Shown here: positions 1 to 64,000 of the stretch, piece by piece
Layout of the letters: each line of letters starts with the position of its first letter
Numbering within the stretch: the stretch's first letter is position 1
Assembly (NCBI GenBank): GCA_019915135.1
Contig: JAHLMK010000027.1
Coordinates: forward strand, 186,001 to 250,000
Direction of reading: 5' to 3'
DNA length: 64,000 nucleotides
Source: Strobilurus pachycystidiatus
Lineage: Eukaryota > Basidiomycota > Agaricomycetes > Agaricales > Physalacriaceae
Notes under the pieces: model-generated
Seen by the model: the letters and a program-made list of their open reading frames with translations, nothing else
Databases searched by the model: none
Told to the model about the DNA's origin: nothing
Made by a program: the position numbers and the translations under genes

Positions 1-590
1 GCAATTCCGACATCGACGTTCGACTCCAGGCTGACATTTCACCCTTGCCTTTCGACACGCAACGCATCCAATGTTGCACTCGTCCTGGATCCCCCTCTTG
101 AGGCAAACATCGCAAGGCCTGGAGCATTTTAGCACTAGCGCAGAGGCAGACCACACAGGGACCTACTCTCCCTGATTGCACTTGACCTTATCCCGTCTGA
201 TTGAGGCGGTTGAGTCCAATATGTATAGAGAAGAGCCTAGACACCATTACGCACCGGCAACCTGAGCATGCCTGTAAGCAGATCACGATCGAAATTAGTG
301 TGGCGGCAACAAATACAGCTGTTGTAATTTCACCAGTCCTGTTTTGGGAAGTTGGGCAGCCTTTGTCACTGCCAAAGCATGCTGTAGTGCTCTGTGAGTA
401 GCCATTCCGTCCATGTTCGGATTCATGGTCGATGTTCAGAAACAAGCGAGTCCAATATCCTATTTTGGAAGAATGCTCTGGTCTGCAGTATGCAGTATCG
501 CTAATACTATAGCTGTCGGCTGAGCCACGGGACCTATTCATTTCATGTCGCCAAGCGCCTTACATACAGATGCGAGGTAGATAAGAGAGA
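1..590. other. No confident gene at left edge
   Basis: I see no recognisable domain here. One minus-strand reading frame (541 to 188, about 117 codons) has a hydrophobic run around TAVFVAATLISIVICLQA that could be a membrane segment. It has no family resemblance that I can name and could be an exon of a gene or chance. Confidence 0.3.
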
Positions 591-2612
591 TTAAATTTTG
601 AGAAACGACATGAACTCGAATCGTTGCAGACTCTGTTCCGGGTACTTCAACTCCCAGCACACAAATTCCCCTCGGAGACCTTCATCCAGAACGGCATCAA
701 TGACATGAGAGTACGGTTTGGGATTGCTGGGTGTGACAGTGAAACCCTTCTCTGACCTCTGTCGAAATTCTGCCGCCGTTTCGAAGCCAATCCTCCACAG
801 GTCCGCTTCAGAACGTGTTTTCATGTCTCTGTCAGGAAAATACTGCACCACTATGACGAGCGGGTAGTTGGCATTTTCAGAGAATTGCTGCAGGTACTGA
901 ATCTTTGTTTGCCTGAGCCAGTTTCGCTGGTAGAATAACTTGATCATGACCCGATGACGCAAATATGCAAGGTCTTGGTCAGATAGCGGCGGCGTTCGGA
1001 AAGCTGTGAGAGGAGATGAGCTACTGCGCGGCGCGCCTGATGCTTGAAGACGAGCACCTCTTCTCCGGTCCTGGTAATGAGCGCATTTTACGCGATGACC
1101 CTCTTTCCAAGCCTTTTTTTGACATTTGACTGAGCAGAACAAGGCTAATCGACACCCCGAACACTCTTTAGAACTCTTGTTGACGCACTGAAAGTAATAC
1201 CAGTCAGGTATACAGATGATTATATTGAATAGACTGAAACCTGACTGAAACGCACCTCCAGATTCGAGCAGGGACGAGGAGATAGTGGAATGCCAACTAG
1301 TGTGAGATTGGTGAGATCCTTCTGAATCTCTTCGATGCACTTGCGCGCAGCCAAGTAAGAATCCCAAAGCGACGTGCTGTCAGATGTGTGTTGGATGTTC
1401 CGCCGCGTTAACCGTCTACAAGCCTTGGCGGCTAGGTGAAAAACGGATCGGTGAATCAGACTGACTTCCACGGTCTGGAAGAAACCAGTCACAACTTCAA
1501 CGACAGGCGCGCCAGGGTTCGGTAGCTCGGCGGAGATGATCGAGATGACCTCGAAAGCATGACGCTCCAAAGATTCAACCATAGCTTCGGGATAGCCCCC
1601 ACTAATCCCAGGGCGCTCGAAGTTCCAAAAGTATGAGATGCAAACTTGGATGCACCGCCGTTGGTTCGACTCTATGACCTTCCATCCCACTTCGTCCCCA
1701 TCGCTGGGAGTCAAAATGAGACGTTCAAGATACAGGAATATCAACGAAATGATCCTGTGATTATGCAGTTCGTCGTTGAAGCTGTCCGAACCTGCTGACA
1801 GGACAAGCATCATCTCCAGCGTATTGACAGTGATACCTAGAGGATCCTTGATGTCCAGAAATCCTAGACGAGTGAAAATAGCGTAGCGGATACTACTAAG
1901 ACGAGCAGGCTCCATCCCTGTGAAGATGTCGCGTCTACGAAGCTGCTGCAGCATCGAGTTACGGCCGTCAGATTTAGTCCGATCGGTCATGACGCTCATT
2001 GAGTTCGCAACCATCCCTCCCAATTGATTGTCGCCATCGTCATACTCTCCTAGAAGAGTATTGATCCACAGATGAGAGAAGCAGTACGCCACCTCATAGA
2101 GGCACTCGGCCATGACTGAGATAAGGTAGGGTGCCATGACGTCGACCAACTTGAGCATTGCGAATAACGTGTCGTGGATGTGCTCTGGCGCGCGCGCGTC
2201 TATAAAGTGACGCGATGCCTCCGACAGATCGAGGACATATGCTCGTATGAAGAAGCACATCCATTGGCATATTAGCGGCCAATCGCGTTTTAGGGCAGGT
2301 ATGGACCCTGGGTCCAGAAGTACGGCCCGCGCTGCAAGCGAGGTTCGCAATGCCGCCATGCATCGTTGAGCAGTGGAGACTTGGTCGAACTTCAATTTTC
2401 CGCGCGCGTGGTATTGGGGATATCCAGCGTCCACGGCTTCCGCAGCATGATGCTTTATCCCAGAGAGAATGGTCAAGAAATAGCTAGGTCGAATCTGACA
2501 TCTTTTGGCCAACTCCTCGATGTCCGAGATTGAACCTCCTGCAGCCAAGATCTATTCAGGAGTGAGCAGATTTGACGCTGAGGCGCATCCTCTTTACCTG
2601 CGTTCGCTGCAT
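591..2612 (-). CDS. MYND-type zinc finger protein
   Basis: Three exons on the minus strand. A short first exon begins with ATG at 2612-2610 and is spliced at about 2597/2552. The long second exon carries an all-helical region of about 430 residues. A 68-nt intron (1188-1255) then joins into the zinc finger, which spans the splice site: CSNLEC, then CSGC, FCSVKC and HRVKC, the C-x4-C / C-x2-C / C-x3-C / H-x3-C pattern of MYND fingers. About 190 residues without a known domain follow. Helical region plus C-terminal MYND is a common, expanded arrangement in Agaricomycetes; MYND fingers generally bind proline-rich partner peptides, and the cellular role here is unknown. The frame stays open throughout. 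The start is the least certain part because the long exon has no early ATG of its own. Confidence 0.72.
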
Positions 2613-2892
2613 GAATCCGAATGTTTAGTCGCAGGTCATCTACTGGTAATGGTCAACACAGAAGGTGATTTGATAGCTGGATCGCGATAAGATTAGTGGC
2701 CCGTGTTTGTTGTCCTGTCCAATCTGTCCAGAAGACCAATGCAGTGAGAGAGATCAAAGATGGAGCGCTCTCCGTGACAAATCCAATTGTAGTGTTGAAG
2801 CATGGTGGAAGACTTGACGATGTGAGACACTGATAGGCCGGTAGAGTAAGTCGCCCCAATTCTCATAAACTCTCCAAGAAAAAATGCGACAT

Positions 2893-2977
2893 GGCCTGAT
2901 GGTCTAGTAGTATGATTCCTTGTTAGGGTTGAACAACCGATTCGAGGAGGTCCCGGGTTCAATTCCCGGTCAGGCCC
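2893..2977 (+). tRNA. tRNA-Pro (AGG) with intron
   Basis: The acceptor stem GGCCTGA (2893-2899) pairs perfectly with TCAGGCC (2970-2976), with C as discriminator base. The D arm begins TGGTCTAGTAG. The anticodon stem CCTTG/CGAGG closes a loop containing TTAGGG, giving anticodon AGG. The T arm is CCGGG-TTCAATT-CCCGG. About 13 extra bases sit just 3' of the anticodon, at the canonical nuclear tRNA intron position. No CCA is encoded, as expected for a eukaryotic tRNA. Confidence 0.9.
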
Positions 2978-3091
2978 ATTCAATTTTGCGATTGGCATCT
3001 TTTTGGCTGAAGATTAGGGTGGCGACGTGGCGCAGTGGTACTCTATATTCTACCGCCGTATACCCACGCATTTTCATTAGTGTATGCCATC

Positions 3092-3422
3092 TAGGGTGGC
3101 GCAGTAAACCTCGGCCGTCCGTTTGAAACCGTTACTTACCAACCTCCCTTTTGGCCTAGGTTTCAATACTGTTACTAACGGTTTCGATACCAGCACGCGA
3201 TGTGCACACGTGATGGGCGCGCCGCCTTCCCGCCCCTTCCCCGCCCTCTTGTTGCCGCCCTCAGGCTTGCCCAGCAGTGGCGCGGCCATCACGTGCAATT
3301 ATCACGTGCTGGTATTGAAACCTCCAAACCTACCCATCAACCTTTCGAAACCGTATCGATACCGTTGAAAACCGCAGTAAACCCGAGGTGTATCAAAACC
3401 TTGGGTTTACTGCGCCACCCTA
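3092..3422. mobile_element. hAT-like MITE with 8-bp TSD
   Basis: A 331-bp non-coding insert begins TAGGGTGGCGCAGTAAACC (3092-3110) and ends with the reverse complement of it (3404-3422). The terminal inverted repeats are therefore 19 bp and perfect. It is flanked by direct copies of ATGCCATC at 3084-3091 and 3423-3430, an 8-bp target-site duplication. Eight-base duplications and YAGGG termini fit the hAT superfamily. The interior has no transposase frame and is partly self-complementary (two ATCACGTG-type segments and repeated GAAACC motifs), so this is a non-autonomous miniature element. It lies about 280 bp upstream of the chosen FunK1 start codon. Confidence 0.85.
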
Positions 3423-3702
3423 ATGCCATCCTAATATGCGATTCAGTGCGGTCCGGCGCGGCAAGGACGACTTTCACCGAGAAAGGCAAGAGGCCCTGGC
3501 CCACGCCCACGTGTTGCAACTTGTTCTCGATCGCCATTGTTCGCAACTGTTCACAACGCGCTATGATTCACAACAAAGGACTAATAAAATGTCCCTCATT
3601 GCACTGTCACATGATCAACTGCTGCTTGCCTTCAACCACATCCTACACCAACTTTGCTTTGACTTCCCGTCGTCTAACCCACACCCTATTCTCCACTGCA
3701 CA

Positions 3703-6480
3703 ATGCCAGATTCTATCTCCAACGACCCCTGTGGCTCCGATACCACCGAGGTACTCACATCTACCGACAATGATTTCGTGACACCTATAATTCGACCTCG
3801 ACCTCCCCACACGCCCAATCCCGCACCCATCAAGCACCTTTTGGACCAAGCAGCCAACTCCACTCCTTTCAGCCAAGGCTCCGCTGGTTGCTCGCGCTCT
3901 GACGACGATGTTGAGGACGATGTGTCATACGTCCGCAATGAAAATCTCAAACACGATTTGGAGCGTTACAGCGTCTTCGTTGACATCGAGGACTTTATGG
4001 TGACAGTCCTTCATCTTCCGAAGGACTGGCGAGCTGTCTACCAGACCGAAATTACCCGTGTCGTCCAATATAGCCGTTTCAAGGAGAAACTGGAGGCTTA
4101 CCTTGAGCTTTGTGGGCAAGGCACCCTCAAGGAGCAAGCGCTGTACGAACCTCTCGCGGAATTGAACAACATCGTACTGGATATCATTGACAACGACAAA
4201 GGCATCGAACTGGGCGATCGACTTCGCTTCTACAGGAACGACCCCAAGAGACTCGTCGGCGGCTCATTCAACGTCGCCGGCCTTAGCCCCGACCCCGTAC
4301 ACGCTTTTGAGAGCTTGCTCAAGGGATCTTTGGACCACGACCACCATCTGAAAGCCGTGAGAGGAGAGGACGATTCGCTCCTCAAATTTGGATTTGCATG
4401 GATCATGGCCGCCCACCTGCTCGAGGTCAAACACACGGGCAAAGCGCTTTATGATGGACATAAATCCCCACGCATTTTGTGCAATGGTGAGTAACTCGTC
4501 TCTGCAGGCTGTCGCCTAGACTTCTGACCACTTCCCATAGGTAAAGACCCGAAAGACACTCATCGCCCCCCAGCCCTACCAACGTCGTCCAAAGGACGGT
4601 CTGGATGTGGATCTTCCAAGAAAAGAAAGGCAGATGGCACCCTTTCCTCTTCATCGTCCAAACGATCTCGCCTGACTCCGAGTACCGGTGCGCCTGTCGA
4701 TGGCAACCCTTTGCTCCCCGCAATTTCTGAAAACAAGGAAGCGTCGTCGCTGCCACAGACAGTGGTCGACCCCGGAGTACAGACAGCTCGTTATGCATCT
4801 GAGCAGCTTTCTGTTCCCGCTATGCGTTCCGACTGCACGATGACGTTGGTCGACCGCGAACGCATACAACTCCAACATTACAACCACAGCACCATCTTGA
4901 TTTCCAACGCCATATCTCTCAACGAAAAAGCCGACATTGAAAAATATGTCGGCCTTTTGCTCGGCTTCCGGCTTCTCACATTGCGCCAGCGGGGAGTTCT
5001 CGATATCATCAACCACAACGCCGAGTTTCTCAAGGCCTTTGACCGCTACACACGTCAGACGAGTTGTGTACCTGGGAAGCGCCTTACCGGCGGGGACCAT
5101 GACGCTGTTTTCTACGGCATGACCTTCACGCTGAACCGCCAGGATCCTAGCAAAGAATTCGACGTCACTTTAGGGCGCATCATCTCCCGTGAGCCGGGGA
5201 TCATTGGGCGCTCGACTGCTACCCTTCACGCGACGTCGAGCAAGTGGCCCGACAAATGGCTGGTCATCAAAGTCAGCTGGCCAGGCGAGCAACGCACATC
5301 CGAGCACGAGCTTCTCCAGGCAGCTATTGCAGCAGCTGAGGCAGAGGCTAAATCGGGCGAACGCCATTGGGTTTTGGATCACCTGCCCAATCTCCTTCAC
5401 TCAGAGGACCACTTTCCTGATAAAGACTCGACGGTGGGACGCGTGGCGGAACTCGTCCTCAATGCGACCTTTGCCGACAAACAAACATACACCTATGAGA
5501 GGCGTCCTCTTCGTATTACTGTACACGAACTGTTGTTCCCGATCCAAAGCCTTCCGACAGGTAAGGAAGTCGCTCAAGTGATTTTGGATGTCATGCAATG
5601 TGCGTTTCCTCAGTTTGTTGGGTAGTCCCTGTTCTGACCATCCAATTCCACAGGCCACAAATGGCTGTATGATATCCCTGGAGTTCTTCACCGAGATATC
5701 AGCCTGAGCAACATCATGTACCGCTATGATAAACACAATCGTCTATGCGGCGTCCTGAACGACTTTGACTTGTCGTCATTCCGCAGAGATCTTGAACTGG
5801 GAGCGTCGATCACCTCACTCCAGCGCACTGGGACTCCTCCGTTCATGGCGGCAGATCTCTTGAGCCCACCTGCAGAGCGTGTCCGACCTCCCAAACACGT
5901 TTACCGCTACGACTTGGAGTCCTTTTTCTTCGTTATATTTGTCATGTCGTACCGGTTCTGTCTCGCCAAGGACAGCGAGCCCAATGTTGCCCCCGCGAAG
6001 AAACTCGATACGGATCGGATCCCTCCCGCCTTTCCTGACCGTTTCCTTCGGGGAACAGAGTGTCCTATCGCTGACGTGGATGCGTGGTTCGACCAATCCA
6101 GGTCGTGGAACGAGATTGGGGCGCTCAAACTAGGATTCTTCAACAACAGGCCTGACTTTCAAGCCGTGTCGCCGGGCTTCGAGTTGTTTGCTCCTTGGGT
6201 GAAGAAGATGCACAGGATGCTTGCACGTGGATATGCAGCTCGGACAAAATACCAGAACGAAATCGACGATGACGGAGCGCGACGAGGAACGGCGAGGCAC
6301 AGCAGGCAGATGCTTGCTTTCTATGGCGGGAAACCGCCAGCACAAATGGCGCCCGCGCCAGCACCTCCGCCCGCCTTTGATATCGTCACTCTAGGCGGAC
6401 ACGTTGAGTACGCTCAGTTCCTCTATGGGGGCGTTGAAGTTGCCGGAAAATATGACCTTCGCTTGCGGTCTGTAGAATAA
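3703..6480 (+). CDS. FunK1 family protein kinase
   Basis: Three exons joined by introns 4487-4540 and 5600-5653, both GT-AG and in phase. I use ATG 3703; the same frame is open upstream with ATGs at 3592 and 3436, so the N-terminus could be longer. The C-terminal half is a kinase fold: a candidate beta-3 lysine in VIKVSW, the catalytic loop HRDISLSNIM spanning the second splice junction, and NDFDLSS in place of the DFG motif. The HRDIS/DFD variants and overall size (about 890 residues) are typical of FunK1, a fungal-specific kinase family expanded in multicellular fungi. Substrates are not known. A Ser/Pro/Lys-rich linker and a disordered N-terminus precede the kinase. Nothing looks broken. 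Confidence 0.85.
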
Positions 6481-6845
6481 GGGACATTGTTTGTACTATT
6501 ACAAGGACTGCAGTAATTGAAGGTACTTAGCTTCGATATGAACTTTGCAGTGTACAGTACTGTGCTACTCTGTGACGACTCGGACCATGCTACGAGTTGC
6601 AGTGAGTGCGCAGTGCGGCGAGCGCCGCGAGGCCACTCATTCAATCATCAATAATCATATCATGAATCATGATAATTCAGTGAGAAGACCTGCGCGGACT
6701 ACTTTTGCATCGAGAGGACGTGCTCAAACTGAACTAACCAGTGCATGATATAATAATTACAGTATGTACAGAAAGCAAGCAGAATAGCAATGATACAACT
6801 ATAGAACAGTTCCAAGATAAGTGTACAAGCACGAAAATTCGCCGT
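6481..6845. other. Intergenic, no gene seen
   Basis: Convergent intergenic space between the FunK1 stop and the stop of the BAH gene. A small AT-rich inverted tract (around ATCATGAATCATGAT, 6656-6671) is present, but I see no coding signal or RNA gene. Confidence 0.5.
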
Positions 6846-8185
6846 TCATATCGCATTACCACAGCGCGGACATGTATACGCCTCCACCCCCTCAACCGTC
6901 GCATCTGCCCACATGATCGGAGCAAGCTCCTTCTTCTTGGATGGCACCGTGAGTATGACAGCAGGTGCACTGGGCGCGATGCTTTCAAGTTCAACAAGAC
7001 TTTTCTTCTGTTTCTTCTTCGGCGACACCTCTACTTCCGCCGTCCCTAAGTCCTCCTCCGCAAATGCAGAATCACCCAAAGCCCTCAGGACCTCTGTGCG
7101 CGCCTCAGTCACCTCCCGGACGTTTCCCACTATCCCGAACCGTCCGCCCCGCACGATTGGCTGTCCAGCGGCAGCGAGGACCTCTGGGGATACCCCTGTG
7201 AGAAGGTCCTTTTGAAAATCGGCGGGTTTCAATTTCGACGACGAGGAGAGTACGCGTTGGATAGCGAGCCAGTCCATGAAGGGCTTTGCGGTGGAGAGCT
7301 TACTTGGATGTGGGCGTTTACGACGATGCGGTAAAGGCGGGGAGTCTTCCGGGCTGAAGGCGGGCGGGGCGGGCGAGAGGCAGCGGGCATGCCACCAGTG
7401 CATGCAAGACGCGTTCGGACAGAGATGCATCTCCTCGCACGGGTGATACGCGCCACACCTTCGCGTCTCCGGCCTCTTCGGCTTGCCCTTGCCCTTGCCG
7501 TCGTCGACATCCGCCACGCACGCAAACGGCAGCGGCTTCGGGCGGACACTGCGCGTTCCGCGCTCGTAGTCGTACCGCGTCCAGAAGCCTTCGTCGGCGA
7601 TGCGCGCAGGAGCGAGATCGAGCTCCTCGTAGCGCGTCACGGGGACGACGCCGTCGATGGTGGCGTGGTGGATGATGTCCAGATGGTCCGAGAATATACG
7701 CTCGTAGCCGCAGAACGAGACTGACGAGGACGAGGACGAGGACGATGGCAGGGAAGACGCGTACGCCTTGACGACGCTGGACAGATCCGCCGGCGAGTAG
7801 TACCACTGCACCAGCAGCCAGACGTTCGTTGTGTCGGACGAGGGCGAGCGGATGCCGCGCACTTTGGCGACCCAGAAGTCGGAGAGGGCGGGGTGCTCGG
7901 GGTCGGGCGGGAGGACGAGGACGCTAGGGGCGGGTTGGGTTGGGTGGGTGGAGTTGATCAAATACACAGATGGACACACCAGTCGCCTTTATGCACTTCG
8001 TGGCTCACGGCGTCCATGTCCGTCACGACAAACCGGCCGTACGAGTCCCACGACTGGAACTCCTCCTCCGTGGGCGTCCCGTCCGCCCGCATCTCCCGAT
8101 ACTCCTTGGTGCTGGCGTAGCTCGTCCTGCTGTGTGATTTGGGCTTGGGTGTTATCCGTGTCCGGGTCTTTTTTCGCGGCGACAT
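6846..8185 (-). CDS. BAH domain protein with split PHD-like finger
   Basis: Two exons joined by a 56-nt intron (7924-7979). Splicing converts exon 1 into KGDCVLVLPPDPEHP, the usual opening strands of a bromo-adjacent homology domain (about residues 50-190, with WVAKVRGIR and a trp-rich VWLLVQWYY strand). It is followed by a cysteine/histidine cluster: CGAYHPC, LCPNASCMHWWHARC, and, more than 100 residues later at the extreme C-terminus, YTCPRCG. This resembles a PHD finger whose last zinc pair is separated by a long charged insert. BAH-PHD proteins read histones, so a nuclear chromatin role is inferred. The N-terminus is Lys/Arg-rich. The protein is about 430 residues with no disruption. Confidence 0.75.
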
Positions 8186-8408
8186 GGCTGCGGCTGGCCA
8201 GTTACGAGATTAAACTCAATCGGAACCGAGCATGTGCCCTTCGACACTGTTCCGTTTAACTCTCGTGGTCGTCGCACTTGAACATCTGCTGCAGGGTCAC
8301 ACGGCGCATGCTTTCCCCAATCAAGATCACTTATAATTCTGCGCATGTCTAGTTGTTACTTTACAATCCATATTGTCCTTTTATCTTTACAACCATTAGA
8401 TATCTCGT

Positions 8409-10438
<2,030 letters not shown>

Positions 10439-10612
10439 GGTAGGAGCTGAGCAAGAGGCGTTCTGGAAAGAGTCGATAAATATTGACGTCAGATGCGCAC
10501 GTGTCGCAAGTGTTACTCCATTTGAAGTCGAGACTTGACACTGAACAAACTCTTCCCCTGGTCTCCTTGTTAGCCCCGAGTTACTGAAGGCAGGCGCCCC
10601 CGTTCAATTGGC

Positions 10613-11560
10613 ATGGACAGCTCAGCGGGACCCCAGGCCTCTCTCGACCTGACCCATGTTATCTGTAGGCCACCTCCTCCTTCTCGACCAACCAAATCGC
10701 TCATGTCAACGGCATTCTAGACGATGATTCGTCCATATCCTCCCTTTTCCTGGCGCTGATGACACTAAGCCCAATCCTGCTTATGGTATGCGTCATCGAG
10801 CATCCCACATCCCGCACTCTCTCAACTCCATGTCTCTCAGCCCGCGTACGCAGCGCTCGCCGTCCAGACTCGCGAATTTACTATAATTGTCATGTGGGCT
10901 GGCCAATTCGCCTGTGAAGGACTCAACTGGATCATAAAGCGAGTCGTCAAGCAGGACAGACCCATCGGTGCGTTTCGATCACCATCATCGTTACTTTAAT
11001 GACATGGTTCAGCGTGCAGAGTCCATTGGGAACGGCTATGGCTTTCCATCGTCCCATAGTCAGTACATGGGCTACTTTGCCGCGTTTCTCATCTGCCACA
11101 TGCTCTTCCGACACCAATTTGTCTCTACTGGGTATCGGCTACTGGACGCGACGTGGCGCGCAACAGTGTACTCTGGGATCTCAGCTTGGGCCGGTCTAGT
11201 TGCATATTCACGGTGAATTTGAGCACACTCACTTATGTTGTCTCCGGTAACTCAAGCCCGCCTAGGTATCGTCTTGGCTACCACAACCCCCACCAGATCG
11301 GCTGGGGGTTGGCAATCGGCGTCTTCCTGGGTCTGTCTCTCTACGTTGTGGCGGAATACCTGCCTCGGCGATACCCAGAATCCGTCTTCGGTCAGATCAA
11401 AGTATTTATCATCGAGAATCCCATCTCTACTTGGCTCCAAATACGCGACGGCTGGGATGTCTGGGCGGATGGTGGTCGCGGCGAAGAATGGCAGAGATGG
11501 AGGATTGAATGGGAAAAGCGGCACCATTCATCCTCTTCAAAGATTCAGAAAAAAGAGTAA
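10613..11560 (+). CDS. CAX4: Dolichyldiphosphatase (PAP2 family)
   Basis: An ER membrane PAP2 phosphatase that hydrolyses dolichyl diphosphate released during N-glycosylation so the carrier can be reused. Five exons; introns start near 10654, 10791, 10968 (acceptor 11019) and 11216. The three PAP2 motifs are visible: KRVVKQDRP, PSSHSQ, and the last as SR-x3-GYHNPHQ after splicing. PSSHSQ rather than PSGH is typical of the dolichyldiphosphatase branch. Hydrophobic helices lie around LFLALMTLSPILLM, FTIIVMWAGQFACEGLNWI, MGYFAAFLICHMLF and IGWGLAIGVFLGLSLYVV. The C-terminus is a charged cytosolic tail ending KIQKKE. The family and order of motifs are clear. Confidence 0.88.
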
Positions 11561-12544
11561 CTTTGTGCTGTGGCCGTCATACTCTGTGTACAGTGATGGA
11601 TATTGCGGGACAACCTTTGTACACCTCCTCGGACCATCTACCGAACAAAAAAAAAGACCTCCCATCAAGCTGTCGCTACACATTTTGGACCCACTGGTCG
11701 TCGTTGTGACGGAAATGAACGAGACAGGGAAGGAACGGCCTCTCCATTCTATGGATAATGGGTCCGACGTGCGCATATCGAGAGAACGATTGAAAGTCAT
11801 CGTTGAGGTAAATAATGTAACTTAATTGCTCGAGGCTGCATCGTGCTTCCACCGCGGAAGCATCCTTTGTAGGTCTTTGAACAGTCCTTCATCTTGTCTT
11901 TCTTTTGACCTTTGTATCTTCAAAGTTAGAGCATGTGCAAAACACCGAACTGCCCAGCAATCTCAATTCTTCGGCGAGGCCGCGAAACCTCGGAACAAGA
12001 AACGCATGGACTACCCACACGCATGCGCAAAGCTAGATTCTTCTAATTGACTACATCCCATCACGTCTGACTGTTATCAAGTCATCGTGATACAAGGTTG
12101 GAGAGGCTGTGGCGTGCACACACATGATTGGAGTGGTACTAATTGCCCAGAGTTTCCCAGTCGGATACCTGCGCAGCGCACTGTACAAATGGAGCCCCCT
12201 TTCGTCAGATTATCGCTCATTTTTGGCGCTTGGACGGAGCCAGGTCGGAGGCTCAATGGGGCGAGATTGCACCGCCCGCCAAGCACGGCAGGCACCGGCA
12301 CGTTCTTAAAAGGCCAATTGATCAGGGATGCACTGATTGCTAGAACAATGGCCGGAGCGTTTTGTGCTTTAAAGGAGAAATTGGGCACTTTGATTGCACA
12401 AGGTCTCTCCTTCCTCACGACCACCGTCAATTTCCTCTTGGTAGACGCCCCTCCTTTTCGCCGCCCCGTCCATTTACAATAACACACTTGCTGGTCAATA
12501 TCACTCACCTTCGCTCACTGCATCACTCTACCATCTGGACCAAA
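11561..12544. other. Intergenic, upstream of GH16 gene
   Basis: About 1 kb without a supported gene. Reading frames on both strands are short and overlapping, with no domain similarity that I can see. The 3' part, rich in pyrimidine runs (12400-12480), is presumably the promoter and 5' leader of the first GH16 gene. Confidence 0.4.
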
Positions 12545-13788
12545 ATGCTATCCCTCACCTCTCTTTTTGTGGTTCTCCCCGTCCTCGTCAATGCCGGCTT
12601 CCGCGACATGCTCCCCCCTGCCTCTCACCACCGGCAAATTGCTCGCAATACTCCCTCGTACAAGCGCTCAAAGAAAACGACATATGAGCTCGATACCATG
12701 TACCAGGGCGAAGACTTCCTGAAGTGCGCAGCCTCCCTCTCCTATCTTACGTGTCTCAGTGCTCATCGTTCCGCAGCGAGTGGGATTTCTTTCATTGGTC
12801 GGACCCGACCAACGGCAACGTCAACTACCTCTCCAAGAAAGACGCTGTCGCTGCGGACCTTGCCTATGTTCAAGCCGATGGGACCACCGTGATTCGGGTG
12901 GATAATACGACGACGCTGACTGGTTCTAATCCTAAGCGTAATTCGTGCGTCGAATGTTCTTTCATTGGGCTTCCGAGAATTGACTGGCAATATCTCAAGT
13001 GTTCGTATCACCTCGCAGAAGACGTTCAATGGGGGCTTGTTCATCGCGGACTTCTGGACCATGCCCCATGGTTGCTCGACATGGCCAGCTTACTGGTACC
13101 TCCTATTGTCTTTTTAATCCCATGGATGATTGCTGATGATCGATTGATAGGACCGTCGGACCCGACTGGCCCGCCGGTGGCGAGATCGACATTATTGAAG
13201 GTGTCAACACTGGGACCACCAACCAGTTCACACTTCACACCAGCGAGGGTTGTACACTGGATTCAGCGACAGCGAGGACCGAGGTCTCGGCTCTTTCCAA
13301 CCTCCTCGGGACTCAATGCGCCACTATCAACGGAGACAACTCTGGTTGCGCGTTTACCGTCTCCGACCCGCGCTCCTATGGTCATGGCTTCAATGCGCAG
13401 GCGGGAGGTGTCTATGCCACCCTCTGGGACAGTACCGGCATCAGCATGTGGTTCTTCTCCCGCTGCGACATCCCCGACGACATCGAGGAGCAGAACCCCG
13501 ACCCGTCCAGCTGGGGAACCCCAGTGGCCTCCTTCCCCTTTGATGCCTGCTCCGCGGATCATTTCTACGACCACTCCATAGTCATCGACACCACGCTTTG
13601 CGGGGACTGGGCTGGTGCAACATTCTCAAACGACGGTTGCCCCGGAACATGTTCGGACTACATCAAGGATCCGTCCAACTTCCGCAGTGAGTATCTTGCT
13701 ATCGTCTCGTTGACTTGTATACTCATCAGTTGTCTTTCCAGCCGCCAAATGGGACATCAACTACATTGCTGTCTACCAGTCCTCATGA
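12545..13788 (+). CDS. GH16 family endo-beta-1,3(4)-glucanase-like, secreted
   Basis: Starts MLSLTSLFVVLPVLVNA, a clear secretion signal. After splicing the mature part carries LNEWDFFHWSDPTNG, a beta-sandwich entry motif seen in GH16, GLFIADFWTMPHGCSTWPAYW in the substrate cleft, and the catalytic GEIDIIEG (nucleophile Glu, helper Asp, acid/base Glu). The C-terminal part contains LCGDWAG and closes with WDINYIAVYQSS. At least five exons; the last intron is at about 13686-13740. Likely role: hydrolysis or transglycosylation of beta-glucan in the cell wall or in the environment. A paralogue lies 0.7 kb downstream in the same orientation. No disruption seen. Confidence 0.88.
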
Positions 13789-14504
13789 AATCACTCACGC
13801 CTGCTCTATTTTCTCTTTCCGACTCATACTTGCTGTATTATACATGCTCACAGTCATAGGCCGGACGCTAGCGTCCGCGCCTACTACTCACGTTGACGTG
13901 CTGGTTTCGGTTTTATTCTAGGATTCATGATTTCATTTTTAACGGTATCTACGGTGGTCGTATTATCAGGTTGTATTACGCATAACAAAGGAATAGATTT
14001 TCTTACGCACAACATAATTTTTTCTGGACTTCGCTTGTCGCTGTCGCTGCTGCCAGCGCTGGGAGCTGGGAGCTGGGCGCTGCTGACGCTGTGGGACACA
14101 ATATTGTTCCGTGAAGACGGATCGACATGATAACGATCAATTTGACTTGTTACCTTACCATGCTACAGCTCTGCTTCTTAAATTCGCGGCGGCTCCGCGC
14201 CCGGTGAACTCTGTATCTCCTTGGTGACCGCTCAGCATCGTCTAGCCGAAGACCATCATAATCACTGCATCAAAGGAGGCTCTGAGCGTCTTACATGCCC
14301 GATTTCAGGCCGTTACCTGCAGCGCCCCCATGATGCCCTCCAATCTATTGACACGTTCCCCGGCCCAGCCCTCGTCGTTACCATGCACTAGGAATGCTAT
14401 ATAGTACCAGCGGAAACGGTCGTCTTTCACATCCCGACTTCCCCAGTGTGCTGGCCACAGTTGCAAGCTGGTCTTGTCCCCTCCGTATTCCTCCATCTCT
14501 CAAG
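13789..14504. other. Intergenic between GH16 paralogues
   Basis: About 700 bp with no coding signal. A short perfect palindrome around GGACGCTAGCGTCC (13863-13876) just after the first gene could form a 3' hairpin. A GCTGGGAGCTGGGAGCTGGG-type direct repeat lies at about 14055-14080. I assign no function. Confidence 0.4.
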
Positions 14505-15940
14505 ATGCTGCGCATCATCATCAGTGCCTTCTTCCTTATGCTCTCTCTCTCAGCCGCGCTTCCTACTCTGCTGTCTCCTCGTACGCGCGTGTCATCAGTC
14601 CGAGTCCTCGGTGGAGTCTCGCCTCTTGATATGGATCCTTCCAAGTACGAACCGCTGAACAAAACCAAACGATTCCGCGACGACATAGACATGCCTGCTA
14701 TGAACGATACGACAAGCGACGATGATCATTCTACCACGACAGACGAATCTACGACCACTGACGATGGAACTGGTACCGGCGATGCCGGCGCGTATCAACT
14801 GGTTGATATGTTCCAAGGAAAGGACTTCTACTCGTGAGCTTGCTGTTGGTTGCTGGATGCACTGCCTGACTAGCGCCACAGGTGGGATTTCTTCGATCAG
14901 GCCGACCCTACAAATGGAATGGTCCTCTTCCAGGACATGGACGCGGCTCGTGCTCAAGAGCTCGCATACGTCGATGATGATGGGGCTTTCTGGATGACCG
15001 TTGATGACAAGACTCAACTGAGTGAGAACCAATACAGAAATTCGTACGTGAAGGCTGTTCTTCGGCGTAAGTGCTCTGTTGACGACATCGCTACCTGCAG
15101 TACTCGCATTAGCTCCCCGAATACATACAACGACGGCTTGTTCATCGCGGATATTGCACTGATGCCCTATGGTTGCTCTGTTTGGCCAGCTTGGTGGTAA
15201 TGCGCTCTTCCTGCATACCAGTATATATTCTTTGAGATCTAATGTCTACTATAGGACTGTCGGTGGTGACTGGCCAAACAAGGGTAGGCCACTATTCATA
15301 ACCTACCGACATGTGAACTAATACATCGTACTTCTATGTAGGAGAAATAGACGTCCTTGAAGGTGTCAACAACAATATGGCCAATCAATACACCTATCAT
15401 ACAGGCAGCGGCTGCATGCTCGACGACACTCAGCAAATGACAGCGAATATCCTCAGCACTCAGTGTGACAAAGGCGGTTGTGGAATGACCGACCCATCAC
15501 AAGCTTCATTCGGAAAAGGGTTCAATGCCAACGGAGGGGGTGTATTCGCCCATCGAAAGGACTCTAGTGGGATCGCCATCTGGTTCTTTCCGCGGGACCA
15601 AATTCCGGACGACATCACTTCAAAGACGCCTGACCCGTCGAATTGGCCCACGCCCGCCTCTTTTCTCGCGAATGGCGACAAGTGCGATGTACCGAACTCC
15701 TTTGTTGACCATGTGTTGACCTTTGATGTCACTCTCTGTGGGGACTGGGCGAGTAATCCGGATGGGTACAAGAGCGCGGGATGTGGTGATTCATGCGCTG
15801 CGACTGTGATGGATCCATCGAATTATTCAAGTGTGTATCTCCTCATCTGGACCAAGAACAGCTGCTGACTTTTCTAAAATGTCTACATAGATGCGAAGTG
15901 GAAAGTCAATTATGTTGCTACATACTCCAGCGGTAGCTGA
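14505..15940 (+). CDS. GH16 family endo-beta-1,3(4)-glucanase-like, secreted
   Basis: Second GH16 copy, same strand as the first. A signal peptide (MLRIIISAFFLMLSLSAA) is followed by a Ser/Thr/Asp-rich linker not present in the upstream copy (TTSDDDHSTTTDESTTTDD, about residues 67-85), then VDMFQGKDFYS and WDFFDQADPTNG, GLFIADIALMPYGCSVWPAWW and catalytic GEIDVLEG. The C-terminus is NAKWKVNYVATYSSGS. Several introns of about 50 nt, including tiny exons around GGDWPNKG, as in related mushroom genes. Both catalytic Glu residues and the Asp are kept, so it should be active. The linker may be O-glycosylated (inference). Confidence 0.87.
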
Positions 15941-16400
15941 GACACATTGACACGATGTTCGCCGACTCGTTCAGATATAAATCTATTCTATTATAATGTT
16001 TTCTCGAAATGGTTCATTGATATTATTGGGAACATGCCGGCGTGGCGCAATCGCTCAAATGGATATCGCGTGAATTCGCGCCCATATCCCGATCCCGACG
16101 TCTAGATTCGGTAATATAGAACTACTTATCAATAACACAAGTTCAAGGCTCTCTGTATGTCGCCTGACCAGGCCATAGTGCGCGCACAGTGTTTCTGTTA
16201 ACTTTTTAGTATATTCTGAGACAACTCAACGTCAAGACGCCGAGGTCGGCGAAGGACAAGTTGAACCGAGGCGGATCAGCGGTTTCAATGATGGCATGCA
16301 TGTAGCACGTGGAAAAGGTTCCTGCCGTATACGTCGACCACAGAGCGCTGCGCGTCGGATCGCTATCACTCTATTCTACCACGACACGCTATACACGACA
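15941..16400. other. Intergenic, no gene seen
   Basis: Contains the 3' end of the second GH16 gene and the promoter of the VPS9 gene. I found no tRNA, repeat or coding frame with support. Confidence 0.4.
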
Positions 16401-18863
16401 ATGGACGGCTCAACGCTGGAGAAAGACTTGGATGCGCTGAAGATTGGCAGCTCTGACTCGACGCCAACTTCTGTGGCGAAACCCGTGGATGCGCCTGCGC
16501 AGGACGAGAACCCATGGAAGGACTCGACGCCGCCATTACAACCCAACAGACTGCAGACGCCCGATCCGTCAACACTGGACGAGAACATACACGGAATGGA
16601 GGGCAAGAACGACGACGAGGAGGTTATTCCACAACGAGTGTCCGCCGACAAGGAACGGGAAATTCTCGCAGAGTTTGATCCAGTCTTGGCTGGAGGCGGG
16701 GCCGAAGATGTGTGGGCCGACTCGGTCAGGGATAAAGAGAAAGAGCCTCTGCCGCCCACGCCCGAGTCGGCTTCACCGACAGCGCCAACATCCGAGTTGC
16801 CTTCATCATCATCTCTGCCGCTGCAAGCACCTATCCCCTCCTCGTCGTCGTCCTCTCCATTCACCAACATTGCCGCTCTTGCTCGTTCATTCAGCATCCC
16901 AAAGCACAAACGGATCATCAGCGTCGATGCGGCCGCGGCAGTACCCAGTCCACGAACGCTTAGTGGCTTCGCGCAGCAACAAGCCGCACCTCCAGTTCCG
17001 CCTCCGACCTCCTCGTTACGGCAAGAATCAAAGCTTGAGAACAGGACGGAAGAGGCGGAACAGGGAGAGGCATCTACATCAGAAGAAGGCCGCAGCGGGA
17101 ATGAGGCGCATCCACAGAGCACCGGAGAGCAATCTTTTGATTTCCAAAAGTTCCTAGACCAGATGAAGACACGATCTGCGGAGCCCGTGAGCAAATACTT
17201 GAAATCGTAAGTCCTGCCTAATTCTCCAGTCGTCGTCTGTGCTCAACACGAGTTAGCTTCCTCACGAACTTTTCGAAACGGACTTTCACCGTAGCCGACC
17301 AAATAAAGATTATCAATGACTTTATGGTGTTCATCGCGAAGCAAATGCGCGACGTCGATGTATGGCGGGACGCGTCCGATGCCGAATTTGACAACGCGTT
17401 GGAGGGCATGGAGAAACTGGTCATGAATCAACTATATCAATAGTGAGAAAGCTGCTCCAGCAACTGCATTGGGACTGACCGTCTCCAGCACTTTTACCCC
17501 TGCCATTGCGCAAACAACACGACGTGGTACAATAACGGCCGACGATCTCGAACGGGATCGTGTTCTTTCACAGCGGATCATGCTATTTCGCTGGATAGAA
17601 CCTCGTCACCTTGACCTACCCTCTGGAGGCGGAAACGAGGAGGGCTTCTTAGCGTTTGCCCAACAAGAATTGCTCAAGGTCAACTCGTACAAGGCACCCC
17701 GCGATAAACTTATATGCATCCTGAACTGTTGTAAAGTGATATTTGGGCTTATTCGACATCTGCAGTCGGTGTCACCGCCATCCACGACATCTCCCCCATC
17801 ATCTGCCTCCTCCCCCAAGCCGCCCCCAGAAATGGTCACTGCCGGTGCAGACGAGTTCCTCCCATATCTCATTTACGTCGTCGTGAAATGCAATCCGCCC
17901 CACCTTCTCTCCAACATTAATTTCATCACCCGCTTCCGAAGCCCGGACCGAATGGGAGGCGAGGGCATGTACTACCTTAGCAGTCTAGAGGCTGCCGTTG
18001 GGTGGATCGAAAGCTTGAGCGATTGGAGCGAAGGAGGAAAGAGCGGGCTTACGATAAGTAAGGAGGAGTTCGAGAAGAACGTGGAAATGGCCATCAAGGA
18101 CATGGAGGAGAGCTCCCCGTTGATAACTTCAGACACGGTGACAACGACCCTGCCAGCGACACCGTCGCGCTCAACTACGCCAAATCCGTCGCTCTCAAGA
18201 CCCTTCACACCAGATGCGCTGTCTCTTCCCGCAGTGGAGCGGTTACTGCAGAAGACCGGTAGTGCGATTGGACGAATGTTCAATGAGGTCGTTGATGGCG
18301 TCGATGGTGCTTTCGATTCACGGCCACCGCCTCCTCAGGTGAACAATGCTACTAGACCACCCTCTACGGCGGTCGGGAGGACTACTGGGACTGGTCTAAG
18401 GGAGAACGCGCAGGTCGGTGGGAGCCGGCCACACTCCTTTGGCGGACTACAAACGCCATCTAATACCGTTCCTCCCACTGGATACCAGACGCCTTACCAG
18501 CCGCGTGTCCGGCGCGTCTCACCCTCCCCATCATTCGAGACTCCATCACGGTCATCAGCGATATTCAATCAGCCTGACCAAGATTATTACAACTCTGCCA
18601 CACCTCCATCCCGCCAGCCGCACCTTAACCCACAGCCGAACTTTGCACAACAGATACACCCAGGGCAGCCGATATCACCGTTCCACCCTCCGCCACAGCA
18701 GAATATCAATGTGGCAGAGGAAGAGACCGCTGCTAAGATGGACACACTGTTGCAGATATTCCCGGGCATGGATCGTGAGATCGTCGAGATGGTCCTCGAC
18801 GCGAACAGTGGCAATGTTGAGCGGAGTTTGGAGGGGCTATTGGAGATGAGTGTGGGCGCGTAG
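16401..18863 (+). CDS. VPS9: Rab5 guanine-nucleotide exchange factor with VPS9 and CUE domains
   Basis: Activates Rab5/Vps21-type GTPases on early endosomes. Three exons; introns 17207-17256 and 17443-17488 join in frame. Order of parts: a long acidic, Ser/Pro-rich disordered N-terminus (to about residue 230), a helical bundle, the VPS9 domain with GADEFLPYLIYVVVKCNPP and EGMYYLSSLEAAVGWIESL (the conserved Asp and Tyr that contact switch regions are present), a Pro/Ser/Thr-rich linker with repeated TP motifs, and a C-terminal CUE domain (MDTLLQIFPGMD through ERSLEGLLEM) that binds ubiquitin. The same arrangement occurs in yeast Vps9. Upstream in-frame codons exist, but ATG 16401 has good context and the natural acidic N-terminus. 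Confidence 0.92.
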
Positions 18864-19124
18864 TGTATCTTGTGGAGATAGAATCTGGATGCTTGATTTT
18901 GGATGAAGTCGATCGAGAAACCCAAGCAACCGATAGCAGTCCACGACTATGTCGGACAAAGGTATCGATGCGACTTTACAGCAGCAGAAAGAGTTGGGAA
19001 GTCTTGCGGGTGGATAGCGATGTAACCCAAGGTATCAACGAAGGCTTGGGTCAACCATACAACAATTTCACTGCCCGACGCTCTCGGATCCGCTCAACAC
19101 CCATCGGAGTTACTGTGAGATTGT

Positions 19125-21427
19125 CTACTCGTATTTGATGCACGCATTGACACTATCCGGCCCACGCCGTTTCTTTTCTTCGAACCCGCTCTCGTCATTT
19201 TCTTCCTCCATGCCCACAGTAACCTCCATGGTCCGACCGTTCTTCCACCCAATGATCGATCTTGGTGCAACGGTGAGCGCCCGACATCCCTGCTTGAGCA
19301 TATCACTGATCATGTTGTGCTCGCATGTCAGGCTCGCGACAAATTTGGCCTGCATCTCTGCCGGAGCAGGGTCTGGCTGAAATCCTCCCGAGTCGTGTAC
19401 CGGCATGGCTGCACTTAGGACAGGCGGTGGCGCATATTCAGTTGGAAGAATATTGAGCATCGAGTCGCAGAATATGGGACATACTGCGCCATTGATGCTG
19501 TCCAACAAGCGCCAATGACATGCCGGATCCTTGAAGTGTGTCAAATCCTGGAAATGCACCCATGGGGTATTGGCATTGTCGACCTCAGCAAGCAGCTTCT
19601 CCGCCCACTTATTCTTGAACACGAATGCATCTCCTCGAGGAAGAACATGCCAATTATGGTTTCGGTTGAGTGGGTCCCATTTTGACGCGTTGACGTGTTG
19701 AGAGCCCCACACGTCAAGGGTATACCATTTTGATGGTGATAGAACGAGAACGAGCAGGAATGAATTGGTCCTTCTGCAGTTCTCCTCAGTGTTGTAGACG
19801 AACTGCCATTCCCCAGCGGATGCACGGTCTGTTTGAGTGGCGACGTTGGGCCTCTCCGGGTCTTCGTGGTGGAGAGACATGTATCGCTGTGAATGTACGT
19901 TCTGCAGGAGGAACCTCCGACGAGATGGAGTGAAAGATTTAGATGGCCTGCCCTGTGGTGACACAGACACGGGAAAACGAGCCAGATACCAGAGCTGACT
20001 TCGTTGTGCTGTGTTAGACTGGAGGTGGGTGCAATGCAAGCTGTCGCAAATGGACCTCGCCGGACATTTCGCGTCGAACACAGATTTTGGGCGATCGCCG
20101 GCGTTCCGTATCACACAACAGGTCCTTCTAAAGTCATCGGCTGAGCATTGAGAAAGCGATATAAGTTAAGGATGATCTGTACGTACCCGTCTACATGTGC
20201 AGCATGGAAGGTCCAAGTCTGATTTGCACTAGGCAATTCAGATCCAGGCCAGGGAACCACCCGTGCCCCTTCCATTGCCACTCCACGCCACAGATCTAAC
20301 AGCAGTCCAGTGGCCATGTTCCGAATACCATAATGTATGTTTGATTCCCCGTGGATTCGGTAAATCAAGAAGAGTTGTGTAGGCGCAGGCCCCGAATGCC
20401 GCGATGAGAGAAATGTTTGTCCATCTGAAGCATTCTTCTCTATTTCGATAGTTCGCATGTCATGGACGCTTTGGATAGTGTAGATGCCTATCGGAATCTC
20501 GAGTATGTGAGTTGATACCGGGAATGCAGTTGGAAGTTCAGGAGTCTGACGCGTTGAAGTCAACAACAATTTACAAGAAGCAAGTGATCGAGGTGCGTAC
20601 AGAGGGAGTCGATGTCGTTGGCAGAAGTGTATTTGTCCGTGAAAGGATTTCGTCAATTCCAACCCGTACGTTGGACATAGATTTGAGCTACATTTGAAGT
20701 TATTCTGAGCCCAATGATCTCTACCACTGGCAGGGACTGCTGACATGAAATATATTGAAGGCGTGTTCAAGTTGGCGCTCAAGGACAGTGACAGAAGCGG
20801 ATATGTCGTTCCTAAAAATTATCTTTTTGACGCCTCTGTGTGCTGCCTGCTTCTGCGTAAATTTGAGGATGTCATCCATGGTGCTAGATGGGCGATGGTC
20901 AGTACTTGCGAACGCGTCAAATATGTAGTACTGGCAGGAACACGTACGTGGTTAACTGCGCTAAGTCCTTCTGCAAGCTCTCAACAGAGCTCGCTTCAAC
21001 ACCTTCACATGATTGCGCTACTGCGAGTGCAATATCGCCAGCCCTCATCGCGATATGATTGAGCGCATCGTTGTTCGCACGTACTTCCTACAATAACACG
21101 TCGTTCTTCAAGGAATGGCGGAGTCAATTGTACACTCACAGATGCAATCTTCAAGATTGTTATCCCGACGGTCGCTATGTACTTGACACACGGAAGTCCT
21201 GAGATCGCTTCACAGACGTCCTGGAGACCTTGAAGTGCTGGATTGGGTGAGGATGAGGAATTGTTACTAGAGTCGAGATTGGCGGTAAGGCTCGTTCCGT
21301 CGTCAAAGATCTGGGTTGTTGCGGTGATTTTGGAACGCCTGGCTCCAGTGTGCACCGCTGCCTTGATAGATGAGTAGCCCAATGTCGGGGATGATGATGC
21401 AGCAGAGCGATTAGGAGGTAGCGACAT
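19125..21427 (-). CDS. MLKL/HeLo-like helical domain plus beta-trefoil repeats, copy A
   Basis: Multi-exon gene read on the minus strand. N-terminal half: a short Ser/Thr-rich leader, then amphipathic helices (GLQDVCEAISGLPCVKYIAT, RANNDALNHIAMRAGDIALA, SLQKDLAQL, MDDILKF, ending LEHAFNIF). This layout and periodicity match the MLKL/HeLo-like four-helix bundle found at the N-terminus of many mushroom immune-like proteins. C-terminal half: two or more beta-trefoil-like lectin units, with IPIGIYTIQSVHD, QTWTFHAAHVDG, RRFLLQNVHSQRYMSLHH and KWYTLDVWGS, then a conserved tail (ICDSMLNILP-type segment, CEHNMISDML). The fold resemblance is established knowledge; a role in cell death or non-self sensing is inference. 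All frames are open, so this copy seems intact. It heads a tandem array of three. Confidence 0.6.
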
Positions 21428-21947
21428 GATAGTGTCACTCTAAGTACCCTGTCTCTCGTGAGGGCGTGAAGGGAGAGGTGATGATGGTGGTGGTAAAGTT
21501 TGCAGCTTTGATGTTTGTCAGATTCATCCCATTTCCGTGATTCCGTGAGAGAGTCAAGTCTCTCACTGTGGCGGTGGATTCACAGCTTTAAACGTAGCTA
21601 ATCAATACACGACGGCGCGGACCCAGAGATCGCCGGACGCAGTGCCCCGTGTGTTAGCAGAGTACGTAGCAGCCGCTGCAGATACAGTAGCGGAAGCACG
21701 ATTCAAATGACAATGTGACCACCCCCGCCTCCTGCTGCGTTAACCCCTGCCACTCAAGTGAAGAAGGTCAGATTCGGCTCGAGGAGGTTGATTCGGATGA
21801 TGATGAATGCGTCAGCGTGAGTCAAGGCAATACTATCCGAAACTCTGAGTTTCCTGGATGGCAAAAGTCAGATATGATCATATGACAGAGATACCATTCT
21901 CGTGGAAACCTGTTCGAAATACGTGACGCGGCTACTATTAGCATTGT
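21428..21947. repeat. Upstream block shared by tandem copies
   Basis: The sequence between copy A and the 3' end of the next copy is closely matched by 43141-43625: shared GGTGGTAAAGTT, GATGTTTGTCAGATTCATC, and a long stretch around GAGGTTGATTCGGATGATGATG. The promoter is therefore part of the duplicated unit. A shorter related stretch sits upstream of copy C near 45950-46010. No separate gene is supported. Confidence 0.65.
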
Positions 21948-23607
21948 CTAGACGAAGCACACGTCAAACCTATCCGGTCCGCGCCATTTCTTTTCTTCAA
22001 ACCCGCTCTCGTCATTTTCTTCTTCAGTGCCAACAGTAACCTTGATGGTCCGACCGCCCTTCCACCCAACGATCGATCCTGGTGCAACGGTGAGCGCCCT
22101 ACATCCCTGCTTGAACATATCTCTGATAACGTTGTGCTCGCACGCGAGGCTCGCGACAAACTTTGCCTGCATCTCTGCCGGAGCGGGGTCTGGCTGAAAC
22201 CCTCCCGAGTCGTGTCCCGGCATGGCTGAACTTGGAACAGGCGGTGGCGCATACTCAGCGGGCAGAACATTGAGCATCGAGTCGCAGAATATGGGACAAA
22301 CCGCGCCATTGATGCTGTCCAACAAGCGCCAATGACACGCTGGATCCTTGAAATGTGTCGAATCCTGGACATGCACCCACGGAGTATTGCCATTGCCGAC
22401 CTCAGCAAGCAGCTGTCCCGTCATCTTATTCTTGAACACGAATGCATCTCCTCGAGGGAGAACATGCCACTGATGGTTTGGGTTGCGTGGGTCCCATTTC
22501 GACGCGTTGACATGGCGAGATCCCCACACGTCAAGGGTATACCATTTTGTCGGTGATAAAACGAGGACTAGCAGAAATGCATCGGTTCGGCATTCATCCT
22601 CGGTGTTGTAGACAAACTGCCATTCCCCAGCGGATGCACGGTCTGTTTGAGTGGCGACGTTGGGTCGCTCCGGGTCCTCGTGGTGGAGAGACATGTATCG
22701 CTGTGAATGTACGTTCTGCAGGATGAATTTGCGACGAGATGGAGTGAAGGATTTAGAAGGCCTGCCCTGTGGTGATACAGACACAGGAAAGCGAGCCAGG
22801 TGCCAGAGCTGACTTCGTTGTGCTGTGTTGGACTGGAGGTGGGTGCAATGCAAGCTGTCGCAAATGGACCTCGCCGGACATTTCGCGTCGAACACAGATT
22901 TCGGGGATGAGCCGGCGTTCCGTATCACACAATAGGTCTCTCTAAAGTCACCAGTTTAACATTAAGAAAGCCATATTAGTCTTGATGATCTGTACGTACC
23001 CGTCTACATGCGCAGCATGAAAGGTCCAGGTTCGGTTCGGAGTAGCCCATTCAGATCCAGCTCGAGGTAACACTTGGGTTCCTTCCGTCGCCCTCCCATT
23101 CCACAGATCTAACAGCATTCCAGTGGCCATGTTCCGAATCCCATAATGTATATTCGATTCCCCGTGGATTCGGTAAATCAAGAAGAGTTGTGTATGTGCA
23201 GGCCCCGAACGCCGCGATGAGAGAAATGTGTGTCCATCTGGAGCATCCTTCTCTACCTCGATAATTCGCATGTCATGGACGCTTTGGATAGTGTAGATGC
23301 CCGTCGGGATCTCGAGTATGTGAGTTGATACCGGGAATGCGGTTGGAAGTTCAGGAGTCTGACCAAAGTCAACGACAACTTCCCAAGGAGCAAGTGATTG
23401 CGGTACGTACAGAGGGAGTCGATGTCGTTGGCGAAAGTGTATTTGTGCGTGAAAGGATTTCGTCAATCCCAACGCGTACGGTAGACATAGATTTGAGCTA
23501 CAGTCGAGGTTGTTTTGAGCTCAATGACCTTTATCAATGGGCAATGAATGCTGACATGAAAGATGTTGAAGGCGTGTTCAAGTCGGCGCTCTAGGACAGT
23601 GACAGAA
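21948..23607 (-). pseudogene. 3' half of the interrupted middle paralogue (copy B)
   Basis: Covers the last part of the helical domain and all trefoil units, collinear with copies A and C, ending at the same tail and a TAG at 21948-21950. The match to copies A and C stops abruptly after TGACAGAA (23600-23607), where the 18.9-kb transposon begins. The missing 5' half is at 42509-43140. The remaining frames are open and have not accumulated stops, which suggests a recent break. On its own this half has no start exon or promoter. As annotated it is a split gene, not a working copy. Confidence 0.85.
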
Positions 23608-23664
23608 CAAAAAGATGACACTCTAGTCTTAAGTTACTCTGGTGATCACCGGGGTGAGCATGAG
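23608..23664. repeat. Left terminal inverted repeat
   Basis: Begins CAAAAAGATGACACTC and pairs with the reverse complement of 42453-42508. Shared blocks are TCTTAAG, GGTGATCACC (itself a palindrome) and GTGAGCATGAG, with several mismatches and one length difference near the tip. Confidence 0.8.
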
Positions 23665-23767
23665 CCATGGCTAATCTTATGTTTTAATCTTGAGCTGGAA
23701 ATTCTGGTATATTGCATGGTATGCCATTCATTGGTACACTAATACACACAATGTATGATACTTACAC

Positions 23768-24075
23768 TAAGCTTGAGCCAAACTCAAGCCGAGTGACTCT
23801 AGTTGGCGACACTGACTTGAGTGGCGACACCCGAGTCGAGCGACGAGTCGGACGATACAATAAACTTGAGCCAAACTCAAGCCGAGTGACTCAAGTTGGC
23901 GACACTGACTTGAGTGGCGACACCCGAGTCGAGTGACCACCGACTCGTCGCGAAAGTTGAGTCGGAAACTTGAGCTGAAACTCGAGTTAACGGTACTCAA
24001 CTTGAGTGTACAGCTTGAGCTGAACTCGAGTTCGGCCTTGGGCTCAACTCGCGCCACTGAATCGTCCAAACGGGG
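23768..24075. repeat. Left subterminal repeats
   Basis: Two tandem copies of a 93-bp unit (starting 23768 and 23861, the second shorter), each containing CTTGAGCCAAACTCAAG and GACTTGAGTGGCGACACC. They are followed to about 24075 by further ACTTGAG/CTCGAGTT motifs in both orientations. Related ACTCAAGTTGTGACTTGAGT motifs occur at the right end. Clustered short subterminal motifs are usual transposase-binding sites in DNA transposons; that role here is inferred. Confidence 0.75.
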
Positions 24076-24932
24076 AATTTCGGGATGGACGAAGCCGGAC
24101 CAGGTAAGTAGTCGGGATTGAGATGGATTGTGAGAGGGCACCAAAATACCCAATTAGCCGCGTCGAGACTGGTAGTACGATGGAGAGGGAGAGAGAAATG
24201 TTAGCACGGAAACGATACAGAGAGAAAAGAATCCGACGCACCTAACCAAAATCCTCGCCGACGTCACGTCAGCCGTCCTTCGTCGTGTCCGCAACACACT
24301 AATCCTCCATCCCAAAATTTACTTGCGACGCGGGACCGGCGAGAGTACAATTGAGAGCGTCGTCGCTGCCGCATTGTAAGCCTGTGGTCGTGGGGGGCGT
24401 CGTCGGGGTGGTCGTCGTCCCCATGGTGGTGGTCGTCGTCGTCCTGGTGGATTCGTCACGCCATGTCAACGAGAGAGCAGCGAGAACGTTGTCGCTGGGG
24501 TCGTCGCCACTGGATAGTGGCCCGTCGTCGTATGAGGCGTCGTCGGGGGATCGTCGTCGCCGTCGTGGTGGTGGTTGATGGAAAAGAGCAAATGATTAGT
24601 CAGCTGTCAGACACGGCAACGTGTCCAGGCCGTATTGATGTCCAAAGTGCATAGGCACCAGGACAGGCACCGGCGTCACCGCCACAGATAGATGAGATTA
24701 TGGATGGAGATATCGCGATGACAAGTCCGTAAGTACTTCGTATCAGGTAGTCGTCGATGCAGGGGAATAGGATATGGTACGGAAGGATAGCACGAAAGAT
24801 ACAATACAACTAAATGACGACAACATATGCAAGGGGAAATACAACAAGAATAGACAAGAAAACACGCCAGACAAGAAAACACGCCAGACAAGAAACTGCG
24901 CCACACTCCGCGCCACACCATTACGATCACAG
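24076..24932. repeat. Non-coding left end of element with GTC-rich tract
   Basis: No gene is supported. 24375-24575 is a degenerate GTC/GTCGTC microsatellite-like tract with GGTGGTGGTCGTCGTC and similar runs. It gives artificial valine-rich reading frames, which I do not annotate. A direct repeat of about 17 bp (ACACGCCAGACAAGAAA) occurs at 24866-24895. Confidence 0.5.
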
Positions 24933-24979
24933 ATTCATCTGGGGTAAGATAAGCAGCGGAAACCCTTCAAGAAAGAATG

Positions 24980-26733
24980 TTACATTACCCTAGTATGTCC
25001 TTCCAGCCGGAAGAACCATTCCCTCGGACGCCGCTCCTCCGGCTCAATCCCAAATTGCCTCTTCGCCTCGTCGAGCCTCGATCCCTCCGTCCTGTCGTAG
25101 ACGAAACACTTCGATGATTGGCGTCCCTTTCCCGCCCACTCCACCGTCCCCAAGCTCCAATTGTCCTGCCCGTATACCCGGATGGTAAGATGCGGCTTCT
25201 GCAAGCTTTCTGTGTTCGCGGGAGGCGACAGATGGAAGCCGGAGGGCCTGGATATACGCTCAGACGATTGCAACAGCCGCAAAATGGAAGAAAAAACGCA
25301 CATAAGTACGAAATGCGCCGCATCGTCGCCAAACTCGGAGGCAAATTTCTCGACCGCGTCCCAAAGCGCCATTTCGGCGTTGCTGTATTGGGTGCGCGCG
25401 TAGGGTCGCAGTAGCTCCGCCGGCGTCGGCTGGCCTTGCAGCAGATATTGGGACATAAGGGCGGCCATGACGGATTTGGTCGACGTGAAGAGAGGCGGCG
25501 TTTGTGAGGCGGGAACTTCCTACTTGGGTAATCTCCATCTTGATCTCTGGTTCCTTGTCCGCTCACCATCACCACACTGGCGTCCTCCCTCCTTCTCAAT
25601 CGACCACCCAGTGGATCACCCGCATGATAACGGCGACCGAATTGACAACACTGACGGAATGAAACCGCCGGCAGACACAAGACGCGTGTCAGACTCCAGG
25701 ACGACGGCGCCAGCGGAATGCCGCACATGGAACCGACTGGGACGCGGACAGAGCCGCGCAGTAGGCGGCTAGAGGACTGGCAAAACGCGAGAAAGTGCGA
25801 GGCGTGGGCCCAGAGAATCGCGAGCAGCGCTGTGGAGAGTGTATGTCCGTCAAAGGACGCTGTACCCCCATCCCCGAGAAAGAAGCTGGGAGGATGGAGC
25901 AAGGAGGAGGCTGACAGAGCGCAGAGATGAACTGCTGTGCGGTGCGTCTTCTGCCTTTCCCGTAATGCTTCACATCCCCCATCCCTCTATGTGTGTATCA
26001 CCTAAGCCATGATTGCTCTCTTGTCTCTCGTGGCCCCTCCCCTCGATTTCCCCATCCTCCCTTCACGCCCCTCCTTCGTCGCTGAGCACAGATCCCCCGC
26101 ATAGCGTGAGACGGCTTCCAGGTGCAGCAACCGCCCGCCTATCTACAACAGCAATAACGAGGAGCCCCCTTCTTCCCCCTCCTTCGTTGCCGAGTACCCG
26201 GGAGGGAGGGGGGAGGGGGCGAGGGGGCGAGGGGGGGAGGGGGGGGGGGGGGGAGGGGAAGGGGATGTAGAATAGGAGCTCTTTCCCTGTCCGATTCTGC
26301 GCGCAGGAGAAGTGGATGTCCCGGTGGGTACGATCGTGCGGGATGCGAGAAGAGTACCGTATGGTTGGTGAAGGTGTTGGAGGATGATGTATTGGTTGTA
26401 AAAGAGTCGGGGGGAGGAGGGGGGCTGAAATGATGATTGAGGGTGCGATTGAGCCGGCGCGCGAGCTCTGGTTTCGTAGAGGGTTGTAGACCTTGAAGTG
26501 GGTCAGTTCTGGAAGGAAGGAGGGAGGATAGGACGCACCTTCTGGCGAGGCGCGGACTCGAGGTGGTGGTGCTCGTTGCCTGTAGATTTACGTTCGCCTT
26601 TGACACGGTTTTGAACGCTGTACAAATATGATACCCTCCGCATCTGTGTAGAGACATTATCAATATCACACGGCTCCCCTTTTCTGCTGATTCGAGAAGG
26701 ACTCACCAGGACGGCTATGCTCAACTCAAACAT
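24980..26733 (-). CDS. Hypothetical cargo protein of the element
   Basis: The best-supported exon runs from about 25468 to 24980 (MAALMSQYLLQGQPTPAELL through WFFRLEGHTR) and looks coding: even composition, no low complexity, acidic/aromatic mix. A plausible start exon is MFELSIAVL at 26733, joined by a clean GT-AG intron to MRRVSYLYSVQNRVKGE. The stretch between is C/G-rich low complexity and probably intronic or a second gene. The stop may instead be reached after one more small exon near 24935. I recognise no domain. It lies next to the transposase on the same strand. Confidence 0.4.
26199..26266 (+). repeat. G-rich run
   Basis: A nearly uninterrupted purine tract with many runs of 4-15 G, able to form G-quadruplexes. 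It reads as poly-Pro on the minus strand and lies in probable intronic or untranslated sequence of the leftmost cargo gene. Confidence 0.9.
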
Positions 26734-26867
26734 TTGACGCGCTGCTTGGTCGCCCGAAGGCTAAGCCCAGAACCCACGACAAGGGGGCGCGCGGATACTC
26801 GTCGTATGAGTAACCGATTCTGGGAATGGGTACAGTATACTTCCGATTCGATGGTATATAATACATT

Positions 26868-29800
26868 TATACACCGTCTTCTGCATCCTCATGCGCCATC
26901 TGGGGATCATCCAAGTCGAATCTGTGAAAATGAATACAGCTCTGACCAAGTAAAGGATAGGCACTTACACGAACTCTCCGTCGTCCGACTGATACATGGG
27001 TGCTTCCCCCGCGCGGACGCGTTCGCAATGCTTGTAAAACAACTCGTCCTTTGGTAGTTCCAATATATGACCATAACCACAGGCCTGTACTCGTAGGCGA
27101 GCACGTTCAACCATGCGATTGAACATCACTGCATGCTCACGCGCATATGCAGCGTAACCCACTCTCGACGGTTTGGCATTTGCACAGGCATCCGCACATT
27201 TTGACCAAGTGTCTCTCTCCCTTTCGAACATCCGAATGGCATTCAAGAACTCTGCTTGCATGCGTTCGTGCTGCTCCCTCCACCTTCGCATTTCGGCTTC
27301 TGTTCGAAAGTATCGTACACGCTCGCCTGCCAGCAGACTTTATTAGAGGCAGCTACGTTGTGGCAAGATCACGTACCATCCGTTTCCCATGCATCGACAT
27401 CCACATCGTTCAATGAACCACGTTCCATCAGCTTGTATGGCCAGCCGTCGCCTCTCGCAGGCTTCTTCTCTTGGAAAACCATTAGTGCCAATCGTGGAGA
27501 GTACACATATTGCGAACTCACTCTGTGGATTTGTGGCGCTACCTTTTGCTCTTTTGACGGGCTGAGAAGGACCTGCTCGCTCGGTTATGATCAGTATCAC
27601 ACTAGATACATGCACGCAAGGCTGACCAGGAGCTTGCTCTTCAAGTGTTCGTTTGTTTGCCCGCTCCGCAAAGCCCGCGCCCATCATCGCTGTTTGGTGC
27701 TGGTGAAGAAACAGATGAGCCTGGCCATCTTGTCGACTAGAGTCCAAAGGCTGGCGCAAGCCATCCATCGACTTGGCAACGTAGGTATCCTGTATCGTCA
27801 TCTCCTTCGCCACACCGTCCAACTGCGAACCCTCTACCCCGCGGAGATTCCGCAATGCGACAAAATGATCATTGAAGGTCACGATAGCTTCGTCCCGTCG
27901 AAACTTTGCACGAGAGATTCGCGCCCGGCTTTTAGTAATGGTACCTTGATACTTCAACTGGCGTTTGTCGTATCCCAAAGCCAGTAGCTCACGCGCTATG
28001 AGAATGACCAGCCGTATAGCTTGGAAAGCCAGTGCGATGCGCATGACCTTCTCCTGATCCGTCGCTGCTTGTAGAGATTCCTGCATCGCGGGCGCCAACT
28101 GCGAGGGTAAACATAGTGTCCACTCCTCCACATTGCCTGTCTTCTGGTACCGTCGCTCCTGGTTCATGGGGATGCGCATGCTCCGCTGCTCGTACGGCTC
28201 CAGCTCTCCGAGAAACTTCTTTCGTAAGGCCAGCCAAGGCTCAAGCTCATCACGAAGGGTTGCTCGGTCACGCTTGATTCGCTCACTGTCTATGCCGGAC
28301 TCGTACTTGGTGAGGCGAAGACAGAGAGCCCGAACATGGCGTCTACATCCACCAAGTCAATGAGTGCTCCACAAAATCACTAACTTCGCTTACTGTCTTG
28401 CTTCAATGGTGAGCCCATCGTGCATCCATTTGGCCAGGACATCAGAAGTGACGTTGCCGATACAAGTTAGGCTGTGTGGATTCTCAAGCAGAGTCTCAAG
28501 GACCGAATCCATGCACGGAACTGTAAGCGCAGATAAGCATTCCCGAGACTTCCAGAATGGAGAGCAAGAGGTACCTTTCATCTCGCGTTCCTTGTACGGG
28601 CTCAGGATTACCCTGTCCTTGCCATGACCTGAGACATGGTAGTGCTGGCCAGGTTTGTGTCGATCGGGATAACTGCGATCCCAGTCGGAAATCCATTCCA
28701 TGTTCTGAAGCGCGACTAGGGCGAATTCGTATTTGTAGCGGAGATACATCTGTCGTGCGTAGATCGTGTTCTTAAACACCTCGTTCACTGGTGAGTATCC
28801 CTGAGTTAGCGTAGTCGGCAGTCCAGGCGATTATGCACTGACCAGCGTTCATCGTCTTCTTCCAGTTCCAATCCATGGCCACTCCGAAATAAGTTTCGTG
28901 TCCATAATGCCGATTCATGTGGAAGATCATCGGCGCGTAGGCGTTGGACTTGGGCCAGAAGTGCTCGCAAGTCTCGCCATGGAAGTGGCATTGGCACTCG
29001 ACGTAGAAGGAACCGAACATGTATATACAACCGTTGGCGTGTGTGTATACATGGGCGGCATTGATGAGTCGCGTGGCGTTCTCTATGTGAGGGGCCATAG
29101 CTTTCAGATAGTCGTGGCCAAAGCGATGCAGGATATGTACGCCGTATTGACAGTTTGAGTCATAGCAGAGCGAGCTGGGCTGCTTTGGGTCGCTTGCACT
29201 GGGATTCTCCGGGAAGCCGGAACGCGCATAGAGGAGCTTCGTGACCAGGTCCATGGTGATTTGGCTATGTCAAACTCGTCAGCTCTCAGCCGCGGGGGTG
29301 GTAGAGCTTCGACGTACTCTTCTCCCTTCGGGAAATCAGCCGTGGATTTGACAAAGACATGAGAGCATTGTCCCTGTCCGATCCCGTTGTAGATACAATC
29401 CGCGTTACGGACGTGCTGCTGGGTTGACTTGAGGTTATTGCAAGGAATTTTCTAGATTAGAGCTCAGTTGGTGGCGCATATGTCAGCCTACGAAGGTGAA
29501 GCTTACCTCACGTCGAGGTGTTCGGGATGGAATGGCCGTCTTTCGGTACTTCTCGAATTCCTCAAGGAGCGGCTGAAGTCCACGACCCCGTAAAAGGTCG
29601 ATATCTTTGAGCTTCCAGTTCATACTTCCCTGACAGATCTTGAAGTTGCCGTCGAGCGTACCAAAGTGTGCGATGAGATGACTGAACAATCGATAGTTCA
29701 GTGAGGGTATAACCACCACTGAACAAACTCACGAAAATTCCTCCGGTGTCAACGACCATTCCCTCTCCATGTTGGCGCCGCTCTCCGGACACAAAGGACA

Positions 29801-30931
29801 GTATACAAGAAGCGAATCCGACTGGCGATTGGGGAAGCCAACCGCATGCTTGTTGAAAATAGAACCGCTCCGACGTTCGGCGAGAAGGAGTTTCCAAATA
29901 CGTAGAACCCTCCGAAGCTGCTTGCTGAGTTGCTAGTGGTGACATGAACAGCTGAAACCACGGCTGAAAGCAATGTGAACTTACAGCAACGGACCAAGGG
30001 TATTTGTTGTCCGTGAGTCTCTGCAGGTAGGCGGTGAGGTCGTAGATGTTCGCCGTACACTCGAGATGTAGGAGTTCAAGCCGCCGAAGAAGACGAAAAC
30101 TGAACACGACTTCAGGACGAGCAACCGTGGCCGGGAACATCCGCGCACGCATGAGCTGAGCGACTCGGTCGATGCTGCCAGGTTGACATCCACAGAAACG
30201 TAGCTTCGTGTCGTGTATGCCGTTTTCGTCTACCACGATGAAATGGACCGGTGGATGCGCGTTGGGACAGTCTTGGCCGACGTGACCAAGCTGAGGGAAG
30301 TAACCCAGTACACTGATATCGCGGGGAGTGAAGTAATCCTCTTTCTGCCAAACCTCCGCCCAATGTGTCCACATGTTGCGATGCTTCTCGACGAAGCAAT
30401 CAGAACACCACACGCCATACTCTACGCAGTCTCCACACCGTACAGTGCGACGGTTATTCCTTCCGCAGGGGCAGAGACCAGCGGTATTCGCCTCCACTTC
30501 TGTCTCCATCATTAGGTCGTGCAATTGAGGTTTGATATCCACGAAAGCTTGCAGTGTTTTGCGCGTCTGTCGAAGAAGTATCAGCAGGCGTCCTTCCAAG
30601 AAAGCATTACACGCACCTGTGTCTTCCCCTGCGTCTCAACCTCTTCTTCTTCGTCATCCTCCTCATCGGGATCGACCTCTTGTGGCGGAGCTTCACCGAA
30701 AGCTTTGGCCGGACGGCGAGGAAGGAAGGCTGGTATTGCTTGCGGTTGAACGACGTGCTCCTCGATGGAGGAGATGCCGTGGGCGTTGATGCGCCGAAAT
30801 AGATTGATAACGGGCTGTGGCTGAACGGACTGGAGTGTTCGAATGGTCCCCGAATTTTTGAGACGAGTGAGCTCGGCCTCTTCGTCGTCTTGCTTTTGCT
30901 GCCGATTTCGAGTGTCAACTTTGGTTGGCAT
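26868..30931 (-). CDS. KDZ-type transposase with CxC2-like cysteine cluster
   Basis: Starts MPTKVDTRNRQQK with an acidic/basic N-terminus, then a cysteine cluster (CPCGRNN, VRCGDC, WCSDCF, with PRDISVLGYFPQLGHVGQDCP) that matches the CxC2-like domain known to accompany KDZ transposases. The catalytic region contains YDSNCQY, HVYTHANGC, a second Cys pair in VECQCHFHGE and GETCEHFWPKSN, the usual spacing of KDZ core motifs. Many short introns. The last intron restores frame into FDLDDPQM and an acidic C-terminus, with stop at 26868-26870. The enzyme should cut and rejoin the element ends. I see no frameshift, so it may be active; transcript evidence would be needed for the exact exons. Confidence 0.82.
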
Positions 30932-31106
30932 GACGGAGAAGGAAACGGCGACTCACCCTCGTTATCCTGGTACTTAATACCCGACTACAAAGCAAGGCCA
31001 TTTTCCTTACGGGGCACTCGGGCCTAGGGCACAAACACTTGATTACTCACAGTATAGTATGGGGACACAGTGGAGCGATTCTACTTTAGCTACATATTCA
31101 TACTGT

Positions 31107-31408
31107 TTACAAAGGTAATCTAAGTTTATTCGAGTAGCAAACAACGTTCTTGTGAACAGCAACACCTGATTCTACGTCCGTGCGAGCTTCGGGGTCGTCC
31201 TCGACAGTTAAGACGATGTTTGTTAGTGCCTCATGTTTCTCCATCTATCCATGGCGCGATTAGCTGCAATGGTCCAGATACGAAATGACAGCCATACCTT
31301 AGGTCTCTCTGGCCAGAACCTCTCGACAAATTCCCCGTTGAGATGGGTTGGATCGTTCTCCTCGATATGTCGGAAGCAACATGTCTTTCGGTGGCCGTGG
31401 GCGTTCAT
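31107..31408 (-). CDS. Small gene or fragment resembling a KDZ core motif
   Basis: Two exons: MNAHGHRKTCCFRHIEEN to FWPERPK, then a 53-nt intron ending GGATAG, then MEKHEALTNIVLTVEDDP through KLRLPL and stop. The segment NAHGH-x3-CC followed by LNGEFVERFWPE is similar to the HG-x-C ... GE-x2-E-x-FWP signature of the neighbouring transposase. It may be a remnant of a second transposase or a small derived protein. An AG just before the first ATG means more 5' exons are possible. Confidence 0.4.
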
Positions 31409-31659
31409 GATCTAGCCCAGATCAACACTGCGAGGTTTGGTTAGCGGGATGACAGACAGTGAGATGAACAGTACTGACACGTAGTTAATAGGGAGGGAAA
31501 AGACGAACGCACCCAGACGAAACAGGCGGCCCTTTTAGCCCTGTTCGTCACAAAGCAAGGCGCTTTCCCGACTTGGCAAATGCGCCTACAATGAAACACA
31601 TGATACTACGGAACAAGTATAAGGCGACATCTGTAGATATACGGAGGTACAGGCGCTCT

Positions 31660-32478
31660 CTAAGCCCGAAAAAGATAGATCCGGTCAACGTGCTCATCCC
31701 AGCCTTTCATCCGATCCACCCCAACAGCCTTGAGAGCCAAAATGCCGCCTGGATTGACGATGACAGCCGTATCTTTCCATGGCGGAAGCCACGTAGCCCT
31801 ACGCCGGTCAAAGTAACGGAGTGCTTCCCCCGTGAACCCAACCTGCCGGAGCAGAGCGAGATTGGATGGCGAAGATAGTTTGACCTCTGTTTCGTTTGAA
31901 ATGTTCAACGAAAAAGACACTGGAAGTCCATTATCCTTCCAGCAAATGTGAGAAGATAGTACACTTTCCGTGCGAAAGACCTACTTTCAACCAGAGGAGC
32001 ACATCGATTGTCGCGTCAGACGATGATTCCCGCTTGAGAAGATGGCCGGATTTGAGTCTGTCTTCCTTGGCGCAGTCCCTGGCCTGCTTGCGAAGTCGCA
32101 GACCGTCCATGAGGAGGTTCGAGTTGCGCAACCTCTCGAAGGAGAGACGTGGCGTAAGCCATTGGTGCTGCTCGTGACGAAGACACTGTAGACAGTATTA
32201 GCATGTGTGGAGAGACTAAAGATTATGACGCCTACATCCTGATAGAACCGACCTATGTCTGCAGCGCCTGAATCATCCACACTCATCGGCGCGTGTTCTC
32301 CCCTGACACCGAAGCATACTTTCACTCCGACACCTGCGCAGGGCTTGACCTTTCCGCTACAAGGCTGAGGCTCAGGTTTGGGTCCAGCGAGGGCAGTGGC
32401 TCCAGCACGAACGAGAAGTTCGATATCTTCCTCGGACTCAGTGAGGTCCCCGGGGAGGGCAGAATTGGATGTAGACAT
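31660..32478 (-). CDS. Hypothetical cargo protein, paralogue of the 33015-34087 gene
   Basis: Starts MSTSNSALPGDLTESEEDIELL. After two introns it contains ATIDVLLWLK, then a C-terminal module with RQVGFTGEALRYFDRRRATWLPPWKD, VIVNPGGILALKAVG and WDEHVDRI. The same order and spacing (VEVLLWL, GEVGYDGGMLSRF, WEPTRFDAPFVVNP, LGLKLDRI, KEHIRDL) occurs in the next gene, so the two are paralogues within the element. I do not recognise the family. Confidence 0.55.
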
Positions 32479-33014
32479 GGTAGAATATGGGATGCAAGAG
32501 GCCCGTTTTATATCGATGAGTAAACCTAGTCATCAAGTCGTTAACGTCCCTAAGCACCGAAAGACAGAAGAAATCACACACAATAATTGTTTGTTTCTTG
32601 AGGGCGGCCCTGTCAATGCGACCGAAAGGTGGCTGACCAAAGGCTTTGCAGGAAAGCGTACCGCCTGATAACTCGCCGAGAATCATTTCCGCAGGATTAT
32701 AGTTACAGTTTACGGAGCAGAACGGAAGTAGAGTATGTGCATGAAGTGAACAGGTAGATAATATGTAGGAAATCAAAGTTCAGGCAAGAACGTAGGAATG
32801 TTATATCTAATGTAGCGCAAAAAAGATGTTAAGTAGAGGTTGGACATTTCGTGTATAAGAGAAATTACAGGGTAAGGTAACGATAACAAAAAGCTAGACG
32901 ATTCGAGGTAACAGTAACGATAACAAACGATAACAAAAAGGTAAACGATTCGAGGTAACGGTAACGATAACAAACTTTCAAACGATTCGAGACTGGGAGG
33001 GACAGTTGACGCCT
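32479..33014. repeat. AT-rich spacer with minisatellite
   Basis: Spacer between the two paralogous cargo genes. From 32873 to 32991 there are tandem imperfect copies of a unit containing ACGATTCGAGGTAAC, GTAACGATAACAA and AACGATAACAAAAAG, about 50 bp per unit with internal shorter repeats. No coding signal elsewhere in the spacer. Confidence 0.75.
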
Positions 33015-34087
33015 CTAGATGTGCTCATCGCAGAGATCGCGTATGTGCTCCTTGATGCCAGTCAACCGTCGGATTCTGTCCAACTTGAGACCAAGGGTGA
33101 CTTTGGGATTAACGACGAATGGCGCGTCGAATCTCGTCGGCTCCCATAACATGCCCTCTGGGTTGAAGCGGGACAACATGCCACCGTCGTAGCCAACCTC
33201 GCCGAGGAGGATGCGGTTGTGTTGGAGGATGAGCTCATTGCGAGCGTTGATGTCGAAAACCAATAAGGCAGGCTCCCTCGAGGACTGGAAGATGTGTACT
33301 CAGCAATGACATCCAATTGGAGAAGAGCTGGGAGCACGTACGTCTAACCACAAGAGAACTTCCACGGACTTGAAGTCGTCGTTGTGCAACTTCCGCCTGA
33401 GGTTGGGCGGCTCAACGGATGGCCCGGCCGGCGTCGGTGATGAAGGAGGAAGTGAATCCTTTTGGCGGTTCGATTGGGACTTGGGGGTTGGAGTTGGTGG
33501 CGTTTTTGTCCGGCGACGCGCTGAGGCGCGTAGAGAGTCGTGCCCCTCGAGACCTTCCATAAGTGTTTTGTTTCCTCGGATGGCCGCGAAGGTGCGCTCC
33601 TCTGTATAGAAGCAATGCCAGTTGTGTGCGGTGCACTGCGAAAAGCGTGAGCAGGGCGCGAAACAACAGGTTAAATGTGACTTGCATGAGCCTGATGTCG
33701 CCCAATGTCGGTGACCCGTTCGCCGTGGTTGTTAAAGGTGACGTCGTCCAGGTACTTCTTTCCAGCACCGATGTATACGCCAGTTGTGAGGTAGCACTTG
33801 AAGCCGTATGGGCATTTGGGCCTTCTCGGGCTCTTGTCGGCGATCTCGTGGGCGCCTCGAGATACCAGGGCTTTGTATTCGGCTTTCAGGACTTCGCGGG
33901 TTTTCTTGGGGGTGGTAGGCGCTTTGGGGGGGCGCACCTTCCTGGGCGTGGACGGAGGTGAGGGGGAGGATGATCCCTGACGGGATAAGGCGAGCTTGCG
34001 CGTTTGGTAGCGGGAGTAGTATCTCATGGAAGGAATGGATGTAGAAAGATTCGACAGATTAGTGCTTTTTAAGTCGACGGGGGCCAT
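33015..34087 (-). CDS. Hypothetical cargo protein, paralogue of the 31660-32478 gene
   Basis: ATG at 34087 opens MAPVDLKSTNLSNLS, followed by a basic, Pro/Ser-rich region (TPRKVRPPKAPTTPKKTRE) and CPYGFKCYLTTGVYIG. A spliced middle part is rich in Lys/Pro/Thr. The C-terminal module has KSVEVLLWLD and GEVGYDGGMLSRFNPEGMLW. It matches the adjacent 31660-32478 gene over the last 110 residues or so. The basic tract suggests nucleic-acid binding or nuclear targeting (inference). The frame ends in CDEHI and a TAG. Confidence 0.55.
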
Positions 34088-34095
34088 TGTTCGAC

Positions 34096-34640
34096 CGATG
34101 CGGTATGCCTAGTCGCCATGGCCGCTCGCGACGAGGGAAGGAACACTACCAATAGCCCATAATCAGTTAAAATAATGCGAATATTTACAAAAGGGGGAAC
34201 ATACAGCGATGTAAATTTTGCGCCCATTGTCCTATCGGGCAGTTCCAGGCCATCGGGAGGCGCTGCAGGGTAGACATGCATCGTGGACGCGGAAAGCTCC
34301 GTTTTAAGGGGAGGACTGCACGAGAGTGGCGGCAGGATCAAATTAGGAGATCCTTGATCGCGAAGGATCGGTAGACGGGCTGAGAGCGTGATAGATAGAA
34401 ACAATCTAGAACTGTAGTAAGTCAGATGAAACACCGCAAGACAAAGCAAAGATTTGGAGCGTACCTGGTATGCGCCACAGCAACGGGCGACACGCGCCCT
34501 CGGATCCTTGGCCAGATTCAAGGGCTGTGATGTAAAATCTTAGGAGCTTTGTTGAAAATTGCGTTGAAGACCCACCAAACCCGCTACCCGTGTATTTCGA
34601 CTATAATTTATGGTCCCGACATGGACTCTCCCTGCAGATT
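34096..34640 (-). CDS. Hypothetical spliced coding block
   Basis: At least three segments read as protein on the minus strand: RVHVGTINYSRNTRVAGL, spliced to PLNLAKDPRARVARCCGAYQ, and further down TMHVYPAAPPDGLELPDRTM. The junction between the second and third segments is unresolved because one acceptor leads to an early stop, and I found no start codon. It may be a small gene, the 5' end of the following minus-strand gene, or a decayed copy. Confidence 0.3.
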
Positions 34641-34826
34641 TGATATTAGTGACGGCGATGCAATAGTGTCAGTCTGAATCTTACGGGAGTTCACTTTATT
34701 TGAAACTATCATTATTGAGCCCGCCCCCGTGCGCACGAGTACCGCACTGCGCCGCCCCCAGCCATAATGGCGCCAGCGCCTACATTGTGGTGCGCTGGCA
34801 AGATGGAAAAGCTTACATAATCGGAA

Positions 34827-34935
34827 AGCTCGGCAGGATACAGGCCGCTGATTGTCGTCCAAAGTGCATCGGGCCTTTCCTGACCGGCACTCATGCACTT
34901 TGGACGACAATCAGCGGCCTGTATCCTGCCGAGCT
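34827..34935. repeat. Perfect 43-bp inverted repeat (hairpin)
   Basis: The left arm 34827-34869 and right arm 34893-34935 are exact reverse complements, separated by 23 nt. An imperfect extension on both sides (AAGCTTACAT-type blocks near 34810 and 34947) roughly doubles the arm length. It lies in the only divergent intergenic gap of the element, between leftward and rightward genes. The sequence between 34641 and 35152 has no convincing gene. Confidence 0.92.
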
Positions 34936-35152
34936 CTGTGATCATGTAAGCTTTCCCCACTTGCTTTTGGCCATCAAGGAGGTCCCGGCGCAGGCGCTGC
35001 TGGCTCCCGCCCTTCACATGTAAGTGCAATAGAATACAACCTAGAATACCGTATAATACGAGAAGAATCGGCTCGTCAGGGCCAAAAAAATTCTTTTAAG
35101 TTATCAGGAATCACGACACGACGCGCTAATTAGTAAATCAGTAGGACCAGTC

Positions 35153-38100
35153 ATGCCCGAAGGGCCGTCGGTGGAGAAGTTTCTGTCCTTAGAGGCCCAG
35201 GACGCGGAGGACGACGAGATTATAGACGACGAAGAGGAAGATCCGACGCTCGAAGGTACGTAGCAATGCCCAGCTCACCTGCCCCAAGAGCTGACCTTAC
35301 TTTGCCGCCCAGACCATGATATCGCCCAAGACTCTCCCAGCCATCACAGGTTGTCTCAGCAAGAAATCGCCGCCTACGCAAGGACTTCAGAAAAGCATTT
35401 CTATGCCTGGCTGCACTCTCTTGTCCCGGATGCTAACAAACGCGACGACGAGGATGGACATAACGATTCTGCACGCTTAATCGCAGACCATGGGCATGAT
35501 GATGATGAGGAAGTCGACGACGACGGCGCTTTACCTTCGCATGTGTACAATGCAGCCGATGAGGATATAACCATCTGGCGGATCAAATGTCGCGTATGTT
35601 GCATCGACTTGATTCACAGAACAACACACTGACTATATGGACAGTATCGAACCTCCGTCGAGGTGTCTAAATTAATCAAAGACAACCTGGAATTCCAACG
35701 ACATCCCCCACCTTCCAGACGACGCGACAGCGATTGGCAGCATGCCGCTCGTTTGGCCTACGAAGACGAAGAAGCTCATTCCGGACCAACAGAGGACTCT
35801 CCAGACAGACGGGAGCAATGGAACGAGCTCTCTCAGACCATCGCCCATCGCCTCCATCACGACGCTCAGCCAAAAGACGGCGTAATTGATGTATGGCCCA
35901 GTCCAAAAACCCCTTCCCAGCCATGCGTCTACATCGCCACCAGGGGGACTTTCAACTCGTTAATGGAACTCCTTGTCGACGATCTTGGCCATGCGAAATA
36001 CGGTCTATCCCTCAGAACCATGCAACCACTTCAATCTCCCACTGAGCGCCTACGCGCATGGCGCAGTAGTCGAGGTGTACGCGAGACATTCACCAAATGT
36101 TGGGTTACCATTCGAGGGGGGAAATACGACGGTGATATTGGTTGGGTTGAGAAGGACTACAAGAGTACCTGGTGTACGGTTAAAGTCGTACCGCGGATCT
36201 CTTTCAGATGGCAGCGAACGTTTGTGGGCGAGGGCGATCCTACAGAGGAAGAAGAGCGTGACGCTCAGTCTGGCAAACGCCCTACCGACCGAAATTGGAC
36301 ATCTTTTCCTCGCCGTATTCCACCTGCACCTGGCACTCGACATCCCCCCTGCCTTCTCGCTAAAGAAATCCGCTCCAAGCTCTCAGTCAGCGAAGACAAG
36401 CATCCCATAGTTCGTTACGAGGAGACGGGCAGTACTGCTTTCGTGGCCGATTTCGCCCTGATCCAGGTCCGCCGTTCGCATATCTCCATCGCCATATCCA
36501 CACCTCCCTACATCCACAATCAACTCATGCACTGCGAAGATCCCGAAGCGAGGTCAGCTCTTTCCTTATTACCTCCAGCGGAAAGTGGGATCTTTGAGAC
36601 TGGCGAGATAGTGGAGGATGCTCGAAACGGACTCAAAGGAGAGGTCCTGTCATCTCAGGATGCGTTGCACGAAGCGGGTGGGCGCACCATCTTATCCCAA
36701 TCCGTAACTGTGCAGCCGCTTGAGGATGGATTGAAGGCCGTGGAGATCGAGAGGAGGCATATAGTTCGCGTGTTTGAGGTGGGACAGGAGGTGGGTATAT
36801 GGAACGGCGGTACGAAGATGTCTCATGGATGGGTAATAGCGACGAGTTCTGCGGGGAGAGAGCCCTCTCAAGGAGAACATCATATCAGGCGGCGTCGGCA
36901 AGACCGACATATCACGGTCCTTATCTACTGGACCGGCGAAGATTCCAAGGAGATTTCACCCCAGGTATGTATCTATGCTCGTCGATTATCAGAGACGAAT
37001 TCATTTGACGATAGGTCGTGAGAGTTCACAAGAACAACTGTGTTCACATCACAAGCAACACGCAACCGCCAGAGCGCCTCACTGGGCGGCCATTGTACAC
37101 ACTCGCACCACCGCCGCCTTCTAGCGCAGAGCCGCGCCGTCCCGTTAACCCTCTCCACGACAACCTCGAATACGATCCAGTCAAGGGCATGTTTACCAAT
37201 CAGGTCACCTTTCGTCCAGAGATGATGTACAGTGGAAACGTTCCTTGGTTTCGCCGCCCAGTGGTTGTCCTCAACGGCGAATACAAAGGACGCACAGGGA
37301 CAGTTGAGGATGTCATCAAAGACGAAAAGACCATCAGCGGCCTTAAGATTCTCGTTCGCTTCGATATGCTGCGAGCTATGGAAGGACTCCTGGAGAAGTG
37401 GTACGGCTACGGGCAAGTCGTAGATCCCGAGTGAGCAGTTCTTCTTCTTTAGCCAGAACGACGTGAATTGACACTCACATAGAACACATTGGCCTCTTCG
37501 GATCGTTGCTCCTCTCAGTCCGCTTCACCACAAAAGTGGGTTCCGCGGCAACCAGGCTTTCTACGAGGAGGAGCTGTCCCAGAATCATCCCGTGTTCCGT
37601 GGAGCTCGCGGCCAGCCAAAGGAATCGGACTTTGACAGGTCGTTTCAGGCCTATGTCCCGCCCGGGGAAGGACCTTGGAGTATCACTGAACAAGATCGCA
37701 CAGAACATGGCATCACGCACTCCCATTTCACCAAGACCATGACCTACAACGACAAGGTCGCCTGGTGCCTGCAGCCCCACCTCGAGAACTTGAAGATTGT
37801 CGTACCCACCACCGGAATCGAAGTTAGAAAGAGTAATGGCTCTTCAGGGAAGGGGGAGAGGTTGAAGGAACATTTCGCGACGGTTCAGCAAGTACGCCTC
37901 GACAACAAAGTTGGCGTATATCGAATATTGAAGGGCAAGCGATTACCTCAGGCACTCGTTCCCAGTCAAATACAGCTGAGGCATCCCGGAGCAAAGCCCG
38001 CTGACGGTCACTGTTGGTTCGTCTTCCGAGGTGATCATATTGGGAGATATGTTCGACCCATTCGCTGGGTTGACATGAAGATGTTGTCTGGGGAGAAGAA

Positions 38101-38302
38101 GCCGGCTTGGACAGTCGTCGTTGTTGAGCGTCAAGGACCCGGAAAGCCCGACAAGATTACTGATGACCACATTACCGTTCTCAACGAGGATCTCATCATC
38201 TTGGAGCGCGCTTCGAATTGGAAGGAGACTGACAAGGAAGTTTTGGCGCTACGGGAAAAGAGTCGAAATGGTAGTGCCAAGATGGTGATAGAGGCTATAT
38301 GA
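35153..38302 (+). CDS. Spt5-like multi-KOW protein
   Basis: Five exons (35153-35255, 35313-35593, 35645-36964, 37015-37430, 37483-38302) join in phase to about 979 residues. The N-terminus is acidic (EDDEIIDDEEEDPTLE). Repeated KOW-like strands follow: IRGGKYDGDIGWVEKDY, FETGEIVEDARNGLKGEVLS, VVLNGEYKGRTGTVEDV, and a C-terminal CWFVFRGDHIGRYVRPI segment. An acidic N-terminus and several KOW motifs resemble the elongation factor Spt5, which rides with RNA polymerase II. This copy is inside a transposon and is too divergent to be the housekeeping gene. A role in transcribing or regulating the element is inferred. The frame is fully open. Confidence 0.7.
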
Positions 38303-38415
38303 TCATGAACCATACTGTACTAATAGTTCCTATCTCATCTGTACTACCTACCTACCATCTTGTAATTACACCGCTTTCCACCATTCGCCCCACTTGTGTG
38401 CCGGCAACTCGACAG

Positions 38416-39241
38416 ATGGAGCATCGGAAGCTTGCGAGGTGAGTTCGCCGTCCTGCGGCTTATCAGTTTCGGTCTACTCATCCAGGGATCTTAGGACGAT
38501 GGTGCGAGCCGTATGCTCGCAGTCCTACCCGCGTAAGGAGAACAATGGGAAAACAAAGCAAGTAGGTTTCCCTTGTTTTGGCTACTGGTGCCTAGAGACG
38601 GGGAGTTCTGACGACTGGTTTCGTGTAGGTTGACCGTCTCCTTCCCTTCTTCGTTCACGATGATTTGGGTGAGTGTGCCACTCGAGACATTCACACACTT
38701 TGACTTGTCATAGACGGAACGTTGCCAGACGAAGATCCCTCAGCACTTTCACCTCCATCGCAAACGTAGGATCAAGCGCCCGAAGAGGGGACCGCGCCAG
38801 GCTATCTTCATTTTCTATCGTTCTGTATGTCAGCAACGCATCCATTCATCGCGTTGTGTTCATCATGTCCTTAGGGAGGCCGAAAAGTAGGAACTATCGT
38901 CCAGCTTGATAGCACTCGCACTCGACTTGCAGACCACGCATTTGAGTTGGCCGCGATAGGAATCACCGAACAGCCATATTTCAAGCGCCTGGCCGTGGAT
39001 GGCAGCTCCTGCGAATGGGTCACAATTGGGTGGAGGACTTTCTTTGACATCGCCAACCCAGTCAAGCCAATGTTCTTCAAAGCAACAGAGGAACCGCTTC
39101 CTGCTGACTGGGCACTCGACGTGGGTAGATTCTTGCCCGCCCTGTGATTGTTAGTCGATCTCGTGGCGCATGCACTCTTCGTCACTGACGTTCTAGGACA
39201 GGGGAGGCGTGATATTGCTCTGGGCGGCAGTGGGACCTTAA
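38416..39241 (+). CDS. Hypothetical cargo protein
   Basis: A series of short exons with good GT-AG boundaries. A basic stretch (HRKRRIKRPKRGPRQAIFIF) is spliced to GGRKVGTIVQLDSTRTRLAD and on through EWVTIGWRTFFDIANPVKP and ADWALD, ending DRGGVILLWAAVGP and TAA. Exon phases 5' of 38714 cannot be fixed by eye: one choice runs into a stop at 38767. The start (ATG 38416) is therefore tentative. No recognised family. Confidence 0.4.
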
Positions 39242-39549
39242 TTTGATATGCATATATTGAACCTGAACTTGGTGTGATTAGCACAAGTATGGAAGCGGAA
39301 AAGATCGTGGCGTCAGGATCGACGTGCTTCGTGGCACGGATGCAGGATCGATGTGCATCGTGGCTCTTGCGAGGCGTCAGGATCGACCTGCTCAAAGGTA
39401 TGTTTGGCAGACAATGGTAACCAGCATAATGTTGACACGAACAATAGATTCCCGAGCACAATGGAACTTCAAGGACGGCGGGTATTCGGCCGATATCAGC
39501 AAAATTTTCGTCAGGTATGCTGTCTCGCTGACTCTTGTTCCTCACCACC

Positions 39550-42229
39550 ATGAAGCCTTACGATCTGAAGGCAGAAGATCCATGGCTTGCGAGCAAATAC
39601 GATCCGAATACCCTTCCCGCAGACCAGCTCAGGCAACCCTACCGACGAAGCACGGGGGAAAACCAGCTGACGGCCGAGCAACTCACCCTTTTGTGGACGT
39701 TTGCGCCGGAATGGGAGTCTTTGTGCAAGAGCGTCAAGGGCAGTACCGAGCAGAAACGAGCCTTATGGGTGAAGAAGGCGACGGACGCGGCGTTTAAGCA
39801 TCGCGTATTTCTGACCGATAATGCCCCACTGTTGAAGGTGGTGAGTTGACTGGCGCGAGGTCGTTTTGTCCTGGTAGCGTCTAACGTGCTTGTAGAAGGT
39901 CGCGAAGTGGTTTGCAAACAAAAAGACCCACTACATCGACAAGGGGAAGAGCTTTAAGAAGGCACCTGATTTCGGGCACGACGATGAGGGCGACGACGAA
40001 GAGGGCGACGACGACGACGACGACAATGGGGAGGAGGAGAGTTCTTCTGGACCTGCTGTGAATAGGCGGGGCCTCCTTCGTTTCTCTAACGTTCTACGCG
40101 GGCAGCAGCTGTTCCAAGAAGAACAGCGCGAGGACGTTCGGGAGCGCGCTCAAGAGCTCAAGAGCCAAGTCAAGGACGGCAATAATGGCGCTGCTTTTAG
40201 CAAGGCCGCATCCGAACTCTGGCAGGCGCTCACGGAAGAAGAGCGAGTGGAATGGGAAGCCAAGGCGAAGAAATTGGGCTCTCACGAGAGGTAGGTTCTC
40301 ACCTCGAGGGTGACCTGGATTCCTTGTTGCTGATTTGTGTCCCTAAGTACGCTCTTGCGATTGCCTCTAGCCGTCCGGCAGGTATCGGATAAGCTGGCCA
40401 AGGAAATCGAGACTATCGGTGGGCCCGTCGCAGTTACGGTCATGTATATCTTTCGCGATCGAGTGAATGGATCTTTGGATGGATCTGTGTACGTCGAGGA
40501 CTTCACACCATCATCTCTGCATACTGATATACCTACAGCATCGATTCATCTGCTTGCGGGAAAGAGGCATGCATGATGTCCGAGGTGCTGGGGTCCAACG
40601 TTCTAACAAACTTATCTGCATGGTTCAATAACAAGTGTCCCTGTGAGTGTCGACTTGATTCTTAAGTTCCGCGACTGCCTCCCTAATCTGAGGTTCTAGT
40701 GCCAGTGAAACGGTCTCTAACCTTCCCAACGGACGACGAGAACTTGCCCCGCTTCCCGGTCATAGACCTGGATGCTCAAACGGGAGCGGAACATAACGTT
40801 GTGATTGAAGAGTATATCGCTGCCATGTGGTGTACGTTGAAACGCTTCGTGTCTTGTTTGTGATAGATTCTGACAATTTTGAAGCTTCAATCTACGGCAC
40901 TACGACTCTCAATCGCATCGGACTTGGGGCTAAGCCAAGTGACTTCTTCGACACATCGGCGTGGCCCGAAGTCGAGGCATATCTGACCTCTACCAAAGGA
41001 GCCGCGATACACGCTCAATTACGCCTCTCAGCGATAACTGCGCTAATGACCCGCTCGAACGAGGATTCATCGAATCCCTTCCGTTTTCTGTCGTCACCTC
41101 AAGACTATCCACGTAGCAAGTCGGCCACACCACCACCCACGCCGCCGCCGAAGGATCAGGACAGACCGGCGCCGCGAAGTCCCTCGTTGCCTTATCCAGG
41201 GGATGTGGTCGATACAATGCCAGTCGCGGACACAGACGTCCAAGCAAAGCCGGCATCACCAAAGGTCGGACCGAATTCGCCAGCCAAGAGATCGGAGCGT
41301 GGGGGCAGGGGTGGTCGAAACACCGTTGTAGACGAGGATACGATAATGACGGACTATCCGTGAGTGAATTTCGAGTATATCTGCTGCACTTTTCTGACGC
41401 TTATAGCAGCGTCTCGACGGAAGCAGCGCCAGAGTTAGGAGCCTTACCGAACGTCGACTCAGATGATATTATAAGGGACTCAGTAGCAGTCGAAGAAGGG
41501 TGAGTGTCTCGAGAACTTGGCGGAAGCTTGCTGACATTGTACAGTGATGACCATCTGACACCGCTGAAGTGGAAAAGAAAGTGAATTCACGCTCCTGTGT
41601 GCTATTGAATCGTCCAACTGATTGCTTCCCTAGACAACAGGCCATCAACGTTACCGAGGCGCCTAAGAAGGCTAGAAAGGCACCCGCGAAGTGAGCATCC
41701 GCCCCACCACTACCGTCATCGACTCAACCGTAACAGAAAGGTAAGAAACGATGACGACTCGGAGGCGCCTAAGAAGGCTAGAAAGGCACCCGCGAAGTGA
41801 GTATCCGCCCCACCACTACCGTCATCGACTAAACCATCACCCAACAGAAAGGTAAGAAACGATGGCGACTCGGAGGCGCCTAAGAAGTCGAACAAGTCAG
41901 TAGGGAAGTGAGTTTGTTTACTCCGATTCATGTTATTTGTATACTTAAAGTCCACGAGGAGAACGCGGACGGGCAAGGAAAAGGCACCAGAGTCTTCATC
42001 GCAGGACGGCGCTGTGGCTGCCGAAGGCTCTAACGCGGCCTCTGGTATTTCGGAGGAGCCCCAACCCAAAAGGTGTGAATGGTTTAAGCTTGTTGTTGCC
42101 CCATGCCGATCTCCGTTGGTCTACAGACCTAGGTATGCGTATGTGCATCCGTCAGAGCTGCCCGTACCCTTGTTTGACGCTAAGATTGATACTTCTCTCA
42201 CGCGTGCCTCGCGCCGCGCGCCGAAGTGA
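39550..42229 (+). CDS. Hypothetical cargo protein with HMG-like segment and Lys-rich repeated exons
   Basis: ATG 39550 sits in the good context CACCATGA; open sequence further upstream (from 39289) may be another exon. Parts in order: a conserved N-terminal block (TAEQLTLLWTFAPEWESL through KKVAKWFANKKTHYIDKGKSFKK), a very acidic stretch, then FSKAASELWQALTEEERVEW, which resembles the second half of an HMG box. Next come a conserved middle region (VAVTVMYIFRDRVNGSLDGS), a Pro-rich linker, and a basic tail with tandemly repeated exons. All introns near the 3' end are phase 2. Stop at 42227-42229. DNA binding is inferred from the HMG-like segment and basic tail; the family is otherwise unknown to me. 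Confidence 0.5.
41656..41885 (+). repeat. Tandemly duplicated exon-intron unit
   Basis: Units begin at 41656, 41762 and 41872 (periods 106 and 110 bp). Each holds an exon encoding EAPKKARKAPAK-like residues plus its following intron, including the conserved intron stretch CCACCACTACCGTCATCGAC. Because flanking introns are phase 2, each copy adds the peptide KKVRNDD-x-SEAPKK in frame. Confidence 0.9.
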
Positions 42230-42508
42230 TTACTTGCCGGGTTGGCATCGGCACATGTAGCCAGGTAGTACGCAAGCTTGTAATTTCTCAACTCAAGCAT
42301 ACACACGATTTTGAGTCCAACCATCAGCAATTACTCAAGTTGTGATTTAAGTTTACTACTCAAGTTGTGACTTGAGTTACGACTCAAGTTCTGGCAGCTT
42401 GATTGATAGATGCATACATGTTTCGGGTACCAAATAATGAGATGAGCGATATCTCATGCTCACCCTGGTGATCACCGAAGCAGCTTAAGATAAGTCGGTC
42501 ACCTTTCA
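42230..42508. repeat. Right subterminal repeats and right terminal inverted repeat
   Basis: 42336-42405 contains ACTCAAGTTGTGATTTAAGT and ACTCAAGTTGTGACTTGAGT type motifs, matching the left-end motif class. 42453-42508 is the right terminal repeat, reading outward TGAAAGGTGACCGACTT, then TCTTAAG and GGTGATCACC. The element ends at 42508, directly before the TGACAGAA duplication. Confidence 0.8.
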
Positions 42509-43140
42509 TGACAGAAGCAGATATGTCGCTCCTGAAGATTATCTTCTTGACGCCTCTGTGTGCTGCCTGCTTCTGCGCGAATTTGAGGATGTCATCCATG
42601 GTACTAGACGGCCGATTGTCAATTGCAAACGCGTCGAATGGTACTGGCAGACACCTACGTGGATAACTGCGCTAAGTCCTTCTGCAAGCTTTCTACAGAG
42701 CTCGCTTCAACACCTTCACAAGATTGCGCCACCGCGAGTGCAATATCGCCAGCCCTCATTGCAATATGACTGAGAGCATCGTTGTTCGCACGTACTTCCT
42801 ACAATGACACGTCGTCAAGGAAAATCAGAGCAGTTGATCATAAACTCACATCTGCGATCTTCAAGATTGTTATCCCGACGGTCGCGATGTACTTGACACA
42901 AGGAAGTCCTGAAATCGCTTCACAGACGTCCTGAAGACCTCGAAGCGCTGCTAGATCGGGTATGGATGAGGGAATGGTACTAGAGTCGAGATTGGCGGTA
43001 AGACTCGTTCCGTCGTCAAAGATCTGACTTGTTGCGGTGGCTTTGGAACGTCTGGCTCCAGTGTGCACCGCTGCCCTGATAGATGAGTAGCCCAATGTCG
43101 AAGATGGTGACGCAGCAAAGCCATTGGGAGGTAGTGACAT
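42509..43140 (-). pseudogene. 5' half of the interrupted middle paralogue
   Basis: Begins with ATG at 43140 (MSLPPNGFAASPSSTLGYSS) and is collinear with the first exons of copies A and C: the Ser/Thr leader, the GLQDVCEAISGLPCVKYIAT helix, the RANNDAL helix and MDDILKFAQKQAAHRGVKK. Similarity stops inside the exon encoding the last helix, at 42509, where the transposon begins. The complement, with the lectin-like units, is at 21948-23607. Some small differences (for example a lost codon in the second exon region) exist relative to A and C. It keeps a promoter, so a truncated helical-domain protein could still be made and would run into element sequence. Confidence 0.85.
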
Positions 43141-43625
43141 GATAGTTCAGAGCATACCTTGTCCCTCGTGAGGGTGTGAATCATGATGGTGGTAAAGTTC
43201 GCATTACTGATGTTTGTCAGATTCATCGCATTTCCGGTGGTTTCGTTATCTTCGACGCGTTCCTTCTTGCGAGTCACTTGCAGTGCAGGCAAGGGTTAAA
43301 TCAATCAATACTGGACTACACGGCGCGCCGGACCTGCGCAGTGCCCCGTGTGTCAGCAAAGCAGCCCAGAAGCAGCCGCCGCTGCAAATAGCGGAAGCAC
43401 AGAATGACGATGTCAACATTGTCAAGGCGTTCCCAGGACCCAGCGAACCACCCGCGCCTCCTGCTGCACCACCCCTGTCTCTCAAGTGATGCAGGAGCTC
43501 AAGGAGGTTGATTCGGATGATGATGGATGCGTCAGCGTGAGTCAAGGCAATACTATTCGAAACGCTGAGTTTCCTGGATGGCAAAAGTCATAGCATCGGT
43601 GTGACGCGGCTATTATTAGCATTGT
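43141..43625. repeat. Upstream block shared by tandem copies
   Basis: Counterpart of 21428-21947. It also contains a plus-strand stretch that reads PPLQIAEAQNDDVNIVKAF and PPAPPAAPPLSLK, which may be a relic of another gene carried along in the duplication; only a fragment is visible. Confidence 0.55.
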
Positions 43626-45890
43626 CTATGCAAAACAGTCCTCAAAACCATCCGGCCCTCGCCAGCGCTTTTCTTCGAATCCGCTTCCGTCATTCTCTTC
43701 TTCGGTGCCTACAGTAACCTCTATAGTCCGACCGCCCTTCCACCCAATGATCGATCCTGGTGCAACGGTGAGCGCCCTACATCCCTGCTTGAGCATATCT
43801 CTAATAATGTTGTGCTCGCACGTCAGGCTCGCGGCAAATTTGGCCTGCATCTCTGTCGTGGCGAGGTCTGGCTGAAATTCTCCTGGTCCTAGCCAGGCTG
43901 AACTCGGAACGGGCGGTGGCGCATGCTCGGCCGGAAGAACGGTGAGCATCGAGTCGCAGAATATGGGACATACAGCGCCGTTGACGCTGTCCAACAAACG
44001 CCAATGACACGCTGGATCCCTGAATTGTGTCGAGTCCTGTGTATGCACCCAGGGAGTATCGACATTTCCGATCTCAGCAAGAAATTTCCCCGTCTCCCTA
44101 TTCTTGAACACGAACGCGTCTCCTCGAGGAAGGACAAACCAGTGGTGATTTGGGCTGAGTGGGTCCCACTTCGACGCGTTGATGTGTAGAGAGCCCCAGA
44201 CGTCAAGGGTATACCATCTTGTTGGTGATAGAACAAGAACGAGCAGGAATGCGTCGGCACTGCATCCATCCTCGGTGTTGTAGACAAACTGCCATTCCCC
44301 AGCGAATGCACGGTCTGTCTGAGTGGCGACGTTGGGCCCCTCCGGGTCTTCGTGGTGTAGAGACATGTATCGCTGTGAATGTACGTTCTGCAGGAGGAAC
44401 TTCCGACGAGATGGAGTGAAGGATTTAGATGGCCTGCCCTGTGGTGATACAGACACAGGAAATCGAGCCAGGTGCCAAAGCTGACTCCGTTGTGCTTTGT
44501 TGCCGAATTGGAGGTAGGTGCAGTGCAAACAGTCGCAATTAATCCTCGTCGGACATTTGGCGTCGAACACAGATTTCGTAGACTCGGTGTTTCGGATTAC
44601 ACAACAGGTCCGTCTGAAGTACACCATTGGAGCGTCAAAGATGATCTTCAGGGATTGGAATTACTGTACGTACCCGTCTACATGTGCAGCATGGAAGGTC
44701 CAAGACTGATTTGAACTGGGCGAACCAGATCCAGGCCAGGGAACAACTTGAGTCCCTTCGGCTGCGTTTGCTCGCCACAGATCCAACAGCCTTCCAGTTG
44801 CCATGTCTCGAATCCCATACTGCATATCTGGCTCCCCATGGATGCGGTAGATCAAGAAAAGTTGTGTATGCGCAGGCCCCGAACGCAGCGTTGAGAGAAA
44901 TGTGTGTCCGACTCTCTTCTTCTCCGTTTCAATAGCTCGCATGTCACTGACACTCTGAATCATGTAGATGCCTGTTGGAATCTCAAGCATCTGGTTCGAT
45001 ACCGGGAATGCGTCTGGAGGTCCAGGACTTGGACTCTGATGACAACCAGGTCAACGAAAATCTTCACGAAGAAGTGATTGCTGGGACATACAGATATAAA
45101 TGATGCCGATGGCGAGACCGGATTTGTGCGTACAAGGATTTCCTCAATCCCAACGCGTACGGTGGACATAGATTTGAGCTACATTTTTTTGAGATCAATA
45201 ATCTCTACCAACGGCCGGAGGAGCTGACATTAAATATGTTGAAGGCGTGTTCAAGTCGGCGCTCAAGGACAGTGACAGAAGCGGATATGTCGTTCCTGAA
45301 AATTATCTTCTTGACGCCTCTGTGTGCCGCCTGTTTCTGCGTAAATTTGAGAATGTCATCCATGGTGCTAAATGGCCGAATGGCAGTTGCAAACGCGTCG
45401 AATAATAATGGCAGGAACACGTACCTGGTTAACTGCGCCAAGTCCTTCTGCAAGCTCTCAACAGAGCTTGCTTCAACACCTTCACATGATTGCGCCACCG
45501 CGAGGGCAATATCTCCAGCTCTCATTGCGATATGCCTGAGAGCATCGTTGTTTGCACGGACTTCCTATAAGACACGTCGTCTCAAAGGAATGGAGCAGTT
45601 AGTTATACACGCACATCTGCGATCTTCAAGATCGTTATCCCCACGGTCGCGATGTACTTGACACACGGAAGTCCTGAGATTGCTTCACAGACGTCCTGGA
45701 GACCTTGAAGCGCTGCTAGATTAGGTGTGGATGAGGAGTTGTTATTAGAGTCGAGACTGGCGGCAAGGCTCGTTCCGTCGTCAAAGATCTGAGTTGTTGC
45801 GGTGGCCTTGGAACGTCTGGCTCCAGTGTGTACCGCTGCCCTGATAGACGAGTACCCCAGTATCGAAGAGCGATTGGGAGATAGAGACAT
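43626..45890 (-). CDS. MLKL/HeLo-like helical domain plus beta-trefoil repeats, copy C
   Basis: The third member of the array, with the same exon order as copy A. It starts MSLSPNRSSILGYSS at 45890, with the helical domain through LEHAFNIFN, a variable linker, trefoil units (IPTGIYMIQSVSDMRAIE, QSWTFHAAHVDG, FLLQNVHSQRYMSLHH, RWYTLDVWGSLHINASKWD) and the conserved tail, ending EDCFA and TAG. The linker between the helical part and the first trefoil differs from copies A and B in sequence and length, so that region is evolving faster. Frames are open. Possible role as in copy A: a lectin-sensing protein with a membrane-acting helical domain (inference). A non-catalytic structural lectin is the alternative. 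Confidence 0.6.
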
Positions 45891-46367
45891 GATAATGTCA
45901 CTCTGAATATCTTGTCCTTCGTGAGGGCGTGAAGAGAGGGTAAAATCCTGTGATGGTGGTAAGTACGCATCATGATATATGTGTCAGATTCGGCGCATTT
46001 CCGTGACTTACGACATTTCGCCTCTTGCTATTGATGTCTCTATTTGAAGCACCAAATAGTATATTGAGAACCGGCACACGATAGTGGTTGGTAAGTAATC
46101 GTGCTGCGCGTCCACAAATGGACAAGAAGCGTCGGACGGTTGATCGATGGGGGCGCGGGGCGGTAATTTCCAAAAGAGGACAGATAGGCGTTGTAGAGCG
46201 CAATACAGTAGATCGCGATACTTCGACAAGTCATTGACTCGAGCTTATACAAAGCTAGATGATGCTCAATATGTAGCTTCACCACTTCTTCTCAAGTCTG
46301 CAATCCTTGACTTTGAGCTATATTGCCAGTTTGAACACAACAGAATCCGATTCGAAGTTTATACATG
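45891..46367. other. Intergenic upstream of copy C
   Basis: The first 120 bp resemble the shared promoter block of the array (TGATGGTGGTAAGT, GTGTCAGATTC, CATTTCCGTGA). The remainder is unrelated sequence with no supported gene. Confidence 0.45.
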
Positions 46368-47210
46368 CTAGTCATCCCAGTACTGATGCAGATGAGTTGC
46401 CATGGTCAGGTCCAGCCACCGTTTATTCTCTTCCTCACTAAATCTGTGGCTCTCCCCGAGTTCCGCACCAAATGCGAGCACGAACCCGAGTCTTGAGAAC
46501 TGGTCGTACTCTCCCGGGCTCAAATCTGCTGGACGCGAGGTGAGCTTGGGTCCGTAAAGGACAGAGCCTTCGACTGAAGGCAGGTTTCGATAGTTTTCCG
46601 TGAAATAGTCCTCCCAAGTTTTTTTGAAGTCGGGCGGGAGAGCGGCCACATGGGCTCTGAAAAAAATGCGCGGCATCAAGATGAGCGGCATGCGATACGG
46701 ATGCATTGCCGCGCCGAATGGTTGGCGGGTGTACTGAAGAAGCAATGGCGACTGCTTGAGTTCTGTGGTTCCCGGAGTCAGTGTGGCGTTCCAAATGAGG
46801 AGATAACCATTGCGCGCACCGAACAGAGCCTTCGAAGCTGGTCCTGCCACCTGATTGAAATTCGCAGCCTGAAATTCCTGCGTACAGTCCTCCAAACTCT
46901 TGTCCATCCGCCTCAACTCTTCGTCGAATGCCTCGCCAGTGAGTATCCCGACGGACGGGCCAGTTTGCGGAGAGCAACCGTATTTGTGCATTTTCCAGTC
47001 CGCTTTTTGACATTTCTCCGACTGCGAAAATATGAAGATGAGAGGGCAATGAGATATGTAGTTGGCACGTACGCAATAGAATCTACTTTTGCAACTGCCG
47101 CAGCGCATCAACTCAATGGTGGACCGTTTCCCCTACAACACACACCAGCGGTTGTGGCATTCCAATCCTGGCCGAGGGAGCGGGATCTCGACAGTCAGTG
47201 CTACACTCAT
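46368..47210 (-). pseudogene. MYND zinc finger gene with in-frame TAG in the finger
   Basis: From ATG 47210 the frame reads MSVALTVEIPLPRPGLE and then the first zinc pair CHNRWC, but a TAG follows two codons later (47133-47135) before GKRSTIELMRCGSC. An intron then joins FYC to SEKCQKADWKMHKYGC, completing the finger. The C-terminal 200 residues are open to the stop at 46368. The C-x4-C, C-x2-C, C-x3-C, H-x3-C layout equals that of the MYND gene at the left edge. I find no intron of acceptable size that would remove the TAG. The options are a pseudogene, a later start that loses the finger, readthrough, or a base error. Confidence 0.65.
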
Positions 47211-47346
47211 TTTGGGGAGAAAGAAAGCAGCGCTCTGCCTTTCTTTGTATGCGAATCCCGACGAAGTCGAATGAATGATTGACGGGTTCTTGTCCAATAA
47301 AGAAGATCACACATTCTGACGACGAAGAACGCGTCCATAACGATGC

Positions 47347-49958
47347 TTAGACGATGAATCCATTCACTTGAAGCTTCCCTTTCGTCCAATGATCGTCGCC
47401 GGCGATGAAATCAGCCCGAACGACCTTTGCTCGAGATACGACACGTCCATGCTCCTCCACTTTGACATACACGCCTTCCACGCGACCATCCCAGAAAGAT
47501 GACCCCTTCTGTATCATGTCCCTCAACGCAGATTCCGATGGCATCTCGCCTTCGTACATGACGGGCACTGTGGCAATAGAGGTATCGGCCAAGGCACTCA
47601 ATAGCCTCTGGCGATCTGAAAAGGTCGACGTGACGCGGTCATACAGATCGAAGGCAATGAACATGTCCGGAAGGCGCGTGTATGGGATAGAATGCTTCGC
47701 GTAGACCCACTCTCCGTACAGGATGTATCGTTCGGGGAAGTGTTCATCACGATCCAAGACCTTCATAAGGTCCTCGTGATGTCTCTCCATCCACTGTCCC
47801 AATTTCTTGAACTGCGCATGTGTGAGAGGATTGACATAATGCGACCTGTTCTGCACGAGCACTTTGGTCCGGTCCGCACAAAGCGAGAATCCCATGTTGG
47901 CGCCGTCTACCTTCTCGGTGATGACAACGTGACCTGGGATGAGACTTGTGTCGAGGATGAGGTCGTCCGAGGTGGCGCCACCGACATCTATGAGATGTGG
48001 CGTACGAGGGAATTTGACGATCCCAACAGAGGGAGATAGACTCTGCACCAGCTCCATGCAAGCCTCGAAAGAGCGAATGATGACAACGCCTTCCAACCCC
48101 TCCTCAAGGGTCGGCCGTTGGAACTGCTCCGACATTTGCGCCACCGCGTTACGAACACGATTACCGGGACGTAGAGTGGGATGTCCAGCGCGCTGTTGAG
48201 CACGCGAAACACAGAGATCGCGTTCATAGTCGAGCCACACAGCCACAGGCGCGGTAGACCAGGTGCCCGCAAGCTTCAACCACAGGCGTCTATCTGCCGA
48301 CAATGGGTTACAACGGTCCAAAATGACCCGCTTTGTCAGCGGGCGCTTCCCAATTGCACTCTCACACGAGCTACGACTCCCAATTTCGTCCTGAGATATG
48401 TACGTCCACCCTTGCGGATCCCGCTTCATGAGGGCTTGCGACAACCACGACTTGCCTGAACCCGGCAGCCCTACTAGGACGAACAAGTCACTCTCTGCAT
48501 CCAGCTGTCCTTCGACCTCCAAAGGCCACGGTGGCGGTTCTGACGGTAATTCAGGTAGGACTGCTTGTTGTTTCCAGATTGTGCTGCACCACCGCGTAAC
48601 AAACTCCTCCTGTTGAATGGTCTCTATGCTACCAGGCCGAACAAGACGCAGCGCAGCTATGGCGTCTATCGCCGACAGCTCTGGGTGTTCTTGATGCGGT
48701 TTGGGGAGCCCGAACCCGCATGCTGCGAGATAGCAAGCGGCGACCGTCCCCGCGCGGCCTTTGCCGCCACCGCAGTGCACCAACAGAGGGAGATTACGAG
48801 GGTCTTCGAACAGCCTCAAGATGAGAGTCATCTGTTCGACCGAGGGTGGCTGGTAGTTGGGAATGGGGAGGAAGGTGTTGGATATGGACTTTCCGGAGAA
48901 CCAGGCCTCCGGGAGAGGTTCCTCTTCCGTCAAGGTCGATACGCGCTTGATACCCACATGCGCCAGCAGGGATATATCCTTTTCGTTACGGGGAGTCGAC
49001 ATGAGGGCAAAATGGAAAGGAATAAGCCAGCGGAAGAAGCGTGGTAGTCGATGGTAGACCAGACGGTCCTTGGATGGAAAGCCCAAAGAGAGTGATTCCC
49101 GGGGAGACAGTGTGAGAGTCGTGACAATATTCTGAGCAACCAGTGCTTGGCGCAGATTGAGAGACCAAGGCCCCAGGAGTTTTGGCAGAAGGGTCACTGG
49201 AAGTTGATCCTTCTCGTGCTCTAGAAACACGTTCTCCCACTCAGTGTAACATCCACAGTTAGTCATTTTGCGCAGACAGTACGTCCGCACCCTTTCCTCC
49301 TCGGTTCTCTGAAAAGCGCAGGCGTAGGCTAACATTGCCAGCTTGTATGTCTCAAGGCCGAATGATGCATCTGCAAGCCTGAGAAAGCCACGATGGGAGT
49401 CTGGTGTGGCGTTGACCAGCTGGATGCAATATGGCACCTCGGAGCGGTAGTCGGCGACAAGATGGAGTGTATAGATGAGATGATCTAAGAAGTCGGGGGA
49501 GAGAGTGACAGGGAATTGACCAGATACAAGCGAGTTGATGCCTTTGGGTACGTCGGGGTCATTGTTTTGGGTCAAAGGGATGTGAAAATCCGTTGGTGGA
49601 AGACCCACTTCGCATCAAAATTTCTGCCCGGCGGCCCATATAATCACGACGAAGTAACCTTGACGACTGCAACCTCCGATACCTGAGGATGTATGAATGT
49701 ATGAACTCGATGTTAACCGTTGAAAGACAGACCGACAGGATAGATGCGGCCGACATCAATTGTAGGCAGATTATCACTGAGGCTGATCCGTAACTGGCGG
49801 TGTCCGGCCTCTGAGAGGACCGTGATGTGATACTCGTCAACGAGTTTCACTTGCGCAAGGAGTTCCGGTGATGCTTCAACAGCTTTATGAGCCAAGGTGT
49901 CGATCAGAGGACCACTAAGGTCCAGAAAGCCCCCATTGAAGTGTAAGGATGCATCCAT
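47347..49958 (-). CDS. Multidomain RNA-repair protein: 2H phosphoesterase, Cys-phosphatase, kinase, RNA ligase (in-frame TGA)
   Basis: Exon 1 (49958-49733) starts MDASLHFNGGFLDLSG and contains VDEYHITVLS, the first H-x-T of a 2H phosphoesterase. After a 50-nt intron (49683-49732) come YFVVIIWAAGQKF, then TGA (49615-49617), then VGLPPTDFHIPLTQ with the second, degenerate H motif. One uninterrupted exon of about 750 codons follows. Its parts, counted from 49608: Cys-phosphatase signature HCGGGKGRAGT (about residue 277), P-loop GLPGSGKSW (about 380) with DRCNPLSADRRLW as in polynucleotide 5' kinases, then ligase motif I EKVDGANMG (about 564), EGVYVK (motif IV) and RAKVVR (motif V) as in Rnl2-type RNA ligases. 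Together these could open a 2',3'-cyclic phosphate, phosphorylate the 5' end and seal RNA. The domain calls are strong; acting on RNA is inference. The TGA may inactivate only the first domain. Confidence 0.8.
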
Positions 49959-50454
49959 TATAAGCGGATATTACAGGAGACCGCGAGATGGCGTAGGTGG
50001 GCACCTTGTGGACCACCGTTTAAAACGTCTGGAGGTAAGTCAGACATTGTCACTAGCTCTGTCAAAAAAGTCGGCACCGTCTTGAGGCCGTGCACTGCCC
50101 CACCGCCCTTCAATCCCCTTGCCGACAGAGGAGGCAATGCGGAGATTATTCCGGCTTCCCGTTTCTGCTTGTTCGCGCGTGCTGGCGATACTCGCAAGGC
50201 TGTAGAGCCAGGCGCCTGTGCAGGGGAACATAGCTGTATTTGGGCAAGAAGCGCCTCATGGACCCCAGGTACTGCCCGATCATCACCTAAAAAGGGCCCC
50301 TCACGTCATCCGGAATTTGAAACGACAACTCCGTTTATTCTTCAACTTGAACCACGTTCATCTGATTGCCAACTCGTTCTTCACGACACTCACGACTTCA
50401 GGACTCTGTTAACTCAGCCTATCTCCCTTGCCGATACCTTCTAGATTCTCCATC
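49959..50454. other. Divergent intergenic region
   Basis: Shared upstream region of the RNA-repair gene and the following plus-strand gene. Short reading frames on both strands overlap each other and show no domain. Presumed promoters and 5' leaders. Confidence 0.4.
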
Positions 50455-51652
50455 ATGTCCCAGAACCCCATGCCGGGCCCCAGTAACGCCCAGTACGCGC
50501 CCATGCAAGGCCAACAAGCAACAGGCTTGGCCCAACCGCACCCCAGCATGCAGCAGCCTCCACCCCCGGGCGTTCATCCTCAGATTCTGCGCAACCCGAC
50601 CGAGTTCCCTATTCTCATATGGATGCTATCTCTTAATCGCGAGTACACGGAAGAGGTGTGTTGTTATCTCAACCAACGTCGCCACCAACTCACATGTTGT
50701 AGGAATATGATGCTTGCTACAATTTTCTCAAGGAATATATCCCTCATGTCAAGCTACCTACTTATGCCCCAGAAAATGCCGATACTTTCAGTGCGTACTT
50801 CCTCTTCGATCGCCGTCTCATCATTTATTCCTCCGTCAGGATTTTGCATAACTCAACTCTTACCTGTCCTCATGATGCGCCACCGCCGCATTCCTCGCTC
50901 GAAATGGCGCGATTGCGCAACATTACAAGGCAAGCACTGGATAGAGCAGGTCAGTGTGCCTCGAGGCTGTAGACCTGTCACTCACTCGGTCCGCCCAGAT
51001 GCCTGACGGAATGCCTCCCGAGAAGTTTCTCCACTCGATGATAGGCTACCATATCGAGTGCGGACCATCCCTCTGTGGCATTGCTATGACCCAGGGCTTT
51101 CAAAAGCGCGTGATCAACATCGGTCTAGGAATCAAGCAAATTGCTGTGCATCCTCGGGGAATTAGTGTCATGGACTACATCGATTCTATGAAGCACAAAG
51201 TCAGTGACCTCATCCACAATCCCTCCACTCGCCATTTAATCTTCTCACAGCTTACTCCCGAAGAGTTCCATCTGATTCCCAAAGACGAAGGCGACGAGAC
51301 TGCGCTGCGGCGCCTGTTTATCATGCTATGTTTGAAGGAGGCCTACATCCACGCCATTGGTCAGCCCAAAGGCTTTGACTATTCCCGTCTGCAGTTCGAC
51401 GTGCCCAATGAAAGGGCCTGGGGAGACGGGGCTCCTCTCCAGGGCTGGGAGTTTCGGCTCTGGAACGCAGAGCTGGGCGTCGCCCGTCAAGACCAACTTG
51501 TCACGGAGCTTTACATCTGTGTCTGTGCATTCTTCCGGGGAACGAAAGAGTCGACGTTTATTTGGGATGACGAGAAACGCAAGTTGGACACTTGGGTTCA
51601 ATTTGTGGACATTGATCAGATGATGAAAGTCATTCCCAAGCTTGCGGCGTAA
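50455..51652 (+). CDS. Hypothetical conserved-looking protein
   Basis: ATG 50455 starts MSQNPMPGPSNAQYAPMQG, a Gln/Pro-rich N-terminus, then HPQILRNPTEFPILIWMLSL. Introns at about 50656-50702 and 50790-50838 join EYDACYNFLKEYIPHVKLP to ILHNSTLTCPHDAPPPHSS. The last exon encodes MPPEKFLHSMIGYHIECGP through IDQMMKVIPKLAA, with a distinctive GWEFRLWNAEL and FIWDDEKRKLDTWVQF. The junction near 50949-51000 does not join in frame with the canonical sites that I can see, so that exon boundary (or one base) needs checking. No family recognised; composition is soluble and globular. Confidence 0.55.
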
Positions 51653-53513
51653 GAAGGCGATAACGAGGAACGATGAAATGTTTGCTTTCTGCAGGATGTT
51701 TGATACCCATTTCGTGAAATCATCTCGTGTCAAAATCTCTCGGAAAAAGTGTAAATACAATGTACGCCTGTAGTATTTAGTGTTATAGTTGCTGTATGTA
51801 GTACCGTAGTGGAGATCACTCCCTCCTTTTAAATAGCTGTACTTACTTATGTTGGACGGAATAGATGTTGCTCTGGATTCTGACTGTCACTGACTGCCTG
51901 GTGCCATTTATAAGTAGACTGTGAGAAATCTTGTTGAGTATAAAAGCAAGTCGTCTATAAGACCGTTAATAGCTCGTATCCTCTACCCCTACCGCAGGCC
52001 GAGGATGATAAGATTCAAGCCTCGCTCTACGAGCCAGTGCGGGCCATTAGATCGAACCAAGATGAGAAGATCGCCACAAATTACGTCCGCACCCAAATGT
52101 AATCGCGTAGACAAGGTCGCATCGGGTTCAAGCAACAGCCCACTCGCTATTTCCACCATTATGGCGAGGGTTTGTTGTGGAACAGAGGTAGGGTTTCACC
52201 TGCATTCCAATCTTCCAACGTAGTGTAAATTGAGCTGAGGTGAAGAACTGTCGGCAGCCCGAAGCTGGTGTACAGGATGACACAAATGTCCCGGGGGTGA
52301 GATAAAATTCCTTCTTGGCCAGGAACTTTCCAGGAGCAGCCAAACACTAGTAGATGATAGTCAGCCTGAGTACCGAAAGGGCACGAGCTAGACCATAAAT
52401 GCCGAGGCTTACGCGTCTTGGTACTTGGTGCCACGTTCGGCTAAGCAAGGCAGTAAGAACATCGATAGGACATCTTGAGCGAAGACGTACCTTCAAAAAA
52501 CGCCTGAGCGTTCACACACCTCTCTCCAGTGCTAGCTATAGCATGCACTATCCTCATGTACGCTTGACAAGAACATGCTCACGCGGCCAAGTCTTAGTCA
52601 AAGTAAAATGAACGGCCTATCCGCTATTGAAATGCCGCGTGTGTGGAACGCCGGATTGGCGCCGTCGTATATCGACGATGTTGACCCCGGTAGACAGCAA
52701 TCTGCGCAGCACAAAGCTCGTCCTCGTGGTGTTCCTCCAGGGAAGGGCTCACGGAAGACTGGAGGTTCGGAGTCCGTCTATCCTAAACTTCGGATGCTCG
52801 ACCAGCCCTATAGGAACCTTTGATAGAAAGACGCGTGGTCCAACGCGTCTTGCTGGCCTACGCGATCGCTCGCGTTAGAGAGACCGCAATCAGAAGCGAT
52901 GAATATTTCGCCAGCTTAGATAGCGCCCAAGGTAGTGTTCTGCGATAGGATATCGATATGACCGGTGGAGTTGGCAGAGGTAAGATAGACGTTCCCTATG
53001 ATGATCTCGAGCCAGAATATGAGGAAGGTATCATAGATGCAATGTGAAAACGCAATAACGCGCTATGCGCAACCTAAGATCCTGCTGATACACGGCTCAG
53101 ACATCGTCAAGGTCCAAGGAAAGGGTCGTGCTTCGGCCCGATATGTCAAGTTGGCGGCATCAGGCGCGCTCAAGGCGGGATTGTCATTTTACGGCTTGAT
53201 GACTTACCACTAGGGATGATCAATTCTGAACCCACCCACCCGACCCAACCCAACGGCCGAATTTCAAATTGCCGTAACCGGCTTGTCAGCTCAGGTACAC
53301 ATCGTAACTTTCCCTCCGTCTCTCACACCACTACCGGGTAAGTACACCGTCTCAAAACAGCTTCTCCGCACATAAAGTGCCCTCAAAATCGTTCTCTTGC
53401 GCCCTGTTACTTATGTTACGACACGCGTCCGTGACAAATTCGCCCCGGCGTGAGGTTTGAACCTGAGGAAATGAGTCAGATGCAAAAATAGAGGCTGCAA
53501 ACAGACTCGCGCA
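51653..53513. other. Gene-poor spacer with decayed coding fragments
   Basis: About 1.9 kb without an intact gene. One plus-strand stretch near 53075-53212 reads KILLIHGSDIVKVQGKGRAS and continues to a stop. Another near 52608-52823 reads MNGLSAIEMPRVWNAGLAP. Both look like eroded pieces of unknown genes. A run of ACCCACCCACCCGACCCAACCC-like repeats lies at 53231-53255. Confidence 0.4.
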
Positions 53514-55373
53514 ATGACCACCAACGTTGAAACGGAGGACAGACGCTCGCTGGAATCAAGAAAAGAAGATTTCACCCATACGGCCTCGAATGCCTCCTTG
53601 TACGTGTCTTCGTTTGCAATCCACCACATCTGTTGATTTGATCGTGCAGTGCAAGCAATGCTACGGAACGACTTACTGGCGAAGAAGATAGACCCGATGC
53701 CCTCGACGCGCCTTTGAACACAGCACTATCTCTTCCACCAATGGATCGCGGCTTCCATGCCTGGGCTTACCTTGTCAGCGCGTGGGCTGTCGAATTTCTT
53801 GTCTGGTCCTACCCCTTCTCCTACGGTGTATTCCTCAATCACTACGCAACTCACGAGTTCTCGCACGTGTCTTCATCTACTCTCTCCCTCGTCGGATCCA
53901 CGTCGTCCGGATTGATGTACCTCCTTTCCCTCATCCTTCTCCCATTCATAAACCGATATCCGTATCATAAGCGCAAGCTCATGTATATTGGGCTATGCCT
54001 GTGCATGGGTGGTCTGGTTGGTGCGGCATTCGCCAAGGAGGTGTGGCAGTTGATCCTCACACAAGGCGTGATCTACGCGTGTGGCGGAAGTCCGTGGTAT
54101 AAACTTGTGAATTCATTCATCCATATTGATGCCTGCTTGCTAGGTATGCTCTATTTTACAGTGACGACGTATCTCTGGGAGTGGTTCTCCGAAAAGAAAG
54201 GACTCGTACGTCCTTGTCGCGCTTTTTGTCAATGACATTACCGACAAATCATGTAGGCCAATGGATTAATTTTCTCTGGGACAGGTGAAATTTTTTGTCG
54301 AAATCCATTGAGCATCACCTCATCTTGAGTAAGGTGTGGGCGGCGTCGTTGTGCCTCTCGTCGTTCAGTCTCTACTCGACCGTTACGGATCGCGGACTAC
54401 TTTACTCGCCCTCGTGAGCACGATCATCTACATTGCTAACCAGGCTTTGCAAGCTCATCACCGCTCTCAGGGAATCAGCTTTGCTGTCATCATCCCTGCT
54501 TTTCCCTACATCAAGTCGCGTGCCCCCGTGTCGCAGGTCGTTGGTCCACGCAAAATAAATACAAAGTTCCTGACATACAATCCATTCTGGATTTTGTTTG
54601 TGGCGAATATGCTGCAAGGACTCGGCACATTTCTGCCAACGCTATATCTTCCTAGTAGGTTTGTTTTACAAACCTGAAGTGCGTTATTGATTGCTTTTTA
54701 GCATTTGCCACGGATCTGAATATGAACGACGGTGGTACGATTGCGCTGTCCCTCATGAACGGTGAGTATCATTATCCGCCTTGCACTTCCTCGTTCGTTG
54801 ATGTCGCAGGCGCCTCTGCTCCTGGTCTCATATTTCTGGGATACCTTTCTGACCGATTGGACCTCCGTGCCTCCATCCTGCTCTCCTCAGTTGGTTCTGC
54901 CATAGCTGTGCTCCTCATATGGGGTTTCGCCTCGAGTCTGGCACCACTTCTCGTCTTCGCATGCATCTACGGTTTCCTTGCCCCAAGTTGGTCTGCCCTA
55001 TGGCCCCGCTTCGTGACGCTTTCCAAAGCAAGAAGCACGGGTGGAGAGGACCCCAGTGAGAGCGCCACGTTAATGTGTATTTTCGTTGCCGGTCGAGGCA
55101 TCGGGAACGTCTTGAGCGCGCCGATTGCATCCGGCCTGTTGAAGCCATGGGCGGGAACAGGCAAATCGTCGTTCCCGTATGGTGTGGGTGGTTATGTGAG
55201 CTTTATCGTTACACCTCCATTGCTGTCTCTGATTATTGAAGGGCCCTCTCATCTTGTTCACGGGTATCATGATGCTCACAAGCGCGGTCGGAATCATCCA
55301 CCACACGTTCGAGCATCCGTTATTGCAACGATTGCCACGCAGGTTTCGCAGAGCGTCCGTCTCACTTCCCTAA
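53514..55373 (+). CDS. MFS transporter, monocarboxylate-transporter-like
   Basis: A plasma-membrane carrier with about 12 predicted membrane helices. Starts MTTNVETEDRRSLESRKED, a charged cytosolic tail, spliced into LPPMDRGFHAWAYLVSAWAVEFLVWSYPFSYGV. This D/RG-x-AW first-helix motif is typical of fungal monocarboxylate-transporter-like (SLC16-type) MFS proteins. Seven or more introns. The last intron joins VGGY to GPLILFTGIMMLTSAVG, supplying helix 12 and a basic C-terminus ending RRASVSLP. Substrate cannot be read from sequence; monocarboxylates or related small acids are the family default. A decayed paralogue lies 2 kb downstream. Confidence 0.82.
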
Positions 55374-55844
55374 GAAAAGTACACTGATGTCTTGCTTCGA
55401 TGTCTTCATCAATGTTGCGACGCGGATGACATTTCCAGGTTTTTCTCGGTCATGATCGTCTTCTGTCCGTTTGCCACCATCAATTACATTTTGTACTAAT
55501 AGTATATCGTTCACTCCGTGCCTGTGAGTCGGTCATCCATCAAGAACGTTTTGCTCGCTGCGTTCATGACACCTCTTACACCTCGCCGTTCTGCGAGCCT
55601 TCACAACACCAACACGCCTTACACATGTCATTGTTACCTCTATCACCAGCGGGGCTTTGTGTTCTAAGTGAGTTTATCGTCATTTCTCTCATTCCTTTGG
55701 GAAGAAGGCACACGGCCATGTCCATCAAGATTGTAGCTCCGGTACTACATCGAAAGAAAGGAAGCCTGACTGAGCCTCGTGGTGTCCTGCCGTACATTTC
55801 CTGGTGACTAGTGGAGCCTGTAAGTATCTCTCACATCTACTCCC
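55374..55844. other. Intergenic, no gene seen
   Basis: Spacer between the MFS gene and the two-repeat gene. A short plus-strand frame (55625-55807) lacks features and cannot be spliced sensibly into the next gene. Confidence 0.4.
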
Positions 55845-56983
55845 ATGTCCCAGCAGTATCGACCACGTTTCAGTGCGTATTTTATACATCGTGCAGGTAT
55901 GCCCTCTCAATAATACCTCACAGTACACTACAAAATATACGATGATGACAAGAAAGAGACGCTCAAGACTCGCTACCCCGTCCCCTACGCTGACGATCCT
56001 TGCATCGGACGGGTGAACGCAGCCACAATCCCCAATGCACACACGGTCGGGGCGCTGATCGTAGCTATCTGCAAGCGGGAGCAGCTTCGGCTGGCCTTCG
56101 AAGTTGGTGAACATGAGTGGCAGTATGGAGTCATTCTGTTCAAGAGCGCCGACACTCCTCTGGCTTACCGCCGCGACGGCAGTGAGAAGGTTGACCTCCT
56201 CAGCGACCACCGACCGGGATCTACCCCACAGGAGCCCGTGATCCTGAAGATATGGTTCCAGGGTGAGCGAGAATCATTCGCAATTGATTGTGCGGGGCAT
56301 TTTTGAAATTTGGGCACAGAGATGCAGGAACTCCTGGCGACGGTTTTCCCAGAATGGCCCGAATCCGAGCGCACAGAGATAGATATACAACGCAACCCCC
56401 TCTATGGCCTCAGTGCTGAGTCCCAGCAAAAACAAGTTTTTAGTATGGCATTTATTTCCCTCACTCGCTGCTACGGATGGCTCACGCAGGTCCCACTGCC
56501 GCAGTTCACTATAAGATATACGATGATGACAGCAAATCAATGGTGGCGTCGAAATCCGCTGCAGACGCGAAGGATCCCTTCCTCGGACGAATCGACACAT
56601 CCCAGATTCCTCTTCCGCACACCTCTTCGAGATTGCTAGAATACATCTGTGCAGAGGAGGGCCGAAAATTCGGTCTCATCTGGGATACAAACGATGCATA
56701 TGGAGCTCTAGTTTTCAGGACCATGAGCACTTATGATGCCTTTGTACTTGAAGACACTGTTGATCTCCTCAGTGGCATGCGTCCAGGACGGACATCGGAG
56801 CAACCAGTTCTGGTGAAGGTCTGGTATGAAGGTGGTGTAAAACCCCCCACTTTTGCAGTCCTGTAGCTTATTTTCTGGGTCACAGATATACGGCAGGTTT
56901 TCAAATTCCTGCCATGGTTGCCGGAATGGATGTCTGAACCCTCACGCACCGCCGAAGAAATGGGGCGGAATCCCCTCATCTGA
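55845..56983 (+). CDS. Hypothetical protein with two repeats of a basidiomycete domain
   Basis: ATG 55845 (MSQQYRPRF) is joined by a 51-nt intron to IHYKIYDDDKKETLK. The protein is two copies of one unit: YKIYDDD, an IGR[IV] turn, PNAHTVGAL / PLPHTSSRL, IC followed by E, VDLLS then RPG(S/R)T, PV then K(I/V)W, an intron, and a short amphipathic tail (LLATVFPEWPE / VFKFLPWLPEW). The last intron joins WYE to DIRQVFKFLPW and ends at TGA 56981-56983. Similar YKIYDDD/PHT units occur in many mushroom proteins of unknown function (from memory; not checked here). The symmetry of introns suggests internal duplication of a whole exon set. Confidence 0.6.
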
Positions 56984-57165
56984 TAATGTTCACGTAATGT
57001 TCACGGACGTGATAAGCAGTCTTGTTTTCATAATAAATTTCTATAAGTATCTGTACAGTAGTATGACAAATGCGGAAAGATGACTCATAAGTCGAGATCG
57101 ATTTATCGGTGGTGACTTCATCATTTGGTCTGTCGTGACTCGTTACTACGATTCTTACTTACAAT
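56984..57165. other. Short intergenic region
   Basis: No gene seen; AT-rich, probably 3' untranslated sequence of the two-repeat gene and the remnant promoter of the decayed MFS copy. Confidence 0.35.
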
Positions 57166-58422
57166 CATGGCGCAGCAAGAGGTAGTCACCCAAAATGCTC
57201 TAAACGCGTCACTGTCAGCCCTTCCACATTTGATCTTGTCTCCTCGTTGACATGGCGAGCAAGTAATGGCACTGAGGAGGCAGCACCCCTTCCATAGGAT
57301 AGTGACGAACTTCCTGTCCTTCTCAACGCTGCCTCATCCCTTCCACCGATGGATCGTGGATTCCATGCCTGGGCCTACCTCGTTAGCGCCTGGGTCGTAG
57401 ACTTCCTCATCTGGTCATATCCTTTCTTGTATGGCGTCTTCCTCAACCACTACGCGGCACACGAATTTTCCCACGTCCCAACCTCTGTCCTCTCACTCGT
57501 TGGGTCCACGAGCATGGGTCTACTATACCTTCTCTCAATTGTGGTCCTTCCTCTGATCAACCGATATCCGTATCATAAACGGAAGTTCATGTACGTTGGC
57601 CTGGGAGTGTGCACAACGAGTTTGGTCGGGGCTGCGTTTGCGAAGGAGGCTTGGCAACTGATCTTGACGCAAGGCGTCTTGTACGCTTTGGGTGGCAGTA
57701 AGTGCTGATAGTACTTTGATAACAAGTTTGGAACTGATAACATGATAGGCGTTTTGTATTTTACGGTTACGACTTACCTCTGGGAATGGTTCTCTCAGAG
57801 GAAAGGACTGGTACGCCCCTCGTGATGTTTTCTTGAATTTACCCTCTGATAGGAAGATAGGCAAATGGAGTGATCTTCTCGGGAGCAAGTATGTCTTTTA
57901 TCCAGCGACATTACTTACATCTCAACACTGGCAGGTATCGGTGGCGTGATTATGCCTCTTGTGATTCAAGTCTTATTGGATCGCTATGGATTGCGCATCA
58001 CATTGTTGTCAATGGCAGTGAGCTGTTTGATCATACTACTGGTCTTCCCGTTCATCAAACCGCGGGCTCCTGTATCACAAGTTGTTGGGTCACAACACTT
58101 GAACACAGAATTCCTGAAGTACAGTCCATTCTGGATATTGTTCACGGCAAATCTTATTCAAGGATTGGGGACGTTCCTTCCCACTTTGTACATGCCCAGT
58201 ATGTTTGATGATTCTCCTCTGATTCAACTATTGAGAGAGAGTTCAAAGCTTTTGCCTCGGACCTCAATATGGGTGATGGCGGCACTATCGCGCTATCTCT
58301 CATAAACGGCACGCTTCTTGTTCACTCCAGAAATAATTCAATCTCATATATCTATGTGCGTAGGCGCGTCCGCCCCGGGGCTCATAGTCATGGGCCATCT
58401 TTCCGATAGGTTCGACCTGCGC
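57166..58422 (+). pseudogene. Decayed, 3'-truncated MFS transporter paralogue
   Basis: Collinear with the intact MFS gene from LPPMDRGFHAWAYLVSAWVV through helix 8 (ASAPGLIVMGHLSDRFDLR), with the same intron positions. A TAG interrupts the N-terminal part shortly before DSDELPVLLNAASSLPP. After DRFDLR the similarity stops at 58422, where TGATATGC of the long inverted arm begins, so helices 9-12 are missing. The tandem duplicate was therefore inactivated by point decay and by the neighbouring mobile DNA. Confidence 0.8.
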
Positions 58423-60116
58423 TGATATGCACGTTCGAAATAGACCTCTAAAAGGGACTATGAAATCTATCCTATCTATCCTTATATCTCACTAATACTC
58501 CTTGTGGGAGCGAGGCTGGTGTAGCTGTTCAAAGGAACAAGTACTTTTGGTATTGGAACAATAGAGATGTATTCTGAACTTGCGTTCGAGTAGTTTTAGG
58601 GGGTGTAGGGAGGTTGATTCACAAAGTCGAACAAGATAATCTGAAAGTCGTAGGCCGAAGTCACAACGTACGGAGACCTTAAACAGCGCGAGGCAATGTA
58701 GCTCCTTCTTATTGATCGTTCTTTTGTACAAGGTGATTGTCTTATGGCAGGTCGCTACCGTAGGTGTTTAGGCTACTGGACTGCTACCAAGTAAGGCGAT
58801 TTCCTTGTCCTTAAACCAAACTTCTAGTGTCTTGGACTGGGACCAAAGATTCCGTAAGGTGTTTCAGATGATAACAACACTCGTTCAAACTCAACTAAAC
58901 TCCTCAAAGGCGAATACTTCACAACAGAGCGTGATTGCAAGGCAGAACTACTTGCAACCCGGCCTTCTAACGAACACAAGGGTCTAACGCCAAGTGGTGT
59001 CGTTTGGTATTGTCTTAGTGACTTGGAGGATAGGAACCTATGAGTTCTTCAAGGAGTTTGCTAACACCTGATATCGCCTAAATGGTTCTAAGGTCTTTTT
59101 GGGGCTTTCAAGGTCTTTTGGGTTCTCTCAAATTCAGAGTAAGTTGAGTCGAAACTCGAGTTAGATTCACTACAGCGACTGCGTATTATTAGCGGATACT
59201 GTGGGGGCACTAAGCTACCTATCTACTGGCGCTTGCTGGCCTTTTTATACTATTCCTACTATTCTGTACTGTAAGCGGGTTTACTACTCGTCGGGCCTCT
59301 CGGAGGTCGAGTCATTCTGTACTAGCGTCCTGATTGGCTATCCCTGTTCGAAACAGCCGACCCGGGAGAAGACTGAACACTTGGTCAGCGCCAAGTGCGC
59401 CACACCACCGATCTGGCTCTTCCTTAAGTCTATTTCTGTCTCCCGAGGTTCCGCTTGTCTTGGCAAAACTCCTTAATGAGTTCTTTCGTGTCTTTAGGCG
59501 TTGGTTGGGTTTATCCTTAGCGCTTGGAAGGTGATTCGTTTTCGACAACTCAGTGACGCCACATCAATATGTGAGTTCCAGTGAGGTACAAGGTCCATGA
59601 TCGGGCCTTTTAGCCAGGTCTATCTTTAGTGATCGGCGGCGGCGGATCGAAGTCCGTTTTCTTTGGTGCGGGGCGTCGGAGCGGAGATCACTATTCCGAA
59701 GGCGCCATGGCCCGGAAGAGAGATCTTCTCCTTGATCTATTCTTGGTCGCGCGAGTTCTGACTTAGCACGAGTAAACTCCTTGAGCCTTCTTGGTAGAGT
59801 ATCTCCTGCCTGGGTACTTTCCGCAGTGCTATTTCTGGTAGGCACTTGTCGTTGCATGACCGACACGGTTGAATGAACTCCTGGTTTTAAGAGTACAACG
59901 CTTGGATAATGATATTCGGAGTTAAGGAGTATGATCGGTCGATCATACCGCGTCCTAAAGGCGCGTATCCCTTAGTCCTGGAGACTTGCCTGCGTTAAGG
60001 TAGTTTCTCCGTGTGTCTCTCTGGTCGTTGTGCTGTGACTGGAATTCCTGGCATAGACTCCTACAGGAATCGCAAAATTCCCTGGTTCTGGCACTAGGAT
60101 TCTACAATGCGTATCA
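58423..60116 (-). repeat. Long inverted arm, LTR-like (left)
   Basis: Reads on the minus strand from TGATACGC (60116) to GCATATCA (58423), so its ends are short inverted repeats of the TG...CA kind seen in long terminal repeats. At least 1426 bp (58691-60116) match 62575-64000 in reverse with a handful of substitutions and two compensating single-base indels. Contains a TATA-like GTATAAAAAGG on the minus strand near 59245-59256. Short frames within (a 100-codon minus-strand frame at 59564-59866, for example) differ between the arms and are not annotated as genes. No matching 5-bp duplication flanks this copy. Confidence 0.7.
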
Positions 60117-60259
60117 TCTCCTCTTGACTTTTGAAATGTCGTCCCCGACATCCTAGTAGTATCGCGAAAATGCTTATTCCTTCTGCCTTGGTGCAAAGCC
60201 CCAGACCTTTTGCCGTTCTATCTTTATCAAGGTCCTTGGCAATTTTCACCTTGCTCACC

Positions 60260-60267
60260 TATAAAAA
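60260..60267 (+). promoter_or_regulatory. TATA box
   Basis: TATAAAAA followed by CGCC, 47 bp upstream of the ATG at 60314. The same TATAAAAACGCC string precedes the second gene of this segment (62233-62244), suggesting a common promoter type. Confidence 0.6.
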
Positions 60268-60313
60268 CGCCTGTCTTCTCTCCTGGGCGTTTTCATCCTT
60301 ACTTTCCTTCGAC

Positions 60314-61802
60314 ATGGCTCCCAAATCCTGGACTTCCTGCGCTCGTCTTTTGCCTTCGGTTCCTTACCTTCCTTCCGCGAAGGAGATCGCCACTCACAAG
60401 GACGCTTCCGTCGCCGTCCTCGCCTACTCCGTAGAATACGATCCTCCTGCGACCACCCCGGACACCTTTACGGTCCTCGGGCTTCGCATGTCGATGGCTC
60501 TCCCTCGCCTCAACCGTCTCGACATCAAAAAGGCCTGCCTCAACATGGAACTTTCCAAGCAGATCACCGAGCAGGTTGATAAAATCATGGAGGCGGTCTT
60601 GGTGTGTCCCTTTCATCCTTTGTTCATGTCGTTGTTTCCTTAATTCCTCCTAGATGGCCAACACCGACATCAAGTCCGTTCCTTCCGACTCGAAGGTCCC
60701 ATCCGACCTTGTCTTGTTCTTCCACAACGTCAAGAACTATCTCGGATTGACCCTCAAACGCCTTCGCACCACATCGCGCACATCTTCCAACCTTTGGTGA
60801 ACACCGCCAAGAAGATGTCGAACGCGCAGTTCCAGCCTTTGCCTACTGATCATCCCATGCATCCGACCAACGTCTTTGTTAAACCGGACCCCAAGGGCAA
60901 GGTTTGTCTTTCATACTTGTTCGTTAGGTCTTTCTTAACGCCTTACCTCTTCACAGGGAAAAAGCAAGAAATCTCCTGAAGTTATCACCGACGCTATGGA
61001 GAAACAGGCGGAAGAAGACATCGACATGGATGCCGATGGCCGTGCGCGATTCTTCAAGCGCGAGTATTTTGATTGGGCTGACGATGTTGCAGAAGCCGAC
61101 ACCGACGGTGAGGAATCCGTGATTGTCGTTGGTGAGAACGTACACTCAATTCCTTTATAGCCCTTCGCCTTCAGCTGGCTGATTTCTTCCAACAGATGTC
61201 CTTGTCCAACAACCTTTTCAAGGAGGCGGAAGCGGTGAGTCGTTTTCTTCTCTTGGCCTTTTTGCCTTTACTTGGTTCTGATTGGGATTCCCCTTTAGAG
61301 CACTTCTGTGCGTTATCTTCCTTTTGCTGCCCTACCCAAGATGGACGTTAACGCCCGTGTTTATCAGCGCGCCATGCAAACCTTGGGATCCCTCAACGGT
61401 CAGGAACTTCCTCCTAAGCGCAAGCTCCCCGACGACCTTTCTCGCCGCGCCGCTAAGGCTGCTCGTCCTTCGACCTTTATGATCGAGCCGGTCTTGCTCA
61501 AGCAATTGGATGCTGGTACGTCCTGTTACTTTGATTTGTCTTTCTCCTTTCTGACTCCTTGGATATTAGCGCCCCAGTATATCAACGGTTTGCAGGCCGC
61601 CTTGACGCAAGTTCACAAGCGCATGACCCGCTTGGCCGGTGTGGATGATCCCAATATTTCGCCGGGACTTCTCCAGTTGGAGCGTCAATACCGCCACGAC
61701 ATTATCTCGTCTTACAATGAGATCCGGGGTCGTATTCAGTTTGTTTTGTCGACTCGGGATTTGTACATTTCCGCCTTAGACGGAGTGGACCAAGTCCAGT
61801 AG
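60314..61802 (+). pseudogene. Hypothetical gene with a single-base frameshift
   Basis: Exon 1 (60314-60601) encodes MAPKSWTSCARLLPSVPYLP to KIMEAVL. A 52-nt intron leads in phase to MANTDIKSVPSDSK and LFFHNVKNYLG. Around 60745 the coding frame changes: continuing in frame gives a stop after about 18 codons, whereas the next frame reads IDPQTPSHHIAHIFQPL and continues through four clean introns to the stop at 61800-61802 (KMDVNARVYQRAMQ, RKLPDDLSRRAAKAARP, SLRQL-like helices). One missing base would explain this. The protein is helical, basic in the middle and of no family that I know; a structural (gag-like) role is possible but unsupported. Confidence 0.5.
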
Positions 61803-62274
61803 TTTCCTAAAGGTGGTCTCAACCTCCTCCAAGTCTTAGCCAGTCGCCTAGCTCTTTCTCCTTTCATGTGTACACTGGCTTCGGATTTTGTTTTATCCCT
61901 TGTAGGTCCGGTAGCACTTCATTTCCTGTAGCTACTTTAGTACACAGCCGTCTCAACACGACTAATCATTGTTTTTACCCTTTGGCGCGATCCGTTAGAA
62001 CTCCGGCGATCCGTTAGAACTCCGGCGATCCTTCTTAAGTCCAGTGATCGCCTTTCTCAAACTAAGTAAGTTCGATCGGGAATTCCCGATCACCTTCATT
62101 GAATCGTTCATCCTAAGTTTTTACAGTGCCTAGGTCTTTTAATGGTCTTCGGAGTAGCTTAAGCTTTTATTCCTAGACTCGCTTAAGCTATTTCTTCCTT
62201 TGCCTTGGATCGTCACGGCGGCCCAGGCGCTCTATAAAAACGCCAGAGTTGCTTCTGGTTTTACCATAACCGCC
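61803..62274. other. Spacer with 19-bp tandem repeat and promoter
   Basis: Contains two full tandem copies of GCGATCCGTTAGAACTCCG starting at 61987 and 62006, plus a partial third. TATAAAAACGCC at 62233-62244 is probably the promoter of the next gene. No coding signal. Confidence 0.6.
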
Positions 62275-62577
62275 ATGCCTATTCCGATTCTACCTTCGTT
62301 CTCTGACACTCGCCTTCGCGGCATCCCTTTGCACAACCAACCTGCTCCGGAGGAGCTCGAGGCCCTACTTGGCGAATTGGCCTTGACCAGCGCCTTGGAA
62401 TTGTATACCTTCGCTCGGCGATTCAGCATCGTTATCCGCTATGACGACGGCACTCTCTCCACGGTTGACGATACCGCGGCGGTAGCCGCCTTAGAAGAGC
62501 CAGTACTTCATTTTGGTGAAGGGAAGCCCTTGGATGTTCCGTCCTTGCGGTATTTGTTGTATACCTTGGTGCGTTGA
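62275..62577 (+). CDS. Short hypothetical protein ending at the arm boundary
   Basis: ATG 62275 opens MPIPILPSFSDTRLRG; the frame contains PAPEELEALLGELALTSALE and SIVIRYDDGTLSTVDD and ends YLLYTLVR followed by TGA at 62575-62577. The stop codon is the first three bases of the right-hand arm, so the original gene was probably longer and has been truncated by the arm. The TATA box 42 bp upstream matches that of the preceding gene. No recognised domain. Confidence 0.45.
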   Translation: MPIPILPSFSDTRLRGIPLHNQPAPEELEALLGELALTSALELYTFARRFSIVIRYDDGTLSTVDDTAAVAALEEPVLHFGEGKPLDVPSLRYLLYTLVR

Positions 62578-64000
62578 TACGCATTGTAGAATCCTAGTGC
62601 CAGAACCAGGGAATTTTGCGATTCCTGTAGGAGTCTATGCCAGGACTTCCAGTCACAGCACAACGACCAGAGAGACACACGGAGAAACTACCTTAACGCA
62701 GGCAAGTCTCCAGGACTAAGGGATACGCGCCTTTAGGACGCGGTATGATCGACCGATCATACTCCTTAACTCCGAATATCATTATCCAAGCGTTGTACTC
62801 TTAAAACCAGGAGTTCATTCAACCGTGTCGGTCATGCAACGACAAGTGCCTACCAGAAATAGCACTACGGAAAGTACCCAGGCAGGAGATACTCTACCAA
62901 GAAGGCTCAAGGAGTTTACTCGTGCTAAGTCAGAACTCGCGCGACCAAGAATAGATCAAAGGAGAAGATCTCTCTTCCGGGCCATGGCGCCTTCGGAATA
63001 GTGATCTCCGCTCCGACGCCCCGCACCAAAGAAAACGGACTTCGATCCGCCGCCGCCGATCACTAAAGATAGACCTGGCTAAAAGGCCCGATCATGGACC
63101 TTGTACCTCACTGGAACTCACATATTGATGTGGCGTCACTGAGTTGTCGAAAACGAATCACCTTCCAAGCGCTAAGGATAAACCCAACCAACGCCTAAAG
63201 ACACGAAAGAACTCATTAAGGAGTTTTGCCAAGACAAGCGGAACCTCGGGAGACAGAAATAGACTTAAGGAAGAGCCAGATCGGTGGTGTGGCGCACTTG
63301 GCGCTGACCAAGTGTTCAGTCTTCTCCCGGGTCGGCTGTTTCGAACAGGGATAGCCAATCAGGACGCTAGTACAGAATGACTCGACCTCCGAGAGGCCCG
63401 ACGAGTAGTAAACCCGCTTACAGTACAGAATAGCAGGAATAGTATAAAAGGCCAGCAAGCGCCAGTAGATAGGTAGCTTAGTGCCCCCACAGTATCCGCT
63501 AGTAATACGCAGTCGCTGTAGTGAATCTAACTCGAGTTTCGACTCAACTTACTCTGAATTTGAGAGAACCCAAAAGACCTTGAGAGCCCCAAAAAGACCT
63601 TAGAACCATTTAGGCGATATCAGGTGTTAGCAAACTCCTTGAAGAACTCATAGGTTCCTATCCTCCAAGTCACTAAGACAATACCAAACGACACCACTTG
63701 GCGTTAGACCCTAGTGTTCGTTAGAAGGCCGGGTTGCAAGTAGTTCTGCCTTGCAATCACGCTCTGTTGTGAAGTATTCGCCTTTGAGGAGTTTAGTTGA
63801 GTTTGAACGAGTGTTGTTATCGTCTGAAACACCTTACGGAATCTTTGGTCCCAGTCCAAGACACTAGAAGTTTGGTTTAAGGACAAGGAAATCGCCTTAC
63901 TTGGTAGCAGTCCAGTAGCATAAACACCTACGGTAGCGGCCTGCCATAAGACAACCACCTTGTACAAAAGAACGATCAATAAGAAGGAGCTACATTGCCT
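62575..64000 (+). repeat. Long inverted arm, LTR-like (right, cut by window edge)
   Basis: Starts TGATACGC and is the inverse of 58691-60116 at near identity. A TATA-like GTATAAAAGG lies at 63443-63452, directing transcription outward from the central segment. By comparison with the left arm, about 270 bp more should lie beyond the window before a GCATATCA end. Confidence 0.75.

Follow-up and report, generated by a model that had tools for sequence, protein, structure and literature searches.

KDZ transposons with defined ends have been described in several organisms. Two fungal Kyakuja families, Kyakuja-1_LB and Kyakuja-2_LB, have 7-bp target duplications and a TET/JBP gene; their ends are CA..TG and lack inverted repeats (Kojima 2025, PMC12730594). 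In the same report Zisupton and one Dileera family have 8-bp duplications, and inverted repeats are given for Zisupton. The elements KDZ1, KDZ2 and KDZ3 of Cryptococcus neoformans are mobile in experiments; they have about 9–11 kb, CxC1 domains, inverted repeats of 139–241 bp and duplications of 8 bp (KDZ1) or 4–8 bp (KDZ2 and KDZ3) (PMC12810828). Giant KDZ elements of up to 30 kb are found in the brown alga Ectocarpus, often with extra genes and nested unrelated transposons (PMC12477816); a 31.7-kb active KDZ element of Chlamydomonas is cited in the same paper. The TIR motifs of KDZ or Plavaka elements have been characterised in Marasmius oreades (PMC8290104), and a library of transposable elements includes some of up to about 42 kb (PMC9674265). 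Giant size, accessory genes and defined ends were therefore already known for KDZ from the published Kyakuja, Cryptococcus, Ectocarpus and Marasmius elements. The original prediction for the locus studied here, according to which the ends of KDZ elements are rarely pinned down, was overstated: ends or target duplications have been published for Kyakuja, Dileera and Zisupton families (PMC12730594) and for Cryptococcus (PMC12810828), as are TIR motifs for Marasmius (PMC8290104).

We have studied a stretch of 64,000 nucleotides of Strobilurus pachycystidiatus, which we will call the window. It corresponds to positions 186001–250000 of contig C27, in a genome of 51.8 Mb with 61 contigs. Three genes lie there in tandem, and the central one, gene B, is interrupted by a KDZ transposon which measures 18,902 bp (23608–42509) and has the termini CAAAAAG...CTTTCAT. 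We consider that a giant CxC2-KDZ transposon of 18.9 kb has inserted close to the 5' end of a tandem gene with a lectin fold, with a probability of about 0.93; its mode of movement and the putative helper roles of its other genes are inferred.

The element resembles Kyakuja-1_LB and Kyakuja-2_LB by its KDZ transposase, its 7-bp duplication, its 5'-CA terminus, its presence in a fungus and the carriage of extra genes. It differs from them in its 3' end (..CAT), its imperfect inverted repeats and its KOW and HMG genes. With Zisupton and Dileera it has the KDZ superfamily in common, but the duplication has 8 bp there and 7 bp here; inverted repeats are found both in Zisupton and in the window element. 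The three Cryptococcus elements are also KDZ transposons with inverted repeats, although they are smaller, have CxC1 instead of CxC2 and duplications of other lengths. The giant elements of Ectocarpus are similar in size and in their extra genes, but their host is a brown alga.

A TET/JBP cargo was searched for with a single model, PF20515 (2OG-FeII_Oxy_6), which we take to cover the fungal TET/JBP proteins. It has no match in the element and three matches elsewhere in the genome. By this model a TET-carrying KDZ element was rejected as a description of the window element.

The interrupted gene and its paralogues

The three tandem genes A, B and C are on the minus strand, with a mutual identity of 79–88% in the BLAST rows. 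The only domain recognised in their scanned blocks is RicinB_lectin_2, a lectin fold of the ricin-B type; the Pfam scan found no domain in two 5' blocks of paralogue C. Paralogues A (19152–21540) and C (43647–46006) have the empty site. The downstream (3') part of gene B, at 21970–23607, contains the RicinB_lectin_2 domain and is 88.0% identical to 19153–20796 of paralogue A, while its upstream (5') part is found at 42510–43236; the alignment of 42509–43236 with 45273–46003 of paralogue C has 83.1% identity. The two halves are thus collinear with intact tandem paralogues, as had been predicted. The breakpoint falls in an open reading frame close to the 5' end of the gene, as read in A and C. 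The upstream half of gene B runs on into the element and finds a stop at 42384.

The octamer TGACAGAA is present on both sides of the element in gene B and only once, at the insertion site, in each of paralogues A and C, which confirms their value as an empty-site reference. When the flanks of gene B are joined, they align to A and C without any gap at the site. The target-site duplication itself is GACAGAA, found at 23601–23607 and at 42510–42516 and single in A and C. The sequence supports the insertion of a KDZ transposon into a gene; its ends can be defined, and A and C provide the empty site for comparison. The insertion had been considered probably recent because both gene halves remain open. 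This is weak evidence; a perfect 7-bp duplication and the very small number of differences from a copy in contig C5 (24 mismatches in 8,899 aligned bases) are better arguments.

A duplicated stretch with 70% identity over 488 bp lies outside the element (53728–54213 and 57336–57818). The only tRNA that ARAGORN detects in the window is at 2893–2977, and there are no Rfam matches for structural RNA at the gathering threshold in 20000–46000.

Ends, duplications and copies of the element

A search of the genome with the left 192 bp of the element gave 21 matches, and 6 were obtained with its right 179 bp. Nine copies with two ends could be put in register: the window element, one copy in C5, one in C1 and six others of 1,586–2,548 bp. 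One-ended or degraded matches, for example C9:1483090 (L035), were excluded from the duplication count. The flanking 7-mer is perfect in eight of the nine copies of this family; in C1:270955–272606 (L033) it matches in six of seven positions. Adding a 46-bp relic and the second family discussed below brings the total to 13 two-ended copies, 11 of them with a perfect 7-mer (eight of nine in this family, the relic, and two of three in the second family). As a control we cross-paired the flanks of different copies: none of 156 pairs had the 7-mer in common.

The base which precedes the right 7-mer is a T in all nine copies and forms part of the terminal CTTTCAT. Before the left 7-mer a T is found only in the window and in L033, with other bases in the remaining seven copies. 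The eighth matching base in the window is therefore due to chance, and the register of the nine copies gives a target duplication of 7 bp, the additional T being the last base of the element itself. The original prediction had proposed a duplication of 8 bp, TGACAGAA, which would correspond to the length found in Zisupton and to an element ending in ...CTTTCA. The window on its own does match in eight bases on both sides. Yet the eighth base differs in seven of the eight other copies, and L033, which has the T, has a mismatch inside its 7-mer; furthermore the right-hand T belongs to CTTTCAT everywhere, and the pairing register of the inverted repeats also sets the ends at 23608 and 42509. The other two-ended copies in the genome thus rule out an 8-base duplication, to which we give only a very small probability. 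That exact ends could be defined was correct, and the genome search confirmed that they recur; the last base of the element and the length of the duplication had to be changed. A single insertion is a trap in this respect: the duplication will appear one base too long whenever a flanking base happens to equal the last base of the element.

An even smaller probability corresponds to a separation of the two gene halves by recombination or by an assembly error, without transposition. Tandem genes which are 79–88% alike make an unequal exchange possible, and the locus is known from the assembly sequence alone. Such events are difficult to reconcile with a perfect 7-bp duplication placed precisely at ends which recur at unrelated loci with different duplications, and with a flank join which aligns without gaps to A and C at the site. 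We therefore maintain the insertion of a transposon.

The termini of the element form an imperfect inverted repeat. Counted inward from the fourth base, 57 of 75 positions (76%) are complementary between 23611–23685 and 42432–42506; the left repeat, on the plus strand, occupies 23608–23685 and the right one, on the minus strand, 42432–42509. Imperfect inverted termini had been correctly predicted, but with a length of 57 bp: the repeat is longer and weaker. In the other eight two-ended copies, 57–65 of the 75 positions are equal.

Subterminal repeats are also present, as had been noticed. The 8-mer ACTCAAGT/ACTTGAGT appears 10 times in the window and eight times inside the element, always close to its ends: four times in the first 400 bp and four in the last 180 bp. 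The hexamer CTCAAG/CTTGAG is dense at both ends, with 27 copies per kb over the leftmost 412 bp and 23 over the rightmost 220 bp; its density is 0.8 per kb in the interior of the element and 1.0 per kb outside it. It is repeated 11 times in a left cluster (23689–24019), partly within a 93-bp tandem repeat (23763–23937), and five times in a right cluster (42292–42388). Clusters of this hexamer are found close to both ends in the window copy and in the six short copies, and at the left end of the C1 copy; the last 300 bp of C1 contain only two hits of the motif.

Self-comparison reveals a palindrome at 34798–34964, between two divergent genes, with 72-nt arms which are 90% complementary. The region 24551–24670 has relatives in many places of the genome, which we know by their coordinates (C20, C31, C15, C16, C29, C9, C19, C13 and others). 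Some of them form close inverted pairs, and the region has a 19-nt inverted match in common with the palindrome. It may be a promoter-like module common to several transposon families.

The copy in C5 has 33,222 bp; its site is unrelated, and it is flanked by a 7-bp duplication of its own. Its ends are identical to those of the window element over the 192 bp (left) and 179 bp (right) used in the search. It matches window positions 23607–25707 and 35713–42510 with a divergence of 0.27% and one gap of 17 bases. We considered whether it could be an allele of the window, which is ruled out: its flanks have no match to the window. The middle 10 kb, including the transposase, are swapped for 24.3 kb (C5:2684180–2708487), with a KDZ match at C5:2696283–2696654 and an open frame that we read by eye as Plavaka. 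The right junction of this insert ends in GTGATG, which fits the PlavakaB ends given by Kojima (PMC12730594).

The copy in C1 (6.06 Mb) has 19,939 bp and is a diverged relative, mostly 77–92% identical to the window per 500-bp bin, with 52–79% in the spacer at 31.1–34.6 kb. About 2 kb (window 25108–27107) have an identity of 99.6–100%, which suggests a likely exchange or conversion between copies. Directly upstream of the C1 transposase there is a second CxC2-like stretch (C1:6058352–6058726), with 42% identity to residues 124–248. A relative in C13 also has such a second stretch, and the corresponding region of the window is poorly conserved.

The six short copies retain the ends and some subterminal sequence; they look like derivatives with internal deletions. 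The relic mentioned above, C7:212360–212405 (L036:3361–3406), has 46 bp with a perfect 7-mer: it consists of the leftmost 41 bp of the element and TTCAT, and thus has both outer ends. It is possibly an aborted excision or an extreme internal deletion.

A second family has three copies, in C9, C1 (3.41 Mb) and C7, which are 98–99.9% alike. Its ends read GTGAAGTG...GGGAACAG and show no clear inverted repeat (29–30 of 75 positions). Two copies have a 7-bp duplication and the C9 copy has no matching one. In this family the KOW gene is also in three blocks; a search of the copies for the HMG block gave no match.

Transposase and accessory genes

The transposase gene (27377–30931, minus strand) was modelled by hand with nine exons, and its C-terminal end is uncertain; CxC2 and KDZ were identified in its first 960 residues. 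A Pfam scan of this model gave 93 bits for the cysteine cluster CxC2 (PF18803, cut-off 27) and 73.5 bits for KDZ (PF18758, cut-off 26.6), positions 4–216 of the 217 in the profile. By manual conversion, CxC2 (residues 192–292) is placed at 30006–30308 and KDZ (residues 372–601), which extends across exons, at 28868–29665, both on the minus strand. The KDZ transposase predicted inside the element is thus present: a PF18758 domain of nearly full length, an N-terminal CxC2 and a 7-bp duplication, within the expected length of about 7–8 bp, place the element in the KDZ superfamily. In the whole genome there are at least 174 KDZ-domain match rows, with 150 of 249 candidates scored, against the 3 matches of PF20515.

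A predicted accessory gene with KOW (35633–38299, plus strand) is transcribed divergently from the transposase. It is formed by the open blocks 35633–37018, 37015–37431 and 37472–38299. The second block matches PF00467 with E 1.3e-4 and 22.1 bits, just under the cut-off of 22.3. No Pfam match was found by our scan in the first block, in its relative P0001 or in the L039 block. P0001, the only hit of the first block in a protein database search (76% identical), is listed with a precomputed PF23042. When a profile of the first block was compared with the PDB, three hits had E values of 1 or lower, and the two strongest were Spt5-type chains: "Protein that forms a complex with Spt4p" (E 9e-4), which is presumably Spt5, and "Transcription elongation factor spt5" (E 0.045). 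The structure model of this block has low confidence (mean pLDDT 38.5). The protein may thus be called weakly Spt5-like. A further open block (39896–40291, plus strand) has a weak match to HMG boxes, PF24815 with E 0.0024 and PF09011 with E 0.0025, both below the cut-off.

Compared with a single relative of the same genome, the C1 copy, dN/dS is low: 0.24 for the transposase, 0.25, 0.18 and 0.30 for the three KOW blocks and 0.27 for the HMG block, with gapped codons and stop codons (1–2 in four blocks) skipped. Block 40809–41360 gives 0.41. Block 24983–25519 has only 2 changes, since it lies in or beside the nearly identical stretch.

The KOW gene is found in 15 genomic loci (18 match rows). 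A divergent transposase adjoins it in at least nine of them, and the divergent order is kept in all nine linked loci; 48 of 201 candidates were scored for transposase matches around KOW loci. In the other six loci (C5, C28:74451, C1:4735107, C13:565004, C23:654414 and C20:340353) there is no nearby transposase among the matches listed, some of which may have been missed. A direct search of 20 kb at C13:565, of another 20 kb at C23:654 and of the C5 element found no transposase match. The HMG block has eight genomic matches, seven of them adjoining a KOW gene. HMG and KOW appear together in all six loci with a close relative of the transposase (the window, C1:6.06 Mb, C13, C3, C23 and C1:6.40 Mb). 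The eighth HMG match, C10:1240250, has 34% identity; another transposase match is found some 6.6 kb away.

The KOW and HMG genes could be host genes which hitchhike in the element and do not belong to its machinery. The six loci out of 15 without a nearby transposase among the matches listed would be in agreement with such an origin. Against it stand the divergent order in nine of nine linked loci, conserved across two families with 35% identity between their first KOW blocks, and the low values of dN/dS. We consider hitchhiking rather unlikely. A bolder proposal is that these transposons form a giant CxC2-KDZ clade, with at least two families in this genome, which has its own Spt5-like KOW protein, and in one family also an HMG protein, as a fixed divergent module. 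These proteins would act as elongation or chromatin-opening factors and allow escape from silencing by a route unlike that of TET/JBP. This proposal is speculative, and we consider it unlikely. A pairing of KOW and HMG with KDZ was not found in the literature, as far as our search reached: SPT5, KOW and HMG are absent from PMC12730594, and in PMC12477816 "KOW" and "HMG" occur in the reference list only.

A possible mechanism of movement

The anatomy of the family suggests a cut-and-paste movement. The transposase would bind the subterminal motifs of the ACTCAAGT type and the inverted termini. It would then insert the element into target DNA cleaved with a stagger of seven bases, and filling of the gaps would generate the duplication. 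The short copies with internal deletions could be moved in trans by the same enzyme. The KOW and HMG proteins might assist the transcription of the element or its access to chromatin, which is the least certain step.

The value of this locus is a KDZ element with its ends fixed by many copies and with an empty-site reference. Its accessory genes are a recurring set, which is testable for a role in mobility, and the natural short copies could serve as substrates in transposition assays.
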